The notes under the pieces were generated by a model. The model was not told the origin of the DNA. It did no database searches and saw only the letters and a list, made by a program, of their open reading frames with translations. 64,000 nt of DNA, taken from contig NZ_CP042582.1 in NCBI RefSeq assembly GCF_008728835.1, positions 1,302,001-1,366,000 of the forward strand, written 5' to 3'. Below, one piece after another: positions 1 to 64,000 of this stretch (position 1 is the stretch's first letter; each line of letters opens with the position of its first letter). Origin of the DNA: Hypericibacter adhaerens (GTDB lineage: Bacteria; Pseudomonadota; Alphaproteobacteria; Dongiales; Dongiaceae). The position numbers were made by a program, and so were the translations under genes.

Positions 1-1806
1 CGGGCGGCCCTGGCGATCGAGCCTTCGGTCGGCGGCGATTGGAGCCGGCTCGGCAGCGTGCTCGGCGAGCTGGGCCAGGATGCGGAGGCCATCGCCGCCT
101 ATGAAACGGCGCTGTCGCATCTGGCGGCGGCCCCGGCGAGCGAACGGGCGGGGCTGCTGCGCCGCCTCGGCACCCTCCAGCGCCGCGCGGGCCAGGTCGA
201 CGCCGCGATCCGGTCCTGGCGGGAATCGCTGGCGCTCCTGCCCGATCAATCCGCCATCGCCTTCAATCTCGGCAACGCGCTCAAGGATGAGGGGCGCAGC
301 GAGGACGCCGAAGCGGCTTACCGCCGGGCGCTGGCGATCGAGCCGGGCTTCACCCGCGCGCGGATCAATCTGGGCGCGGTGCTGCATGCCGCGCGGCGGC
401 TCGAGGACGCGGAGGCGGTGTTCCGCGAGGCGCTGGCCCATGATCCAGGCTCGGCGGACGCACGCCGCAATCTCGCGGTGGTGCTGCATGACCGCGGCCG
501 GGACGAGGAGGGATGGCAGGCGCTGCAGCCCTTGCTCGAGGGCCGCCCCGATACGGCCGAGACGTTGGATGTCGCGGTGGTGCTGCTGCAGGCGCTGCAT
601 CGCCCGGCCGAGGCGCTCGCGATCGCCGACCGCCTGCTGGCGCTCGATCCGCGCAGCGGCCGGGCGCTCGGCAATCGCGCTTCCGCTCTCTTGGCGCTCG
701 ACCGGATCGAGGAAGCCCGCGACGCGGCCCGCATAGCGGCGGCGCTCCCCGATGCCGATGGCGATGTGCTGACGGGGGCGGGCGTGGTGTTCCGCAGTCT
801 CGGCCTGATGGATCAGTCGATCGCCTGCTTCCGGCGCGCGCTGGCCGCCGAGCCCGGCCATATCGGCGCGCATTCGAGCCTCGCCATGGCGCTGCTGATG
901 ACCGGCCAGTACGAGGAAGGCTGGGCGCAGTACGAGTGGCGCTGGAAGACGCCCGACTTCGTCGCGGGCATCGGCCGCTACGAGCATAAGCGCTGGAACG
1001 GCGAGCCCCGCCCCGATGCGACGCTGCTGGTCTATGCCGAGCAGGGTTTCGGCGACAGCCTGCAATTCGCGCGTCTCATCGCCGGTGCCGCGGGTCGCGT
1101 CGGACGGATCGCCTTCGAGATCCAGCCGGAGCTGGCGCGGTTGATGCAGGGTCTTGCCGGCACCGACGAGATCGTGCCGCGCACCGGCAAGACCGCGCCC
1201 TTCGACCTCCAGGTCCCGCTGCTCAGCCTGCCGACGCTGCTCGGGGTGACGCTCGACCGGATTCCCGGCACGGTTCCTTATCTCCATGCCGAGCCCGAGC
1301 GGGTGCGGCACTGGGCGGACCGGCTCCGCGATCTGAAACGGCCGCGCATCGGGCTGGTGTGGCAGGGCAACCCGCGTCATCCCAATGACCGGCTGCGCTC
1401 GATCGCGCTGGCAAGGCTGGCGCCCCTGATCGAACGCCGCGAGGCCGGCTGGGTCAGCCTGCAGAAGGGGCCGGCCGCGGTCCAGATCGAAGCGGCCGGG
1501 CTCGCGCAGCGGATTTTCGATCCGACCGAGGAACTCGCGGACTATGCCGACACAGCGGCGGTTTGCGCGAATCTCGATCTGGTGATCTCGGTCGATACCT
1601 CGGTCGCGCATCTGGCGGGCGCGCTCGGCCGGCCGCTCTTCGTGCTGCTGCCGCTGGTGCCGGATTTCCGCTGGCTGCTGGGACGCCGCGACAGCCCCTG
1701 GTACCCGACGGCGCGCCTCTTCCGGCAGATCCGCTACAACGACTGGTCCGATCCCCTGGCCGAGCTCGATCGCGCCATCGCCGAGCGGGTTCGGGATTCG
1801 CGATGA
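1..1806 (+). CDS. TPR protein with C-terminal GT9/GT41-like glycosyltransferase module (5' truncated)
   Basis: The reading frame is open from base 1, so the true start lies upstream; 601 residues are visible. About the first 305 are tetratricopeptide repeats with the usual A-L-x-I-x-P-x-x-x-x-A pattern. The rest, from the E-G-W-x-x-Y-E-W-R-W boundary near 919-950, is a glycosyltransferase-like module with a Y-A-E-Q-G-F-G-D loop (near 1035), an L-V-W-Q-G-N-P segment (near 1360) and the D-T-S-V-A-H-L-A-G-A-L-G motif (near 1593). Such TPR-transferase proteins are often found with flagellar or surface glycosylation genes in alphaproteobacteria; donor and acceptor cannot be read here. The stop overlaps the next start (ATGA at 1803-1806), so the two genes are translationally coupled. 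Confidence 0.85.
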   Translation, partial: RAALAIEPSVGGDWSRLGSVLGELGQDAEAIAAYETALSHLAAAPASERAGLLRRLGTLQRRAGQVDAAIRSWRESLALLPDQSAIAFNLGNALKDEGRSEDAEAAYRRALAIEPGFTRARINLGAVLHAARRLEDAEAVFREALAHDPGSADARRNLAVVLHDRGRDEEGWQALQPLLEGRPDTAETLDVAVVLLQALHRPAEALAIADRLLALDPRSGRALGNRASALLALDRIEEARDAARIAAALPDADGDVLTGAGVVFRSLGLMDQSIACFRRALAAEPGHIGAHSSLAMALLMTGQYEEGWAQYEWRWKTPDFVAGIGRYEHKRWNGEPRPDATLLVYAEQGFGDSLQFARLIAGAAGRVGRIAFEIQPELARLMQGLAGTDEIVPRTGKTAPFDLQVPLLSLPTLLGVTLDRIPGTVPYLHAEPERVRHWADRLRDLKRPRIGLVWQGNPRHPNDRLRSIALARLAPLIERREAGWVSLQKGPAAVQIEAAGLAQRIFDPTEELADYADTAAVCANLDLVISVDTSVAHLAGALGRPLFVLLPLVPDFRWLLGRRDSPWYPTARLFRQIRYNDWSDPLAELDRAIAERVRDSR

Positions 1807-4800
1807 CAGGCGGGCCAGCCTCGCGCGCCCAGACGCAGGCCGCGCTCAAGGCCCATGCGGCGGGCAACCGCGTGGAGGCGCAGCGTCTCTACCGGGCCGC
1901 GCTGGCCCTGGATCCGGACGACGCAGCGGCACTTCACGGCCTTGGCCTGCTGGTCTTCGAGGGCGGCGAGCGCGAGCAAGGGTTGGCGCTGCTCGAGAAG
2001 GCGGTTCGGAATGCGCCGCAATCGGCCGAGTTCCGCCGTCATCATGCTCATTGCCTGGCGCTGGCCGGCAGCCTCGACCCCGCGATCGCGGCCTTCGGCG
2101 CGCTGCTGAAGCTCCCTGACACGGAGGCGGACGACTGGACCCGCCTCGGTATCCTTCAGGCGCAGCGTGGGCTGTACGGGGACGCTGCAGCTTCGTTCGA
2201 AGGCGCGCTGTCGCGGCTGGCCCCAAGCTCGCCGGAGCGGATCGCCAGCTTGCGCCGGCTGGGGCAGGCGCAGCGTCGCGCCGGTCTCGGGTCCGCCGCG
2301 GTCCGATCCTGGATGACGGCCTTGACGCTCGATCGCGGACAGACCGAGATCGCGCTCCATCTGGGCGACCTGCTGCTGGAGCTCGGCCGGCCGGCCGAAG
2401 CGGAAACGGTCTATCGGCAGGCGCTGGCCGCCAAGCCGGACGCGCTCGATCTGCAGATCAATCTGGGCGTGATGCTGCGCGAAGCCGGCCGCAGCGAGGA
2501 GGCCGAGGCGGCCTTTCGCGCCGCCCTCGGCCTCGATCCGGCATCGGCGCTGGCCCGCCGCAACCTGGCGCTGGCGCTTCATGACCGCGGCCGGGACGAA
2601 GAGGCGCTCGCGGAAATTCAGGCCGTGCTGAAGACAGCGCCCCAGGACCCGCCGGCCTTGACGGTCGCCGCCAGCCTGCTCCTGGCCCTCGATCGTCCCG
2701 CCGAGGCGCTGGAGCTTGCGGACCGGGTCTCACGGCTCGAGCCGGGGAGCACGCGCGTCCAGGCCATCCGCGCCCGCAGCCTGCTGAAGCTCGATCGGAG
2801 CGAGGCGGCGCTCGAGGCGGCGCACGCGGTGCAGCGGGCATCGCGCGATGCGGATGCGCTGCATGATGCGGCCTCCGTGTTCCGCGATCTGGGCCTGATG
2901 GAGCCCGCCATCGGCTGCTATCGCCAAGCGATCGCCGCCCGGCCGGGCTATGTCGATGCGCATGTGAATCTGGGCGGCGCGTTGCTCTCCTGCGGGCAGT
3001 TCGCGGAGGGCTGGCAGGAATATGAATGGCGCTGGCAGCGCTCGCCTGGAAGGGAGAGGCGCAACCGGCCGCTGCCCCAGCCGTTCTGGGACGGCGCGCG
3101 GCCGCTTTCCGGCCGGCTGCTGGTCTGGAACGAGCAGGGCATCGGCGACGAGATCTTGTTCTCGAGCCTGTTGCCCGAGATCGCCCGCGATCTCGGCTGC
3201 ATCCTCGAATGCGATCCGCGGCTGGTCGGGTTGCTGGGCCGGTCCCTGCCGGGAGTCGAGCTGGTGGCACGGCGCCAGCCGCCGCAGCTCGATCCGCGCC
3301 TGCTCGCGAGCGACATCGTCGCGCAGATTCCGGCCGGCGGGCTGGCCGCGCTGCTGCGCCCGACGCTCGAGAGCTTCGCCGGCAAGGGCGATGCTTATCT
3401 CCGGCCCGATCCCGAACGTCGCCAGGCCCTGCGCACCCGCTACGACGACGGCCGCCTGCTGGTGGGCATCGCCTGGCACACCATCGCCGACAGCGCCCAG
3501 GGCCGTTCCTTGACGCTCGAGCGGCTGGAGCCGGTGCTGCGGACGCCCGGCGTCCGTTTCGTCTCGGTCCAGTACGGCGATCATGCGGAAGAGATCGCGG
3601 CGCTGGCCCGGCGCAGCGGGGTTGAGCTGCTCCAGGACGCCTCGGTCGACCCGATGACGGATCTCGACGGTTTCGCGGCGCAGCTCGCGGCGGTCGATCT
3701 GGTCGTCACCATCGACAACAGCACGGCGCATTTCGCCGGCGCGCTGGGCGTGCCCTGCTGGGTTCTCCTGCCGCATTGGGCGGAGTGGCGCTGGCAGCGG
3801 GAGGGATCCGCCTCGATCTGGTGGCGTTCCTTGCGGCTCTTCCGCCAGACGAAGCGCAACGACTGGCGCGGGCCCCTGGCCGATCTGGCGGCGGCTCTCG
3901 CGCAGCGGCTTTCGGGCAAGGATGCCGCCACCGTCGGATCGCCGGAACCGCGGTTCGAGACGGCGCTGTCGCTCTATCAATCGAAGGAATTTCCCGCCGC
4001 GGCGGCGATGCTCGAGCGGCTGGTCGGCCGCGAGCCTCGGCGCGGCGAGGCCTGGCATCTGCTGGGCGTGATCCGCTCCCAGGCCGGCGACGCGGAGGGT
4101 GCGCTGGCGGCGCTGGAGCGGGCCGTCGCTCTCAACCCGCGCGATGCGGAGGCGCTGGGCAATCTCGCGCGGCTTCAGGTCGCGCGCAAGCGCCAGGACC
4201 TGGCCGCGCCCCTGTTGCAGCAGGCGGTGGTATCGGCGCCCCATGATGCCGGGCTGTGGCGCGACCTGGCGCGTGCGAAGCGCAGCCTTGGCGACACCGA
4301 TGGCGCGATCGAGGCGCTGGAAAGGGTGCTGGCGCTGCGGCCGGCAGATGCGGCGGCGATGATCGACCTGGCCGGTCTGTTCGCCCGCCGCGGCGATCCG
4401 CGCCGGGCCCACGAGCTTTATGCGAAGGCGGCGGCGCTCGATCCGAAGGACGCCCCGGTCCAGCGGCAGCTCGCCGAAGGCTTCCGCAATCTGGGCCTTC
4501 TCGCGGAGGCCCGGACCGCGGCGCTTCGCGCCGTCGCCCTCGATCCCGGCCATGCTTTCGGCCATGCCCTGCTGGGCGACATTCTCCGCATGATGGAGGA
4601 TTTCGCGGGTGCCGAGGCGGCGCTCGACCGGGCGCTGGCGCTCGCCCCCGATCTCATGCTCGCCAACTTCTACAAGGGCCTGCTCGAGAACGACCTGACC
4701 CGCGTCGATTCCGCGATCGCCTGGCTCGACAAGGCCCTGGCGCTCGACCCCGAACATGCCGATCTGCACTGGAACCGGGCGGTGATGAACATCCGCCGCG

Positions 4801-7800
4801 GGCGCTGGCGCGAAGGCTTCGCCGAATATGAGTGGCGGTTCCGTTCCTCGCTCTTCGTCGGCGGTCCGCACCCGCCGCTGCCGGTCCGTCCGAAACCCGA
4901 AGAGCTGGCGGGCCGGCGCGTCTGGCTCACGGCCGAGCAGGGGATCGGCGATGCGATCCAGTTCCTGCGCTACGCGGCGCGGGTGGCACGGGCCGGTGCG
5001 ACGCCGATCCTGGAGGCTCCGGCTGAGCTTCTCGATCTCGCACGCTCGACCGCCGGCGTTGCCGAGGTGATCGCGCGCGGCAGCACGCCGCCCGCGCACG
5101 ATATCGCCTTGCCGCTCATGAGCCTGCCTCACGTCTTCGGCACCGAGATCGACACCGTGCCCGCCGATGTCCCTTACCTCCATCCCGATCCGGCGGCCGC
5201 GGCGGCCTGGGCGAAGCGCCTCGAGGCCTTGCCGCGCCCGCGCATCGGTCTCGCCTGGCAGGGCAATCCCGCTCATCGCAACGACCGCAACCGCTCGATC
5301 GCCTTGGCGCGGCTGAAGCCGCTGATCGAGGCAACCCCTGCGGGCTGGGTCAGCCTGCAGAAAGGCACGGGCAGCGAGCAGGTGGCGGCGGCCGACCTGT
5401 CGGGCCGCCTCTACGAGGCCGGGCCGGGCTTGCGCGATTTCGCCGACACCGCGGCGCTGGTCGCCAATCTCGATCTCGTCGTCACGATCGACAGCGCGGT
5501 CGCGCATCTTTGCGGCGCCTTGGGTCGCGCCGTCCTGCTGCTGCTGCCCTGGTCGCCCGATTTCCGCTGGATGCTCGATCGTCCCGACACGCCCTGGTAT
5601 CCGACGATGCGTCTCCTGCGCCAGGCGCAGCGGCGCGACTGGTCGGTGCCGCTGGCGGAGCTTCGGTCGATTCTCGCGGGCGCAGGTCCAGGCGGCTTTC
5701 AGCTTTTCCCGGAGCGTGCGCGGCAGACAGCCCGGCAGAAGCTCGAGGCGCAGGTCGCCGAGCTTTCCGCACGGCTGGCGCGAGCGCCGCAGGACGTCGC
5801 GCTCCTGACGCGACTGTCCTCACTCGAAAGAGCCCTGGGACGGAGCGGGGCCGCGGTCGCGCTGGCACGGCGTGCGCTGTTGCAGGAAGCAGATTCGCCG
5901 CCGGCCTTGGCGGCCTTGGGCCACGCTCTGTCGGACCAGGGCGATGTGGAGGGCGCGATCGCGGCCTACGAGGCCCTTCTCCGGCGACAGCCGGAGAATG
6001 TCTCCGCGCTCGCCAATCTTTCGACCCTGCGGCTGCGCCGGATCGGCGGCGTGGCCGGGACCATCGGACCGATCGCGACGGACCGGCCGCTCGCGGAAGC
6101 GATCGGCGATGCGCTCTCGCTGGCGCGACGCGCGCTGGCCATCGATCCCGGCTCCGCCCCGGCGATCCTGGCCGTGGGCGCGGCGCTGATGAGGGCCGGC
6201 GATGTCGACGGCGCGGCCGACGCCTATGAGCGCGCCCTCGCGATCGAGCCCGCCCATGCCATCGCGCTGGTCAACCTGACCCTGCTGTGCCTGCGCCAGG
6301 GACGCGCGGCGGAAGCGGAGGCGCTCGGACGTCGCGCCGTTGCCGTCGCGCCCGACCATCCGCAGGCTCACTGGCACCTGGCGCTGGCGCTGCTGACCAA
6401 CAGCAAGCTGCGCGAAGGATGGGAGGAATTCGCCTGGCGCTGGCTCACGCCCTTCGAGCAGGCGCAACGGCGCCGATGGCCCTGGCCGCAATGGCGGGGC
6501 GAGAGGCTCGACGGAAAGCTCCTGGTCTGGAACGAGCAGGGGATCGGCGACGAGCTGATGTTCTCGAGCCTGCTGCCCGAGCTGGCCCGGCGGGCCGATC
6601 TCACGGTCGAATGCGATCCGCGCCTGATGACGCTGCTCGGCCGGTCGCTGCCGGATGTCGCCCTGCGGGCCCGTCCGCCATCGCCCGTGGATGGCGGCCC
6701 GCAGCCGCAGGGGATCGTGGCGCAGGTCAGTGCCGCCGATCTGCCGCGGCTCCTGCGCCCCGATCTCGGCAGCTTCGCCGGCCATGGCGGCGCGTATCTC
6801 GAAGCCGATCCGGCGCGGCGCGACAGCCTGCGCCGGCGCTACGGGCTCGAGCGGTCGCGCCTCGGCCTCGCCTGGCATACGGCTTCCCGCACCGACGCCG
6901 AAGCCCGCCGCGTCCCGCTGGCGATGTTCCTGCCCTTGCTGCGCGACCGCCGGCTGCATGTCATCAGCCTTCAATATGGCGATCACCAGGCCGAGATCCG
7001 CGCGCTGGCGGCACAAGGTGGCGCGATCACCCTCGATCCGGCCATCGATCCCCTGACCGATCTCGATGGTTTCGCGGCCCAGATCGCCGCGCTCGACCTC
7101 GTCATCACGATCGACAACAGCACGGCCCATATGGCGGGTGCCCTGGGCGTGCCCTGCTGGGTGCTGCTGCCCTATGCCGCGGAGTGGCGCTGGCTCAGGG
7201 ATCGGGAGGATTGCGTCTGGTGGCCCTCCCTGCGTTTGTTCCGGCAGGAGAGGCGCGGCGATTGGTCGGCGCCGCTGGCCCGTCTCCAGGCCGAGCTGGC
7301 GGGCTGGCTCGAGACGCGTGGCGCCCCGGTGCCCGGCGTCCCATCGACCTCGGAGATAGAAGCCGCGCATCGCCGATTCCAGCAGTTGCGCGATGCCGGA
7401 AAGCTCGATGAGGCGGCGGCGCTGCTCGAGGATTGGCTGCGCCGGCATCCCGACAATGCCGGCCTGCTGGCCGAGCTCTCCGTCATCGAGCGCAAGCGCC
7501 GTCATGTCGAGGCGTCGCTTGCCCATGCGCGCCACGCCGCCGCCATCGCGCCCGATTTCGCGCCCGCGCAACTGGCTTTGGGCGCGGCCCTGTCCGATAT
7601 CGACGAGGTCGACGCGGCGGCCGATGCCTATGAGAAGGTTCTGGTCAAGGCGCCGGACAACAACGTGGCCCTCACCAACCTCTCGGCCCTGCGGCTGCGC
7701 CAGGGCCGGGCCGCCGAAGCGGAAGCGCTCGGCCGGCGGGCCGTCGCGGTCGCGCCCGAGCATGGCTCCGCCCACTGGAACCTGTCCCACGCGCTGCTCA

Positions 7801-8750
7801 GCAACGGCAATTTCCGCGAGGGCTGGGCCGCTTATGAATGGCGCTGGAAGGCGGGAACGCTCGACGCAGAGAAGCGCGACTGGCCCTGGCCGCCCTGGCA
7901 GGGCGAGCCGTTGCAGGGCCGGCGGATCCTGGTCTTCGCCGAGCAGGGATTCGGCGACACCCTTCAGTTCGTTCGCCTGCTGCCGGCCTTGAAGGCGCTC
8001 GGGGCGACGGTCCTGCTCGAGGTCCAGCCGGCCTTGAAGCGCCTGCTGGCGAACGCACCCGGCGTCGACCGGATCTTCGCCCGCGGCGACCGGCTGCCTC
8101 CGGTCGATTTCCAAGTGCCGCTGATGAGCCTGCCGCATCGCCTCGGCCTGACGCTCGAGACGATACCGGCGCCGGTTCCCTATCTCGCCGCGGAGCCCGA
8201 GGCGCGCGCCGCCTGGCGGCAACGGCTGTCCAATCTGAAGCGGCCGCATGTCGGTCTCTGCTGGCAGGGCGGGCGCGAGCACAAGGTCGATCGCTGGCGA
8301 TCGCTGCCGCTGGCGCGTCTGACGCCGCTGATCGCGGCCAGCGATGCCTCGTTCATTTCCCTGCAGAAGGAGGACGACCGGGCGGAGATCGCGGCGGCGG
8401 GTCTCGAGGGCCGGCTGCGTTCGGTCGCTGCCGAGCTCGGCGATTTCGCCGACACGGCGGCCTTGATCGAGGATCTCGATCTCGTGATCTGCGTCGATAC
8501 GGCCGTGGGCCATCTGGCCGGTGCGCTCGGCAAGCCGGTCTGGCTACTGCTGGGCTTCGCGCCCGATTTCCGCTGGATGCGCGACCGTGCGGACAACCCC
8601 TGGTATCCGTTCCACCGTCTCTACCGCCAGGAGCGGTGGGGAGATTGGTCGGTGCCGCTCGCGGGGATCGGCCGCGCGCTGCCGGGAATCCTGGCGGAGT
8701 TCCCCGGCCCGACGGTCCCGCCGGCCGCATCCACAAATCTGAAAAAATAG
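1803..8750 (+). CDS. Giant four-module TPR/glycosyltransferase protein
   Basis: An uninterrupted 2315-residue protein. I chose ATG 1803 because it overlaps the upstream stop; the frame is open further upstream only as a shadow of gene 1. It alternates TPR blocks with four GT9/GT41-like modules at about residues 406-702 (A), 1008-1293 (B), 1542-1835 (C) and 2010-2315 (D). A and C share V-W-N-E-Q-G-I-G-D-E and T-I-D-N-S-T-A-H signatures. B and D share A-E-Q-G-x-G-D with a D-x-A-V-x-H-L motif and resemble the single module of the preceding gene. The order ABAB suggests duplication of a two-module unit. The likely role is cytoplasmic glycosylation of proteins or surface structures, but the substrate is unknown. 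Whether all modules are catalytic cannot be judged. Confidence 0.85.
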   Translation: MTGGPASRAQTQAALKAHAAGNRVEAQRLYRAALALDPDDAAALHGLGLLVFEGGEREQGLALLEKAVRNAPQSAEFRRHHAHCLALAGSLDPAIAAFGALLKLPDTEADDWTRLGILQAQRGLYGDAAASFEGALSRLAPSSPERIASLRRLGQAQRRAGLGSAAVRSWMTALTLDRGQTEIALHLGDLLLELGRPAEAETVYRQALAAKPDALDLQINLGVMLREAGRSEEAEAAFRAALGLDPASALARRNLALALHDRGRDEEALAEIQAVLKTAPQDPPALTVAASLLLALDRPAEALELADRVSRLEPGSTRVQAIRARSLLKLDRSEAALEAAHAVQRASRDADALHDAASVFRDLGLMEPAIGCYRQAIAARPGYVDAHVNLGGALLSCGQFAEGWQEYEWRWQRSPGRERRNRPLPQPFWDGARPLSGRLLVWNEQGIGDEILFSSLLPEIARDLGCILECDPRLVGLLGRSLPGVELVARRQPPQLDPRLLASDIVAQIPAGGLAALLRPTLESFAGKGDAYLRPDPERRQALRTRYDDGRLLVGIAWHTIADSAQGRSLTLERLEPVLRTPGVRFVSVQYGDHAEEIAALARRSGVELLQDASVDPMTDLDGFAAQLAAVDLVVTIDNSTAHFAGALGVPCWVLLPHWAEWRWQREGSASIWWRSLRLFRQTKRNDWRGPLADLAAALAQRLSGKDAATVGSPEPRFETALSLYQSKEFPAAAAMLERLVGREPRRGEAWHLLGVIRSQAGDAEGALAALERAVALNPRDAEALGNLARLQVARKRQDLAAPLLQQAVVSAPHDAGLWRDLARAKRSLGDTDGAIEALERVLALRPADAAAMIDLAGLFARRGDPRRAHELYAKAAALDPKDAPVQRQLAEGFRNLGLLAEARTAALRAVALDPGHAFGHALLGDILRMMEDFAGAEAALDRALALAPDLMLANFYKGLLENDLTRVDSAIAWLDKALALDPEHADLHWNRAVMNIRRGRWREGFAEYEWRFRSSLFVGGPHPPLPVRPKPEELAGRRVWLTAEQGIGDAIQFLRYAARVARAGATPILEAPAELLDLARSTAGVAEVIARGSTPPAHDIALPLMSLPHVFGTEIDTVPADVPYLHPDPAAAAAWAKRLEALPRPRIGLAWQGNPAHRNDRNRSIALARLKPLIEATPAGWVSLQKGTGSEQVAAADLSGRLYEAGPGLRDFADTAALVANLDLVVTIDSAVAHLCGALGRAVLLLLPWSPDFRWMLDRPDTPWYPTMRLLRQAQRRDWSVPLAELRSILAGAGPGGFQLFPERARQTARQKLEAQVAELSARLARAPQDVALLTRLSSLERALGRSGAAVALARRALLQEADSPPALAALGHALSDQGDVEGAIAAYEALLRRQPENVSALANLSTLRLRRIGGVAGTIGPIATDRPLAEAIGDALSLARRALAIDPGSAPAILAVGAALMRAGDVDGAADAYERALAIEPAHAIALVNLTLLCLRQGRAAEAEALGRRAVAVAPDHPQAHWHLALALLTNSKLREGWEEFAWRWLTPFEQAQRRRWPWPQWRGERLDGKLLVWNEQGIGDELMFSSLLPELARRADLTVECDPRLMTLLGRSLPDVALRARPPSPVDGGPQPQGIVAQVSAADLPRLLRPDLGSFAGHGGAYLEADPARRDSLRRRYGLERSRLGLAWHTASRTDAEARRVPLAMFLPLLRDRRLHVISLQYGDHQAEIRALAAQGGAITLDPAIDPLTDLDGFAAQIAALDLVITIDNSTAHMAGALGVPCWVLLPYAAEWRWLRDREDCVWWPSLRLFRQERRGDWSAPLARLQAELAGWLETRGAPVPGVPSTSEIEAAHRRFQQLRDAGKLDEAAALLEDWLRRHPDNAGLLAELSVIERKRRHVEASLAHARHAAAIAPDFAPAQLALGAALSDIDEVDAAADAYEKVLVKAPDNNVALTNLSALRLRQGRAAEAEALGRRAVAVAPEHGSAHWNLSHALLSNGNFREGWAAYEWRWKAGTLDAEKRDWPWPPWQGEPLQGRRILVFAEQGFGDTLQFVRLLPALKALGATVLLEVQPALKRLLANAPGVDRIFARGDRLPPVDFQVPLMSLPHRLGLTLETIPAPVPYLAAEPEARAAWRQRLSNLKRPHVGLCWQGGREHKVDRWRSLPLARLTPLIAASDASFISLQKEDDRAEIAAAGLEGRLRSVAAELGDFADTAALIEDLDLVICVDTAVGHLAGALGKPVWLLLGFAPDFRWMRDRADNPWYPFHRLYRQERWGDWSVPLAGIGRALPGILAEFPGPTVPPAASTNLKK

Positions 8751-8841
8751 GCTCAATTCTTTATTAACCGGCCCTGGCGTGAAGTCTCCACCGGAGGGCC
8801 TCGCGGCCGTCGCGGGGACTGCTTGGGAAAAGGTTTCTGGG

Positions 8842-9669
8842 ATGAGCGACATCGAGCAACTGCGCCGGCGCGTCGAAGCGGCCGAGCGTCACTTCGGCAG
8901 CATCGGCGAGCAGCAGGGCAAATACAGCGCGCGCCTGATTCACCTGATGGACCAGATCGAGCAGCGCGCTGCCGATCGCGAGAGCGAGCTCGGCCGTTAT
9001 GTCGGCGAGCTGCAGGCACTGCGCCGCGATCACGAGCAGGTGAAGGCGATGCTGCAGGCCTTGCTGGGTGCGATCGAGACCGGCGGCGGCGAAGCGATCA
9101 TGGCGACGCTGCACGAGATGGACCGCAAGGCGAGCGCCTTGGTCGGGGAGGGGCCGGCCGGCGAGGAGAGCTTCACCGCGATGGACTCGCCTGCAGCGGA
9201 GGAGGCCGATCTCGAGGCGGCAGGCCGCGATGATTTTCAGAACGGTTTCGAGGACGTGACCGCCGAGACCTTGGCGGCCGAAGAAGCGGCGCTCGAGCCC
9301 GAAGCGGAGACCGACACGGAAATCGAGCCGGAGGCGGAGATCGAGGCCGAGGCGGAAGCGGAGATCGAGCCCGACACGACGGCGGACCGGTTCGAGGATG
9401 TGACGCCGGAGACGCTGGCGGCCGAAGAGGCGGAAGAGCAGGCCCTCGCCGCTAGCACGGATGTCATTGCCCCGGAGGCGCGGGTGGAGCTCGAGATGGA
9501 AACCCGGATCGTCGCTCCCGCCCCCACGACGGCCCAGTCGCCGGTGGCCGGCATCATTCAGCGCATCGGCCAGCTGACCCGCGAGCTGGCGGAACAGCCC
9601 ACGCCGATCAAGGCGCCGGCGCCGCCGGCTGAACCCGCCGTCGCCAAGCAGCGCCGGGCCGCCTCCTGA
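8842..9669 (+). CDS. Hypothetical acidic coiled-coil protein with a duplicated motif
   Basis: A 275-residue protein that I cannot assign to a family. I preferred ATG 8842, preceded by AAAAGG at 8828-8833, to an upstream GTG at 8779 with no ribosome binding site. Residues 1-100 are charged heptad-like helix, probably coiled coil. Residues 110-215 are very acidic, rich in Glu and Ala, and contain two near-identical copies of F-E-D-V-T-x-E-T-L-A-A-E-E-A (9247-9288 and 9391-9432). The C-terminus is proline-rich then basic. There is no signal peptide or membrane segment. It lies 91 bp after the giant TPR gene on the same strand, so it may belong to the same unit, but no function is inferred. Confidence 0.7.
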   Translation: MSDIEQLRRRVEAAERHFGSIGEQQGKYSARLIHLMDQIEQRAADRESELGRYVGELQALRRDHEQVKAMLQALLGAIETGGGEAIMATLHEMDRKASALVGEGPAGEESFTAMDSPAAEEADLEAAGRDDFQNGFEDVTAETLAAEEAALEPEAETDTEIEPEAEIEAEAEAEIEPDTTADRFEDVTPETLAAEEAEEQALAASTDVIAPEARVELEMETRIVAPAPTTAQSPVAGIIQRIGQLTRELAEQPTPIKAPAPPAEPAVAKQRRAAS

Positions 9670-10008
9670 GAATCGGACGGGCCTCGGCCCCGGGATCGGG
9701 CGGCCGGCCGAGCCGGCTGCCCTCTCGGGCTGCGGCGGCCTGTCGCAATGAAAACACGGATTTACGGGGAACAAATAGGGTGAGGGGCGCTTACCCTTCA
9801 GGGCTCGGCGGGTTCTGACCCGGCAAGGCCATAAGGTCGCGCATTGTCGGCCGTCTTTCATCAACGGTTGACAGCCTCGACTATGTCGCTGGTAGAACAC
9901 CGGGGGCAATTCTGCGGGCCTTTGGGGGACAATGCCGTTCTCGACATGGCATTGGCGGGGCCGGCAGCTTCCACCGATAGTTTTGAATTCGCGTAAGGGC
10001 TTGTTGGC
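9670..10008. other. Intergenic region of 339 bp without a recognisable gene
   Basis: This stretch holds GC-rich imperfect hairpins near 9677-9725 that lack a T-tract, and a less GC-rich second half. A possible promoter for the next gene is TTGACA at 9868-9873 with TAGAAC at 9893-9898, but the 19 bp spacing is long. I see no conserved RNA or small coding region with a convincing start. Confidence 0.5.
9868..9898 (+). promoter_or_regulatory. Possible sigma70-like promoter for the ferritin-like gene
   Basis: A perfect TTGACA -35 hexamer is followed after 19 bp by TAGAAC (4 of 6 matches to TATAAT). It lies about 110 bp upstream of the ATG at 10009. The spacing is longer than ideal, so this is tentative. 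Confidence 0.35.
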
Positions 10009-10881
10009 ATGACCGATGACAGCACGTCGCCTGCGGCGGCCGGTCATATGACCGTCAATCGCGCCGGTGGCCGGATCACCTTGGGGACGGAGCAGCACAA
10101 GCAGCTTTTCTGCCGCATGCTGCTCGATTCCCACGATCCCTATAAGCCCGCCGTCATCGCCTGGCCCAAGCTCGACGACGAGGCCTTCGCGCGCCTGACC
10201 GGCCTGCCGGTCTGGGACATGGCGGTGCGCGTCGAGGGCGAGGCCTCGATGGCGGTCGGAACCTATGCCGCCACCATCCAGGACCCGCTGCTGCGCGAAG
10301 CTGTGACCATGGATGCCGGCGAGGAGGCGCGCCACCGGCTCGTGCTCGGCAAGATGGTCGAGTTCTACGGCATCAAGCTGGCGGCCGAACCCGATTATCC
10401 GCCGCCGCCCGATCCCGAGCTCGCTTTCCTGCAGACCGGCTATGGCGAATGCTTCGACAGCTTCTTCGCCTTCGGCCTGTTCGAGCTGGCGCGCCGTTCC
10501 GGCTTCTTCCCGCCCGAGCTGGTCGAGACCTTCGAGCCGGTGATCCAGGAGGAATGCCGCCACATCCTGTTCTTCGTGAATTGGCGGCTATGGCATCGCC
10601 GTCAGCTGCCCTGGTATCGGCGTACCCTGTTCGACCTGCGCTGCCTGGCGATCTTCGCGGGCCGCATCAAGGCGCGCGCCGCCTCCGCGAAGGATGTCGG
10701 CGATCAGCGCAACTTCACGGCCGTCAGCAGCAAGGCGATCAAGACCGATCTCAAGGCCCGCGATCTCCTGGCCCTGTGCCTCGCCGAGAACGACCGTCGC
10801 ATGGCCCGCTATGACAGCCGGCTGCCGCGTCCGCAGCTGGTGCCGACGCTGGTCAGGCTCGCGCTGAAGTTCATCCGGTAG
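10009..10881 (+). CDS. Ferritin-like diiron-domain protein
   Basis: This is a 290-residue soluble protein. It shows the four-helix carboxylate-bridged diiron pattern: a helix with E-G-E-A-S near residue 77, an E-E-A-R-H motif at 105-109, a G-Y-G-E-C-F-D helix near 145, and a second E-E-C-R-H motif at 181-185. The two E-x-x-H motifs separated by about 75 residues, each preceded by a lone Glu helix, are typical of ferritin-like oxidases and hydroxylases. The substrate is unknown. The start ATG has AAGGGC about 10 bp upstream. It converges on hemN across a double-hairpin repeat that probably ends both transcripts. Confidence 0.8.
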   Translation: MTDDSTSPAAAGHMTVNRAGGRITLGTEQHKQLFCRMLLDSHDPYKPAVIAWPKLDDEAFARLTGLPVWDMAVRVEGEASMAVGTYAATIQDPLLREAVTMDAGEEARHRLVLGKMVEFYGIKLAAEPDYPPPPDPELAFLQTGYGECFDSFFAFGLFELARRSGFFPPELVETFEPVIQEECRHILFFVNWRLWHRRQLPWYRRTLFDLRCLAIFAGRIKARAASAKDVGDQRNFTAVSSKAIKTDLKARDLLALCLAENDRRMARYDSRLPRPQLVPTLVRLALKFIR

Positions 10882-10923
10882 CGAGAGCCATGGCGCCGGA
10901 CGGCGCCCACCAATGCTCTTGTG

Positions 10924-11003
10924 GTCACCCCCGCGAAAGCGGGGGCCCATGTTGATGTCGTGCTCTGGCCTATCCCATGGGCCCCCGCTTTCGCGGGGGT
11001 GAC
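10924..11003. repeat. Family 1 dispersed palindromic repeat, copy 1
   Basis: An 80 bp inverted repeat. Each 27 bp arm contains its own hairpin (CCCCGCGAAAGCGGGG core), and the two arms are complementary. It sits between convergent genes (ferritin-like + and hemN -), a position suited to a bidirectional terminator. Two close relatives occur at 42595-42675 and 44193-44272. Confidence 0.85.
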
Positions 11004-11014
11004 GTAAACAAGCG

Positions 11015-12364
11015 CTACACCGCGCGGCTGAAGCCGCCGGGCCTCGCGCCGAGATGGGCGTCGAAGGCCGAGGCCACCGTCCGCGCCAGGAAATGTGAAT
11101 CGTCGGCGAGCCGCACGACAGAGCCTTCGACCTGGACGATGCCGTCGGCCGCCAGCGCCTCCAGCCGGTTGGCCGAGCGCATCAGCTCGGCCGGCGCCGC
11201 GCCATGCCGGGCGCAGATCGCGGCCACATCCACCTCGAAATCGCACATGAGCCGCTCGATGAGCTCGCCTCGCAGCCGGTCCTCCGCCGTCAGCCGGTAG
11301 CCGCGGGCCGTCGCCAGCTCGCCCCGCTGCACCCGCTCGGCATAGGCGCCGAGCACGGTCTCGTTCTGCACATAGCCTTGCGGCAGCCGGCCGATGGCCG
11401 AGGCGCCGAAGCCGATCAGGGTTTCGGCGGAATCGGTAGTGTAGCCCTGGAAGTTGCGATGGAGCGCTCCCTTCGCCGAGGCCTCGGCGAGGCGGTCGCC
11501 GGGCAGCGCGAAATGATCGATGCCGATGCGCCGGTAGCCGGCTGCCATGAGGGCCTCGGCGATGGCCTCGGCCTGGTCGTGCCGGGCGCTGCCGCCAGGC
11601 AGGGCCGCCTCGTCGATCTTGCGCTGATGCTTCTTGAAGCCCGGCAGATGCGCATAGCCGAAGACCGCGATGCGGCCCGGGCGCAGCGCCACGCAGGCCT
11701 CGACGGTCTCGAGGCAGGAGCGCACCGTCTGATGCGGCAGGCCGTAGATCAGGTCGAAACCGATGCTGTCGATGCCGGCGGCGCGCAAAGCCGTAACCGC
11801 CGCCGCGGTCTGCTCGAAGCCCTGGCGGCGGTTGATGGCTTCCTGCACCCGGACATCGAAGCTCTGCACCCCGAGATTCGCGCGCGTCACGCCGGCCTCG
11901 CCGAAGGCTCCGATCATGGCGGGGGCGAGCGTCCGCGGATCGATCTCGACGGCGGTCTCGGCATCGCGCTCCAGCGGGAAGCGTTGGCGCAGAAGACGGA
12001 CCAGGCCCGCGAAATCGACGGGCGCGAGGATGGTCGGGGTCCCGCCGCCGAAGTGAATCTGCCGGACCGGCAGCGGTTGCGTGAGCCGGTCGGCGACGAG
12101 CTCGATCTCGCGGCGGAGGGCGGCGAGATAGTCGAGGATCGGCCGGTCGCGGCGGGCCACGGTGGTGTGGCAGCCGCAGTACCAGCACATGGACCGGCAG
12201 AACGGAATATGCAGATAGAGCGAGGCCGGGGCCGCCGGGAGGCTCGCCAGCCATTTGTCATAGCGGCGGGCGGACACGGCGCCGGTGAAATGTGGTGCGG
12301 TCGGGTAGCTCGTATAGCGGGGCAGGCGCTCCTCGGCATAGCGCGCCCGGATGGAGTCCTTCAT
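11015..12364 (-). CDS. hemN: Oxygen-independent coproporphyrinogen III oxidase
   Basis: A radical SAM enzyme of 449 residues, the usual HemN length, that converts coproporphyrinogen III to protoporphyrinogen IX without oxygen during haem synthesis. The iron-sulfur motif is C56-x3-C60-x2-C63-x-C65 with the family's extra cysteine. The N-terminal R-Y-T-S-Y-P-T-A-P-H-F segment and the H-F-G-G-G-T-P SAM-binding loop are also present. The enzyme is cytoplasmic. An FNR/FixK-type box lies 95 bp upstream, as expected for a gene needed under low oxygen. It is transcribed away from the oxoprolinase gene. Confidence 0.95.
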   Translation of the reverse strand: MKDSIRARYAEERLPRYTSYPTAPHFTGAVSARRYDKWLASLPAAPASLYLHIPFCRSMCWYCGCHTTVARRDRPILDYLAALRREIELVADRLTQPLPVRQIHFGGGTPTILAPVDFAGLVRLLRQRFPLERDAETAVEIDPRTLAPAMIGAFGEAGVTRANLGVQSFDVRVQEAINRRQGFEQTAAAVTALRAAGIDSIGFDLIYGLPHQTVRSCLETVEACVALRPGRIAVFGYAHLPGFKKHQRKIDEAALPGGSARHDQAEAIAEALMAAGYRRIGIDHFALPGDRLAEASAKGALHRNFQGYTTDSAETLIGFGASAIGRLPQGYVQNETVLGAYAERVQRGELATARGYRLTAEDRLRGELIERLMCDFEVDVAAICARHGAAPAELMRSANRLEALAADGIVQVEGSVVRLADDSHFLARTVASAFDAHLGARPGGFSRAV

Positions 12365-12458
12365 GAAGGACCTTCCTCGTCGTCAAAGACCATGGCCAGA
12401 CGAGGGGAAAGCCCTGCCGGCCGATGCTGCAACATCGGTTGCGGCGGCGTTCCCGTCA

Positions 12459-12472
12459 TTGATCCATCTCAA
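12459..12472 (-). promoter_or_regulatory. FNR/FixK-type anaerobic regulator box upstream of hemN
   Basis: TTGATCCATCTCAA matches the FNR consensus TTGAT-N4-ATCAA at 9 of 10 fixed positions. It lies 95 bp upstream of the hemN start codon. hemN is a classic target of FNR, Anr and FixK regulators, so site and gene support one another. Confidence 0.65.
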
Positions 12473-12613
12473 AGGAGTGCCTCCCGGGGGCGGGCGGCCC
12501 GGCCGAGGCGCTGACGGGCCCGGCGCCATCCGTTACACTCCCGGGCTCTTTTTTCGACCCGGCCGCTGTCGTCCAGGGCAGCGGCCGATCGCGTCACCAG
12601 GCAGGAGCGGGTC

Positions 12614-15600
12614 ATGGCGGAGAAGGCGGCCGGAATCATGGGCAAGCTCGCGGGCGGCAAGGACGCCGCCGTGGAGGGGGGCCGCTGGCAGTTCTGGATC
12701 GACCGGGGCGGCACCTTCACCGACATCGTCGCGCGGCGCCCGGATGGCGGCCTCGTGACGCACAAGCTGCTGTCCGAGAATCCCGAGCGTTATCGCGACG
12801 CGGCGATCCAGGGCATCCGCGAGCTGCTCAAGCTCGGGGCGGGGCGGCCGATCCCGGCCGACGCGATCGCCGCGGTCAAGATGGGGACCACCGTCGGCAC
12901 CAACGCGCTGCTCGAGCGCAAGGGCGACCGCACGCTGCTGGCCGTGACCAGGGGCTTCGCCGACGCGCTCAGGATCGGCTACCAGAACCGCCCCGATATC
13001 TTCGCGCGGCGGATCGTGCTGCCCGAGCTGCTCTATGAGCGCGTGCTCGAGGTCGATGAGCGCGTCACGGCCGAGGGCGAGGTGCTGCGGCCGCTCGATC
13101 TCGCGGGCGCGCGGACCGGGCTGCAGGCGGCGCTCGCGGACGGCATCCATGCGGTCGCGATCCTGCTGATGCACGGCTATCGCCATACCGAGCATGAGCG
13201 AAGGCTGGCCGAGCTCGCCCGCGAGATGGGCTTCAGCCAGGTCTCGGTCAGCCACCGCGTCAGCCCGCTGATGAAGCTGGTCGGGCGCGGCGACACCACG
13301 GTGGTCGATGCCTATCTCTCGCCGCTGCTGCGCCGCTATGTCGACCAGGTGGCCTCGGAGCTGGGCGGCGCGCGGCTCATGTTCATGCAGTCCAATGGCG
13401 GCCTCACCGACGCGCGCCTCTTCCAGGGCAAGGACTGCATCCTGTCGGGCCCCGCGGGCGGCATCGTCGGCGCGGTCGAGACCTCGCGCCAGGCGGGGTT
13501 CGAGCGCATCATCGGCTTCGACATGGGCGGCACCTCGACCGACGTGTCGCATTACGCCGGCGAGTATGAGCGCGCCTTCGAGACCCATGTGGCGGGCGTG
13601 CGCATGCGCGCGCCCATGATGCAGATCCACACGGTCGCGGCTGGCGGCGGCTCGATCCTGTTCTTCGACGGCGCGCGCTTCCGCGTCGGCCCGGAATCGG
13701 CCGGCGCCGATCCCGGCCCCGCCTGCTATCGCCGCGGCGGCCCGCTCACCGTCACCGACTGCAACGTGATGCTGGGCAAGCTGCAGCCCGATTTCTTCCC
13801 GAAGATCTTCGGGCCCGGCGGCGACCAGCCGCTCGATACCGCGATCGTCAAGTCCAAGTTCGAGGCGATGGCGGCCCGGATCGAGGCCGCGACCGGACAG
13901 AAGCGGACGCCCGAACAGGTGGCCGAGGGTTTCCTCACCATCGCGGTCGAGAACATGGCGAACGCGATCAAGGAGATCTCGATCCAGCGCGGTTATGACG
14001 TGACGCGCTACACGCTCTGCTGCTTCGGCGGCGCCGGTGGCCAGCATGCCTGCCTGGTGGCCGACGCGCTGGGCATGACCAAGATCTTCCTCCACCCCAT
14101 GGCGGGCGTGCTCTCGGCCTATGGCATGGGCCTGGCCGATGTCCGCGCCATGCGCGAATCCGCGATCGAGGCGAAGCTCGGCGAGCCGGCGCTGGCGGAT
14201 GCCAAGGCGAGGCTCGACCAGCTCGAGGCGCTGGCGCGCGAGGAGATGAAGGGGCAGGAGCTGCCGGAGGCGGCGCTTTCGGCTGTCCGGCGCGTGCATC
14301 TGCGCTATGAGGGCACGGACGCCGCCCTGGTGGTGGAGTTCGGCGGCCTCAAGGAGGTCGTCGCGCGCTTCGAGGCGGCGCACCGCCAGCGCTACGGCTT
14401 CATCGTGCCCGACAAGGGTCATGTCCTCGAGGCGGTCTCGGTCGAGGTGATCGGCAAGACCGAGAGCGTATCGGACCCGGTGATCGAGCCGCGCGCGCTC
14501 AAGCCGCAGCCGCGCTCCAAGGCCCGCGTCGCGATGCGCGCCGCCGGCACCGCCCACGACACGCGGCTCTATGACCGCGCCGACCTGCAGCCGGGCGACA
14601 AGATCGCCGGCCCCGCCATCATCGTGGAGCCGATCGGCACCAACGTGATCGAGCCCGGCTGGCAGGCCGAGATGACGCCGCACGGCCATCTGGTTCTCAC
14701 GCGCATCGTGGCGCTGCAGCGCGCCTCGGCCGTCGGCACCAAGGTCGATCCGGTCATGCTCGAGATCTTCAACAATCTCTTCATGTCGATCGCCGAGCAG
14801 ATGGGCTCGACGCTGGAGAAGACCAGCTACTCGGTCAATATCAAGGAGCGGCTCGATTTCTCCTGCGCGATCTTCGACCGCGAGGGCCAGCTCATCGCCA
14901 ATGCGCCGCACATGCCGGTGCATCTGGGCTCGATGGGCGAGAGCATCCGCACCGTCATCCGCAGCCGCAGCGCCACCATGGCTCCCGGCGACGTGTTCGT
15001 GCTGAACGCGCCCTATAACGGCGGCACCCATCTGCCGGACGTGACGGTGGTGACGCCGGTGTTCGAGCGGGATGCGCGCCCCTCCCTGACCCTCCCCCAC
15101 AAGGGGGGAGGGGATAAGGAAGAGGGAGCCGGCGCCGCAAAACTGATCCCCTCCCCCTTGATGGGGGAGGGTCAGGGAGGGGGTGGAGCAACCAACTCTC
15201 CGTCCGCCAACCGCGTCCTCTTCTATGTCGCCAGCCGCGGGCATCATGCCGATATCGGCGGGATCACCCCGGGCTCGATGCCGCCCGACAGCCGCACGGT
15301 CGAGGAGGAGGGCGTCCTCATCGACGATTTCCAGCTGGTCGATCGCGGCCGCTTCCTCGAGGCGGAGATGCGGGCCTTACTCTCCTCGGGCAAATATCCC
15401 GCGCGCAACCCCGACCAGAACATCGCCGACTTGCGCGCCCAGATCGCCGCCAACGAGAAGGGCGTGCAGGAGCTCCGGCGCATGGTGGCGATGTATGGGC
15501 TGGACGTGGTCTGGGCCTATATGGGCCATGTCCAGGACAATGCCGAGGAGCAGGTGCGCCGCGTGATCTCCGTGCTCAAGGACGGGCGCTTCACCTATCC

Positions 15601-16429
15601 GCTCGACGATGGCAGCCAGATCACGGTCGCGATCGCCATCGACCATCCTTCGCGCTCGGCCCGGATCGATTTCACCGGCACCAGCCCGCAGGCCGCGAGC
15701 AACTTCAACGCGCCCTCGGCCGTCTGCCGTGCGGCCGTGCTCTATGTCTTCCGGACACTGGTGGACGACACCATCCCGATGAACGAGGGCTGCCTCAAGC
15801 CGCTCGAGGTCGTCATCCCGCCCGGCTCGATGCTCAATCCGCGCTATCCCGCGGCGGTGGTGGCGGGCAATGTCGAGACCTCGCAATGCATCACCGACAC
15901 GCTCTATGGGGCGCTGGGCGTGATGGCGGCCTCGCAGGGCACGATGAACAACCTCACCTTCGGCAACGCGCGCTATCAGTATTACGAGACCATCTGCGGC
16001 GGCTCGGGCGCGGGGCCGGACTTCGACGGCACCGACGCGGTCCATACCCACATGACCAACTCGCGCCTGACCGATCCCGAGATTCTGGAATGGCGCTTCC
16101 CGGTGCTGGTGGAAAGCTTCGCCATCCGGCGCGGCTCGGGCGGCAAGGGCAAGCATCGCGGCGGCGACGGGGTCACCCGCAAGCTGCGTTTCCGCGAGGC
16201 GATGACGGCCGCGATCCTCTCCGGCCACCGCAAGGTGCCGCCCTACGGCATGGCCGGCGGCGAGCCGGGTGCGGTCGGGAAGAACTATGTCATCCGCGCC
16301 GATGGCAGCCGCACCGATCTGGGCTCGACCGACAAGACGGAGATGAATCCGGGCGACATGTTCGTGATCGAGACGCCCGGCGGCGGCGGGTTCGGGAAGG
16401 TGGAGGAGGCGAGGAAAGCGGCGGAGTGA
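12614..16429 (+). CDS. 5-oxoprolinase/hydantoinase, fused HyuA-HyuB type, with a repeat-derived insertion
   Basis: This 1271-residue cytoplasmic enzyme of the ATP-dependent 5-oxoprolinase family should open 5-oxo-L-proline to glutamate, though hydantoin-type substrates are possible. The HyuA half covers about residues 25-700, with [11 protein letters not shown] at the start and [10 protein letters not shown] near 303. The HyuB half runs from about 710 to the end. The start has AGGAG at 12603-12607, 6 bp before the ATG. At about residues 822-863 the frame reads through a family 2 palindromic repeat (15080-15184), adding some 35-40 residues between the strand ending V-V-T-P-V-F and the conserved [11 protein letters not shown]. 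The frame stays open. Whether activity survives is unknown. Confidence 0.9.
15080..15184. repeat. Family 2 palindromic repeat inside the oxoprolinase gene
   Basis: Two complementary arms, each with a CCTCCCCC...GGGGGAGG hairpin, flank a short spacer. The unit is of the same kind as the intergenic copies at 19619-19720, 21541-21685, 33045-33184 and 59111-59214. Here it lies wholly within a coding region and keeps the frame open. Confidence 0.8.
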
Positions 16430-16435
16430 AACCTT

Positions 16436-16987
16436 TCAGCCCTCGCCGGGCATGTGGAGGCAATTGATCCCAAAATCGACGATGGGGCTGCCGTCCTCGA
16501 ATTGCGACACCCTCTCCCAGGCTGCACAATCGATCAGCAAACCGTTTCGTTTCACGGTGATGACGTCACGCTGCGATCGTTCTCCGTTGATCTCAGGTCC
16601 CGGGCCGGCTCGAATCGTGCTTGTGATGACCTGATCGGACGAGGAGGTTGCACCCTCCATGAGCGTCTTGTCGTTCTGAATGGCGAGCGGTGTCTCGCCG
16701 ACGCCCGGGATATAGCGTCGGACACGAATCTCGCCACGGCGCCCTGCGCTGTCGGCATAGAGGCAGGTGCCAAGACTGCCGGGCGCTTCCGGCATCTTCA
16801 GCCCTTGCAGCGCGAAGCCTTCGACTTCGATCGGGCAAAGCGCGCCACTGGCCTTGTGCGTGTAGCTGCCATCGCTGGCTTTGATCCAGTCCGACGCGGC
16901 GGCGTTCGCTCCTTCCTTCCCATCAGGTGACGCGCACGCTTGGAGTGCCAATAGCAGCAACGCCCCGACCGCAATGGTTCGTTTCAT
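16436..16987 (-). CDS. Hypothetical lipoprotein
   Basis: 183 residues of no family I recognise. I chose the ATG at 16987 because it begins a classic lipoprotein signal (M-K-R-T, hydrophobic stretch, L-Q-A-C with Cys at about residue 19); the frame extends upstream to 17101, but that part overlaps a palindromic repeat and looks non-coding. The mature part has four further cysteines (in A-L-C-P, G-T-C-L, I-D-C-A and I-N-C-L contexts), suggesting two disulfides in an envelope-facing domain. It converges on the oxoprolinase gene with a 6 bp gap. Confidence 0.65.
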   Translation of the reverse strand: MKRTIAVGALLLLALQACASPDGKEGANAAASDWIKASDGSYTHKASGALCPIEVEGFALQGLKMPEAPGSLGTCLYADSAGRRGEIRVRRYIPGVGETPLAIQNDKTLMEGATSSSDQVITSTIRAGPGPEINGERSQRDVITVKRNGLLIDCAAWERVSQFEDGSPIVDFGINCLHMPGEG

Positions 16988-17071
16988 CGGTGCCCCCGCA
17001 GGAATTGGCCTCAATCCTGAGGGATTGTAGATCGCTGGACAATTACAATCTTGGCGGCAGAGGCTCAAAAA

Positions 17072-17098
17072 CCCCTCCCCCGGAACGAGGGAGGGGAC
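17072..17098. repeat. Family 2 palindromic repeat, single arm
   Basis: One hairpin arm with CCCCTCCCCC and GGGAGGGG halves around GGAACGA. It lies between the cupin gene and the lipoprotein gene and may terminate cupin transcription. Confidence 0.6.
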
Positions 17099-17108
17099 CA
17101 TCGTCGCC

Positions 17109-17543
17109 CTACTTGTCGAACACCGTCAGCTCGGCGCCCTCCGGGGCCACGAAGATCGCGAGCAGGCTGGCGGGTTCCGTGTCGCTGGCGTTCTCGCTCA
17201 CCAGATGCTCGCTGCCGGGCGGCTCGAAGAAGGTCTCGCCCGCGTGATAGACCTTGACCTCGCCGCCCTTGAGCTGCGAGCGGATGGCGCCGGTCAGGAT
17301 ATAGGCCATCACCACGCCGGCATGATGGTGCGAGACGGACTTGCCGCCGGGGTCGTACTCGACCCGGACCGTGGTCAGGCGCTGGCCGGGCAGGTTGGGC
17401 AAGGGCTCGCTCGAGACCAGCGTGACCTTGTCGCCGGGAGGGCTGTCGGCGAAGACATCGGCCGCGCCCGCGAGCGCCAGGCCGGCGCAGAGGGCGAGGG
17501 CGGTGGCCAGCTTGCGGCCGGCCTGTTTTGCGACCTTGTTCAT
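17109..17543 (-). CDS. Exported cupin-domain protein
   Basis: 144 residues. Residues 1-32 form a Sec-type signal peptide ending near V-F-A-D-S, so the protein should be periplasmic. The remainder is a single small cupin: S-H-H-H-A-G-V-V (metal-binding histidines), G-E-T-F-F-E-P-P-G-S-E-H (second cupin motif) and a final beta strand. No catalytic reaction can be assigned. It follows the AhpD-like gene by 32 bp on the same strand, and the pair is probably one transcript controlled by the divergent MocR regulator. Confidence 0.8.
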   Translation of the reverse strand: MNKVAKQAGRKLATALALCAGLALAGAADVFADSPPGDKVTLVSSEPLPNLPGQRLTTVRVEYDPGGKSVSHHHAGVVMAYILTGAIRSQLKGGEVKVYHAGETFFEPPGSEHLVSENASDTEPASLLAIFVAPEGAELTVFDK

Positions 17544-17575
17544 GATCTCTGTCCTTCGGATCGATAGAGACCGCG

Positions 17576-18031
17576 TCAGGCGTTGTGCGGCGCGACGTTC
17601 GGCACCATCCGCGAGGAGATCGCGATCCGGTTCCAGCCATTGATGGCCACGACCGCCATGGTGAGGTTGGCGATCTCCTCGTCGGAGAACTGCCGGCGCA
17701 CCTCCTCGTAGACGACATCCGGCGCATGGCCTTCGGTGATGAGCGTCAGCGCCTCGGTCCAGGCCAAGGCCGCGCGCTCGCGCTCGCTATAGACGGGGGA
17801 TTCGCGCCAGCCATTCAGGAGGTAAAGGCGCACTTCGGACTCGCCGGCCTTGCGCGCATCGGCGCTGTGCATCGCGAGGCAGAAGGCGCAGCCATTGATC
17901 TGCGAAGCCCGCATCTTCACCAGCTCCATCAGCGAATGTTCCAGCCCGCTGTTCTCGATGGTCTGCTGCAGCCCGATCATCGCCTTGTAGGCGGCGGGAG
18001 CGGCCTTCGCGACATTCATCCTGGCGTTCAT
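17576..18031 (-). CDS. Carboxymuconolactone decarboxylase/AhpD-like protein
   Basis: 151 residues with the AhpD/CMD core L-V-K-M-R-A-S-Q-I-N-G-C-A-F-C-L-A-M-H. The C-x2-C pair followed by a histidine is the peroxidase-type active site of AhpD-like alkylhydroperoxidases. I preferred the ATG at 18031 because AAGGATGG lies 5-12 bp upstream; an in-frame ATG at 18040 overlaps that site and would add three residues. The usual role is peroxide or electrophile reduction by a small cytoplasmic oligomer, but members vary in function. It is divergent from the MocR gene at 18162. Confidence 0.85.
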   Translation of the reverse strand: MNARMNVAKAAPAAYKAMIGLQQTIENSGLEHSLMELVKMRASQINGCAFCLAMHSADARKAGESEVRLYLLNGWRESPVYSERERAALAWTEALTLITEGHAPDVVYEEVRRQFSDEEIANLTMAVVAINGWNRIAISSRMVPNVAPHNA

Positions 18032-18161
18032 GACATCCATCCTTGCTTCGAGAGGTTGTGGGCGACCAGCCCTCGGGATCACCCGTGTCGGTCGGTGCCA
18101 GGAGATGTAGAAGCCTGGTGGCCTAGGCGACAGGGCCAGATTCTGATAGAAATGATAGGCC

Positions 18162-19604
18162 ATGAAAGCCGCCCTTAATTCTCGGATTCGACTGGATATT
18201 CGCCTCAAGCGGCGAAGCGGCGGTGCCCTCCACCGCCAGATCTATGAGCGGCTGCGGGCCGATATCCTGGAGGGCCGGCTCGAGCCGGGGCGGCGGCTGG
18301 CCTCGAGCCGGGCGCTCGCCAGCCAGCTCGGCGTCGCGCGCGGCACGGTCGAGCTCGCCTATGCCACGCTGGCGAGCGAGGGCTATGTCGAGACCCAGGC
18401 CGCGGGCGGCACCCTCGTGGCTTCGAACCTGTCGCGACAGCGCCCGATCCCGCGCGGCCGGCGCATCCAGCCCGTCCGGGCGTTCCTCGATCCGGCGTTC
18501 GACACCGCGCAGCCGAAGCCCTTCCAGATGGGGCTGCCGGCGCTCGATCTCTTTCCCCGCAAGCTCTGGTCGCGGCTGGCCGCGCGCAATGCGCGGCGCC
18601 TGTCGCTGGGCGCGCTCAGCTATCAGGATGCGGCCGGCGACCGCCGCCTGCGCGAGGCGATCGCGCATTATCTCGCCATCGCGCGCGGCCTTTCCTGCTC
18701 CAGCGACCAGATCTTCGTCACGCCCGGCTATCAGGGCGCGCTCGGTCTCATCACGCGCGTGCTCCTGCGGCCGGGCGATCCGGTCTGGTTCGAGGATCCG
18801 GGCTATTTCCTCGCGCGCGAGGCCTTAAAGCAGGCGGGCGCGGCGCTGGTGCCGCTGCCGGTCGACCCGGAGGGGATCGATGTCGAGGCGGGCCGCGCGC
18901 GGGCGCCCTGGGCGCGTTTCGCGGTGGTGACACCCTCTCACCAGGCGCCGCTCGGCGTGACGCTCTCCCTCAACCGCCGGCTGGCGCTGCTCGCCTGGGC
19001 GGCGGAGGCGGGGGCCTGGGTGATCGAGGACGATTACGACAGCGAGTATCGCTATCGCGGCCGTCCTCTGCCGGCCTTGAAGAGCCTCGATGAGGCCAAC
19101 CGCGTGCTCTATACCGGGACCTTCAGCAAGGTGCTGCATCCGGGCCTGCGGCTGGGCTATCTCGTGGTGCCGCCGCCGGAGCTGGAGCGGTTCGATCGCG
19201 CGGCGTCGCTGCTGATGCCGAGCCAGGGCTACCTCGACCAGATGACGGTCGCCGATTTCATGACCGAGGGACATTTCGCGCGCCACATCCGACGCATGCG
19301 CCAGCTCTATGCCGAGCGCCGCGAGGCGCTGGCGACAGCCCTCGAGCGTCGGCTCGGCGATCGCCTGCGCGTCGATCTGCAGGCGGGCGGGCTGCATCTG
19401 CTGGGCTGGCTGCGCGAAGGATCCGACGACGAGGCGCTGTCCCAGCGCGCCTGGGCGCAAGGCTTGGCGCCATTGCCGCTGAGCCGCGCCGTGATGCAGG
19501 CGCGCCTGCCGCCGGCGCTGGCGATGAGCTTCACCAATGTGCCCGTCGAGGAATCCGCGGCCGTGGTGGAGCGGATGGCGGCGGTAATCGAGGGGGCGGG
19601 GTGA
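18162..19604 (+). CDS. MocR/PdxR-type GntR regulator with aminotransferase domain
   Basis: 480 residues. An N-terminal GntR winged helix (about 18-85, with L-A-S-S-R-A-L-A-S-Q-L-G-V-A-R-G-T-V) is joined to a fold-type I aminotransferase-like domain (about 115-475). The PLP lysine is K323 in T-F-S-K-V-L-H-P-G-L-R-L-G-Y. MocR proteins sense PLP or an amine via the PLP-binding domain and regulate neighbouring genes. The 130 bp divergent spacer shared with the AhpD-like gene makes that operon the most likely target. Confidence 0.9.
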   Translation: MKAALNSRIRLDIRLKRRSGGALHRQIYERLRADILEGRLEPGRRLASSRALASQLGVARGTVELAYATLASEGYVETQAAGGTLVASNLSRQRPIPRGRRIQPVRAFLDPAFDTAQPKPFQMGLPALDLFPRKLWSRLAARNARRLSLGALSYQDAAGDRRLREAIAHYLAIARGLSCSSDQIFVTPGYQGALGLITRVLLRPGDPVWFEDPGYFLAREALKQAGAALVPLPVDPEGIDVEAGRARAPWARFAVVTPSHQAPLGVTLSLNRRLALLAWAAEAGAWVIEDDYDSEYRYRGRPLPALKSLDEANRVLYTGTFSKVLHPGLRLGYLVVPPPELERFDRAASLLMPSQGYLDQMTVADFMTEGHFARHIRRMRQLYAERREALATALERRLGDRLRVDLQAGGLHLLGWLREGSDDEALSQRAWAQGLAPLPLSRAVMQARLPPALAMSFTNVPVEESAAVVERMAAVIEGAG

Positions 19605-19618
19605 CATCGATTTCTGTC

Positions 19619-19720
19619 TCCTCCCCCGTCTTCGGGGGAGGATTAAGGAGGGGGCTGCTCGCTGTCAGAAACCGAGCAGCCCTCTCCCTGGCCCTCTCCC
19701 GCGAAGCGGGAGAGGGGATA
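19619..19720. repeat. Family 2 palindromic repeat
   Basis: Two hairpin arms, CTCCCCC-gtcttc-GGGGGAG and CTCTCCC-gcgaagc-GGGAGAG, flank a central GGGCTGCTCG / CGAGCAGCCC inverted repeat. It lies between two plus-strand genes, MocR and the HerA-like gene, and could end MocR transcription. Confidence 0.8.
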
Positions 19721-19892
19721 GAGATTCTCGCCTGCTGCCTCGCTGACCTTTAAACCGGTCCCCAGCCCCATTAGCTCTTTGTTCAGGCTTCACCCGCTAG
19801 GGTTGAAAGCTGCAGCCAAAGCTGCCGGTGCGGCCCTGCTTTCATTTGATATTCCGACCGACTTCCGTCGCATTCCTCGAAAGTTTTAGGCG

Positions 19893-21521
19893 ATGTCCAC
19901 CCTTCATGCGATCGACGAAAAGCCGCTGGCGATGCGCCGGCCGGGTCCGGGCAAGACCGGCCATGTCATCGCGGTCTCCGGTTCCTCGGTCACGGCCATC
20001 CTGAAGCCGGGTGCCGAGGGCGTGCGCATCGGCTCGATCGTGCGCATGCCGACCTCGGCCTCGGACGTGTTCGGGATGGTGACCAGCCTGCGCGCCGAGA
20101 ACGCGCAGGCCGAGATCGCTCCCACCGAGAAGCATCTCGCCGAGATCCAGCTCCTGGGCGAAACCCTGCGCGCCGCGAACGGCCAGATGGGCAGCTTCCA
20201 GCGCGGCGTCTCGATCCATCCGGTGCTGGGCACCGACCTCTTCGCCGCGACCCATGACGAGCTGGGCATCGTCTATGCGCGGCCCAAGGCCGCGAACCTG
20301 CGCGTCGGCACGATCCACCAGGACGCGACGCTGCCGGCCTTCGTCAGCACCGACGATCTCCTCGGCAAGCATTTCGCCGTGCTGGGCGTGACGGGCTCGG
20401 GCAAGTCTTGCTCGGTCGCCCTTATTCTGCGCGCGGTGCTCGACCAGAATCCGGGCGGCCATGTGGTGCTGCTCGATTCCCACAACGAATATGCCCAGGC
20501 CTTCGGCGATCGCGCCGAGCTGATCAGCCCGACCAACCTCCAGCTTCCCTATTGGCTGCTCAATTTCGAGGAGATTGTCACCGTCTTCGCCAGCCGCACC
20601 GGCGAGACGATGGAGGCGGAGCATGCGGTCCTCAAGGCCGCCATCGTCGAGGCCAAGCGCAAGTTCGCCGGCCCCGGCAAGGAGCTCGACTATGTCACGG
20701 TCGACACGCCGGTGCCGTATCGTCTCGGTGATGTGCTGCGCCAGATCGACGCCGCGATGGGCAAACTCGAGAAGCCCGAGAACAACGCCGCCTATCTGCG
20801 CCTCAAGGCGCGCATCGAGGCGCTCAGCAACGACCGCCGTTTCGCCTTCATGTTCTCCGGCCTCACGGTGCGCGACAACCTGATCGACATCCTCTCGCGC
20901 ATCCTGCGCATGCCGGTCGAGCGCAAGCCCATCACCATCTTCGACATCTCCGGCGTGCCCTCCGAAATCACCGACGTGGTGGTCTCGGTGCTCTGCCGCA
21001 CGCTGTTCGATTTCGCGCTCTGGAGCGACCGCAGCCGCGCCATGCCGATCCTCCTCGTTTGCGAGGAGGCGCACCGCTATGTGCCGCGCGACGAGACCCA
21101 GACGCCGGGCCCGACCGGCAAGGTCGTCGCCACGATCGCGCGCGAGGGGCGCAAATACGGCGTCGGGCTCTGCCTGGTGAGCCAGCGGCCCTCGGAGCTG
21201 TCGGCCACGATCCTCTCCCAGTGCAACACGCTCTTCGCGCTGCGCATGAGCAACGAGCGCGACTGCAATTTCGTGCGCAACGCCCTGCCGGATTCGGCGA
21301 TCGGCCTGCTCGAGGCGCTGCCGGCGCTGCGCACCCGCGAGGCGATCGTGGTGGGCGAGGGCGTCACCGTGCCGATGCGGCTTTCCTTCGACGAACTCGA
21401 TCCGCAGTTCCGCCCCAAGAACGGCACGCCACCCTTCTCCCACGCCTGGGCCGCGGACAGCGCCAGCCGGGAGTTCATCGCCGACACGATCGAGCGCTGG
21501 CGCAAGCAGCTCAGGGACTAG
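19893..21521 (+). CDS. HerA-like (DUF87) ATPase
   Basis: 542-residue cytoplasmic ATPase of the HerA-FtsK group. It starts with a HAS-barrel-like domain (residues 15-125), then an ATPase core with Walker A G-V-T-G-S-G-K-S (lysine 171), Walker B L-L-V-C-E-E-A-H near 383-390 and a late R-E-G-R-K-Y-G-V-G-L motif. HerA helicases form hexameric rings and usually work with a NurA nuclease in DNA end processing or defence. No nurA or other nuclease gene is adjacent here, so the partner is unknown. Confidence 0.8.
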   Translation: MSTLHAIDEKPLAMRRPGPGKTGHVIAVSGSSVTAILKPGAEGVRIGSIVRMPTSASDVFGMVTSLRAENAQAEIAPTEKHLAEIQLLGETLRAANGQMGSFQRGVSIHPVLGTDLFAATHDELGIVYARPKAANLRVGTIHQDATLPAFVSTDDLLGKHFAVLGVTGSGKSCSVALILRAVLDQNPGGHVVLLDSHNEYAQAFGDRAELISPTNLQLPYWLLNFEEIVTVFASRTGETMEAEHAVLKAAIVEAKRKFAGPGKELDYVTVDTPVPYRLGDVLRQIDAAMGKLEKPENNAAYLRLKARIEALSNDRRFAFMFSGLTVRDNLIDILSRILRMPVERKPITIFDISGVPSEITDVVVSVLCRTLFDFALWSDRSRAMPILLVCEEAHRYVPRDETQTPGPTGKVVATIAREGRKYGVGLCLVSQRPSELSATILSQCNTLFALRMSNERDCNFVRNALPDSAIGLLEALPALRTREAIVVGEGVTVPMRLSFDELDPQFRPKNGTPPFSHAWAADSASREFIADTIERWRKQLRD

Positions 21522-21540
21522 GTTGCCGGCAGCGAGTCTG

Positions 21541-21685
21541 CCCCCTCCCTGGCCCTCCCCCTGAACGGGGGAGGGGACAAGAGCTTCGTTTTCGCCGTCT
21601 TCCAATCGGGTAAGTTGGCCTCGCGCGATGCCTTCGTACCAGATCCCCTCCCCCGTTCAGGGGGAGGGCCAGGGAGGGGGCTGCG
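21541..21685. repeat. Family 2 palindromic repeat, long-spacer copy
   Basis: Two complementary outer arms (CCCCCTCCCTGGCCCTCCCC at 21542 and its complement ending near 21681) each form a hairpin around GAAC or GTTC, separated by about 60 bp. It fills most of the 188 bp gap between the HerA-like and TauE/SafE genes. Confidence 0.8.
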
Positions 21686-21709
21686 CGATCTCCATGCGCG
21701 AGTCACCCC

Positions 21710-22486
21710 TTGCTCCAATCCTTCCTCGACCTGATCCACAGCCTCGGCCCCGGGGGCACCGCCTTCCTGCTGCTGGTCGCCTTCGGCGCCGGCATCCTGC
21801 GCGGCTATACCGGCTTCGGCTTCGCGCTGGCGGCGGTACCGGCGCTGACGGTGATCCTCGATCCTGCCGACATGGTGCCGGCCGTGACGCTCATCACGCT
21901 CCTGGGCGGGCTGCAGCTTGTGGTGAAAGTCTGGCGCCAGGCGGACTGGCCCTCGGTCTGGTTGCTGCTGGCGGGCGCCGTTCTCGGCCTGCCCTTCGGC
22001 GTGATCATGCTGCGCGACCTGCCGGCGGACCTGATGCGTGCCTTCATCGGCCTCGTCGTATTGGCCGCGGTGCTGCTGCTCTGGCGCGGCTTCAGCTTCA
22101 GCGCCGCACCCACCAAGGCGACCCGCCTGGCGCTCGGCGTTCTTTCGGGCCTGCTCAACAGCTCGACCTCGATGGGCGGCCCGCCCGTGATCATCTTCTT
22201 CCTGGCCTCGCCGGCGGGGGCCGCCGTGGGCCGCGCCTCGCTCCTGGTCTATTTCTTCCTGCTCTCCTGGGTGACGCTGGGCAGCGCTGCCCTGGGCGGC
22301 CTTCTCACCCTGCAGGTTCTGCTCCTCACCATCCTGATGCTGCCCGCCATGTCGCTCGGCAACTGGGTCGGCGCGCATCTCTTCACCAGAAGCACCGCCC
22401 ACACCTACCGCCGGGTCGCGCTGATCGTGCTGGCGAGCGTGGCCGCGGTCGCGATCGCGCGAGCGCTCGCAGGTCTGGTCGGCTAG
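21710..22486 (+). CDS. TauE/SafE-family membrane permease, copy 1
   Basis: 258 residues, about eight membrane helices, two related halves. The first half has the family motif G-x-x-R-G-Y-T-G-F-G-F-A; the second has S-S-T-S-M-G-G-P-P-V. The family exports sulfite, sulfoacetate or related organic anions in several bacteria, but many members are uncharacterised. The best start is a TTG at 21710; no in-frame ATG gives a full first helix and no strong ribosome binding site is visible. A second 258-residue paralogue lies at 44323. Confidence 0.8.
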   Translation: MLQSFLDLIHSLGPGGTAFLLLVAFGAGILRGYTGFGFALAAVPALTVILDPADMVPAVTLITLLGGLQLVVKVWRQADWPSVWLLLAGAVLGLPFGVIMLRDLPADLMRAFIGLVVLAAVLLLWRGFSFSAAPTKATRLALGVLSGLLNSSTSMGGPPVIIFFLASPAGAAVGRASLLVYFFLLSWVTLGSAALGGLLTLQVLLLTILMLPAMSLGNWVGAHLFTRSTAHTYRRVALIVLASVAAVAIARALAGLVG

Positions 22487-22544
22487 CTCTCGGGATGGAT
22501 GATCACGCCGTCAAGGGGGTCGGCGTTGTGCTGACGGTCCGCCG

Positions 22545-23528
22545 CTACCAGAGCCACTTCTTCAGGGTCGCCAAGCCGCGGGGGAAGAACAGCATGACTG
22601 AAATCAGCAGCGCTCCGAACAGGATGAGGCGCCAAGCGCCGATCCCGCGCAGGGCTTCCTGGAACCCAACGATAAGGAAACCCGAGAATATCGGGCCGAA
22701 CAGCGTGCCTCGACCACCGAGATAGGTGACGGTGAGCACTTCGATCGTGCGCGAGACGCCGAACTCTGTGGGAGAGGGCGACAGGATCCCGATATAGTGG
22801 GCGTAGAAGGCGCCGACAATGCCGGTGAAGAACGACGCGATCGAGAAATTGATCAGCTTGTACTTCGTCGCGCTCAGCCCCAGGCTCTCGGCGGCCAGCT
22901 CGTCGTCGCGGATGGCCTTGAAGGCGCGCCCCGCATTCGAGTTCACCAACCACCAGCAGGCGAGAACGATGGCGGTGCCGATGACCAGCAGCGCGTAGTA
23001 GTAGGCATGGAGATTGGCCCGTGAAAAGTCGATCCCAAGCAGATCGGGAAAGGGCATGACGGTCAGCCCGAGCATACCGCGCGTTATCTCTGTGCTGTTG
23101 GCGATTGTCAGCCGGATCGTCTCCCCGACGAACCAGGTGAGCAGGCCGAGATAGAGGCCCTTCACCCTGAGGGCGATCAGGCCGGTGAAGAAGCCGAGCG
23201 CCATGCACAGGATGCCCCCGACCAACAGGCCCACCCACGGGTTGACCCCCATGAAGGAGGCGCCCAGAGCTGACGCATAAGACCCTGCGGCAATGAAGCC
23301 GGCATAGCCGAAGTTCGTGAGGCCGCAATAGCCGACCATGAGGTCGTAGATCGCGCCGAAGACGCCGAACATTAGCGCCGCGATCAGGATCGAGAGGATG
23401 AAATGGTCGCTCACGAACAGCGGGGCGAGTACCAGCGCGCCCAGGAGAACGGCCAGCTTGGCCGCCCGCATGGCTGGTGAACGCCATGCGCGCCCGAACG
23501 GCTGGAGGACGGCAGCGGCCTCGTTCAC
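22545..23528 (-). CDS. livM: Branched-chain-type ABC transporter permease LivM
   Basis: 327 residues with an N-terminal cytoplasmic stretch and about ten hydrophobic segments. It has the LivM signature region with G-Y-C-G-L-T-N-F-G-Y-A-G-F near 70 and the R-A-F-K-A-I-R-D-D-E-L-A-A loop near 205, which contacts the ATPases. The start is GTG 23528, overlapping the livH stop (GTGA). It is the last gene of the minus-strand operon that begins with the XRE-cupin regulator. Substrate identity comes only from context: the paired M24 enzymes suggest an amino-acid-like or zwitterionic compound, not necessarily leucine. Confidence 0.9.
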   Translation of the reverse strand: MNEAAAVLQPFGRAWRSPAMRAAKLAVLLGALVLAPLFVSDHFILSILIAALMFGVFGAIYDLMVGYCGLTNFGYAGFIAAGSYASALGASFMGVNPWVGLLVGGILCMALGFFTGLIALRVKGLYLGLLTWFVGETIRLTIANSTEITRGMLGLTVMPFPDLLGIDFSRANLHAYYYALLVIGTAIVLACWWLVNSNAGRAFKAIRDDELAAESLGLSATKYKLINFSIASFFTGIVGAFYAHYIGILSPSPTEFGVSRTIEVLTVTYLGGRGTLFGPIFSGFLIVGFQEALRGIGAWRLILFGALLISVMLFFPRGLATLKKWLW

Positions 23529-24430
23529 GGGCGAGCCCCTTGAACCGCGAAGAGCCCTTGCGGCCGGATGACCAGCACCAGAACCACGAGCGCGGCGGTC
23601 AGTACGTGCTGCCAGCCCGCCGCCAGGAAGAAGACGGCAAAGGCCTCGATGATGCCGAGCAAAAAGCCGCCGACGATCGCACCGGGCAGGTTCCCCAATC
23701 CACCGAGCACAACCACCGCGAAGCTCTTCATGGCAGGCAACATGCCGACGGTGGGATAAGCCGGAAAGATGGTGATAAGGAGAGCGCCGGAAATGCCTGC
23801 GAGCGACGCACCGATGCCGAAGGTGATCATGTAAATCTGACGGACGCTGATTCCGAGCGCCCGGGCCGCTTCCGCGTCCTGGCCCGTCGCGCGAATCGCC
23901 TTGCCGAGGGGGGTGTAGCGCACGAACAGCCATACGCCCGCGCCGACCACGAGGGTGGCGGCGAGAATCACAAGCCTGTCATAGCTCAGCGAGATGCCCA
24001 TGATGTCGAGGGAGCCCGGAATCATCTCCACCAAGCCCTGGCGGCGGCTGCCGACCAGCTCGGTCGCGAGGTTCTGAAACACCACCGTGAGCCCGATCGT
24101 GAGCACGAAGGCGTCGAGAAGCCAGCCGCGCCCCGATCGTCGCCTCAGCGGATCGATGAGGACCCGCTCGATGAGCATCCCGACCACGAAAAGCACGACA
24201 GCCGCCGCGGCAATTCCGGCAAGGATCGGAAACCCGAGGGAGGCCACGACGAAATACATGACGTAGGCGCCGATCATGAACAACTCGCCATGCGCGAAGT
24301 TCACGACGTTCAGGATTCCGAATATCAGCGACAACCCCACCGCCATCAGGGCATACATCGAGCCTCGCACCAGTCCTTGCGCCAGGAGTTCGAGGAGGAT
24401 GGACGGGTCCAGAAGAAGGCTGAAGTCCAT
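23525..24430 (-). CDS. livH: Branched-chain-type ABC transporter permease LivH
   Basis: 301 residues with about eight membrane segments. The family motif G-L-S-L-I-F-G-I-L-N-V-V-N-F-A-H-G-E is at 32-49, and the R-A-T-G-Q-D-A-E-A-A-R-A-L-G-I ATPase-contact loop is near 180. The ATG at 24430 shares a base with the livF stop (TGATG), so translation is coupled. It partners LivM to form the transmembrane channel of the cluster's importer. Confidence 0.92.
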   Translation of the reverse strand: MDFSLLLDPSILLELLAQGLVRGSMYALMAVGLSLIFGILNVVNFAHGELFMIGAYVMYFVVASLGFPILAGIAAAAVVLFVVGMLIERVLIDPLRRRSGRGWLLDAFVLTIGLTVVFQNLATELVGSRRQGLVEMIPGSLDIMGISLSYDRLVILAATLVVGAGVWLFVRYTPLGKAIRATGQDAEAARALGISVRQIYMITFGIGASLAGISGALLITIFPAYPTVGMLPAMKSFAVVVLGGLGNLPGAIVGGFLLGIIEAFAVFFLAAGWQHVLTAALVVLVLVIRPQGLFAVQGARP

Positions 24431-25140
24431 CAGATCCACTCCTTGATGATGTCGGCAAGGCGGTGCTTGAACTCCGCCGCCGGGCCGTGATGGCTGTTGG
24501 CTCCCATCTTCAGCACGTACACATAGTCGGCAATCTGGAGAGTCTTCCGGATGTTCTGGTCCACAAGCAGGATCAGGTAGCCGGCCTTCTTCAGCGCCCC
24601 GATCTGCTGATACACTTCCTCGACCAGTGACGGCATCAGGCCGACCGAGGGCTCGTCCAGCAGAAGCGTCCTGGGGTTTGTCATGGTGATGCGGGCGATC
24701 TCGAGCATGCGCTGCTCGCCGCCCGAGAGCGATCCAGCCCGCGCATTCCGCTTCTCCGCCATCCTCGGATACTGCTCGTAGGCGCGCGCCAGCGCGTCCA
24801 GCACGCGCCGCCGGTCGCGGCGGATCGTCCAGCAGCCGAGCTCGAGATTCTCGGCGACCGTCATGGAGGGAAAGACGCTCCGGCCCTGGATCAGATAAGC
24901 GACGCCCTCGGTCAGCATCTGTTCCGGCTCCAGACCGGTCACCGTCCGGCCGAAATGCTCGACTGTCCCGGATGCGGGCTTGAGATAGCCGAAGACCGCT
25001 CGCAGCAGGGTCGATTTGCCGGCGCCGTTGGGCCCGATGATCGTGGTCACCATGCCTTCTTCGGCGCGCAGGTTCACGCCGCTCAGGATCGGGACCTCGC
25101 GTGTGTAGCCCGCCGTCAGGCCGCTGATCGTGAGGCTCAT
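24430..25140 (-). CDS. livF: ABC transporter ATPase LivF
   Basis: 236 residues, the usual LivF length. Walker A is G-P-N-G-A-G-K-S near 36-43, the ABC signature is L-S-G-G-E-Q-R near 138, Walker B is T-L-L-L-D-E-P, and the switch-histidine position is occupied by Asp (L-V-D-Q-N) as in other LivF proteins. It pairs with LivG to energise uptake. Its start shares a base with the livG stop. Confidence 0.92.
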   Translation of the reverse strand: MSLTISGLTAGYTREVPILSGVNLRAEEGMVTTIIGPNGAGKSTLLRAVFGYLKPASGTVEHFGRTVTGLEPEQMLTEGVAYLIQGRSVFPSMTVAENLELGCWTIRRDRRRVLDALARAYEQYPRMAEKRNARAGSLSGGEQRMLEIARITMTNPRTLLLDEPSVGLMPSLVEEVYQQIGALKKAGYLILLVDQNIRKTLQIADYVYVLKMGANSHHGPAAEFKHRLADIIKEWI

Positions 25141-25877
25141 CAGACGGCCGCCTCCGCCTGGCCCAGATAGGCCTCGATGACCCGCGGATCATGCCGAACG
25201 CTCTCCGGTGTGCCGTCCGCGATTTCCTGGCCGGCGGCGAGAACCGTGAGGCGGGAACAGAGTTGCGACAGATGCGGCACTTCGTGGCTGATGAGCAGGA
25301 AAGTGAGGCCCTTCTCCTGACGCAGGGCGAGGATGACCTGGATCAGCTTCTCGCACAGGATTGGACTGATCCCGTTGAATGGCTCGTCGAGCAGGACCAG
25401 CGACGGCTCGATCATGAGAACCCGGGCGAATTCCAGCAGTTTCTGCTGCCCGCCCGATATCTCGATTGCCGGGCTCCGCGCGAGGTGGGAAAGCCGCACG
25501 AGATCGAGGAGTTGTTCCGCCTTGGCCCGTGCCGCGCGGCCAGACAATCCGAGCTCGATCGCCGGCACCAGCATGTTCTCGAGGACCGACATCTCCCGAA
25601 ACACGCGCGCGATCTGGAAGGTACGGCCGATCCCGGCCCTTGCGATGCGGGACATGGAGAGGCCGGTGATGTCGCGCCTCCGGAACGTGACCGTGCCGGC
25701 CGAAGGCGGATAGATGCCGTTGATCACATTGAAGAAAGTCGTCTTGCCGGCGCCGTTGGGACCGATGAGGCCGTGAACGCTCGCCTCTTCCACGGCGAGG
25801 TTGACACCGTTGAGCACGATACTGCCGCCGAACTGCTTCCTGAGGCCCCTGACCTCGAGTATGGGCGCCATGCTCAT
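25140..25877 (-). CDS. livG: ABC transporter ATPase LivG
   Basis: 245 residues from the ATG at 25877, which overlaps the stop of the upstream M24 gene (ATGA). Walker A is G-P-N-G-A-G-K-T with K45, the signature is I-S-G-G-Q-Q-K, and Walker B is L-V-L-L-D-E-P followed by F-N-G-I. LivG proteins usually end with a longer switch region that is present here. The coupling of an importer ATPase directly to an enzyme gene argues that the transported compound is the enzyme's substrate. Confidence 0.92.
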   Translation of the reverse strand: MSMAPILEVRGLRKQFGGSIVLNGVNLAVEEASVHGLIGPNGAGKTTFFNVINGIYPPSAGTVTFRRRDITGLSMSRIARAGIGRTFQIARVFREMSVLENMLVPAIELGLSGRAARAKAEQLLDLVRLSHLARSPAIEISGGQQKLLEFARVLMIEPSLVLLDEPFNGISPILCEKLIQVILALRQEKGLTFLLISHEVPHLSQLCSRLTVLAAGQEIADGTPESVRHDPRVIEAYLGQAEAAV

Positions 25878-27136
25878 CCGCCCAGCAGTTCGTCTTCGAA
25901 AGGAAAGTGCGAGAGGCATCGCACGCCCGTTCGCGTGACCAGAACCTGCTCCTCCAGCTTCACGCCTTCGTGGCCGCCCTCCGCGCCGATGAAGCTTTCA
26001 ATGCACAGCGTCATGTTCTCTTCGACGGTGCCGTCATAGCCGGCACTGTCCCAGTCGTAACGGTGATAGATCGCCGGATATTCGTCGCACATACCGATGC
26101 CGTGCATCAGCACCATGTAGCGGTTCCTGATATAGGGCTCCGGAATCCGCCAGGCCTTCTGCGACAGCTCGCGAAAGCTCACGCCGGGCCGCAGGAGCTC
26201 CATGTTGTGCTGGATCTCCTCGAACGCGAGCTTGTAGAGGTCGCGCTGAGCCGGGGTCGGTTTTCCGGGGCCACAATGGAAGGTCCGGGACATGTCGGCG
26301 CAGTAGCCCAGCGGACCGACCATGTCGGTATCGAATCCCACGAGCTCGCCGGGGCGCACCATCCGGTCGCTGGCTTCCTGCAGCCAGGGATTGAGGCGGT
26401 CGCCGGACGAGAGCAGCCGGCCCTCGATCCAGTCGCCGCCCATGGCGATGTTGGTCTGGTGCAGCAGGGACCAGAGCTCGTTCTCGGTGATGCCGGGGAC
26501 GAGCGCCGCCCGCATCTTGGCCGCACCGGCCTCCGCGACGGCGAGAGCCAGGTTCATGCAGAGAACTTCGTCGGGAGACTTTATCGAGCGGGCGCGTTCG
26601 ACGAAGCCCTGCGCCGGCACCAGGTCCAGATTCTGTTCGCGAAGCGCGGTCACCGCGCTCGACTGCCCGAAGTCCGTGGCAATTCTCGGCCCCGCGCCGC
26701 AGTGAGTGCGGACCAGCGCGCCCATTTCGTCAGCCCAACGCCGGATGGTTTCTTCCTCACGAGGTCCGGCGAAGAAGTGGCTGAGCGGCAGCGCGACACG
26801 AAACTCGGCGACCGTTTCCAGGCCTTCGGCGGTGGCGCGGTAGCTTTCCCCGTCGAACAGAACGACCGGGCCTTCCACGGGAACGAAGAGGTACCGCATC
26901 GGCACATGCATCTGGAAGACGGAGGCGTTCCGGCTTCCGGTCGCATAGCGGATGCTGATCGGGTCGACCAGGATGGCGGCAGCACAATCGCCGGCAGCTA
27001 GCTCCGCGCGTAGACGGCCGAGCCGATAGGAGCGGAGGCGCTTCAGGTCGAGCTGCGGCTCCGTATCTGTGAGGCGGTTGACAGGCAGGCGAAGCGCCGC
27101 CTCGGAGCCGTTCGGGGCCATGACTGCGTGAAACAT
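25874..27136 (-). CDS. DddP-like M24-fold enzyme (DMSP-lyase family or related lyase/peptidase)
   Basis: 420 residues in the pita-bread fold of M24 peptidases. The C-terminal half matches the DddP (dimethylsulfoniopropionate lyase) pattern: F-D-T-D with D269 and D271, C-A-D with D281, M-H-G-I-G-M-C-D with H345 and D351, C-I-E with E380, and K-L-E with E395. These spacings equal those I recall for the six iron ligands and the catalytic Asp of Ruegeria DddP, shifted by 26. G-G-D-W-I-E-x-R-L-L-S-S-G, which I also associate with that family, is present. The soil-like context makes DMSP uncertain; a different osmolyte is possible. ATG 27136 was chosen over GTG 27154 and ATG 27121; none has a strong ribosome binding site. 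It is coupled to livG. Confidence 0.8.
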   Translation of the reverse strand: MFHAVMAPNGSEAALRLPVNRLTDTEPQLDLKRLRSYRLGRLRAELAAGDCAAAILVDPISIRYATGSRNASVFQMHVPMRYLFVPVEGPVVLFDGESYRATAEGLETVAEFRVALPLSHFFAGPREEETIRRWADEMGALVRTHCGAGPRIATDFGQSSAVTALREQNLDLVPAQGFVERARSIKSPDEVLCMNLALAVAEAGAAKMRAALVPGITENELWSLLHQTNIAMGGDWIEGRLLSSGDRLNPWLQEASDRMVRPGELVGFDTDMVGPLGYCADMSRTFHCGPGKPTPAQRDLYKLAFEEIQHNMELLRPGVSFRELSQKAWRIPEPYIRNRYMVLMHGIGMCDEYPAIYHRYDWDSAGYDGTVEENMTLCIESFIGAEGGHEGVKLEEQVLVTRTGVRCLSHFPFEDELLGG

Positions 27137-27160
27137 GTGCTTGCTGCCTGCCACGGAGCG

Positions 27161-27760
27161 TCAGAAGGAAGGAGGCGTGATGACCCAGATCCACCGGACG
27201 GGGCGATCCCCGATGACTTTGGCGGAATGGGCCAACCGGCTCGAGAAGTAGATCGAATCGCCTTCCTCAAGGATGTAGGAGCGTCCGCCGACCGTGAGCT
27301 CGTAGGTACCCTCCAGGATGAAGCCGAACTCCTCGCCGTCGTGGGTCCAGGCTTCGCTTTCGCTGGTTTCGCCGGGCTGCATGACGCCCAGAATCACCTC
27401 GAGGCGGCCCTGGAGATCGGGCACCAACAGATAGTTCATCGACTTTGCGCCGGGGTACTTGAACGCCTTGCGACGATTCTTGCGGACGACGCGGGCCGGC
27501 TCGGCCGGTTCCGCCGGCCGGTCCCCATGCGGTTGGGGATCCGCACTGTCGGTGTCGGTTTCGTCATCGAAGAGCTGTGCCAGGGACGCGCCGAGTACGT
27601 CGCAAATGCGCTTGATCGACGCGATCGAGGGAGTCGTCTGATCGGACTCCACTTGGCTGATGAAGCTTCTCGACAGTGCCGCCCCCTGCGCGACCTGTGC
27701 CAACGACATGCCACGCTTCTTCCGCAGTTCGCGCAGCCGCGCCCCAAACTTCATGCTCAT
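27161..27760 (-). CDS. XRE-family regulator with C-terminal cupin domain
   Basis: 199 residues. An N-terminal helix-turn-helix of the Xre/Cro type (about 5-60, with S-L-A-Q-V-A-Q-G-A-A-L-S-R-S-F-I-S-Q-V) is followed by a charged linker and a cupin_2 domain (about 115-195, with H-D-G-E-E-F-G-F-I-L-E-G). Such regulators usually bind a small ligand in the cupin and control adjacent catabolic genes. The ATG at 27760 has GAGG five bases upstream; the longer open frame to 27952 is rejected because it crosses the promoter region. It heads the minus-strand operon and is divergent from the binding-protein gene. Confidence 0.9.
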   Translation of the reverse strand: MSMKFGARLRELRKKRGMSLAQVAQGAALSRSFISQVESDQTTPSIASIKRICDVLGASLAQLFDDETDTDSADPQPHGDRPAEPAEPARVVRKNRRKAFKYPGAKSMNYLLVPDLQGRLEVILGVMQPGETSESEAWTHDGEEFGFILEGTYELTVGGRSYILEEGDSIYFSSRLAHSAKVIGDRPVRWIWVITPPSF

Positions 27761-27951
27761 GGCCACCTCGATTTGCCTGTTCAGCCGAGGTGAACAATGT
27801 AAGCGCTGGCGCGTGGCCTCACTACCCTGGCGCGTAGCAGATTTTCCGATTCTACTGTTCTTCATAACTGAACTTTGTTCGATATAACTTGACAAATGTT
27901 CAGTCTGGTTGCAACATGCAATTCGTTTCTGGTTGCATGGGAGGCAAAACA
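27761..27951. promoter_or_regulatory. Divergent control region with repeated TGTTC elements and inverted repeats
   Basis: This 191 bp spacer is clearly more AT-rich than its surroundings. TGTTC occurs at 27778, 27856, 27876 and 27897; the last three are spaced 20-21 bp, or two helical turns. Inverted repeats include GTTCA-N7-TGAAC at 27779-27795, GAAC-TTT-GTTC at 27870-27880 and TTGCA-ACA-TGCAA at 27909-27921. A plus-strand TTGACA lies at 27889-27894 with a weak CAACAT at 27912. These are plausible operators for the XRE-cupin regulator, inferred from position only. Confidence 0.5.
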
Positions 27952-29268
27952 ATGAATGACCAGAGGGGCGGAAAAACGAATCCGCCGCGAATGAACCGCA
28001 GGGAGCTGCTGGCCGCTTCGGCCGCCGGCTTGGTTGCTCTGACCTTTTCAGCAGGCGTGAATTCGGCGCGGGCCGACGGGAAGCCGATCAAGATCGGCTG
28101 TCTTGCGCCCTTCACCGGACCCTCGAGCCGCACGGGCGAGAACATCCGCCAGGGCACCATGATGGCGATCGAGGATGCGCGCGCGGACGGGGAGATTCCC
28201 CTGACCGTGGACGGGGAGAAGCGCGATATCGAGATCGTTCTGGTCGACGACCAATCTGATCCGGAGAAGGGTGTTCTCGCTCTTCGCGATGCAGTCAGCC
28301 GCGAAGGGGTGGAATTCATGATCAATGGATGGCATTCGTCCGTTGCGCTCGCGACCATGGACGTCGAGGCGGATCTGGGCATCGTCCATCTGGGCAATCT
28401 CGGCGAATCGCAGTCCATCGCCGACAAGATCAATTCGGACGTGAACCGTTATGCCGGCTACTTCAAGAGCTATTCCTCGCCGGCCTCGTTCTCGGTCCTC
28501 TATGGAGCTCCGCTGAACTATTTCCGCGAGAAGGGGCTCTGGAAGCCGGCGAACCTGAAGGCCGCGGTCCTGGTTGAGGACACGGATTATGGCCGGAGCT
28601 GGGGCGAGGCACTGGTCACGAGCCTCAAATCGGCGGGCTATGAGGTGAGCGGCTTCGATGTGGTGCCCTTCGAGGAGACCGAGTTCTCACCCATCATCAC
28701 CAAGTATCGCGCGCAGCAGATTTCCCTGGTGATGACCACGATCACCGCGCCGGTAGGTGCCTCGAATTTCGTGAAGCAGGTCCGGACGCAGAAGCTGAAG
28801 GCGCTGCTCGTCAGCCACGGCCTGACCTGGTTCAGCGAGTGGCACGAGCTGACCGGAGAAGCCTCCGACTACAACGTCACCATGGACTCGCCGGCACCCC
28901 TGGCGCCCTGGCAGACCGAGTGGAACCAGCGTTTCAAGGCGAAGTATGGCGAGGATCCGAGCATCACCGCGTCGGGCCTGCCTTACGACTATACGCGGAT
29001 GGCCATCAAGGCGATCAATCAGGCCGGCACGCTCAAGCGGGAAGCGCTGATCGAGACGATCCGCTCGATGGAATACAAGGGCATCTGGAACTTGTACAAG
29101 TTCGCGAAAGAACCCGGCCCGAACGCGACCTCGCCCAACGAGGTCCTGACTGGTCCCTTCATGAAGGGGTTCTTCTTCCCGATGGTGCAGCTCATGGGGG
29201 GCGAGCGCAAGGTGATCTGGCCGCTCGAGTTTGCTTCCGCCGAGTTCGTCGCACCTCCCTGGCTCTGA
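27952..29268 (+). CDS. LivK-type ABC transporter substrate-binding protein, Tat-exported
   Basis: 438 residues. ATG 27952 is fixed by GGGAGG at 27939-27944, 7 bp upstream. The N-terminus carries a twin-arginine signal (M-N-R-R-E-L-L-A-A-S near 12-21) and a cleavage region ending S-A-R-A. The mature part is a periplasmic type I binding protein: I-G-C-L-A-P-F-T-G-P-S near 50, V-L-V-D-D-Q-S-D-P near 95 and a late Y-D-Y-T-R-M-A-I-K helix. It belongs to the urea/short-chain amide and branched-chain family. It should feed the LivGFHM importer encoded divergently. A strong hairpin follows the stop. Confidence 0.9.
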   Translation: MNDQRGGKTNPPRMNRRELLAASAAGLVALTFSAGVNSARADGKPIKIGCLAPFTGPSSRTGENIRQGTMMAIEDARADGEIPLTVDGEKRDIEIVLVDDQSDPEKGVLALRDAVSREGVEFMINGWHSSVALATMDVEADLGIVHLGNLGESQSIADKINSDVNRYAGYFKSYSSPASFSVLYGAPLNYFREKGLWKPANLKAAVLVEDTDYGRSWGEALVTSLKSAGYEVSGFDVVPFEETEFSPIITKYRAQQISLVMTTITAPVGASNFVKQVRTQKLKALLVSHGLTWFSEWHELTGEASDYNVTMDSPAPLAPWQTEWNQRFKAKYGEDPSITASGLPYDYTRMAIKAINQAGTLKREALIETIRSMEYKGIWNLYKFAKEPGPNATSPNEVLTGPFMKGFFFPMVQLMGGERKVIWPLEFASAEFVAPPWL

Positions 29269-29273
29269 ACGAC

Positions 29274-29306
29274 AAGGGCGCCGCTGGTTCTCGGCGGCGC
29301 CCTTTC
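29274..29306 (+). terminator. Intrinsic terminator after the binding-protein gene
   Basis: A perfect 11 bp stem (AAGGGCGCCGC at 29274-29284, complement at 29294-29304) with a 9-base loop, ending in TTT. It starts 6 bp after the stop codon. The short T-tract suggests partial read-through into the M24 genes. Confidence 0.7.
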
Positions 29307-29372
29307 CAAGATCGAGATTTCCACGCTCGCCTCTTCCCCTGAGATGAGGCGAAGCGCGAATGCAGGGTTGAA

Positions 29373-30536
29373 ATGGCACGAGAATATCTCGCTTTCGGCC
29401 AAGCCGAATACCGCGACAGGATGGCGCGCGCGCGGGCGACGATGCGGGAAAACGGGCTCGACGCGGTCATCATCGTCTCGCCCGAATCGCTCTACTATCT
29501 CTCCGGTTACGATTCATGGACCTCGGCGGTTAATCCGCAGGGGCTGGTGGTGAGTTCGGGCGAAGACAACCCGACCCTCCTCATCCGGAACTACGACTAC
29601 GCGCTCGCGCGGGAGTCGACCTTCGTCGAGGATATCCGGACCTTCAGGCTTGGGATCGACAACCCGGCGGGGATGCTCGCGGATATCGTCGGGAAGAAGA
29701 GACCGGGCTATGCCCGCGTCGGCGTCGATCTGCAATCTCCCGCCGTGACCGGCCGGTTCGCGCTGGATCTGGCCGATGCGCTCGGCGGCGGCGCGCTGGT
29801 CGACGCGACCGATCTTCTGGGCGAGTTGCGATTGATCAAATCGTCGCCCGAGATCGCCTATATCCGGCAGGCCGCCGGCTATGCCGCGGCGGGGCTGGCC
29901 GAGACGAAGCGGGCCTTGCGGGCGGGACGAACCGAGATCGCCGTGGCCGCAGACGTCGAGGCCGCTGTCCGGAAGGCGGGGAGCGACTACTGGGCCATTC
30001 CGATGGAATTCACCACCGGCCCTCGAACGGCGGCGGGCCATGGGGCGCCTCGCCCGCGGGTCATCGGAGCGGGAGACCTGGCGCATTTCGAGTTTGCGGG
30101 CGTTGCGGCCCGCTATCACGTCACGGCCATGACGACCATGGCCGTGACGAGCGCCAGCAAGCGCATTCGCGACCTTCATCGGATCTGTGCGGAGTCCGTC
30201 ACGGCGGGCGTGGCCGCCGTCAAGGTGGGGGCTCCCGCCGCGGCGGCCGAGATCGCGTCGTTGAGGCCGCTGGAGCGCGAAGGGATCGACGGTTTCGCGA
30301 TCGCGCGGTTCGGATACGGCATCGGCGTCGCCTATCCGCCGATCTGGCTCGAGACGCTGCAGATATCCCGCACTTCGGCGCATGTCCTGCAGGCGGGGAT
30401 GGTTTTCGTGCTCCATACGACGCTCACGCTTCCCGACGAGAACCTCGGTTTCATGCAAGGCGGCACCTATCTGCTGACCGAGACCGGCGTTCAGATGCTT
30501 GTCGGCGATGGCGACAGCCCTTTGGTCACCGTGTGA
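29373..30536 (+). CDS. Metal-ligand-less M24-fold hydrolase (ectoine hydrolase/creatinase-like), copy 1
   Basis: 387 residues: an N-terminal creatinase-type domain (1-160) and a pita-bread domain (165-385). All five usual metal positions are changed. The first Asp is E240, the second Asp is T251, the His of H-G-x-G is Y315, and the two Glu positions are H348 and G363. A central H223 in A-G-H-G-A-P remains, at the region of the catalytic His of metal-free creatinase. The F-G-Y-G-I-G-V-x-Y-P-P motif resembles ectoine hydrolase DoeA. It likely hydrolyses a C-N bond in a small amide or cyclic amidine; the exact substrate is unknown. Confidence 0.8.
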   Translation: MAREYLAFGQAEYRDRMARARATMRENGLDAVIIVSPESLYYLSGYDSWTSAVNPQGLVVSSGEDNPTLLIRNYDYALARESTFVEDIRTFRLGIDNPAGMLADIVGKKRPGYARVGVDLQSPAVTGRFALDLADALGGGALVDATDLLGELRLIKSSPEIAYIRQAAGYAAAGLAETKRALRAGRTEIAVAADVEAAVRKAGSDYWAIPMEFTTGPRTAAGHGAPRPRVIGAGDLAHFEFAGVAARYHVTAMTTMAVTSASKRIRDLHRICAESVTAGVAAVKVGAPAAAAEIASLRPLEREGIDGFAIARFGYGIGVAYPPIWLETLQISRTSAHVLQAGMVFVLHTTLTLPDENLGFMQGGTYLLTETGVQMLVGDGDSPLVTV

Positions 30537-30584
30537 CGGGCTTGCTCCGTTCGGGTGGCATTCCTCTTGGATGGGAGAAGGATC

Positions 30585-31754
30585 GTGGCTGAGGTACCGT
30601 TCGCTGCATTTTCCGAAACGGAGCATCGCGCGCGCCTGGCACGCGCCCGGACGGCGCTCGGCGAGGCAGAATTCGACGGCTGCATCGTTATCGCACCGGA
30701 GAACCTTTTCTATCTCGCCGGCTACGATTCCATCTCTTCATATGTCGGTCCGCAGGCGCTGGTTTTCAGCGCCAAGGGCGGTGGTGATCCGACGCTCCTG
30801 GTACGTGACTTGGACTTGCCCTTGGTGCGAGAGACGAGCTGGATCAAGGACGTCCGCACCTACCATCTCAACCAGGACGATGTGGGTGCGCTTCTCGCGG
30901 CCATCGTGCAGGAAAAGGGGCCCGGCAAGGGAAACTGGGGGCTCGAAGTCAATTCCTATGCGGTGACGGCGGGCTACGCGAAGCTGCTGGGCGACGCCCT
31001 TCCCGCGCTGCGCTTCAAGGATGTGGGGCCCCTCCTGAGCCGGCTTCAATACATCAAGTCGGCGGCAGAAATTGCCTATGTCCGGGAGGCGGCCGGTTAC
31101 GCCAATGTCGGCGTCGCGGCGGCCCGCGAGGCGCTTCGGGCGGGAATGAAGGAAACCGCCCTTTGTGCCGCAGTGGAGGGCGCCGTGCGCAGGGCAGGGA
31201 GCGACTACCCGGCGATTCCGACCGAATGTGCCAGCGGCAGCCGCTCGGCCGGCGGGCATGCGACGGCGATGCCGAAGATCATCGGCCCCAACGAGCTCGT
31301 GCATCTCGAGTTCGCCGGTGTAGCGCGCCGCTATCACAGCGTTTCCATGCTGACGATGGCTACGGGCGATCCGGGGCCGCGCGCGCGATGGCTTTACGGC
31401 GTGGCGTTGGAATCGCTGCAGAAGGGTCTGGAGGCCTGCCGGCCGGGCGCCAGCGTCGTCGATATCGACAACGCATCCCTCGCGCCCATCATCAAGGCGG
31501 GCATAGGTCATGCCGCGCAGATGCGATTCGGGGTTGGGATCGGGATCGGCTATCCGCCGGTATGGGTGGGCACGTTCCAGATCGATCGGTTCTCCGACGG
31601 CGTGCTACACCCCGGTATGGTCTTCTATGTGCATGCTTGGCTGTCTTTGGCGGATGAAAGGCTGGGCGTCATGCTGGGCGGCAGCTATCTCGTCGGCGAG
31701 ACCGCCGTGGAGCAATTGTCGGGAGCGGGTCCGGTCGAGTTGTTCACCGCCTAA
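30585..31754 (+). CDS. Metal-ligand-less M24-fold hydrolase (ectoine hydrolase/creatinase-like), copy 2
   Basis: 389 residues, a paralogue of the preceding gene. I chose GTG 30585 because GGGAGAAGG lies just upstream and because the resulting N-terminus aligns with copy 1; an in-frame GTG at 30555 would add ten unmatched residues. It keeps Y-L-A-G-Y-D-S near 45, G-G-H-A-T near 220 and F-G-V-G-I-G-I-G-Y-P-P. Metal positions are again E, S, V, H and G. The two copies probably form a heteromer or act on successive intermediates. The genes lie 48 bp apart and should share a transcript. Confidence 0.8.
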   Translation: MAEVPFAAFSETEHRARLARARTALGEAEFDGCIVIAPENLFYLAGYDSISSYVGPQALVFSAKGGGDPTLLVRDLDLPLVRETSWIKDVRTYHLNQDDVGALLAAIVQEKGPGKGNWGLEVNSYAVTAGYAKLLGDALPALRFKDVGPLLSRLQYIKSAAEIAYVREAAGYANVGVAAAREALRAGMKETALCAAVEGAVRRAGSDYPAIPTECASGSRSAGGHATAMPKIIGPNELVHLEFAGVARRYHSVSMLTMATGDPGPRARWLYGVALESLQKGLEACRPGASVVDIDNASLAPIIKAGIGHAAQMRFGVGIGIGYPPVWVGTFQIDRFSDGVLHPGMVFYVHAWLSLADERLGVMLGGSYLVGETAVEQLSGAGPVELFTA

Positions 31755-31820
31755 GTTCCCCAGCCCGTGAGCCCACCCTCTGGATCGTAGGGCCTGGTTC
31801 CTGGGTACTGATTCCAGTCG

Positions 31821-33008
31821 TCAAAGCTCCAGGAGTCGCGCCGTGTGGCGGGCGATGACCAGTTCCTCGTCGGTCGGGACGGTATAGGCGGCGGTCCTGG
31901 CCTTGGTGCGGGTCAGCAGGGGGCCGCCGCGCGCGTTGGCCGCTTCGTCGAGTTCGATCCCGAGCCAGGCGAGGTCGCGGCAGACGCGGGCGCGGATCGG
32001 CGCCGCGTTCTCGCCGACGCCGCCGGTGAAGACCAGCGCGTCGAGCCCGCCCAACGCCGCGGCGAGCGAGCCGGTGTGGCGGACGATGGCATAGCAATAT
32101 TGCTCGATGGCGGCGGCGGCGCGCGGCTCGGGGCTCTCCAGCAGCGTCTTCATGTCGGCGCTGAAGCCGGAGAGGCCCAGGAGGCCGCTCTTGTTGTAGA
32201 GCAGGTCCTCGAGCGCCTTGAGGTCCATCTTCTCCTCGCGGATGAGATGGAGGAGGGCGCCGGGATCGAGACTGCCGATGCGCGTGCCCATCACGATGCC
32301 GTCGAGCGTGGAGAAACCCATGGTGGTGGCGTGGCCCTTGCCGTCGAGCACGGCCGCCATGCTCGCGCCATTGCCGAGATGGGCGATGACGAGGCGCTTC
32401 GGCAGCGTTCCGCCGAGAAGCTGGCGCAGACGGCCGGTCACGTATTCGTAGGAAAGGCCGTGGAAACCGTAGCGGCGCATGCCCTTGGCTTCATAGGCGG
32501 CGGGCAGGCCGAGGCTGCGGGCCGTCGCCGGCATGAAGGCGTGGAAGGCGGTGTCGAAGCAGGCGACCTGCGGCAGTGCCGGATGCTGCGCCATCAGCGC
32601 GCGGATCGCGGCGACATTGTGCGGCTGGTGATGCGGTGCCAGCGGCTCCAGCGCCGAGAGCGCGTCGAGGATTTCGGGCGTGATGCGCTCGGGGGCCGCG
32701 AAGCGCGTGCCGCCATGGACGACGCGGTGGCCGGCGCCGGCGAGGTCCTGGCCCAGACCGTTGGTCGCCAGCCAATCGGGCAGGAGCAGCAGCGCGTCGG
32801 CGTGGTTGCGGATGGCGGCGAGCGTTGCCGCGTCCGGCGATGGGAGCGGATGGCCGTCGGCGGATTTCGCCGAAAAGGCGAGGGCGCGGCCGATGCCGGC
32901 GAACTGGCCGCGGGCGAGTGGTGCGGGATCGGCGCCGGCGCTGGGCCGGTAGAGCGCGAATTTGAGGCTCGAGGAGCCGGCGTTGAGGATGAGGAGCGGG
33001 GCGGTCAT
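31821..33008 (-). CDS. ackA: Acetate kinase
   Basis: 395 residues, usual length. It interconverts acetyl phosphate + ADP and acetate + ATP in the cytoplasm. Typical motifs are L-N-A-G-S-S-S-L-K-F near 8-17, H-R-V-V-H-G-G near 93, Y-G-F-H-G-L-S-Y near 180 and H-L-G-N-G-A-S near 207. ATG 33008 starts the conserved region; the frame extends 12 codons upstream without conserved sequence. It lies downstream of xsc, separated by a family 2 repeat. Xsc makes acetyl phosphate, so AckA can harvest ATP from it. Confidence 0.95.
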   Translation of the reverse strand: MTAPLLILNAGSSSLKFALYRPSAGADPAPLARGQFAGIGRALAFSAKSADGHPLPSPDAATLAAIRNHADALLLLPDWLATNGLGQDLAGAGHRVVHGGTRFAAPERITPEILDALSALEPLAPHHQPHNVAAIRALMAQHPALPQVACFDTAFHAFMPATARSLGLPAAYEAKGMRRYGFHGLSYEYVTGRLRQLLGGTLPKRLVIAHLGNGASMAAVLDGKGHATTMGFSTLDGIVMGTRIGSLDPGALLHLIREEKMDLKALEDLLYNKSGLLGLSGFSADMKTLLESPEPRAAAAIEQYCYAIVRHTGSLAAALGGLDALVFTGGVGENAAPIRARVCRDLAWLGIELDEAANARGGPLLTRTKARTAAYTVPTDEELVIARHTARLLEL

Positions 33009-33044
33009 GGAGACATGTTCCCCGCGAAACCACGCTTGCGGCAA

Positions 33045-33184
33045 CCCCTCCCCCTACCCCCTCCCGCAAGGGGAGGGGGCTGGAATTTTGCCAGCTCGCC
33101 TTTTCTCTTTCGGCTTACGAAGGGACGCGGGAACCCCCAACCGTCTCGCCCCCTCCCCTTGCGGGAGGGGGTAGGGGGAGGGGA
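33045..33184. repeat. Family 2 palindromic repeat between ackA and xsc
   Basis: Two outer arms, CCCCTCCCCCTACCCCCTCC starting near 33045 and the complement ending near 33183, each with an internal hairpin around CGCAAG or CTTGCG, are separated by about 65 bp. This undisturbed copy serves as the reference for the interrupted copy around the IS110 element. Confidence 0.85.
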
Positions 33185-33208
33185 GTTGCCGCTCGGTGCG
33201 AGAGGCAA

Positions 33209-36255
<3,047 letters not shown>

Positions 36256-36272
36256 CTGGCAACACAGTCGCT

Positions 36273-36387
36273 CTCCCGCAAGGGGAGGGGGCGAGATGTT
36301 TGATGTGTTCGCCCCCTCCTTGGTGGGAGAGACGTGATGTTTGTTGTTCTAGCCCCCTCCCCTTGCGGGAGGGGGTAGGGGGAGGGA
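36273..36387. repeat. Right remnant and partner arms of the split family 2 repeat
   Basis: CTCCCGCAAGGGGAGGGGGC continues the repeat interrupted at 35134. A further arm ending GGGGGTAGGGGGAGGG near 36386 completes the inverted structure. It fills the gap between the IS and the MocR gene. Confidence 0.75.
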
Positions 36388-36420
36388 AAGCGCGGTGCAC
36401 GAAGTCGCGCCGCGCCAACA

Positions 36421-37920
36421 CTATCCCATCTGCTTGCGCAGGATCTCGCCCAGGAGCTTGATCCCCGGCTCGATCTTCTCGAGCGCGATCGAGGAGAAGC
36501 CCAAGCGGAAGAAGCGGCGCGGCGCGTCCTGGGCCTGGAAATGCCAGTCGCCGCGCTCGATCAGGATGCCCTGCTTGGCAGCGGCGGCCTCGAGCAGCCG
36601 CGCGTCGAGCCCGGGCGGCCCCTCCACCCAATAGGCCGTGCCGCCCTGGCTCTGCTGCCAGCGGCATTCGGGCAGGTGGCGCGTCAGCGCCTCGCCCATC
36701 GCCTTCCAGCGATCCTTGTAGATCTGGCTGAGGCGGCGCAGCAGCGCGTCGTGATGGCCGTCGGCGAGGAAGAGCGCGATGGTGCGCTGGTTGTTGGCCG
36801 GCGGATGGCGCAGCATCAGGCGCCGCAGCGCACGCGCCTCGCGGATGAAGGGCTCGGGGCCCACCATGTAGCCGAGCCGCAGGCCCGGGGCGAGGGTCTT
36901 GGAGAGGCTCGCCACGAAGATCACGCGGCCGCTGCGATCGAGCGACTTCAGGGCCGGCGAGGGCGTGCCCTGATGGTTGATCTCGCTCTCGTAATCGTCC
37001 TCGACCACGACGATGTCGTTGGCCGCGGCCGACTGCAGCAGGGCGCGCCTGCGGGCCAGCGACATGGTGGCGGTGGTGGGGAACTGGTGGCTCGGCGTCG
37101 CATAGACATAATCGCAAGCGGCGAGGCGCTCATCGACCACCAGCCCCTCGCGGTCGATCGCGAGCGGGACCAGCTCGGCGCCGCGCAGGCTGAAGATGTT
37201 GCGCGCATCGACATAGCCCGGATCCTCGATGCCGACGCGCGTCCCGGCATCGATCAGCAGGCTCGCGATCAGGTAGAGCGCCTGCTGCGCGCCCACGGTG
37301 ACGAGGATCTCGTCATTGCCGACCCGCACGCCGCGCCGCGGCAGGAGGCGGGTGCGGATCTGCTCGACCAGGAGCGGATCGTCTTCGGTGAAGAGGTCGC
37401 GCGACCATTCCTTGACCGACCCGCGGCCGAGCGCCTGGCGGGAGCAGTCGCGCCAGGCCGCGATCGGGAACAGTGCCGGGTCGACCTGGCCATAGATGAA
37501 AGGGAAGGGGTAGTCCTGCCAGTTGCGTGGCTTCTCGATATTGTGCTGTGCCGTCGGGCGGACGCGAAACCTGTCCGCCCAGTCCACCCCGGCTGGCCGT
37601 TCCTTGGCATTTGCACCGGTTGCGGTTTCCCGCGCCGCCGATACCACCGGTGGCTGGGCGCGTCCCGAGAGCACATCGGGCGCCACGAAATAGCCGCTGC
37701 GCTGGCGGGCGACGAGAAAACCTTCCTCGACCAGATCCTGATAGGCGAGCGCCACCGTGTTGCGGGCGACATTGAGCGTCTGCGCCATCTTCCGGCAGGA
37801 GGGGAGCGCCGTACCGGCCGGAATCTGGCCTTCCAGGATCGCGTCGACCAGCATGCGCCGGAGCTGCGCCTGGAGCGTGGTCTTGCCGTCCGGCTCGAAA
37901 TGGAAAAGCTGTTCCCGCAT
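36421..37920 (-). CDS. MocR-type GntR regulator (TauR/PdxR-like)
   Basis: 499 residues. A GntR winged helix (about 12-80, with L-P-S-C-R-K-M-A-Q-T-L-N-V-A-R-N-T-V) is fused to a fold-type I aminotransferase-like domain (about 135-495). The PLP lysine is K341 in S-L-S-K-T-L-A-P-G-L-R-L-G-Y, and D-D-Y-E-S-E is near 308. It is divergent from the importer/aminotransferase operon and, apart from the IS, directly upstream of xsc. In other alphaproteobacteria TauR, a MocR protein, controls tpa and xsc, so a taurine or amine sensor role fits. That role is inference. Confidence 0.88.
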   Translation of the reverse strand: MREQLFHFEPDGKTTLQAQLRRMLVDAILEGQIPAGTALPSCRKMAQTLNVARNTVALAYQDLVEEGFLVARQRSGYFVAPDVLSGRAQPPVVSAARETATGANAKERPAGVDWADRFRVRPTAQHNIEKPRNWQDYPFPFIYGQVDPALFPIAAWRDCSRQALGRGSVKEWSRDLFTEDDPLLVEQIRTRLLPRRGVRVGNDEILVTVGAQQALYLIASLLIDAGTRVGIEDPGYVDARNIFSLRGAELVPLAIDREGLVVDERLAACDYVYATPSHQFPTTATMSLARRRALLQSAAANDIVVVEDDYESEINHQGTPSPALKSLDRSGRVIFVASLSKTLAPGLRLGYMVGPEPFIREARALRRLMLRHPPANNQRTIALFLADGHHDALLRRLSQIYKDRWKAMGEALTRHLPECRWQQSQGGTAYWVEGPPGLDARLLEAAAAKQGILIERGDWHFQAQDAPRRFFRLGFSSIALEKIEPGIKLLGEILRKQMG

Positions 37921-37991
37921 TCACGCTCATTCCGGGCCGTCGGAAGCCGTGGCCGGCGAAATCTCCTTGACTGGCTCTGTTTCACTAGTCG

Positions 37992-38002
37992 ATTGTAACA
38001 AT
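37992..38002. promoter_or_regulatory. Palindrome in the MocR/binding-protein divergent spacer
   Basis: ATTGTAACAAT is a perfect 5+1+5 palindrome in the AT-rich middle of the 273 bp divergent region (37921-38193). It is 72 bp upstream of the MocR start and about 190 bp upstream of the binding-protein start. It may be an operator for the MocR protein; only position and symmetry support this. No other gene is seen in this spacer. Confidence 0.35.
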
Positions 38003-38193
38003 ACGATCAATTGGCGAAGAATCCCCAGCTTTTCTGCCGATTTCAACCCGGAAGCCGGTCACGTGGATGTCATAAATCCGTCGTGTGCCGGCGCTACAAC
38101 GAGCGGTCCCCCCCGGGAGAATCGAATCAGAACCAAAAGCCAAGGGGGCGCGCGGTACAGGCTTCATACACATCCAAGACAGGGAGTTCTCTG

Positions 38194-39360
38194 ATGACTG
38201 CCAAGAAACCGGCCTCGTCGGCTGAGTTGACGCTGAGCGCTGCACGCCGCTTCAGCCGCCGCACGATGCTGAAGACCGCCACCGCGGCGGGTGCCGCGCT
38301 GGCCGTTGGCCCGTGGCTGGTGAAGGATGCATTCTCATCCTCGGGCGAGCTCAATCTTCTCAACTGGTCGGACGAATTGCCCGACCCGGTCGTTCCGGAC
38401 TTCACGAAGAAGACCGGCATCAAGGTAAACACGACGCCCTTCTCGCAGAACGAGGAGCAGATCAACAAGCTCCAGGCGACCGGCGGCGAAGGCTTCGACC
38501 TCTATCAGCCGACACGCGATCGCCAGCCGCAGTTCAAGGATCTGGGGCTGACCGCGGCGCTCGATCCGAAGAAGCTCGATAACAGCCACGTCCTGCCCTC
38601 CTTCATCGAAGCGACGAAGATCTGGGAGTGGGATGGCGGTCTGCATTGGCTGCCGCATTGCTGGGGCAGCGAGGCGATCTCCTGGCGCACCGACCTGACC
38701 AAGCTCGAATACAAGACGCTGAGCTACGGCACGCTCTGGAACGACGAATACAAGGGCAAGGTGCAGGGCCGTCCGCATTCGCTGCTGCTCGGCATCGGCC
38801 TCTGGATGGACGCGACGGGCAAGCTGCCCTCCAACCGCATGGCCGACGCCTTCAAGGATCCGGACACCTTCAAGAAGATCTACGACGTGATCCTGCCCTT
38901 CGCGATCGAACACAAGCCCTGGATCAAGCAGTTCTGGGACAGCGCCGACAACACCAAGTCCGGCCTCCTGGAGAACGGCGTGGTGATCGGCCAGACCTGG
39001 GACGGCCCCGCGCTCAGCCTCAAGAAGGACGGCAAGCCCGTCAGCTACATGGCGCCGCAGGAAGGCGCCATCGCCTGGATCGACGGCTGGTCGCTCTCCT
39101 CGGGCGCCAAGAACGTCGACCAGGCCTATGAGTGGCTGAACTACGTCCACACGCCGGAAGCTTCGGCCAAGGTGGCGGACGGTTCGGGCTACAACCCGAT
39201 CGCCAAGGGCTCCGACGTCCTCCTGTCGGACGCCGCGAAGAAGAACTTCCAGGAAGCCTATCCGGAAGACGCGCTCGACAAGCTCTGGAACCGCATCCCC
39301 GAGCCGTCCTGGTTCGGCGATCTGCGCGGCGAGTATGCGGAGAAATACAAGGCGTCTTGA
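38194..39360 (+). CDS. PotD/PotF-type ABC substrate-binding protein, Tat-exported
   Basis: 388 residues from ATG 38194 with AGGGAG at 38181-38186. A classic Tat signal, S-R-R-T-M-L-K near 21-27, is followed by an Ala-rich hydrophobic stretch. The mature domain is a spermidine/putrescine-type periplasmic binding protein, with L-N-L-L-N-W-S-D near 50 and W-D-G-P-A-L-S-L in the second lobe. Such proteins bind polyamines, but also GABA, taurine-like or opine-like amines. It heads the pot-like operon. A hairpin after the stop probably keeps its mRNA more abundant than the downstream genes. Confidence 0.88.
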   Translation: MTAKKPASSAELTLSAARRFSRRTMLKTATAAGAALAVGPWLVKDAFSSSGELNLLNWSDELPDPVVPDFTKKTGIKVNTTPFSQNEEQINKLQATGGEGFDLYQPTRDRQPQFKDLGLTAALDPKKLDNSHVLPSFIEATKIWEWDGGLHWLPHCWGSEAISWRTDLTKLEYKTLSYGTLWNDEYKGKVQGRPHSLLLGIGLWMDATGKLPSNRMADAFKDPDTFKKIYDVILPFAIEHKPWIKQFWDSADNTKSGLLENGVVIGQTWDGPALSLKKDGKPVSYMAPQEGAIAWIDGWSLSSGAKNVDQAYEWLNYVHTPEASAKVADGSGYNPIAKGSDVLLSDAAKKNFQEAYPEDALDKLWNRIPEPSWFGDLRGEYAEKYKAS

Positions 39361-39386
39361 TCGGCTGAGCCTCCAGTGACCATGCT

Positions 39387-39415
39387 GCATCCCGGCCCCG
39401 CTTGGGCCGGGATGC
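39387..39415 (+). terminator. Hairpin after the binding-protein gene (partial terminator or mRNA stabiliser)
   Basis: A perfect 12 bp stem (GCATCCCGGCCC and complement) with a 5-base loop lies 26 bp after the stop codon. No T-tract follows. Hairpins here in ABC operons usually raise binding-protein expression relative to the downstream genes. Confidence 0.6.
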
Positions 39416-39570
39416 TTGCATTGGACCAGGGCTGCCTTGCGTCCGCGCGAGAGCCTCGCGCCGCCCCATGCAGCCCTGCAGGTTGCAGCGGACCGGTCCA
39501 CGTCGGTGGAGCGGCCGTCGGGCATGCCTGAGGCCGGTTCCGAGAGTCAGGGAAGGGGAAGTCTCGATCC

Positions 39571-40656
39571 ATGAGTGCGGATGTCGAGCTCGACCGGGTG
39601 ACGATACGCTTCGGCAACTTTACCGCGGTCAAGAGTGCCTCTCTCAAGATCAATAACGGGGAATTCTTCAGCTTCCTCGGCCCCTCGGGCTGCGGCAAGA
39701 CGACGATCCTGCGCACCATCTCGGGCTTCCTCGATCCCTCCGAGGGGACGGTGCGGATCGGCGGCAAGGATATGAGGGGCATCGGGCCCAACAAGCGCCC
39801 GACCGCGCTCATCTTCCAGAACCTGGCCCTGTTCCCGCTGATGACGGTGGCGGAGAACATCTCCTACGGCCTCCGGGTGCAGGGCGCCTCGCGCGCCGAC
39901 CAGCGCCAGCGCGCCGACGAGCTGCTCTCGCTGATCGCGCTGCCCGGCCAGGGCGACAAGAAGATCGGCGAGCTCTCGGGCGGCCAGAAGCAGCGCGTGG
40001 CGATCGCGCGCGCGCTCGCGGTGCAGCCGAGCGTGCTGCTGCTGGACGAGCCGCTCTCGGCCCTCGATCTCAAGCTCCGGCAGCATATGCGCAACGAGCT
40101 GCGCGCGATCCAGCGCCGGGTCGGCATCACCTTCATCTACATCACGCACGACCAGGGCGAAGCCCTCACCATGTCGGACCGCATCGCGGTCATGAACGAA
40201 GGGGTGATCGAGCAGGTCGCCGACGGCAAGACGATCTATGACAATCCGGCGACCGGCTTCGTCGCTTCCTTCGTCGGCGAGAACAATCCCTTCGCCGGCA
40301 AGGTGATGGCGCTCGAGAACGGCGACGCCATCCTCGACACGCCCGTCGGGCGCCTGCGCGGTCGCAACGCCAGGAGCGTCAGGGTGGGCGACGATGCCGT
40401 GCTGTTCGTCCGGCCCGAGGCCTTCAGGCTGGGTGCCGGCACGAACGGTTCGACGCTGCAGGCGCCGGTCCTGAACGTCGCCTTCGAAGGCAATATGAGC
40501 CACATCTTCCTCAAGGGGCCGACCCGCAAGGAGATCGTGGTGACGGTCGGGCGCGGCGGTTCGGAGCGCATGCCGGCCCAGGGCGAGACGGCGGCGATCC
40601 AGTACGACCGCCAGGCCGGCCTGGTGCTGCCGGTGGGGAAGCTCGCCAGTGATTGA
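39571..40656 (+). CDS. Polyamine-type ABC transporter ATPase (PotA/PotG-like)
   Basis: 361 residues. The N-terminal ABC domain has Walker A G-P-S-G-C-G-K-T (K43), signature L-S-G-G-Q-K-Q-R near 135-142, Walker B V-L-L-L-D-E-P-L-S-A-L-D and switch T-H-D. A C-terminal TOBE-type regulatory domain spans about 280-355. It energises import by the two permeases encoded immediately downstream; the next start lies inside its last codons (8 bp overlap). Confidence 0.92.
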   Translation: MSADVELDRVTIRFGNFTAVKSASLKINNGEFFSFLGPSGCGKTTILRTISGFLDPSEGTVRIGGKDMRGIGPNKRPTALIFQNLALFPLMTVAENISYGLRVQGASRADQRQRADELLSLIALPGQGDKKIGELSGGQKQRVAIARALAVQPSVLLLDEPLSALDLKLRQHMRNELRAIQRRVGITFIYITHDQGEALTMSDRIAVMNEGVIEQVADGKTIYDNPATGFVASFVGENNPFAGKVMALENGDAILDTPVGRLRGRNARSVRVGDDAVLFVRPEAFRLGAGTNGSTLQAPVLNVAFEGNMSHIFLKGPTRKEIVVTVGRGGSERMPAQGETAAIQYDRQAGLVLPVGKLASD

Positions 40657-41665
40657 GCTCGGCAAGTATGTGATCTTCGGCGGGCCCGTCATCGTCATCG
40701 CCGTCTTCTGGGCGATGGCGGTGATGGAGCGGCGCCATCAGGGCGAGCCGGGCGCCAAGAATTTCTTCGGGCGCAACGGCATCGCGATCGCGGTCTTCCT
40801 GCTGGCCGCGGTCGGGCTCTGGGCGGTCATCATGATCGTCCTGCCGCAGCTCTACATGATCGATTTCTCCTTCCATCCGAAGCTGCCGCCCAAGGATTAC
40901 GGCGGGCCCAACGACCATTACACGCTCGACAGCTACCGCTATTTCATCTTCGGCAGCACGACCTCGACGGATCAGCTCAACACGCTGCATCTGAAGGCGT
41001 TCTTCATGACGATCCTGGCCAGCATCCTGGTCACGGCGATCAATTTCTGCCTCTGCTACCCGCTGGCCTACTACATGGCGCAGGTGGCGAAGCCCGAGCG
41101 CCTCAGGCTCTTCATGCTGATGCTGATCGCGCCCTTCTGGGTCAACGAGATCCTGCGCGCCTTCGCCTTCCGCGTGCTGTTCAGCACCGGCGGGCTCATC
41201 AACACCGCCCTGCTCGGCCTGGGCCTCATCGGCGAGCCGATCGATTTCCTCGGGCTCGATATCGGCATGTATACGGGCCTGTCCTACGCCTACCTGTTGA
41301 TGATGATGTTCCCGCTCTATAACGCGATCGAGAGCCTCGACAAGAACCAGATCGAGGCGGCGCGCGACCTGGGCGCTCCCTGGTGGCATATCCATCTCTT
41401 CGTGGTGATGCCCTTCGCCAAGCCCGGCATCGCGTCCGGCTGCACCATGGTCTTCATGCTGACGGCGGGCGCGCTCGCTGCACCCTTGATCCTGGGCGGG
41501 CCCAAGAGCCTCTGGTTCACGCCGATCGTCTATGACCGCTTCTACCAGGCCTTCAACTGGCCGCAGGGCTCGGCCTACGCCTTCATCCTGCTGCTCACCT
41601 GCATCGTCTTCGTGCTGGCGGTCTTGCGGGTGTTCCGGGTCAGTCTCGGGGAGATCACCCGATGA
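40649..41665 (+). CDS. Polyamine-type ABC transporter permease (PotB/PotH-like)
   Basis: 338 residues with about seven membrane segments; longer at the N-terminus than typical PotB, with an extra first helix. The permease EAA loop with E-A-A-R-D-L-G-A-P is near 241-249. The start is GTG 40649, within the end of the ATPase gene. It forms a heterodimeric channel with the next permease. Confidence 0.9.
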   Translation: MIELGKYVIFGGPVIVIAVFWAMAVMERRHQGEPGAKNFFGRNGIAIAVFLLAAVGLWAVIMIVLPQLYMIDFSFHPKLPPKDYGGPNDHYTLDSYRYFIFGSTTSTDQLNTLHLKAFFMTILASILVTAINFCLCYPLAYYMAQVAKPERLRLFMLMLIAPFWVNEILRAFAFRVLFSTGGLINTALLGLGLIGEPIDFLGLDIGMYTGLSYAYLLMMMFPLYNAIESLDKNQIEAARDLGAPWWHIHLFVVMPFAKPGIASGCTMVFMLTAGALAAPLILGGPKSLWFTPIVYDRFYQAFNWPQGSAYAFILLLTCIVFVLAVLRVFRVSLGEITR

Positions 41666-42537
41666 GCTCCCAGACCGTGATGCGGGCGATGATCGGGTTC
41701 TACATCGTCCTGTTCTTCGCCTACCTGTTCGGCCCGCTGATCGTGATGGGCATCACCGCCTTCAACACGCCGAACTACCCGCAGGCCTATCCGTTCGAGG
41801 GCTTCACGCTCAAATGGTTCGAGGCGCTCGCCAATGACGATGAGCTGCTGACGGGTCTCAAGACCTCCGTCTTCATCGGCATCGGCGTGGTCTGCGTCTC
41901 GGTGCCGGTGGGGCTCGCCGGCGCCATCATCATGACCCAGATCTATTGGCGCGCCCGCTCGCTCTATTACCTGGTCGTGGTCTCGCCGGTGCTGACGCCA
42001 GGCGTGATCCTCGGCATCTCGACCGTCATCTTCTGGAAGGACGTGACCGCCTGGACCGGGATGAAGTTCCTCTTCAACGGCTATTTTCTGACCGTCCTGG
42101 GGCAGTCCACCTTCATCTCCGCCTATTCGATGCTGGTGTTCCTTTCGCGCCTGCAGCGCTTCGACCGCGCGCAGGAGGAGGCGGCGCTCGATCTGGGCGC
42201 CAGCTATCCGCAGGTCTTCTTCCACATCCTGCTGCCCTTCCTGAAGCCCGCGATTCTTTCGGCCTCGGTGCTGGCCTTCCTCGCCTCCTTCGAGAACTAC
42301 AACACCACCACCTTCTCGATCCTGGCGGAGAAGACCCTGGTGACGGTGCTGGCGGGCCGCGTGCGGCAAGGCACGACGCCGAGCCTCTCGGCACTCGCCG
42401 TCCTCATCGTGGCGATCACCATCGTCGGCGCCGTGATCTACGAGATCCTGCGCCGGCGCGAGCTGAAGAAGGCCGCGGAGGCCAAGGCCACGGCGCTCGC
42501 CGCGGAAGCGGCAACGCCGGTCGCGGTGGCGGCGTAG
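41662..42537 (+). CDS. Polyamine-type ABC transporter permease (PotC/PotI-like)
   Basis: 291 residues with six membrane segments. The EAA loop reads Q-E-E-A-A-L-D-L-G-A-S near 171-181. The start ATG overlaps the previous stop (ATGA). The C-terminal tail is rich in Ala, Glu and Lys. It completes the importer, followed after a palindromic repeat by the aminotransferase gene. Confidence 0.9.
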   Translation: MSSQTVMRAMIGFYIVLFFAYLFGPLIVMGITAFNTPNYPQAYPFEGFTLKWFEALANDDELLTGLKTSVFIGIGVVCVSVPVGLAGAIIMTQIYWRARSLYYLVVVSPVLTPGVILGISTVIFWKDVTAWTGMKFLFNGYFLTVLGQSTFISAYSMLVFLSRLQRFDRAQEEAALDLGASYPQVFFHILLPFLKPAILSASVLAFLASFENYNTTTFSILAEKTLVTVLAGRVRQGTTPSLSALAVLIVAITIVGAVIYEILRRRELKKAAEAKATALAAEAATPVAVAA

Positions 42538-42594
42538 GGCGGCGCGGAGGGGCGGCGAAAGACCTCCTTGGCTTCATCCCGGCACTCTTCATCC

Positions 42595-42675
42595 GTAATC
42601 CCCGCGAAAGCGGGGATCCATCCCGGCCCAGCGCGCCGAGCTTAGTGATGGACCCCCCGCTTTCGCGGGGGTGAC
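42595..42675. repeat. Family 1 dispersed palindromic repeat, copy 2
   Basis: 81 bp with complementary arms, each holding a CCCCGC-GAAA-GCGGGG or CTTT hairpin. It sits in the 279 bp gap between the permease gene and the aminotransferase gene, both on the plus strand. I see no other feature in that gap. Confidence 0.85.
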
Positions 42676-42816
42676 GGCTGGCGCGGGACTGACGCTCGGC
42701 GGGGCCTGCCCCCTCCAATTGCGCCGCCCTGTCCCTATAGGGGCTTGATCCTGGCCGATAGGATGGCCGTCAGTGCCGAAAGGCCTCTCCCATCCTTCCA
42801 GACCCAGGGTCCCGTC

Positions 42817-44127
42817 ATGCAGTACGAAGCCAACACGCTCGAGAATCACTGGCTGCCCTTCACCTCGAATCGCGATTTCAAGCAGGAGCCGCGGCTCCTG
42901 GTGAAGGGCGAGGGGGTCTATTACTGGAACCACAAGGGCGAGAAGCTGCTCGACGGCAGCTCGGGCCTGTTCTGCGTGGCGGCCGGCCATGCCCGCAAGG
43001 AGATCGCCGAGGCGGTCGGCCGGCAGCTCCTGGAGATGGATTACGGCCCCCATTTCCAGGTGGCGCATCCGTCCTCTTTCGAGCTCGCGCGCAAGGTGGC
43101 GGCCCTGACGCCCGACGGGCTCGACTATGTCTTCTTCTGCAATTCGGGTTCGGAATCGGTCGACACCGCGATCAAGATCGCGCTCGCCTATCACCGCGCG
43201 CGCAACGACGGGCAGCGCACCCGCTTCGTCAGCCGCGAGCGCGCCTATCACGGCGTCAATATCGGCGGCGTGTCGCTCGCCGGCATGGTGCGCAACCGCG
43301 AGACCTTCGGCGCGGTGATGCCGGGCGTGGTCCATATGCGCCACACCTGGTCGCCCGACGCCCGCTTCACCCGCGGCCAGCCGGAGAAGGGCGCCGAGCT
43401 CGCCGACGACCTGCAGCGCTTCGTCGATCTCTATGGCGGCTCGACCATCGCCGCCTGCTTTGTCGAGCCGATCGCCGGCTCGACCGGCGTGCTGGTGCCG
43501 CCCAAGGGCTATCTCGAGCGGCTGCGCAAGATCTGCGACGCGCATGGCATCCTGCTGGTGTTCGACGAGGTCATCTGCGGCTTCGGGCGCACGGGCAAGG
43601 CCTTCGCCGCGCAGAGCTTCGGCGTGACGCCCGACATGATCACCATGGCCAAGGCGCTCACCAATGGCGCCCAGCCGATGGGGGCGGTCGCCGTCAGCGA
43701 CAAGATCTACGGCACCATCGTCGACAGCGCCCCCGACCATGCGGTCGAGCTCTTCCACGGCTATACCTACTCGGCCCATCCCGCCGCCTGTGCCGCGGGT
43801 ATTGCCGCGCTCACGATCTACGAGAAGGAAGGCCTGTTCCAGCGCGCGGCCGAGATGTCGCCCTATTTTCTCGACGCGGTCTATTCGCTCAAAGGCATCC
43901 CCGCCGTCACGGACATCCGCGGCTACGGCATGCTCGCCGGCATCGATCTCGCCACGGACGGCAGGCCGGGCGTGCGCGGCTACGACGCCACCAAGCGCCT
44001 CTTCGCCGCGGGGCTGCATGTCAAGTTCACCGGCGACGCCGGGATCATCGCGCCGCCCTTCGTTGCGGAGAAGTCGCATATCGACCAGATGATCGATATC
44101 CTGCGCAAGGTGTTCAGCCAGTACTGA
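42817..44127 (+). CDS. Omega-amino acid:pyruvate aminotransferase (class III)
   Basis: 436 residues. PLP enzyme transferring the terminal amino group of beta-alanine or a similar amine to pyruvate. It has L-E-N-H-W-L-P-F-T-S-N-R near 8-19, G-S-E-S-V near 108-112, F-D-E-V-I-C-G-F-G-R-T-G near 248-259 and PLP lysine K279 in M-A-K-A-L-T-N-G-A. This pattern follows Pseudomonas omega-APT. Taurine:pyruvate aminotransferases belong to the same class, so taurine is a possible substrate next to xsc. ATG 42817 matches the family N-terminus; the frame is open upstream to TTG 42745. Confidence 0.9.
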   Translation: MQYEANTLENHWLPFTSNRDFKQEPRLLVKGEGVYYWNHKGEKLLDGSSGLFCVAAGHARKEIAEAVGRQLLEMDYGPHFQVAHPSSFELARKVAALTPDGLDYVFFCNSGSESVDTAIKIALAYHRARNDGQRTRFVSRERAYHGVNIGGVSLAGMVRNRETFGAVMPGVVHMRHTWSPDARFTRGQPEKGAELADDLQRFVDLYGGSTIAACFVEPIAGSTGVLVPPKGYLERLRKICDAHGILLVFDEVICGFGRTGKAFAAQSFGVTPDMITMAKALTNGAQPMGAVAVSDKIYGTIVDSAPDHAVELFHGYTYSAHPAACAAGIAALTIYEKEGLFQRAAEMSPYFLDAVYSLKGIPAVTDIRGYGMLAGIDLATDGRPGVRGYDATKRLFAAGLHVKFTGDAGIIAPPFVAEKSHIDQMIDILRKVFSQY

Positions 44128-44192
44128 TCCTCGGGCGCAGCAGTTCCTCACCCCCAACCCTCTTCGCGTTCCCAGCCACCACCGCCCGGCTT

Positions 44193-44272
44193 GTCATCCC
44201 CGCGAAAGCGGGGATCCATTTCGAGGCTTGGTGACCTGGATCAGGATGGATCCCCGCTTTCGCGGGGATGAC
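44193..44272. repeat. Family 1 dispersed palindromic repeat, copy 3
   Basis: 80 bp; arms GTCATCCCCGCGAAAGCGGG and complement, nearly perfect over 27 bp. It lies between the aminotransferase and TauE/SafE genes, both plus strand. It is the most symmetrical of the three copies. Confidence 0.88.
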
Positions 44273-44322
44273 GTAGAGGAAGGCGCGGGGTGAGGGCTCA
44301 AACATAGGTCGCTTCCCATTCC

Positions 44323-45099
44323 ATGACGGCCCTGCTCGCAGACACCAACGGCTGGCTGCTCGCCTTCAGCCTCGTCTGCGTGCTGGGTGCCGCGGTCGTG
44401 CGCGGCTTCGCCGGATTCGGCTTCTCGCTGCTCTCCATCACGGCACTCTCGCTGGTGCTGAAGCCGGCCGAGATCGTGCCTTCGATCTTCATGCTGGAGG
44501 TGGCGGCGAGCCTGCCGCTCCTGCCCGGCATCTGGCGCGACGTGCATTGGCGGTCGATCGGCTGGCTGCTGCTGGGCTATGTGGTGCTGGTGCCGGCGGG
44601 GGTCTGGCTCCTGGCCAACGCGCCGGTGGCGCCGATGAAGCTGGCGCTGGGCCTGTTCGTGATCGCGACCGCGGCCCTGCTGCTCAAGGGTTTCGCGCTC
44701 CAGCAGATGCCGAACCGGGCGGCGACGCTCGCCGTGGGCGGCGCCAGCGGGATCCTCAACGGCGCCTTCGGCATCGGCGGTCCGCCGGTGGTGCTGTTCT
44801 ATTTCAGCTCGCCCGCCGGGGCGACCGCGGGCCGGGCCTCGGTTATCGCCTTCTTCATCGCGACCGACCTGCTGGGGCTCGCCTTCCAGGCGCGCGAGGG
44901 GCTGATCACCGAGACCAGCTTCTGGCGCTTCCTCCTGTTCCTGCCGCCGCTCCTGATCGGCGTGTGGATCGGCAATCGCGGCTTCAAATCAGCCGACCCG
45001 GCACTCTTCCGCCGGATCGTGCTATGGCTCCTGGTGCTGCTGGCAGCGCTGACGGCAGGGCAGGGGCTGCTGCAGCTCTGGGGTGAGCCTTCGATCTGA
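44323..45099 (+). CDS. TauE/SafE-family membrane permease, copy 2
   Basis: 258 residues, about eight membrane helices. Half-motifs are V-V-R-G-F-A-G-F-G-F-S near 26-36 and G-A-F-G-I-G-G-P-P-V near 147-156. It is a paralogue of the permease at 21710. TauE proteins export sulfite formed by Xsc in taurine degraders; the nearby xsc and aminotransferase make that role attractive here. The link is by context only. Confidence 0.82.
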   Translation: MTALLADTNGWLLAFSLVCVLGAAVVRGFAGFGFSLLSITALSLVLKPAEIVPSIFMLEVAASLPLLPGIWRDVHWRSIGWLLLGYVVLVPAGVWLLANAPVAPMKLALGLFVIATAALLLKGFALQQMPNRAATLAVGGASGILNGAFGIGGPPVVLFYFSSPAGATAGRASVIAFFIATDLLGLAFQAREGLITETSFWRFLLFLPPLLIGVWIGNRGFKSADPALFRRIVLWLLVLLAALTAGQGLLQLWGEPSI

Positions 45100-45108
45100 C
45101 GGAGTGGC

Positions 45109-46038
45109 ATGATGCGGTGGCGGCGGATGGGTGGGGTTTCCGGACCCCCGGCGGCTACCCGAGGCCGGTTTCAGGCCGATCTGCTTGCGGGCCTCGCACC
45201 CCTGATCTTCCTGCTGCTCTGGTCCTCCGGATTCGGCGTCGCCAAGGCCGGCCTCAGGCATGCCGAGCCGCTGACCTTCCTGTCGCTGCGCTACGGCATC
45301 ATCGTTCTGCTGTTCCTGCCGATTTTCCTGATCCTGCGGCCGCGGCTGCCGGCGACCCGCAAGGCGTGGCTGCATATCGCCGTGGTCGGGTTCCTGATCC
45401 AGTCGGTCTATTTCGGCCTGGCCTGGATCGGGTTGGGGCTGGGCGTGTCGGCCGGGGTCGCGGCGGTCATTTCCTCGACGCAGCCGCTGCTGGTCGCCCT
45501 GATGGCGCCGCGGATCGCGAAGGAGCGCGTCGGCGCGTTGCGCTGGGTCGGGCTCCTGCTGGGGGCGGCGGGCGCCGTTATCGTGATTGCCGCCAGCGCC
45601 TCCTTCAGCACCGATCTCGATATCGGGATCCTCTGCTGCGCCGTGGCGACGCTCGGCATGGCGGGCGGCACCCTCTATCAGAAGCGCTTCGTGACCGAGG
45701 CCCATCCGGTCGTGGTCAATCTGGTGCATTACGCCGTCGGCTTCGTCACCATCGCGCCGCTGGCGCTCGGCTTCGACAGCATGAAGATCGACTGGACGCC
45801 GGACTTCATCCTCTCGCTGGGCTGGATCGTCGCCGCCAATTCGGTCCTCGCCATCTCCCTGCTGCTTTTCATGATCAACCGCAGCGAGGCCTCGCGCATT
45901 TCCGCACTGTTCTTCCTGGTGCCGCCGATGGCCGCGCTGTTCGGCTGGCTGCTGCTGGGCGAAACCCTGACGCTCACGGCCTGTGCCGGCATGGCCATCG
46001 CCGTGGCGGGCGTCTGGCTGGTTTCCCGGTCGGCGTAA
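45109..46038 (+). CDS. EamA-family (DMT) transporter
   Basis: 309 residues, ten membrane helices in two EamA repeats (about 28-160 and 175-305). The second repeat ends with G-E-T-L-T-L-T-A, typical of drug/metabolite exporters. Substrate unknown. GGAG at 45101-45104 precedes ATG 45109. It is nine bases after the TauE/SafE gene, so both may share a transcript. Confidence 0.85.
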   Translation: MMRWRRMGGVSGPPAATRGRFQADLLAGLAPLIFLLLWSSGFGVAKAGLRHAEPLTFLSLRYGIIVLLFLPIFLILRPRLPATRKAWLHIAVVGFLIQSVYFGLAWIGLGLGVSAGVAAVISSTQPLLVALMAPRIAKERVGALRWVGLLLGAAGAVIVIAASASFSTDLDIGILCCAVATLGMAGGTLYQKRFVTEAHPVVVNLVHYAVGFVTIAPLALGFDSMKIDWTPDFILSLGWIVAANSVLAISLLLFMINRSEASRISALFFLVPPMAALFGWLLLGETLTLTACAGMAIAVAGVWLVSRSA

Positions 46039-46093
46039 GCGGCTCGGAATGGCCCGTTGCCTCGGCCTTGCCCGGGGCATTAGGCTCGGGCCC

Positions 46094-47500
46094 ATGAACG
46101 CTCCCGACGCCGTCCCGCCCTCCGCCTCGCGCCTGCCGGCCGAGCTTCGCGCCGAGCTGTCGGCGCTTCTGGGCGACCGCTTCACCCTGTCGGCCTCCGT
46201 GCGCACGCAGCACGGCAAGGACGAGTCCTATCACCCCTCGGTGCCGCCCGACGGCGTCGCCTTCGCCCGCTCGACCGAGGAGGTGGCGGCGATCGTCAAG
46301 GCCTGCGCGCGCCATCATGTGCCGGTGATCCCCTTCGGCACCGGCACCTCGCTCGAAGGCCATGTGGCGGCGCTGCGCGGCGGGGTCACCATCGACCTCT
46401 CGCAGATGAACCGCATCCTCGCCGTGCACGAGGGCGATCTCGACGTCCAGATCGAGGCGGGCGTCACGCGCAAGCAGCTCAATGCGCATCTGCGCGACCT
46501 GGGCCTGTTCTTCCCGATCGACCCCGGTGCCGATGCCAGCCTCGGCGGCATGGCGGCGACCCGGGCCTCGGGCACCAACGCCGTGCGCTACGGCACCATG
46601 CGCGAGAACGTGCTGGGCCTCACGGTCGTGCTCTCCGACGGCAGCGTCATCAGGACCGGCGGCCGCGCCCGCAAATCGGCGGCGGGCTACGACCTCACGC
46701 GCGTCTTCGTGGGCTCCGAAGGCACGCTCGGCGTCATCACCGAGGTGACGCTCCGGCTCTACGGCATCCCGCAGGCGATCTCGGCGGCGGTGACGCCGTT
46801 CCCGACCATCGAGGCTGCGGTCAACACGGTGATCGAGACGATCCAGTCGGGCATCCCGGTCGCGCGGATCGAGCTCCTCGACGAGGTCCAGCTCGATGCC
46901 GTCAACCGTTATGCCAAGCTCGACTATGCCGTCCAGCCGACCCTGTTCTTCGAGTTCCACGGCACCGAGGCCGGCGTGGCCGAGCAGGTCGAGATGGTGA
47001 AGGCCATCGCCTCCGGCCATGGCGGCGGCGAATTCCGCTGGGCGACCCAGGCGGAGGACCGCAACAAGCTCTGGCAGGCGCGCCACAACGCCTATTACGC
47101 GGCGCTCGCCCTGCGCCCCGGCGCCAAGGGCATGGCGACCGACGTCTGCGTCCCGATCTCGCGGCTCGCGGATTGCGTCAGCGAGACCAAGCGCGACATC
47201 GAGGAGAACGGCGTGCTGGCGCCGATCGTGGGCCATGTCGGCGACGGCAATTTCCACCTGACCTGCATCTTCGATCCCGCGGACCGGGCCGAGACGGCGA
47301 AGATCGAGGCGCTCAACGGGCGCCTGGTGCGTCGCGCGCTCGCCATGGGCGGCACCTGCACCGGCGAGCATGGGGTGGGCTATGGCAAGATCGATTTCGT
47401 CGAGGCCGAGCATGGCCCGGCGGTCGAGGCGATGCGCCGCCTCAAGCGCGCCTTCGATCCGGACAACATCATGAATCCGGGCAAAATCCTCCGAATCTAG
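46094..47500 (+). CDS. FAD-linked oxidase, D-lactate dehydrogenase (cytochrome)/GlcD-like
   Basis: 468 residues. FAD_binding_4 domain with P-F-G-T-G-T-S-L-E-G-H near 82-92 and G-R-A-R-K-S-A-A-G-Y-D near 195, then a FAD-oxidase C-terminal domain with G-H-V-G-D-G-N-F-H near 382 and C-T-G-E-H-G-V-G near 425-432. It should oxidise a 2-hydroxy acid such as D-lactate and pass electrons to cytochrome or quinone at the membrane. ATG 46094 begins the conserved sequence; the frame runs back to 45983 inside the EamA gene. The mitochondrial-type LDHD is the closest known pattern. Confidence 0.85.
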   Translation: MNAPDAVPPSASRLPAELRAELSALLGDRFTLSASVRTQHGKDESYHPSVPPDGVAFARSTEEVAAIVKACARHHVPVIPFGTGTSLEGHVAALRGGVTIDLSQMNRILAVHEGDLDVQIEAGVTRKQLNAHLRDLGLFFPIDPGADASLGGMAATRASGTNAVRYGTMRENVLGLTVVLSDGSVIRTGGRARKSAAGYDLTRVFVGSEGTLGVITEVTLRLYGIPQAISAAVTPFPTIEAAVNTVIETIQSGIPVARIELLDEVQLDAVNRYAKLDYAVQPTLFFEFHGTEAGVAEQVEMVKAIASGHGGGEFRWATQAEDRNKLWQARHNAYYAALALRPGAKGMATDVCVPISRLADCVSETKRDIEENGVLAPIVGHVGDGNFHLTCIFDPADRAETAKIEALNGRLVRRALAMGGTCTGEHGVGYGKIDFVEAEHGPAVEAMRRLKRAFDPDNIMNPGKILRI

Positions 47501-47639
47501 GATGACAGGCCCGGCGCCTCCTCTTCGGCGGAGAAGGCGATCGGCGCAGAACCAGGCTAGCTTGGCTCCCGCCTCCGCGCAGCGGAGGAAGAGACAAGGA
47601 AGAACCGACAAAAGTCGGAACCACAGGGAAGGGCGACCG

Positions 47640-48872
47640 ATGATCGAGAATGACGGCTATGGCGGTGGCTGGCTCGAGGCGCGGCCGGGTCTCAAGGCCT
47701 TTCGCGACGAGGTCCGCGGCTTCATCCGCTCGCACCTGCCGGAGGAGATCCGCCGCCTGGTCGCCGCCGAGACCATGGAGCTGCCGCGCGACTATATCCT
47801 GCGCTGGCACCGGATGCTGTACGAGAAGGGCGGCTGGAGCTGCCCCAACTGGCCGGCGGCGCATGGCGGGCCAGGCTGGAGCTTCGCGCAGCAATTCATC
47901 TTCGAGCGCGAGCTGGCGCTGGCCGACGCGCCGCGATCAGCCTCCTTCGGCGTCAACCTGCTGGGGCCGACGCTGATCGAATATGCCAGCCCGGAGCAGA
48001 AGGCGCGCTTCCTGCCGATGATCCTCAAGGGCGAGGCGCTCTGGTGCCAGGGTTTCTCCGAGCCCAATGCCGGTTCCGACCTGGCCTCGCTCAAGACCCG
48101 CGCCGAGCTGGCCGGCGGTCCTGGGGGCGATCATTACGTCATCAACGGCACCAAGATCTGGACGACCGAGGCGCACATCGCCGACTGGATGTTCGGCCTG
48201 TTCCGCACCGACGGCAGCGGCAAGAAGCAGCAGGGCATCACCTTCCTGCTGCTCGACATGAAATCGCCCGGCATCAGCATCCGTCCGATCCGCACCTTCG
48301 ACGGCGGCCATGAGGTGAACCAGGTCTTCTTCGACAACGTGAAGGTACCGGTCGGCCAGCGCATCGGCGAGGAGCATAAGGGCTGGGGCATCGCCAAATA
48401 TCTGCTGAGCCTGGAGCGTTTCGGCATCGCCGAGGTGTCCCGGTCGCTGCAGACGCTGAGCCGCCTCAAGGAGATTCTGCGGCGTCCGCGCGCCGACGGA
48501 TCGAGCCTGCTGGCCGACAGCGGCTTCGGCACGCGGCTTGCCGCGACCGAGATCAAGCTCAAGGCGCTCGAGGCCATGGAACGCCGGGTGCTGTTCGGGC
48601 CTGGCGGACCGGAGTCCCTGGGGCCGGAGGCCTCGATCCTCAAGGTCATGGGCACCGAAGTTCAGCAGGGCCTGCTCGAGTTGCAGGTCGATGCGGTGGC
48701 GCTGGGAGCGGCGCCCGACATCCCGGCCGAAAGCCAGGACGCGCCCAACCTGCCGCCCGAAGCCCGCTACGCCGCGCGCGCCTTCTTCAACATGCGCAAG
48801 ACCTCGATCTATGGCGGGTCGAACGAAATCCAGAGGAACATCCTGACCAAAGCCGTGCTGGGGCTGGAGTGA
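47640..48872 (+). CDS. Acyl-CoA dehydrogenase, first subunit of a likely pair
   Basis: 410 residues with N-terminal helical, middle beta and C-terminal helical acyl-CoA dehydrogenase domains. Q-G-F-S-E-P-N-A-G-S-D-L-A near 138-150, W-T-T-E-A-H near 179, and Y-G-G-S-N-E-I-Q-R-N-I near the end. ATG 47640 follows AGGGAAGGG. The 139 bp upstream holds two small hairpins and no gene. It is coupled to a second, shorter dehydrogenase gene, which suggests a heteromeric enzyme as for bulky or unusual CoA esters. Confidence 0.88.
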   Translation: MIENDGYGGGWLEARPGLKAFRDEVRGFIRSHLPEEIRRLVAAETMELPRDYILRWHRMLYEKGGWSCPNWPAAHGGPGWSFAQQFIFERELALADAPRSASFGVNLLGPTLIEYASPEQKARFLPMILKGEALWCQGFSEPNAGSDLASLKTRAELAGGPGGDHYVINGTKIWTTEAHIADWMFGLFRTDGSGKKQQGITFLLLDMKSPGISIRPIRTFDGGHEVNQVFFDNVKVPVGQRIGEEHKGWGIAKYLLSLERFGIAEVSRSLQTLSRLKEILRRPRADGSSLLADSGFGTRLAATEIKLKALEAMERRVLFGPGGPESLGPEASILKVMGTEVQQGLLELQVDAVALGAAPDIPAESQDAPNLPPEARYAARAFFNMRKTSIYGGSNEIQRNILTKAVLGLE

Positions 48873-48874
48873 CC

Positions 48875-50008
48875 ATGCGCATCGATCTGACCGAGGAACA
48901 GGGCCTGCTCAGGGACAGCGTCCAGCGCTTCGTGGCCGAACGCTATCCGTTCGATCGCCGCCAGAAGCTGGTGGCTTCGACCGAAGGTTACAGCGAGGAG
49001 GATTGGCGGAACTTCGCCGATCTCGGCTGGCTGGGCCTGCCCTTGCCCGAGAGCGCCGGCGGGCTCGGCATGGGACCGGCCGAGGTCGGGCTGGTGATGG
49101 AGGCCTTCGGGCGCGGGCTCGTGACCTCGCCCTATCTGGCGACCGTGCTGCTCGGCGCCGGCGTGATCGCCGCAGCCGGCTCGGCCGCGCAGAAGGCGGA
49201 GATCCTGCCCCTGGTGGCGGAGGGCCGGCTGAAGCTCACGCTCGCCTATGCCGAGGACGATCGCCAGGACCCTGCCGCGATCGCAGCCAAGGCGGAGCCG
49301 GAGGGGGGCGGCTTTGTCCTCAGCGGCGTCAAGACCGCCGTGCCCTATGCCGCCGCGGCCGATCGGATCCTGGTGGCGGCGCGGACCGGCGGACGGGCGG
49401 GCGACGCCTCCGGCCTTTCCTTCTTCCTGCTCGACCGCAACCAGCGTGGGCTGGCGCTGCGCGATTATGCCGCCCATGACGGCAGCCGCATCGCCACCCT
49501 GCATCTGGACCGGGTCTCGCTTGGGCCGGACCGGCTGGTCGGGGCCAAGGATGGCGCCCTGCCGGTGCTGGAGGCGGTGCTCGACCAGGCGCGTGCCGCG
49601 CTCTGCGCCGAGGCCTCTGGCGTCGCCACGGCGGTCTATGAGAAGACGCTCGCCTATTTCAAGACGCGCGAGCAGTTCGGGAAGCTCATCGGCAGCTTCC
49701 AGGCGCTGCAGCATCGCCTCGCCGATGTCTATATGAAGAGCGAGCTGCTGCAGTCGGCAGCCCTCGATGCCGCCGAGGCCGCGGCGCTCGGCGATTCCCG
49801 GGCCCGTGCGGCCGGCGTCTCCGCCGCCAAGTCGCTGGTGGGAACGCTCGGGCGCGAGATCGGCAAGGAGGGCGTCCAGCTTCATGGCGGCATCGGCATG
49901 ACCTGGGACTACGAGGCCGGCCATTACCTGAAGCGTCTCACCTTCATCGATCTCGCCTACGGCGATTCGCACTGGCATCTGGAGCGCTACCGGCGCCTCA
50001 CGATGTAA
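48875..50008 (+). CDS. Acyl-CoA dehydrogenase, second subunit
   Basis: 377 residues. It has the L-T-E-E-Q-G-L-L-R-D-S start of the family, a divergent middle domain without the usual T-E-P/S-E-P-x-A-G-S-D motif (V-T-x-A-Y-A-E-D-D region instead), and a C-terminal R-E-Q-F-G-K-L-I-G-S-F-Q-A-L-Q helix with L-H-G-G-I-G-M-T-W. Such pairs usually form alpha2beta2 enzymes. ATG 48875 is preferred, with GGAG 7 bp upstream; GTG 48869 overlaps the previous stop. Confidence 0.88.
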   Translation: MRIDLTEEQGLLRDSVQRFVAERYPFDRRQKLVASTEGYSEEDWRNFADLGWLGLPLPESAGGLGMGPAEVGLVMEAFGRGLVTSPYLATVLLGAGVIAAAGSAAQKAEILPLVAEGRLKLTLAYAEDDRQDPAAIAAKAEPEGGGFVLSGVKTAVPYAAAADRILVAARTGGRAGDASGLSFFLLDRNQRGLALRDYAAHDGSRIATLHLDRVSLGPDRLVGAKDGALPVLEAVLDQARAALCAEASGVATAVYEKTLAYFKTREQFGKLIGSFQALQHRLADVYMKSELLQSAALDAAEAAALGDSRARAAGVSAAKSLVGTLGREIGKEGVQLHGGIGMTWDYEAGHYLKRLTFIDLAYGDSHWHLERYRRLTM

Positions 50009-50048
50009 CGGGTCGCCTTTCCGCCACCGCCCTGGGGATGACAGCAGC

Positions 50049-50861
50049 ATGACGGACGATATCGTTCTGACACGGCGCAACGGCGCGGTGCTGGAGATCA
50101 CGCTGAACCGGCCGAAGGCCAACGCCATCAACCGCGCCATGAGCCGCGCGATCTACCGGGCGGCGAAGCAGCTCCAGGACGACCCCGCCTTGAGCGTGGG
50201 CATCATCACGGCGGCCGGGGATCGCGTCTTCTGCGCCGGCTGGGACCTGAAGGAGGAGGCGGTCAGCTACGATCCGGCCGCCGATTCCGACCCCGAGCAG
50301 GGCAGCGGGCCCGGGGGCTTCGCCGGCATCACGGAATATTGGCGCCTGACCAAGCCGATGGTGGCGGCCGTCAATGGCGCGGCCGTGGGCGGCGGCTTCG
50401 AGATCGCCATCGCCTGCGACGTCATCATCATGGCGGAGACGGCGTTCTTCTCGTTGCCCGAGATGCAGCGCGGCATCATTCCCGACGGCGGCGCCATCCA
50501 GCGCCTGCCGCGGCTCATCCCCTACAATGTCGCGAAGGAGCTGCTGCTGACCGGGCGGCGCATGGAGCCGGACGAGGCCCTGCGCTGGGGGCTGGTGCAC
50601 AAGGTCGTGCCCCAGGCGGCCCTGATGGAGGAGGCGCGCGCCAAGGCCGCCGAGATCGCGAAGGGCGCGCCGCTCGCGCTGCAATCGATCAAGGAGGTGC
50701 TGCTGGCGATCGACGGGATGGGGCTGCCGGCGGCGATGAAGAAGACCAAAGCCGGCCATAGCGGGCTCGACTATTACGAGCGGCTCTGGCGTTCGGAGGA
50801 CATGAAGGAAGGCATGCGGGCCTTCGCCGAGAAACGCGATCCGGTCTGGAAGGGGCGGTGA
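50049..50861 (+). CDS. caiD: CaiD-like crotonobetainyl-CoA hydratase/enoyl-CoA hydratase
   Basis: 270 residues, crotonase fold. It keeps CaiD-specific features: I-T-L-N-R-P-K-A-N-A-I-N near 17-28, F-C-A-G-W-D-L-K near 61-68, G-P-G-G-F-A-G-I-T-E, P-D-G-G-A-I-Q-R-L-P and the C-terminal A-F-A-E-K-R-D-P-V-W-K-G-R. The family hydrates crotonobetainyl-CoA to carnitinyl-CoA. With the paired dehydrogenases 40 bp upstream it could act on a betaine-type acyl-CoA. A general short-chain hydratase role is the main alternative. Confidence 0.75.
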   Translation: MTDDIVLTRRNGAVLEITLNRPKANAINRAMSRAIYRAAKQLQDDPALSVGIITAAGDRVFCAGWDLKEEAVSYDPAADSDPEQGSGPGGFAGITEYWRLTKPMVAAVNGAAVGGGFEIAIACDVIIMAETAFFSLPEMQRGIIPDGGAIQRLPRLIPYNVAKELLLTGRRMEPDEALRWGLVHKVVPQAALMEEARAKAAEIAKGAPLALQSIKEVLLAIDGMGLPAAMKKTKAGHSGLDYYERLWRSEDMKEGMRAFAEKRDPVWKGR

Positions 50862-50914
50862 GCCTGCGCCGCGATGGCCGGCACCGCCGGCCCATCGCCC
50901 CGGCCTCCTGATCC

Positions 50915-51142
50915 TCAATCTGGCGTCTTGTCCCCGTCCTCGGCGCCGCTCGTCGCCGCCGGGCTGCCGCCTTCGAGGCGCTTGCCCTCGAGGTCGCGGC
51001 CGGTCCGGTCGCGCTCGGCCTTCATCTCCAAGAGTTCCGCCTTGGATCGGCCGTATTTGCCTCGATTTGCCGCGGCGGCGCGCTTCTCTTCGCGGCTCTG
51101 TCGCGCCTTGCGAAATTTGTTTAGATTGACGACGTCGCCCAT
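50915..51142 (-). CDS. DUF4169-family small protein
   Basis: 75 residues beginning G-D-V-V-N-L-N-K-F-R-K-A, the conserved DUF4169 start, then a highly charged helix. Function unknown; common in alphaproteobacteria, often near fumC and sspB, as in this window. ATG 51142 has AAAGGCGG just upstream; the open frame to 51211 lacks conserved residues. It converges on caiD. Confidence 0.8.
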   Translation of the reverse strand: MGDVVNLNKFRKARQSREEKRAAAANRGKYGRSKAELLEMKAERDRTGRDLEGKRLEGGSPAATSGAEDGDKTPD

Positions 51143-51291
51143 GGCCGCCTTTGCCCTGGTGTCACGGCTACCGGAAGCTGTCCCCCCGGCAGCCCGGACC
51201 ATCGGAATCATGAGGCAAGCCTAGCGCAAAGCCACCTCGCCCGGAAGGGGAGCGCCCGCCCCCGACACTCCCACCCCGCACGAGAGTCGAA

Positions 51292-54200
51292 ATGACGAAG
51301 AAAATCCTGATCGCAGTCGGTGCCCTCCTGGTGCTGGCGGTCGCCGCCGTCCTGGTGGTGCCGAGCTTCATCGACTGGAACGGGTACAAGGCGCAGATTG
51401 AATCCGAGGCGCGCAAGGCGACGGGGCGCGATCTCAGCATCGACGGCGACATCTCGCTGGCGCTGCTGCCGGCGCCGAAGCTGTCGGTCGAGGGGGTGCG
51501 CTTCGCCAATGCCGAAGGCGGCAGCGCCCCCGACATGGCGACGCTCGAATCCCTCGATGTCCGCGTCGCGCTGATGCCGCTCCTGAGCGGCAAGATCCAG
51601 GTCACCAGCCTGACGCTGGTGAAGCCGACGGTTCTCCTCGAGAAGCTGCCCGACGGGCATGGGAACTGGGAGATCGCGCCCGCCGGCCAGGCGGCCCCGG
51701 CGCCGAGCGAGGCCGCGCACGAGGGCAGCTCCGGCACGGGCGGGCTCGCGCTCTCCTTCGACAGCGTGCGGATCGAGAACGGCACCTTCATCTATCGCGA
51801 TGCCGCGGCGGGCTCCGAGCAGAAGCTCGAGGCGCTCGATTCCGAGATCCATGTGGGCTCCCTCTCAGGTCCCTTCGATGCGACCGGCACCGCCACCTAT
51901 CAGGGGATCAAGGCGCGCTTCGAGGCGAATGCCGGCGCCCTCAATGCCGGGCAGCCCGCCACGGTGCGGCTGAAGCTGGGGCTGGGCGATCCGGAATCCA
52001 CGCTCGAGTTCGCCGGCATGGTGACGACCGCCTCGGAGACGGGACCCCACCTGACCGGCAAGCTCTCGGCCGGCGGCAACGATCTGAGCGCGCTCCTGAA
52101 GACGGTCTCGCCCGACAGCGGATCGAACGCGCTGATGAAGCAGAAATTCGCCCTGTCGGCCGATATCGACGCCGGCGCGCAAGGCGGCAGCGCCAAGAAC
52201 CTGACTCTGGCGCTGGGCGATCAGCAGGCGACGGGCGAAGCGACGGCCGAGCTGGGCGAACTGATCAAGGCCAAGCTCACCTTGTCGCTGCCGGGGCTCG
52301 ATCTGGACAAGCTGATGGCCTCGGCGGCGCCTGCCGCGCCGGCCGATCAGGGCCAGGCCCAGCAGGCGGCGGCACCCGTGCCGCAGACGCGGGGCCCCAG
52401 CTTCGCCATCCCGCAGAACATCCAGGCCGATATCGATCTCGGCATCGAGGCGATCAGCTACAACAGCGGCGTCGTCAACAAGGTGCGGATGGTGGCCCAG
52501 GTCGCCAATGGCGAGATGTCCTTGACGCGCTTCAATGCCAGCCTGCCGGGCGGCTCGGATGTGGCGCTCGCCGGCAAGCTCGCCGCGGTCGAGGGGGTGC
52601 CCAGCTTCGCCGGCACGCTCGAGCTCCATTCCGACAATCTGCGCAGCCTGCTCGAATGGCTGAAGGTGGCGATGCCCGCCATGCCGCCCGACCGTTTGCG
52701 CAAGCTCTCGCTCTCCTCGCGGGTCACGGCGACGCCGAGCCAGCTCCAGATCGCGGAGATGGATCTGCGCTTCGATTCCTCGCGGGTCGCGGGCGGCGTC
52801 GTGGTGGCGCTGCCGAACGGCGAGCGCAAGGTGCCGGGGCTCGGCATCGGTCTTGCCATCGACAAGATCAATCTCGACGCCTATCTGCCGCCCGAGGCGG
52901 CCGGCAGCGGGACGGGCACGCAACCGGCGCCGACGCAGCCGGCCACGACGGACAACAACAACCAGGCGGCGACCCAGCCGGCCGATGCCGCCAAGGCGCC
53001 GCCCTCGGGCGGCCTGCCGCTGGATGCGCTGAAGCCGCTGGCGGGGCTCAACGCCAATGTCGAGCTCAAGGTCGGCAGCCTGACCATGAACGACCAGACC
53101 GCCAAGGGCGTGCATCTCGATGCCACGCTGCAGGGCGGGACGCTTACGCTGCGCGATGTGAGCGTGAAGGATTTCGCCGGCGGGTCCGGCAATCTCTCCG
53201 GCACGGTCGCCAATCTGGCGACGCAGCCGACGCTCGACAGCCAGTTCAACCTCAAGGTGGCCGACGCCACCCGCGTGCTGCAGTTCGCGGGCATGGAGAA
53301 TCCGCCGCAGAAGCTGGGCAAGCTCGCCTTCACCGGCAAGCTCTCGGGCGGCGGGCAGCAGGTGGCTTATGACATCGCCTTCGACATCGCCGGCATCGGC
53401 GCCAACGGCAAGGCCACGGGCACGGCGAGCGGGCTCGGCGCCGGCATCCCCAAGGTCGACACCGATTTCGCGCTGACGGCCAAGAATGCCGGGCCGCTCC
53501 TGGAGATGGCGGGGCTCGCGGGCGCCTCGGGCGCCAAGCTGGGCCAGCTCGATTTTTCCGGCACGGCCAAGAGCGGCGACGACCAGATCACCTACAACGC
53601 GGCCCTGGCGCTGGCCGGTATCTCGGGCAAGGGCAGCTTCAACGGCGCGGTCTCGGGCCTGACCGGCACGCCGCATGTCGACACCCAGATCGACGTCTCG
53701 GCGGATAAGCCGGCGGCGCTCCTGGCCCTCTTCGGTATCGACGGGCCGACGGCGGCGAAGCTCGGCGCCCTGTCGATCAAGGGGACGCTCAAGGGCGGCG
53801 CCGACGACATGGCGCTCAACCTGGCGCTGGGCGGGCTCGGCGGCAGCGCCACGCTCCAAGGCGGCATCAAGGCGATGGCCGCACCGCCCAGCTTCAACCT
53901 GGTCATGACCGCCAACCATCCCGAGATGCGCCAGCTCGCGGCCGCCTTCGCCCCCGACGCGGCCCCCGGCAATGCCAGCCTCGGGCCCCTGAGCCTGTCG
54001 GCCACGGCGACCGGTACCACGCAGGATGCCAAGGTCACCGATCTCTCGCTCAAGATGGGCCCGAGCGATCTCGCCGGCACATTGGATTATGTGGCGCCCC
54101 CGGACGGGCGCCCGACGCTGACGGCCAACCTCACCAGCACGATGTTCGACATCTCGCCCTTCGTGCCCGCCTCGAAAGGCGGCGGTGGCGATGCCAACAA

Positions 54201-55524
54201 GAAGAACGCCCCGGCCGGGGACCGCTGGTCGAAGGCGCCGCTCGATCTCTCGGCGCTCGACACCCTGGATGCCGACGTGACGGCCAAGGCGCAGCATTTC
54301 GTGATGAACGACACGAAGATCGACAATCTCGATGCGCATGTGACGCTCAAGAACGGCACGCTCGTCATCGACAAGTTCACCGGCAATACCTACGGCGGCG
54401 CGGTCGATCTGGCGGGCACGTTGGTGGGCCACGGCACGCCCACCTTCCAGGGCCGGCTCTCGGGCACCAATCTCAGCAGCAGCGAGCTGATGGGATCGGG
54501 GCTGCTCGCCGACCGCATCACCGGCCCGGTCTCCGTCACCACCGACCTCAATGCCGCGGGCGCCTCGATGTCGGAGATGGTCTCCAACCTCAACGGCAAC
54601 GGCAACGTCAATGGCGACATCACGGTCTTGAGCAAGATCGAGCAGCAGGTGGGCTCGGTCGGCCTCAATCTCCTGGGCGCGCTCGCCCAGCAGAAGCTGG
54701 GCGGGGTCGGCACGCAGATCCAGGGGCTGACCCAGATCGCGGATACCGCCTACCGTTCCTTCACCGGCGTGCCCAACAGCCTTACCGGCGATTTCCTGAT
54801 CCGGAACGGCAAGGTCACCACGGACAACCTGGCACTCGCCAATTCGAACGCGCGCGCGCTGGCGCAAGGGGCCGCCGACCTGCCGGCCTGGACGCTCGAT
54901 TTCCTGGCGACGATCTTCCGCGCGCCCGATCTCAACCAGCCCTTCCTGCAGCTCAACCTGAACGGCCTGCTCGACCAGCCCAACACCAAGTTCAAGGCGT
55001 TCCAGGGCACCAATGCGAGCGCGCCCGCCGCCAGCGACCTGCTGCAGCAGGTGCTGCCCAGCGGCACGAGCAACAGCGGCACGCAGAAACCGGCCAACAT
55101 CTGGCAGCAGATCCTCCCGGGCGTGCTCGGCACCGGGCAATCGGGCGGCGGTTCCGGCACCGGCACGCCGGCGGCGATCCCGGACCAGACGGCACCTGAG
55201 CCGGGGTCGGGCGGGCTCACCACCGCACCGGCGACGGCCGTGCCCGACAGCGGCAGCGCGACACCGCCGGCCGCGAACGACAATTCGACGGCCGCGCCCG
55301 GCGCCTCCGGGCTCACCAACCCGCCCGCGACGACCGACACGGCGCCGGCGCAACCCGACAATTCGGCCCCCGACAGCTCGACGGAGGAACCGACGGGCGA
55401 ACCCGGGGCGGGCGGGCTGGGGGGCAGCAGCCAGAACAATCGGCAGCCGGCCCAGCCGAACAGCGCGCTCAACAAGGTCCTTCAGGGAATCCTGCAGCCG
55501 CCCACGCAGCAACAGCAGCAATGA
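51292..55524 (+). CDS. AsmA-family large envelope protein
   Basis: 1410 residues. One N-terminal membrane anchor (4-24) is followed by an AsmA domain (about 27-170, with F-I-D-W-N-G-Y-K and G-R-D-L-S-I-D-G-D). A long periplasmic beta-rich region has recurring G-x-L-x-G repeats (about 180-1170), an AsmA_2/C-terminal motif is near 1080-1240, and a Pro, Gln, Thr and Ser-rich tail ends in a poly-Gln run. AsmA-like proteins are thought to bridge inner and outer membranes and move lipids. About twice the length of E. coli AsmA. No operon partner is evident. Confidence 0.85.
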   Translation: MTKKILIAVGALLVLAVAAVLVVPSFIDWNGYKAQIESEARKATGRDLSIDGDISLALLPAPKLSVEGVRFANAEGGSAPDMATLESLDVRVALMPLLSGKIQVTSLTLVKPTVLLEKLPDGHGNWEIAPAGQAAPAPSEAAHEGSSGTGGLALSFDSVRIENGTFIYRDAAAGSEQKLEALDSEIHVGSLSGPFDATGTATYQGIKARFEANAGALNAGQPATVRLKLGLGDPESTLEFAGMVTTASETGPHLTGKLSAGGNDLSALLKTVSPDSGSNALMKQKFALSADIDAGAQGGSAKNLTLALGDQQATGEATAELGELIKAKLTLSLPGLDLDKLMASAAPAAPADQGQAQQAAAPVPQTRGPSFAIPQNIQADIDLGIEAISYNSGVVNKVRMVAQVANGEMSLTRFNASLPGGSDVALAGKLAAVEGVPSFAGTLELHSDNLRSLLEWLKVAMPAMPPDRLRKLSLSSRVTATPSQLQIAEMDLRFDSSRVAGGVVVALPNGERKVPGLGIGLAIDKINLDAYLPPEAAGSGTGTQPAPTQPATTDNNNQAATQPADAAKAPPSGGLPLDALKPLAGLNANVELKVGSLTMNDQTAKGVHLDATLQGGTLTLRDVSVKDFAGGSGNLSGTVANLATQPTLDSQFNLKVADATRVLQFAGMENPPQKLGKLAFTGKLSGGGQQVAYDIAFDIAGIGANGKATGTASGLGAGIPKVDTDFALTAKNAGPLLEMAGLAGASGAKLGQLDFSGTAKSGDDQITYNAALALAGISGKGSFNGAVSGLTGTPHVDTQIDVSADKPAALLALFGIDGPTAAKLGALSIKGTLKGGADDMALNLALGGLGGSATLQGGIKAMAAPPSFNLVMTANHPEMRQLAAAFAPDAAPGNASLGPLSLSATATGTTQDAKVTDLSLKMGPSDLAGTLDYVAPPDGRPTLTANLTSTMFDISPFVPASKGGGGDANKKNAPAGDRWSKAPLDLSALDTLDADVTAKAQHFVMNDTKIDNLDAHVTLKNGTLVIDKFTGNTYGGAVDLAGTLVGHGTPTFQGRLSGTNLSSSELMGSGLLADRITGPVSVTTDLNAAGASMSEMVSNLNGNGNVNGDITVLSKIEQQVGSVGLNLLGALAQQKLGGVGTQIQGLTQIADTAYRSFTGVPNSLTGDFLIRNGKVTTDNLALANSNARALAQGAADLPAWTLDFLATIFRAPDLNQPFLQLNLNGLLDQPNTKFKAFQGTNASAPAASDLLQQVLPSGTSNSGTQKPANIWQQILPGVLGTGQSGGGSGTGTPAAIPDQTAPEPGSGGLTTAPATAVPDSGSATPPAANDNSTAAPGASGLTNPPATTDTAPAQPDNSAPDSSTEEPTGEPGAGGLGGSSQNNRQPAQPNSALNKVLQGILQPPTQQQQQ

Positions 55525-55564
55525 GAAGCATTCGCCCGTGCGGCATTTTTGCCGGCCGGGCCGC

Positions 55565-55586
55565 TTGACCTTGCCACGGGGGCAAG
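55565..55586 (+). promoter_or_regulatory. CueR/HmrR-type copper operator upstream of copZ
   Basis: TTGACC at 55565-55570 overlaps CTTGCC-ACGGG-GGCAAG at 55570-55586, a perfect 6+5+6 inverted repeat like the CueR/HmrR boxes of copper-induced promoters. The expected -10 near 55590 is poor. No merR-type gene is in the window. Confidence 0.6.
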
Positions 55587-55626
55587 CCCCATCTCTGTTC
55601 CATCGAACAGCGTGGGAGCGACGGTC

Positions 55627-55824
55627 ATGTTGAGATTCAAGGTCGAATCGATGAGCTGCAGCCACTGCGTCCGCACCATCGAGACGGCGCTGCGCAAGCT
55701 GGCACCCCAGGGTGCCGTCACGGTGGATCTGGACCGCCAGGAGGTCTCTCTGGCGGCCGACATCGACGCCGCCGCGGCGATCGCCGCGATGAAGGCGGTG
55801 GGCTATGACGCGGCGGTTCTCTGA
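55627..55824 (+). CDS. copZ: Copper chaperone, heavy-metal-associated domain
   Basis: 65 residues, a single ferredoxin-like HMA domain. The metal motif is M-S-C11-S-H-C14. It binds Cu(I) and delivers it to partner proteins. ATG 55627 has GGGAG at 55612-55616; the frame upstream to 55549 crosses the operator and is not coding. Its last codons overlap the multicopper oxidase start by 20 bp. Confidence 0.88.
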   Translation: MLRFKVESMSCSHCVRTIETALRKLAPQGAVTVDLDRQEVSLAADIDAAAAIAAMKAVGYDAAVL

Positions 55825-57343
55825 CCGGACGGGCCGCGGCGGAGCGCGCAACCTGGCCTCCCTGTCGCGGCGCCATTTCCTGCAAGGCACGGCCCTGCTG
55901 GCCGCCGGTGCCGCGTTCGCCCCGCCGCTGGCCCGCGCCGCGGCCGGCGACCCCGTCGCGCTGCGGGTGACGACGCGCCAGCTCGACATCGCCGGGCGGT
56001 CCGCGACCGTGTTCGGGCTGCAGCAGCCCGACGGCCGGCCGGGCCTGATCGCCAGGGTCGGCGAGGATTTCGCGGTCCGGCTGGAGAACGGCCTGACCGA
56101 TCCGACCCTGGTCCATTGGCATGGGCTGACGCCGCCCTGGCGCGAGGACGGCGTGCCGGGCATCTCGCAGGATCCCCTGGCGCCCGGCGCCGCCCAGGAC
56201 TACCGCTTCCCCCTGACGCGGTCCGGCACCTTCTGGATGCATTCGCATCTGGGTCTCCAGGAGCAGCAGCTTCTGGCGGCACCCCTGATCGTGCAGGAAG
56301 CCTCGCCGCAGGACGAGCAGGAGGTCGTGCTGCTGCTGCACGACTTCTCCTTCCGCGCGCCCGAGGAGATCCTGGCCGGGCTCCAGGCGGGTACGAGGGG
56401 CGGTCCTGGCATGAGCATGTCGGGAGACGGTGCCTGGACCATGGATCACTCGTCCATGGACCATGGCTCGATGCCCGGCATGAGCATGGATGGCGGCGCC
56501 ATGGGATCGATGACGATGTCCGGCGGCATGACGATGGACATCAACGACATCGAGCACGACGCCTATCTGGCCAACGACCGCACTCTCGACGATCCCGAGC
56601 TGGTCGCGGTCGAACGCGGCGGGCGCGTTCGCCTGCGCATCATCAATGGCGCGGCCTCGACCGGCTTCACGATCGATCTGGGCGCCGTCGAAGGCGAGCT
56701 GATCGCGGTCGACGGCCATGCGATCCTTCCGGTCAAGGGACGGCGTTTCCCGATCGCGATCGCGCAGCGGCTCGACATCCGGTTGTCGCTGCCGGCAGAC
56801 GGGAGCGCGGTGCCGGTGCTGGCCTTGCGCGAAGGCGCCCTGCAGCGCGCGGGCGTGATCCTTCAGCCGCCGGGGGCGGCGGTCGCCAGGATCGCGCCGG
56901 TCGGCGATGTGGCAGCGCCCGTGCTCGATCTGGCGTTCGAACGGACCCTGCGCAGCGCCGCGCCCCTCACGCCGCGCCCCGCCGACCGGGCGCTGACGCT
57001 GGCCCTGACCGGCAGCATGGCGGGCTATCGCTGGGGGCTCGCCGCTTCGAGCGGCGCCGGACCCTTAACGGCACGGGACGGCGAACGGATCGAGGTCGCC
57101 CTGGTCAACCAGACCATGATGGCGCATCCGATGCATCTGCACGGCCATATGTTCCAGGTCGTCGCCATCGACGGCGAGCGGCTGGCGGGCGCGGTGCGCG
57201 ACACCGTGCTGGTGCCGCCGGGCCGGAGCGTCGGCATCGCCTTCGATGCGGACAATCCGGGACGCTGGGCGTTCCATTGCCATCACATGTATCACATGGC
57301 GGCGGGCATGATGACGACCCTCGCCTATGAGGGCATCACCTAG
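55805..57343 (+). CDS. Tat-exported multicopper oxidase (CueO/CopA-like)
   Basis: 512 residues. A Tat signal, L-S-R-R-H-F-L-Q-G near 20-28, is followed by cupredoxin domains. Copper ligands: H104-W-H106-G, H146-S-H148, H441-P-M-H-L-H-G-H and H491-C492-H493 with H497 and M502. A Met-rich insert near 199-246 (repeated S-M, D-H and G-M units) resembles the CueO copper-sensing loop. It probably oxidises toxic Cu(I) in the periplasm. It is translated with copZ under the upstream copper operator. Confidence 0.9.
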   Translation: MTRRFSDRTGRGGARNLASLSRRHFLQGTALLAAGAAFAPPLARAAAGDPVALRVTTRQLDIAGRSATVFGLQQPDGRPGLIARVGEDFAVRLENGLTDPTLVHWHGLTPPWREDGVPGISQDPLAPGAAQDYRFPLTRSGTFWMHSHLGLQEQQLLAAPLIVQEASPQDEQEVVLLLHDFSFRAPEEILAGLQAGTRGGPGMSMSGDGAWTMDHSSMDHGSMPGMSMDGGAMGSMTMSGGMTMDINDIEHDAYLANDRTLDDPELVAVERGGRVRLRIINGAASTGFTIDLGAVEGELIAVDGHAILPVKGRRFPIAIAQRLDIRLSLPADGSAVPVLALREGALQRAGVILQPPGAAVARIAPVGDVAAPVLDLAFERTLRSAAPLTPRPADRALTLALTGSMAGYRWGLAASSGAGPLTARDGERIEVALVNQTMMAHPMHLHGHMFQVVAIDGERLAGAVRDTVLVPPGRSVGIAFDADNPGRWAFHCHHMYHMAAGMMTTLAYEGIT

Positions 57344-57587
57344 GTTCGACCGCTTCGAGCACGAAGACGCGCACGGCGCTCGAGAGATTGCCGGCGGGCT
57401 CGTCCCGCTCGGCGCGGTCGCGGTCGATCTGCTCGATCAGCGCGCCGACCGCGAGGCCGCGGGCCGCGGCGATCTTCTGCAGCCGGTGCCAGAAGGCGTC
57501 CTCGAGCGTGAGGCTGGTGCGATGCCCGGCGATGGTGACCGAATGCTTGCGCAGCCTGCCGCTGCCGGTCCCGCCGCCGGGCGCCAT
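57336..57587 (-). CDS. Ribbon-helix-helix (RHH_4) protein
   Basis: 83 residues. The core R-K-H-S-V-T-I-A-G-H-R-T-S-L-T-L-E-D-A-F-W is the RHH_4 pattern, followed by A-A-A-R-G-L-A-V-G-A-L-I. It is a probable DNA-binding protein with unknown targets. ATG 57587 lies 14 bp after the fumC stop on the same strand; the open frame extending into fumC is rejected. It overlaps the end of the oxidase gene by 8 bp. Confidence 0.8.
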   Translation of the reverse strand: MAPGGGTGSGRLRKHSVTIAGHRTSLTLEDAFWHRLQKIAAARGLAVGALIEQIDRDRAERDEPAGNLSSAVRVFVLEAVEPR

Positions 57588-57601
57588 GGGACGGCTGGCT
57601 C

Positions 57602-58996
57602 TCAGCGCGGTCCCAGCATGTCCTGCGGCCGCACCAGCTTGTCGAACTGCTCGCCCGTCAGCAGCTTCAGCGCCACGGCCGCTTCGCGCAGGCTGGTGCC
57701 CTCGGCATGCGCCTTCTTCGCCACCTTGGCCGCATTGTCGTAGCCGATATGCGGGTTGAGCGCCGTCACCAGCATCAGCGACTGCTCGAGCTGCTGCTGG
57801 ATGCGGGCCTTGTTGGCGGTGATGCCGATCACGCAATTGTCGGCGAAGCTGCGGCAGGCGTCGGCGATGAGCTGGCCCGACTGCAAGACGTTGTGGATGA
57901 TCACCGGCTTGAAGACGTTGAGCTCGAGATGGCCGTTGCTGCCGGCGACCGTGACGGCGACGTTGTTGCCCATCACCTGGCAGGCGACCATGGTCAGGGC
58001 CTCGGCCTGGGTCGGGTTGACCTTGCCCGGCATGATCGAGGAGCCGGGCTCGTTCTCGGGCAGATGGATCTCGCCGATGCCGGAGCGGGGCCCCGAGCCC
58101 AGGAGCCGGATGTCGTTGGCGATCTTCATCAGGGAGGTGGCCAGCACGTTGTAGGCGCCCGAGAGCTCGACCAGCGCGTCATGCGCGGCGAGCCCCTCGA
58201 ACTTGTTCTTGGCCGAGGCGAAGGGGAGGCCGGTCAGCTTCTTCAGCTCCTCGACGAACGCCTTGTCGAAGCCCTTGGCCGCGTTGAGGCCGGTGCCGAC
58301 GGCGGTGCCGCCCTGCGCCACCTGGTGGAGCCGCGGGAAGGTCGCCTTCACCCGGTCGATGCCGTTGCGGATCTGCTGGGCATAGCCGCCGAACTCCTGG
58401 CCCAGCGTGACGGGCGTCGCGTCCTGGAGATGGGTGCGGCCGATCTTGATGATCTTGGCGAACTCCTTCGCCTTGGCCTCGAGCGCCTTGGCCAGATGGT
58501 CGAGCGCCGGCAGCACGGCGTCGTGGGCCTGGCGGGCGGCCGCGACATGCATCGCGGTCGGGAAGCTGTCGTTCGAGGACTGGCCGTAATTGACCTGGTC
58601 GTTCGGATGGATCGGCTTCTTGTCGCCGCGCTTGCCGCCCAGCATCTCGTTGGCGCGGTTGGCGATGACCTCGTTGGCGTTCATGTTGGTCTGGGTACCG
58701 GAACCGGTCTGCCAGACCACGAGCGGGAAATGATCGTCGAGCTTGCCCGCCGCGACCTCGCCCGCGGCCTCGACGATCGCCTTGCCCAGCTTCTTGTCGA
58801 GCTTGCCGAGCTTCATGTTGGCGAGCGCCGCCGCCTGCTTCAGCAGCCCGTAGGCATGGACCAGGGGGATCGGCATGCGCTGCCCGCCGATGCGGAAATT
58901 CTCGAGCGAACGCTGGGTCTGGGCGCCCCACAGCCTGTCGTCGGGCACCGCCACATTGCCCATCGAATCGCTTTCCAGGCGGGTCTTGGTCGTCAT
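57602..58996 (-). CDS. fumC: Class II fumarate hydratase
   Basis: 464 residues, the standard FumC length. It interconverts fumarate and L-malate in the citric acid cycle without an iron-sulfur cluster. The superfamily signature [11 protein letters not shown] is at 318-328 (catalytic S319), with G-R-T-H-L-Q-D-A at 186-193 (H189). FumC is favoured under oxidative or iron-poor conditions. It is followed by the RHH gene. Confidence 0.97.
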
Positions 58997-59110
58997 GCGT
59001 CGCTCCTTGAAAAGGCCCCTTCCGCGGGAACGGGCTCGGCCGTCCCTCTCGCGCCGGCTTCTTCTAGCGGCAATCGGGGCCAGGGGAAAGAAGGGGCGGG
59101 GCCCGTTCTG

Positions 59111-59214
59111 TCCCTTCCCCCGGAACGGGGGAAGGTTAGGAAGGGGGCTGCGCGGTATCCGATACCGAGTAGCCCCCTCCTTGGTCCTCCCCCGCAGGGC
59201 GGGGGAGGAGACAA
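59111..59214. repeat. Family 2 palindromic repeat between TfoX-like gene and fumC
   Basis: Two hairpin arms, CCTTCCCCC-ggaac-GGGGGAAGG and CCTCCCCCGC-agg-GCGGGGGAGG, surround a GGTATC/GATACC inverted repeat. It occupies most of the 223 bp gap, which holds no other feature I can see. Confidence 0.8.
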
Positions 59215-59219
59215 GAGTT

Positions 59220-59618
59220 TCAGCGTCGCTTCCGGGCCGTCTTCCTCTTCACAGCCTTCTTCTTCGCCGCCGCCTTCCGTCTCGGTGCCTTCGGCTGGCC
59301 GGCCGCGACGGCGGCGGCCTTGGCGCGCTGGGCCCAGGCGCGCAGCGCGTCGCCATCCTCGATGATCTCGTCGGGCAGGCGCCAGAAGGAGAGCGCCACC
59401 TCGAGGCCCATCCGCTCATAGGTGAAGGGCTCCGACCCCGCCGCCTCGAAATCGGGGCGGTTGCGGGCATCGACCTTCAGATAGAGCACGTCCTCGGCCA
59501 GGATCCCGATCATCCGGCCGTCGAGGAAGAGGCCTTCGCCGCCGAACATGCGGCGCAGGCTCACCTGGCCCAGCAGCGCGAGCTCGTCCTCCAGATAGGT
59601 CCCGTAGCCGCTGCTCAT
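59220..59618 (-). CDS. TfoX/Sxy N-terminal-domain protein with basic tail
   Basis: 132 residues. The TfoX_N core (residues 8-95) has [10 protein letters not shown] near 22-31 and K-V-D near 48. The last 25 residues are almost entirely Lys, Arg and Ala, suggesting nucleic-acid binding. Only the N-terminal competence-regulator domain is present, so a regulatory link to competence is uncertain. The start overlaps the previous glycosyltransferase stop (ATGA). Confidence 0.8.
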
Positions 59619-60472
59619 GACCCGGTCTCCTCCGGCCGCTGGCGACCGACGCGCCGCAGGAACGGCGCCCGCAGTCCGAACCGCAGGGCGATGAGCGCCA
59701 TCACCATCAGCGCATCGGGCCTCCCCCCATAATAGCGGCGGAAATAGTGGCGGAAGGCGGCGAGCTTATACCGCTCCACGGCGAGCGGCGGCGCGTCGGA
59801 GGAGCCGCCCTCATGCTCGACCGAGATATCCGGCAGGAACCAGACCGTGCCGCCGCGGCCACGCAGGCGCCGGCAGAGATCGATATCCTCGACATGCAGG
59901 AAATAGCCCTCGTCGAAACCGCCCAGCGCGCGGAAATCCGCGGCCGGAATGAGGAGGCAGGCGCCGCTGACCGTCGGCATCGGCACCGGGCCCGTGGGCA
60001 GCGGCTCGCGATGGCGGTTGAAGCTGCCGAAGCCCAGCGCATCGCCGAGCGCCGTGGCCGGCGTCAGCTCGCCGCGCCGGCCGCCGCGCCGCTCGATCCC
60101 GTCGGCGCCGACGAGCCGGGCGCCGGCGAGCCAGGGGCGGGGCTTGCTGGCCATGGCGGCGAACATCCTCGGCAGGCCCTCGGGCGGGAGGATCGCATCG
60201 GGGTTGAGGAACAGCAGCCGCTCGCCTTGCGCCTGGGCGGCGGCGCGGTTGCAGGCGGCGGCGAAGCCCAGATTGCGGTCGTTGCGGAGGAGCCGGATCT
60301 GGCCGGCTGCTGCGCGCCGCTCCAGCTCGCCGCGGACCGCGGCCGGATTGCCGTTGTCGGCGACCAGGATCTCGCCGAGGCCGGTTTGCGCGCGAAGCGC
60401 ATCCAGCGCGCGCCAGAGGACCGGTCCCGAATGGTAGGTGACGAGAATGGCGCTGACCGGCACCGCGCTCAT
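59615..60472 (-). CDS. Family 2 glycosyltransferase, first of a pair
   Basis: 285 residues. GT-A fold with I-L-V-T-Y-H-S near 9-15, V-A-D-N-G near 36-40, N-L-G-F-A-A-A-C-N near 67-75 and F-L-N-P-D-A as the DxD-like site near 88-93. G-G-F-D-E-G-Y-F-L-H-V-E-D-I-D-L-C follows. This resembles WbbL-type rhamnosyltransferases. It probably adds a sugar to a surface polysaccharide. It overlaps the upstream glycosyltransferase by four bases. Confidence 0.87.
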   Translation of the reverse strand: MSAVPVSAILVTYHSGPVLWRALDALRAQTGLGEILVADNGNPAAVRGELERRAAAGQIRLLRNDRNLGFAAACNRAAAQAQGERLLFLNPDAILPPEGLPRMFAAMASKPRPWLAGARLVGADGIERRGGRRGELTPATALGDALGFGSFNRHREPLPTGPVPMPTVSGACLLIPAADFRALGGFDEGYFLHVEDIDLCRRLRGRGGTVWFLPDISVEHEGGSSDAPPLAVERYKLAAFRHYFRRYYGGRPDALMVMALIALRFGLRAPFLRRVGRQRPEETGS

Positions 60473-61530
60473 GCCTGGCCGTCCTGCCCCGAACCGGACG
60501 GCCGCAGCGGCCGCAGCATCGCCCGCCGGGTGAGGAGCGCCAGCGGCGACCAGCTCATGGCGCCGGCGATGCGGGCGACCGGGCTTCGCCGTCGGCGCTG
60601 GATCTCGCGCCGGCTGCGCCAGATCGGGCCGAGCCCGGCGACGGCGGCTCTCAATCCGCGCCAGCAGGATGATGCGCGGTTGCGGCTTCCCGGAAGCAAG
60701 GCGAGCAGGAGCATGCCGGCGAGGGTGGCGACGTGCAGCGGCAGCAGGGGCCAGAACAGCGGCCCCGGCATGTTCTTCACGAACGCCCAGCTCCGGTTGC
60801 GCCAGCCATGGAACAGCGTGAAGTCGCTGCTGCGCCCCGTGGTCGCGGAGCCCGCATGGCGCACCACGGCCGATCCCACCTGCAGCGCGCGATGGCCCTG
60901 GAGCCTCAGGCGGAAGGCGAGATCGACATCCTCGACATAGCAGAAGAAGCGCTCGTCGAAGCCGCCGGCGGCCTCGAAAGCGTCGCGGCGATAGAGGGCC
61001 GCGGCGGCGCAGGGCCCGAACACCTCGCCCTCGGGTGCCGCACCGGTCACGCGCTGGCCGAAGCCGCCGCGCCAGGGGATCCCGCTCGCGTGATAGACAT
61101 CGCCCAGCCCGTCCCAGCGCGTCTCGTCGGCGAGCTGGATCTGGGTCGAGCCGAACATGACGAACTCGGGATGGCGGCGGGCGGCCGCCATGAGCCGCTC
61201 GAGCCAGTCGGGGGCCGCGACCGCATCGGGATTGAGCAGCGCGATCCAGGGAGAGCGGCTGGCGGCGGCGCCGCGGTTGTTGGCGGCGGCGAATCCCAGA
61301 TTGGCGCCCAGGGGGAGAAGCCGGAAGGGGACCGGCAGCGGGCCCAGCGCCTCGATCGATCCGTCGGCCGAGCCGTTATCGACGATGATCGCCTCGAAAT
61401 CGGTCCAGCGCTGCCGCTGCAGGGACGCGATGCAGGCCGCGAGATGGCGCCCGGCATTGTAGGCGACGACGATGACGCAGATGGCGGGGGTGTGGGGCGA
61501 GGATGCGGTGGACGCGTCGGCGGCGGACAA
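60469..61530 (-). CDS. Family 2 glycosyltransferase, second of a pair
   Basis: 353 residues. V-V-A-Y-N-A-G near 21-27, V-D-N-G-S-A-D near 50-56, N-L-G-F-A-A-A-N-N near 76-84 and L-L-N-P-D-A near 97-102. G-G-F-D-E-R-F-F-C-Y-V-E-D-V-D-L mirrors the neighbour. It has an extra C-terminal hydrophobic segment near 262-282. The two proteins probably work in sequence on the same glycan. The start is 18 bp after the sspB stop, so all four genes may be one transcript. Confidence 0.87.
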   Translation of the reverse strand: MSAADASTASSPHTPAICVIVVAYNAGRHLAACIASLQRQRWTDFEAIIVDNGSADGSIEALGPLPVPFRLLPLGANLGFAAANNRGAAASRSPWIALLNPDAVAAPDWLERLMAAARRHPEFVMFGSTQIQLADETRWDGLGDVYHASGIPWRGGFGQRVTGAAPEGEVFGPCAAAALYRRDAFEAAGGFDERFFCYVEDVDLAFRLRLQGHRALQVGSAVVRHAGSATTGRSSDFTLFHGWRNRSWAFVKNMPGPLFWPLLPLHVATLAGMLLLALLPGSRNRASSCWRGLRAAVAGLGPIWRSRREIQRRRRSPVARIAGAMSWSPLALLTRRAMLRPLRPSGSGQDGQA

Positions 61531-61548
61531 GCGGGGCGCTGCCGCCGC

Positions 61549-62049
61549 TTATTTCTTGCGGAAGGCGTCGAGCGTGACCACTTCGGCGCCCTTGGCGTCG
61601 GCGGGTGCTGCCGGAGCCGGGGCGGCGGCCGGAACCCCGGCGCGGGCCGGTGCCGGCAGGTTGCGCTCGGCCGGAAGCTCGCTCGCGGCGCCGGAGCGCG
61701 CTTCGAACTGCAGGCCGAACTTGCAGGAAGGATCGGCAAAGGCCGTCAGCGCGGTGAAGGGGATCACCAGCCGCTCCTGCTGGTTGTTGAAGGAGAGCGT
61801 GATGCGCAGCGTGTCGCGATCGACCTCCAGCCCCCAGAACTGGTGCTGGACCACGATTGTCATCTCTTTCGGGTATTGCTGGCGCAGCCGCGTGGGGATC
61901 AGGACGTCGGGCCGGTCGGTGCGGAAGGTGATGTAGAAATGGTGGGCCCCAGGCAGCCCGCGTTCGGCCACCAGCGCCAGCGAGCGGCGCACGACATCGC
62001 GCAGCGCCATCTCGACCATTTCCTCATACCGCAAGAAATCATCGGCCAT
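61549..62049 (-). CDS. sspB: SspB-type ClpXP adaptor (alphaproteobacterial form)
   Basis: 166 residues. The SspB fold spans about 5-120 (Y-E-E-M-V-E-M-A-L-R-D-V-V near 8-20, F-Y-I-T-F-R-T near 38-44, L-Q-F-E near 113). A flexible Pro/Ala linker leads to the C-terminal ClpX-binding tail V-V-T-L-D-A-F-R-K-K. SspB tethers ssrA-tagged proteins to ClpXP. ATG 62049 starts the conserved part; twelve further in-frame codons lie upstream. The neighbouring gene is ssrA itself. Confidence 0.9.
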   Translation of the reverse strand: MADDFLRYEEMVEMALRDVVRRSLALVAERGLPGAHHFYITFRTDRPDVLIPTRLRQQYPKEMTIVVQHQFWGLEVDRDTLRITLSFNNQQERLVIPFTALTAFADPSCKFGLQFEARSGAASELPAERNLPAPARAGVPAAAPAPAAPADAKGAEVVTLDAFRKK

Positions 62050-62134
62050 GGTCGCCGTCGTCCCCCTCATCCGCAATCCATCCATTCGCTGCTTCTTTTG
62101 GCACCATGCCGGCAGCGCTTCTCGAAACTCAAGT

Positions 62135-62432
62135 GGGGGGCTTCTGTTGCCCGGTGCCCCCCGGACCGCGCTTACCTATTAGGCAGCGAGAGCCAGACGA
62201 TTGTTGTCGTTGGCACTTCTGTGTTGGCCCGATAACGGCGGAACCATGCCGGGCAAAAACGTTACCTTTACCACGCGCGTCGATCCTATTTCGCCCCCGT
62301 GGGGCCATCTCGGAACCGGGCGAAGCGCCTGAAGGTTCCGGGAGTGGCAAGCTGGTGGAGGCGCCGGGTACCGCCCCCGGGTCCGCAACGCTTATTCCAT
62401 AACGCGTTTATCGCCATAGTCGGTTTCCCGAC
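62135..62432 (-). ncRNA. ssrA: Circularly permuted (two-piece) tmRNA
   Basis: On the minus strand the acceptor piece comes first (about 62432-62353) and ends GGCGCCTCCACCA. An excised spacer (62352-62299) follows, then the coding piece begins GGGGGCGAAATAGGATCGAC at 62298. The ends pair as a tRNA-Ala-like acceptor stem with a G3-U70 wobble. The reading frame at 62214-62179 encodes the degradation tag A-N-D-N-N-R-L-A-L-A-A and a TAA stop. A GGGGGGC...GCCCCCC hairpin (62135-62162) closes the 3' end. This permuted layout is characteristic of alphaproteobacteria. The exact ends of the transcript are estimates. Confidence 0.92.
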
Positions 62433-62438
62433 ATCCCC

Positions 62439-62467
62439 AATATAGGGGCCCGCACCGCGAATCGGAA
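62439..62467 (-). promoter_or_regulatory. Probable ssrA promoter
   Basis: Read on the minus strand: TTCCGA (62467-62462), 17 bp, then TATATT (62444-62439). Initiation near 62432 would give the transcript described for ssrA. The -10 matches 5 of 6 positions; the -35 is weak. Beyond it, 62468-62590 shows nothing else. Confidence 0.55.
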
Positions 62468-62590
62468 GGGTTGGTTGCGGGCCTGCAAACCTCTCGATTT
62501 GCAGCGCTTTTCGTGCTTCTGGTCGGGGCTGCGGCGAGCCGTTAGATTGCGGGCCGAAGAGCTTTGAATGTGAAGGACCCCGCCGATCCC

Positions 62591-63532
62591 ATGGCGCTTA
62601 CCCCCCAGCAGCAAGCCGAGATCGACGCCCAGCGCGGCGTCAGCGCCGCCACGCGGCGCCCGACCGTGCCCGCCCTCGAGGAGATCCTCTATCAGGCGTT
62701 GCCGGTGCTCGACCGTGGCTTCGTGCGCGTCATCGACTATATGGGCGACGACAATGCCGTGGTGCAGGCGGCACGCGTCTCCTACGGGCGGGGCACCAAG
62801 AAGGTCAGCGAGGATCGCGGCCTGATCCATTATCTGCTGCGCCACCGCCACTCGACGCCGTTCGAGATGTGCGAGATCAAATTCCACGTCAAATTGCCGA
62901 TCTTCGTCGCGCGACAGTGGATCCGGCACCGCACCGCCAACGTGAACGAGTATTCGGCGCGCTACTCGGTGCTCGACAACGAGTTCTATATCCCCGCGCC
63001 CGCGCAGCTCGCCGCGCAGTCGCTCGCCAACCGGCAGGGGCGGGGCGACGTGCTGGAGGGGGCGGAGGCGCAGCGCGTGCTGACCCTGCTGCGCGAGGAC
63101 GCGGCCCAGGCCTATGCGCATTACGAGGAGATGCTGAACGAGCGCGAGGATGGCAGCCGCCCCGACGAGAGCCGCCAGGGCCTGGCGCGCGAGCTCGCGC
63201 GCATGAACCTCTCGCTCAACTTCTATACCCAGTGGTACTGGAAGACGGATCTGCACAACCTGCTGCATTTCCTCTCGCTGCGGGCCGACCCCCATGCGCA
63301 GTACGAGATCCGCGTCTATGCGGAACGCATGCTCGACGTGGTGGCGAAATGGGTCCCGATCACGCACGAGGCCTTCCTGCAGCACCGGCTCCATGCCGTG
63401 ACCCTGTCGGCGGCCGCCATGGCGGCGGTCAAACGGATGCTGGCGGGCGAGGCCGTGACGGCGGAGAATAGCGGGCTCGGCAAGCGCGAATGGGCCGAGC
63501 TTCAGGCCGTGCTGGCCCGCAAGGACGGCTGA
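62591..63532 (+). CDS. thyX: FAD-dependent thymidylate synthase
   Basis: 313 residues. It methylates dUMP to dTMP with methylenetetrahydrofolate, FAD and NADPH. The ThyX motif R-H-R-x7-S is at 112-122 ([11 protein letters not shown]), and R-H-R-H-S-T-P-F-E lies near 84-92. ATG 62591 was chosen; GAAGGA lies 12 bp upstream, a long spacing. TTG 62564 would add nine residues and cannot be excluded. Confidence 0.95.
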
Positions 63533-63609
63533 CGGCCGGCCAACCCCGCGAGACGCGGTTTATCGTTCCGACGTCGCGACAGAGAAGACAGAGAAAAGGA
63601 GACCTGCTC

Positions 63610-64000
63610 ATGTCGGACGATTCCCGCGGGATTCGGGACGAGGGCGACTGGATCATCCGCGACGAGGCGGCCTTGCGCGCGCTCTTCGGCGAGGTCGATG
63701 GCGGGGCCGCGCGCAAATCGATTCCGTTCCTGGACAAGCACTGCCGGACCTTCATCGGGCTGGCACCCTTCCTCTGCCTCGGCACCTTCGGCGCCGACGG
63801 CAGGGCCGATGTCTCGCCGCGCGGCGACCAGCCGGGCTTCGTGCAGATCCTCGACGACCGCACGCTCGCCATCCCCGACCGCCCCGGCAACAACCGGCTC
63901 GACAGCCTGACCAACATCGTCGGCAACCCGCAGGTGGGGATGATCTTCCTGATCCCCGGTTTCGAGGACACGCTCCGGGTCAATGGCAAGGCGGTGCTGA
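63610..64000 (+). CDS. PPOX-type FMN-dependent flavoprotein, 3' truncated by the window
   Basis: 130 residues visible, frame open to the end. AAAAGGAG at 63596-63603 precedes ATG 63610. The split-barrel pattern I-P-F-L-D-K-H-C-R-T-F-I, F-L-C-L-G-T-F-G-A-D-G-R-A-D-V-S-P-R-G-D and N-R-L-D-S-L-T-N-I fits the pyridoxamine-phosphate-oxidase-like MSMEG_1061-type family. Role unknown; such proteins use FMN or F420 for small-molecule reduction. Confidence 0.82.
   Translation, partial: MSDDSRGIRDEGDWIIRDEAALRALFGEVDGGAARKSIPFLDKHCRTFIGLAPFLCLGTFGADGRADVSPRGDQPGFVQILDDRTLAIPDRPGNNRLDSLTNIVGNPQVGMIFLIPGFEDTLRVNGKAVL

Follow-up and report, generated by a model that had tools for sequence, protein, structure and literature searches.

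The question raised by this locus is which compound may be taken up and cleaved by a system in which a Liv-type importer shares a control region with three different M24 genes. In the window, a stretch of 64,000 nucleotides from Hypericibacter adhaerens (NZ_CP042582.1, positions 1,302,001 to 1,366,000), two divergent transcription units of six leftward and three rightward genes were found on the two sides of one shared control region (27767..27951). The leftward unit (minus strand) comprised an XRE-cupin regulator (27161..27766; HTH_31/HTH_3 and Cupin_2; start at GTG 27766, ATG 27760 or ATG 27754), a DddP-like M24 enzyme (25874..27154), a LivG-type ATPase (25140..25877; ABC_tran and BCA_ABC_TP_C), a LivF-type ATPase (24430..25140; ABC_tran), a LivH-type permease (23525..24430; BPD_transp_2) and a LivM-type permease (22545..23528; BPD_transp_2, GTG start). 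The rightward unit (plus strand) consisted of a Liv-family (type-I) periplasmic binding protein (SBP, 27952..29268; Peripla_BP_6) and two EutD-like M24 enzymes without metal ligands, M24A (29373..30536) and M24B (30555..31754; 47% to M24A), the latter with an alternative, possibly true start at GTG 30585, behind GGGAGAAGG. The domain search assigned Peptidase_M24 and Creatinase_N to the DddP-like protein, M24A and M24B alike. The initial annotation had described ten genes around one divergent control region; the shared region was recovered, but the gene call gave nine genes, and the SBP and the two ectoine-hydrolase-like genes all lay on the opposite strand as it had stated. It had also proposed translational coupling from the regulator to LivM. 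Overlaps were observed at four of the five junctions, namely ATGA at DddP-like/livG (GGATGAGC), TGATG at livG/livF and again at livF/livH, and GTGA at livH/livM, whereas the regulator stop was separated from the GTG start of the DddP-like gene by a gap of 6 nt. For livG, the ATGA start at 25877 was the most likely one, the longest-ORF start being 25919. The control region contained short direct and inverted repeats (the pair TGTTCTTCATAACT/TGTTCGATATAACT, two copies of TCTGGTTGCA, and the inverted ACTGAACTTT/AATGTTCAGT), which are possible operators, although repeats this short may be due to chance. The sigma-70 consensus had no match in this region, and the promoter and terminator scans were uninformative. 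Across 5.87 Mb, 17 PF00557 matches were counted in the genome, and as three of them fall inside 5.9 kb here, the three M24 genes form a real cluster beyond chance. Their presence at one importer had been called unusual, but several M24 genes also occurred together at other loci (L056, L055, L164 and L144).

The composition of the nine genes was compared with that of the window's other genes over 200 codons. GC3 was 0.823 in the nine genes versus 0.896 in 30 others (Mann-Whitney p 2.5e-5); the codon score was trained partly on these other genes, and GC and GC3 are independent of that training. In the only congener found (G014), the junction between the TauE-like gene and ackA was 4.1 kb long and had no nucleotide match to the locus. 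Their unusual composition, together with the lack of any counterpart at the syntenic site in this one relative, marks the nine genes as a genomic island, which was probably acquired horizontally. The borders of the island are the ends of the nine-gene set, and because its edges coincide with them, the nine genes are likely one unit. A tie to the adjacent taurine genes was considered and dropped, because ackA and xsc occur in G014, where the island is absent.

The importer had the make-up of a Liv-type ABC system, with two BPD_transp_2 permeases, two ATPases and a Peripla_BP_6 SBP. The curated Liv scores were missed by every component (LivG 210 of 362 bits, LivF 169 of 441, LivH 151 of 379, LivM 159 of 366 and SBP 70 of 477), as were the Urt (urea) cut-offs. 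Of the 385 alphaproteobacterial genomes, a single other one, G032, had an orthologous importer (55-63%), with identities of 62% for LivM, 63% for LivH, 61% for LivF and 60% for LivG, and with two tandem SBP orthologues (58% and 55%). The solved structure closest to the SBP was 3h5l, followed by 3ip5. Where 3ip5 has the acid of a GDG motif, which has a role in Leu/Ile/Val-binding proteins, the SBP has a His (SHG), and so do both G032 copies. By sequence at this one position, the substitution argues mildly against an ordinary alpha-amino-acid ligand. No M24 genes stood beside the G032 importer, and at E 1e-80 neither M24A nor the DddP-like protein had a match in this genome.

The initial annotation had suggested searching genomes for a conserved association of the three M24 genes with LivGFHM. 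Among the genomes and loci searched, such conservation was not found, and the complete nine-gene set occurred in this genome only. Relatives of M24A and M24B were located by a pattern scan derived from the alignment, which yielded 70 loci limited to two peptide patterns; a scan with M24A alone gave no match. Genes on these loci were called after retraining the caller for each locus, the high-GC training being unfit for rhizobial DNA. In 30 named loci (at least 40% to M24A, with over 5 kb of flanking DNA on each side), Liv permeases lay within 6 kb in none and another M24 gene in 6, and no ABC importer gene was near in 17. A DddP-like gene was counted near two of the 30; L074 is the one certain case, since the gene list of L085 has no DddP-like gene and the match there was probably to the locus's own M24A/B-like gene. 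M24B and a DddP-like gene stood together in one other neighbourhood (L056 and L074, same contig); on a Mesorhizobium plasmid the two kinds of relative were 36 kb apart. Seven rhizobial loci with an M24B orthologue all had a Pot-type importer gene near, and five of them a DadA-type FAD oxidase; the Microvirga VF16 record was unannotated. For an eighth rhizobial relative of M24B, which is a fragment from Mesorhizobium hawassense (L127), the tested neighbours were all missing within 6 kb. The rhizobial blocks offered only a hint of a hydroxyproline pathway, which was not adopted, as their hydroxyproline-like genes missed the curated equivalog cut-offs. These distributions bear on the alternative that chance joined M24 genes and an unrelated Liv importer operon in one island and that they do not form one pathway. 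The solitary G032 importer, the pairing of rhizobial M24B with Pot importers and the restriction of the full set to this genome are all in its favour. We nevertheless regard it as rather unlikely, given the single divergent control region, the DddP-like/livGFHM overlaps and the common composition. In addition, DddP-like genes were commoner in genomes with the M24A subfamily (7/8 versus 69/377 others, Fisher p 6e-5; 6/7 with the host genome removed, p 3e-4), though these genomes stem from few families.

M24A and M24B were then aligned with two metal-bearing references, RdDddP and the DddP-like protein of the window; the own-genome rows L001-L003 (shifted) and L004-L008 (apparently mis-extracted) were left out. 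The ligand positions D/D/H/E/E were replaced by E/A/F/H/G in M24A and by E/S/F/H/G in M24B, and the alignment bore out the initial assignment of one DddP-like and two metal-free enzymes, the loss of metal being read from the sequences. The AlphaFold2 model of M24B (pLDDT 93.3) had EutD as its best fold match (Z 45.9, rmsd 1.9 over 380), with prolidase and creatinase tied behind it (Z 41.8 and 41.9). By sequence, EutD/DoeA were nearest to both M24A and M24B, and prolidases came next. The use of ectoine or hydroxyectoine via the Liv-type importer would fit this kinship with EutD/DoeA, but we consider it very improbable, since M24A (143 and 125 bits) and M24B (160 and 137 bits) fell far short of the EutD/DoeA cut-offs of 575 and 613 bits, identity was 28%, and neither a EutE-type deacetylase partner nor an EnuR-type regulator was among the nine genes. 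Plain uptake of short proline-containing peptides or N-acyl amino acids, with prolidase-type enzymes hydrolysing them, could account for the prolidase matches and for the public annotation of relatives as "Xaa-Pro peptidase family". This explanation appears improbable, because the metallopeptidase ligands are absent from M24A and M24B, EutD is their best match, and the DddP-like protein matched DddP at E 3e-78, far ahead of any peptidase (E 5e-12).

The DddP-like protein kept all five common M24 ligands (D/D/H/E/E) in the alignment, the sixth, DddP-specific Asp ligand, and equivalents of DddP Tyr366 and Asp377; the DddP residues are those given in PMC4108388. An operon for uptake and cleavage of DMSP (or DMSOP), with DddP as the lyase, would explain why all these residues are conserved. 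Among 50 non-DddP relatives, the six ligands were all kept in 45 and both Tyr366 and Asp377 in 43, so these residues are no mark of a DMSP lyase. The protein scored 330 bits against the curated NCBIfam DddP cut-off of 600. In the unrooted tree, the three DddP rows formed their own clade (100/100) and the window protein fell in a separate set of 14 (100/97). A second tree (FastTree) was built from 45 family rows and four EutD-like outgroup rows, fungal DddP being left out of both trees. It again placed the window protein outside the DddP clade (1.0), in a weak set of its own (8 rows, 0.32). The 45 family rows held together (0.78), and DddP together with L067 formed a set (0.999) inside a 39-row set (1.0), six non-DddP rows being outside; the root of this tree is not firm because the outgroup is distant. 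Judged by clade and curated cut-off, the DddP-like protein is not DddP. No acrylate-handling gene was seen among the nine, DMSP cleavage has no known role for two EutD-like enzymes, and we regard the DMSP operon as highly unlikely. DMSP, ectoine and creatine, the substrates of the relatives first pointed to, found no support, the DddP and EutD cut-offs being widely missed and the protein lying outside the DddP clade.

DddP-like proteins occurred in 76 of the 385 alphaproteobacterial genomes at E 1e-80 and in 178 plasmid records at E 1e-60. Fifteen plasmid stretches, chosen as best matches plus an even spread over the 178 records and not at random, were opened, and one was unannotated and dropped. 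Betaine-type genes were found in all 14 others (Rieske oxygenase alpha in 8, MttB-family in 5 and glycine-betaine/proline importer genes in 1), which were mostly rhizobial, in part close to one another, and included DddP itself once; of eight control stretches, each displaced by 200 kb along one of these plasmid records, 0/8 had such genes. In four stretches the DddP-like gene followed Rieske and reductase genes on one strand, and one of these Rieske proteins matched 3vca/4qup, which we take to be the stachydrine demethylase Stc2, at E 1e-101. On chromosomes, a Rieske, MttB, dimethylglycine-dehydrogenase-type or MLE homologue lay within 8 kb of 9/21 DddP-like loci (four of these nine had themselves supplied the reference proteins), versus 1/13 control loci without a DddP-like gene. 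The other 12, including two of the three own-genome paralogues, had none of these homologues. In the genome G101, MR_MLE, MTTB and PutA accompanied five DddP-like genes. In the host genome, nine MTTB and four proline-racemase matches were above cut-off. The relative closest to the DddP-like protein (62%, in G178) had a formamidase-like gene about 1 kb away with a distantly related Liv/Urt-type importer, and no Rieske, MttB or other methyl-oxidising homologue within 8 kb. No such homologue was found within 8 kb of the island's DddP-like gene either, so an N-methylated substrate would need demethylation elsewhere. Overall, the genes around these relatives speak for small nitrogen zwitterions, less clearly on chromosomes. 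The literature consulted, including PMC4108388, PMC12239276 and PMC12478193, yielded no publication on a betaine cluster that contains an M24 or DddP-like gene; the words M24, DddP and peptidase had no match in PMC12478193.

Taken together, we tentatively propose, at slightly below even confidence, that the nine genes are a catabolic island that imports a betaine or an N-substituted cyclic imino acid and cleaves it stepwise with three M24 enzymes. The earlier idea of uptake and stepwise cleavage of a zwitterionic compound gained from the one-unit island and the neighbourhoods, but not from conserved co-occurrence. Gene content, operon structure, the island, the M24B fold, the states of the metal ligands and the surroundings of the relatives were observed directly, whereas the substrate class, the order of steps, the regulation and the shared pathway of the three enzymes are what we infer. 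A small zwitterionic nitrogen compound, most likely a betaine or an N-substituted cyclic imino acid of the proline/hydroxyproline type, would enter through the Liv-family ABC importer with its own SBP, and the XRE-cupin regulator would control both units from the divergent region between them. Stepwise cleavage in the cytoplasm would fall to two metal-free EutD-type M24 hydrolases and one metal-dependent DddP-family M24 enzyme. EutD hydrolyses a non-peptide C-N bond, and M24A and M24B may act likewise. The DddP-like enzyme would hold a carboxylate at its dinuclear metal site, the Asp377/Tyr366 equivalents would take a proton, and the onium or amine part would then be expelled or hydrolysed. 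A wider claim, that a single compound of betaine-like or cyclic imino-acid type is dismantled by three non-peptidase M24 enzymes in an undescribed pathway and that the DddP family serves largely betaine catabolism, with the marine DMSP lyases as one derived branch, is speculative and somewhat doubtful. If it is true, nitrogen betaines would have their onium groups cleaved by many DddP-like "Xaa-Pro peptidases"; should the betaine reading be correct, the peptidase annotation of DddP-like proteins misleads. The repeated position of DddP-like genes beside Rieske and MttB genes on plasmids, with DddP nested among these relatives, makes the substrates of the DMSP-lyase relatives a testable question, and the island, which is compact and has an importer of its own, lends itself to identifying one of them.

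Ectoine clusters usually have EutD/DoeA beside an importer, with EutE and EnuR. The island resembles them in a metal-free EutD-type M24 hydrolase adjoining an importer, which is also the best sequence and fold match, but differs in its Liv-type importer, its two divergent EutD-like copies plus DddP-like enzyme, and its lack of EutE/EnuR. With the DMSP lyase DddP, the island protein shares the M24 fold family, the six ligands and the Tyr366/Asp377 equivalents, whereas it lies outside the DddP clade, misses the cut-off and has another neighbourhood. The Rieske/MttB betaine clusters of rhizobia and Burkholderiales likewise contain a DddP-family M24 gene (42-46% identity), four of them also with a glycine-betaine-type importer; their demethylation genes have no counterpart near the island's gene. 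The rhizobial blocks of Pot importer, M24B and FAD oxidase (Ensifer aridi, Mesorhizobium, Microvirga and R. etli bv. mimosae) differ from the island, which has no genes for a Pot-type importer, FAD oxidase, serine hydrolase, DHDPS-family protein or aldehyde dehydrogenase. They share with it an M24B orthologue (62-65%) with an importer near, and the R. etli Mim1 block also has a second M24 gene, as the island does.

Gene calls and Pfam domains placed nine genes in 22545-31754, where the initial annotation had counted ten. The leftward unit (minus strand) consists of an XRE-cupin regulator, a DddP-like M24 enzyme, LivG, LivF, LivH and LivM, and the rightward unit (plus strand) consists of a Liv-family binding protein and two further M24 enzymes, M24A and M24B, which share 47% identity. 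The gene overlaps described earlier were confirmed at the DddP-like/livG, livG/livF, livF/livH and livH/livM junctions, but the regulator and DddP-like genes, also described as translationally coupled, are separated by a gap of 6 nt. The composition of this island was compared with that of the 30 other window genes, all longer than 200 codons. The mean GC3 of the nine genes was 0.823 versus 0.896 (sd 0.028; p 2.5e-5), their GC was 0.640 versus 0.687 (p 9e-5), and their codon score was below that of the other window genes (p 0.001). In the congener G014, the sole same-genus genome among the 17 genomes of the order, the TauE-like gene and ackA-xsc flanking the island are collinear at 81-93% identity, and the 4.1 kb at the TauE-like/ackA junction, occupied by four other called genes, gave no nucleotide match to the island. 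The nine-gene block thus came or went as one unit.

The island adjoins taurine-type genes at 31821-46038, including ackA and an Xsc-like TPP enzyme (both named by eye) and, according to Pfam, a GntR/aminotransferase regulator, an SBP_bac_8 importer, a class III aminotransferase and TauE. ackA and the TPP enzyme hold the same position in the island-free congener. The TPP enzyme and the regulator of the taurine-type set lie on either side of an IS110-family transposase (35332-36255), which showed a low, island-like codon score. In addition, REP- or MITE-like repeats, GC-rich and about 100-140 bp long with palindromic termini, are interspersed in the window (19617-19718, 21540-21687, 33045-33184, 36273-36386 and 59126-59211) and had dozens of matches in the congener.

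Solved DddP chains matched the DddP-like protein of the island at E 3e-78, and the alignment revealed equivalents of all six metal ligands and of Tyr366 and Asp377, residues named for DddP in PMC4108388. Among 50 aligned non-DddP relatives, 45 retained all six ligands and 43 retained both the Tyr366 and Asp377 equivalents, including members of Rieske and MttB clusters. Because most non-DddP relatives keep these residues too, their presence is no evidence of DMSP lyase activity. In an unrooted tree of 45 rows, the three DddP rows grouped on a long stem as a clade of their own (100/100); the island protein belonged to a 14-row set (100/97) that did not include them. When four distant EutD-like outgroup rows were added (FastTree), DddP was still nested within the family with the island protein outside the DddP clade, and the island protein's own set shrank to 8 rows with weak support (0.32). 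Assignment as DddP by NCBIfam was rejected, with a score of 330 bits against a cut-off of 600. In both trees, the DMSP lyase DddP branched within a large M24 family beside the protein encoded at L067:18551-19888, whose gene lies directly 3' of a Rieske gene.

DddP-like proteins were present in 76 of the 385 alphaproteobacterial genomes (E 1e-80), and matches were found on 178 plasmid records (E 1e-60). Fifteen plasmid stretches were opened and the 14 with annotation were counted, one of which was DddP itself. All 14 were positive, with a Rieske oxygenase alpha gene in eight, an MttB-family gene in five and glycine-betaine/proline importer genes in one, whereas such genes occurred in none of eight controls, each taken 200 kb away on one of eight of the same records. 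The Rieske, reductase and DddP-like genes were consecutive on one strand in four plasmid stretches, and one such Rieske protein, from Rhizobium TAL182, matched 3vca/4qup, which we take to be Stc2, at E 1e-101. On chromosomes, nine of 21 DddP-like loci (four of them the source of the reference proteins themselves) had a homologue of Rieske, MttB, dimethylglycine-dehydrogenase-type or MLE proteins no more than 8 kb away, and 12 had none of these; among control loci without a DddP-like gene, 1 of 13 was positive, with a weak match. The association with betaine genes was weaker on chromosomes than on plasmids, in small samples. The negative loci included the nearest relative (G178, 62% identity) and two of the three paralogues of the host genome that were read. 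A formamidase-like gene, named by eye, lies about 1 kb from this 62% relative (L066, G178:C33:1-14000), accompanied by a Liv/Urt-type importer that is distantly related (26-35% identity) and encoded on the opposite strand. At another locus (L164, G101:C7:630000-649900), five DddP-like genes span about 15 kb and are accompanied by MR_MLE, MTTB and PutA genes, an M24 cluster richer still than that of the island. The host genome itself contained nine MTTB and four proline-racemase-family matches above cut-off.

The metal ligands were lost in both M24A and M24B, according to the sequence alignment. The two proteins scored 125-160 bits with the EutD and DoeA models, compared with cut-offs of 575 and 613. 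For M24B, a structure predicted from a 40-row alignment (pLDDT 93.3) had EutD as its closest match (Z 45.9, rmsd 1.9 over 380 residues), followed by creatinase and prolidases, which tied at Z 41.9 and 41.8. M24A and M24B have the EutD scaffold, but their scores do not place them as EutD. The M24A subfamily occurred in 8 of the 385 genomes at E 1e-80, the host included. A DddP-like gene (E 1e-80) was present in 7 of these 8 and in 69 of the 377 others (Fisher p 6e-5), or in 6 of 7 when the host was removed (p 3e-4); this association is weak because the positive genomes come from few families. Across 84,980 species genomes, a pattern scan yielded 70 M24A/M24B-type loci. In a count over 30 named loci, 13 had an ABC importer gene nearby, nine an FAD oxidase and six another M24 gene, and none had Liv permeases. 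Orthologues of M24B (62-65%) were found at seven rhizobial loci, in Ensifer aridi, Mesorhizobium erdmanii, M. loti (two), Microvirga VF16, R. etli bv. mimosae and Mesorhizobium NZP2077. A Pot-type importer gene lay within 6 kb at all seven, a serine hydrolase at six and a DadA-type FAD oxidase at five, with an additional proline-racemase-family gene and second M24 gene in R. etli Mim1. At 3.30 Mb, the host genome holds a paralogue that, like its counterpart in the congener, lies with an FAD oxidase and a Pot-type importer. In a MAG from the same family as the host (L056/L074, contig SSEL01000023.1), a 75% M24B orthologue stands downstream of a Rieske oxygenase as one of four successive M24 genes, together with a DddP-like gene lacking the Tyr366 and Asp377 equivalents. 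The same locus has an FMN oxidoreductase gene, and genes for an acyl-CoA synthetase and an enoyl-CoA hydratase were recognised there by eye.

The importer subunits missed the curated Liv and Urt cut-offs. A search of the 385 genomes with the binding protein (E 1e-45) recovered only the host and G032, which encodes two tandem copies (58 and 55% identity) and orthologous subunits (livM 62, livH 63, livF 61 and livG 60%). No M24 genes lie beside the G032 importer, and neither M24A nor the DddP-like protein had a match in that genome at E 1e-80. This importer locus (L171, G032:C90:20000-39900) adjoins Pot-type importer and AGCS-type symporter genes, as judged by eye. The island binding protein was closest to 3h5l, then to 3ip5. 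The GDG of 3ip5 is replaced by SHG in the island protein and by GHG in both G032 copies, a mild argument that the ligand may not be an ordinary alpha-amino acid.

Most simply, the island is a self-contained uptake and degradation module. Its two kinds of M24 enzyme come from families linked to small nitrogen zwitterions, and we propose with moderate confidence that the substrate is a betaine or a substituted cyclic imino acid. Several observations count against this interpretation: no demethylating genes lie near the DddP-like gene of the island, the importer is free-standing in G032, the chromosomal neighbourhoods are mixed, and the full nine-gene set was found in no second genome searched. 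The initial annotation had tied its pathway idea to the M24 genes occurring together elsewhere, which held for parts of the set and not for the whole. More broadly, DMSP lyase would represent a single branch within an M24 family that is in part associated with betaines, a view not found in the literature searched, most subscription journals lying outside its coverage. Operons pairing an importer with an EutD-type enzyme are already known, as are DddP-like genes within Rieske or MttB clusters, and the combination of importer, EutD-type and DddP-like enzymes in one island is a novel variant.
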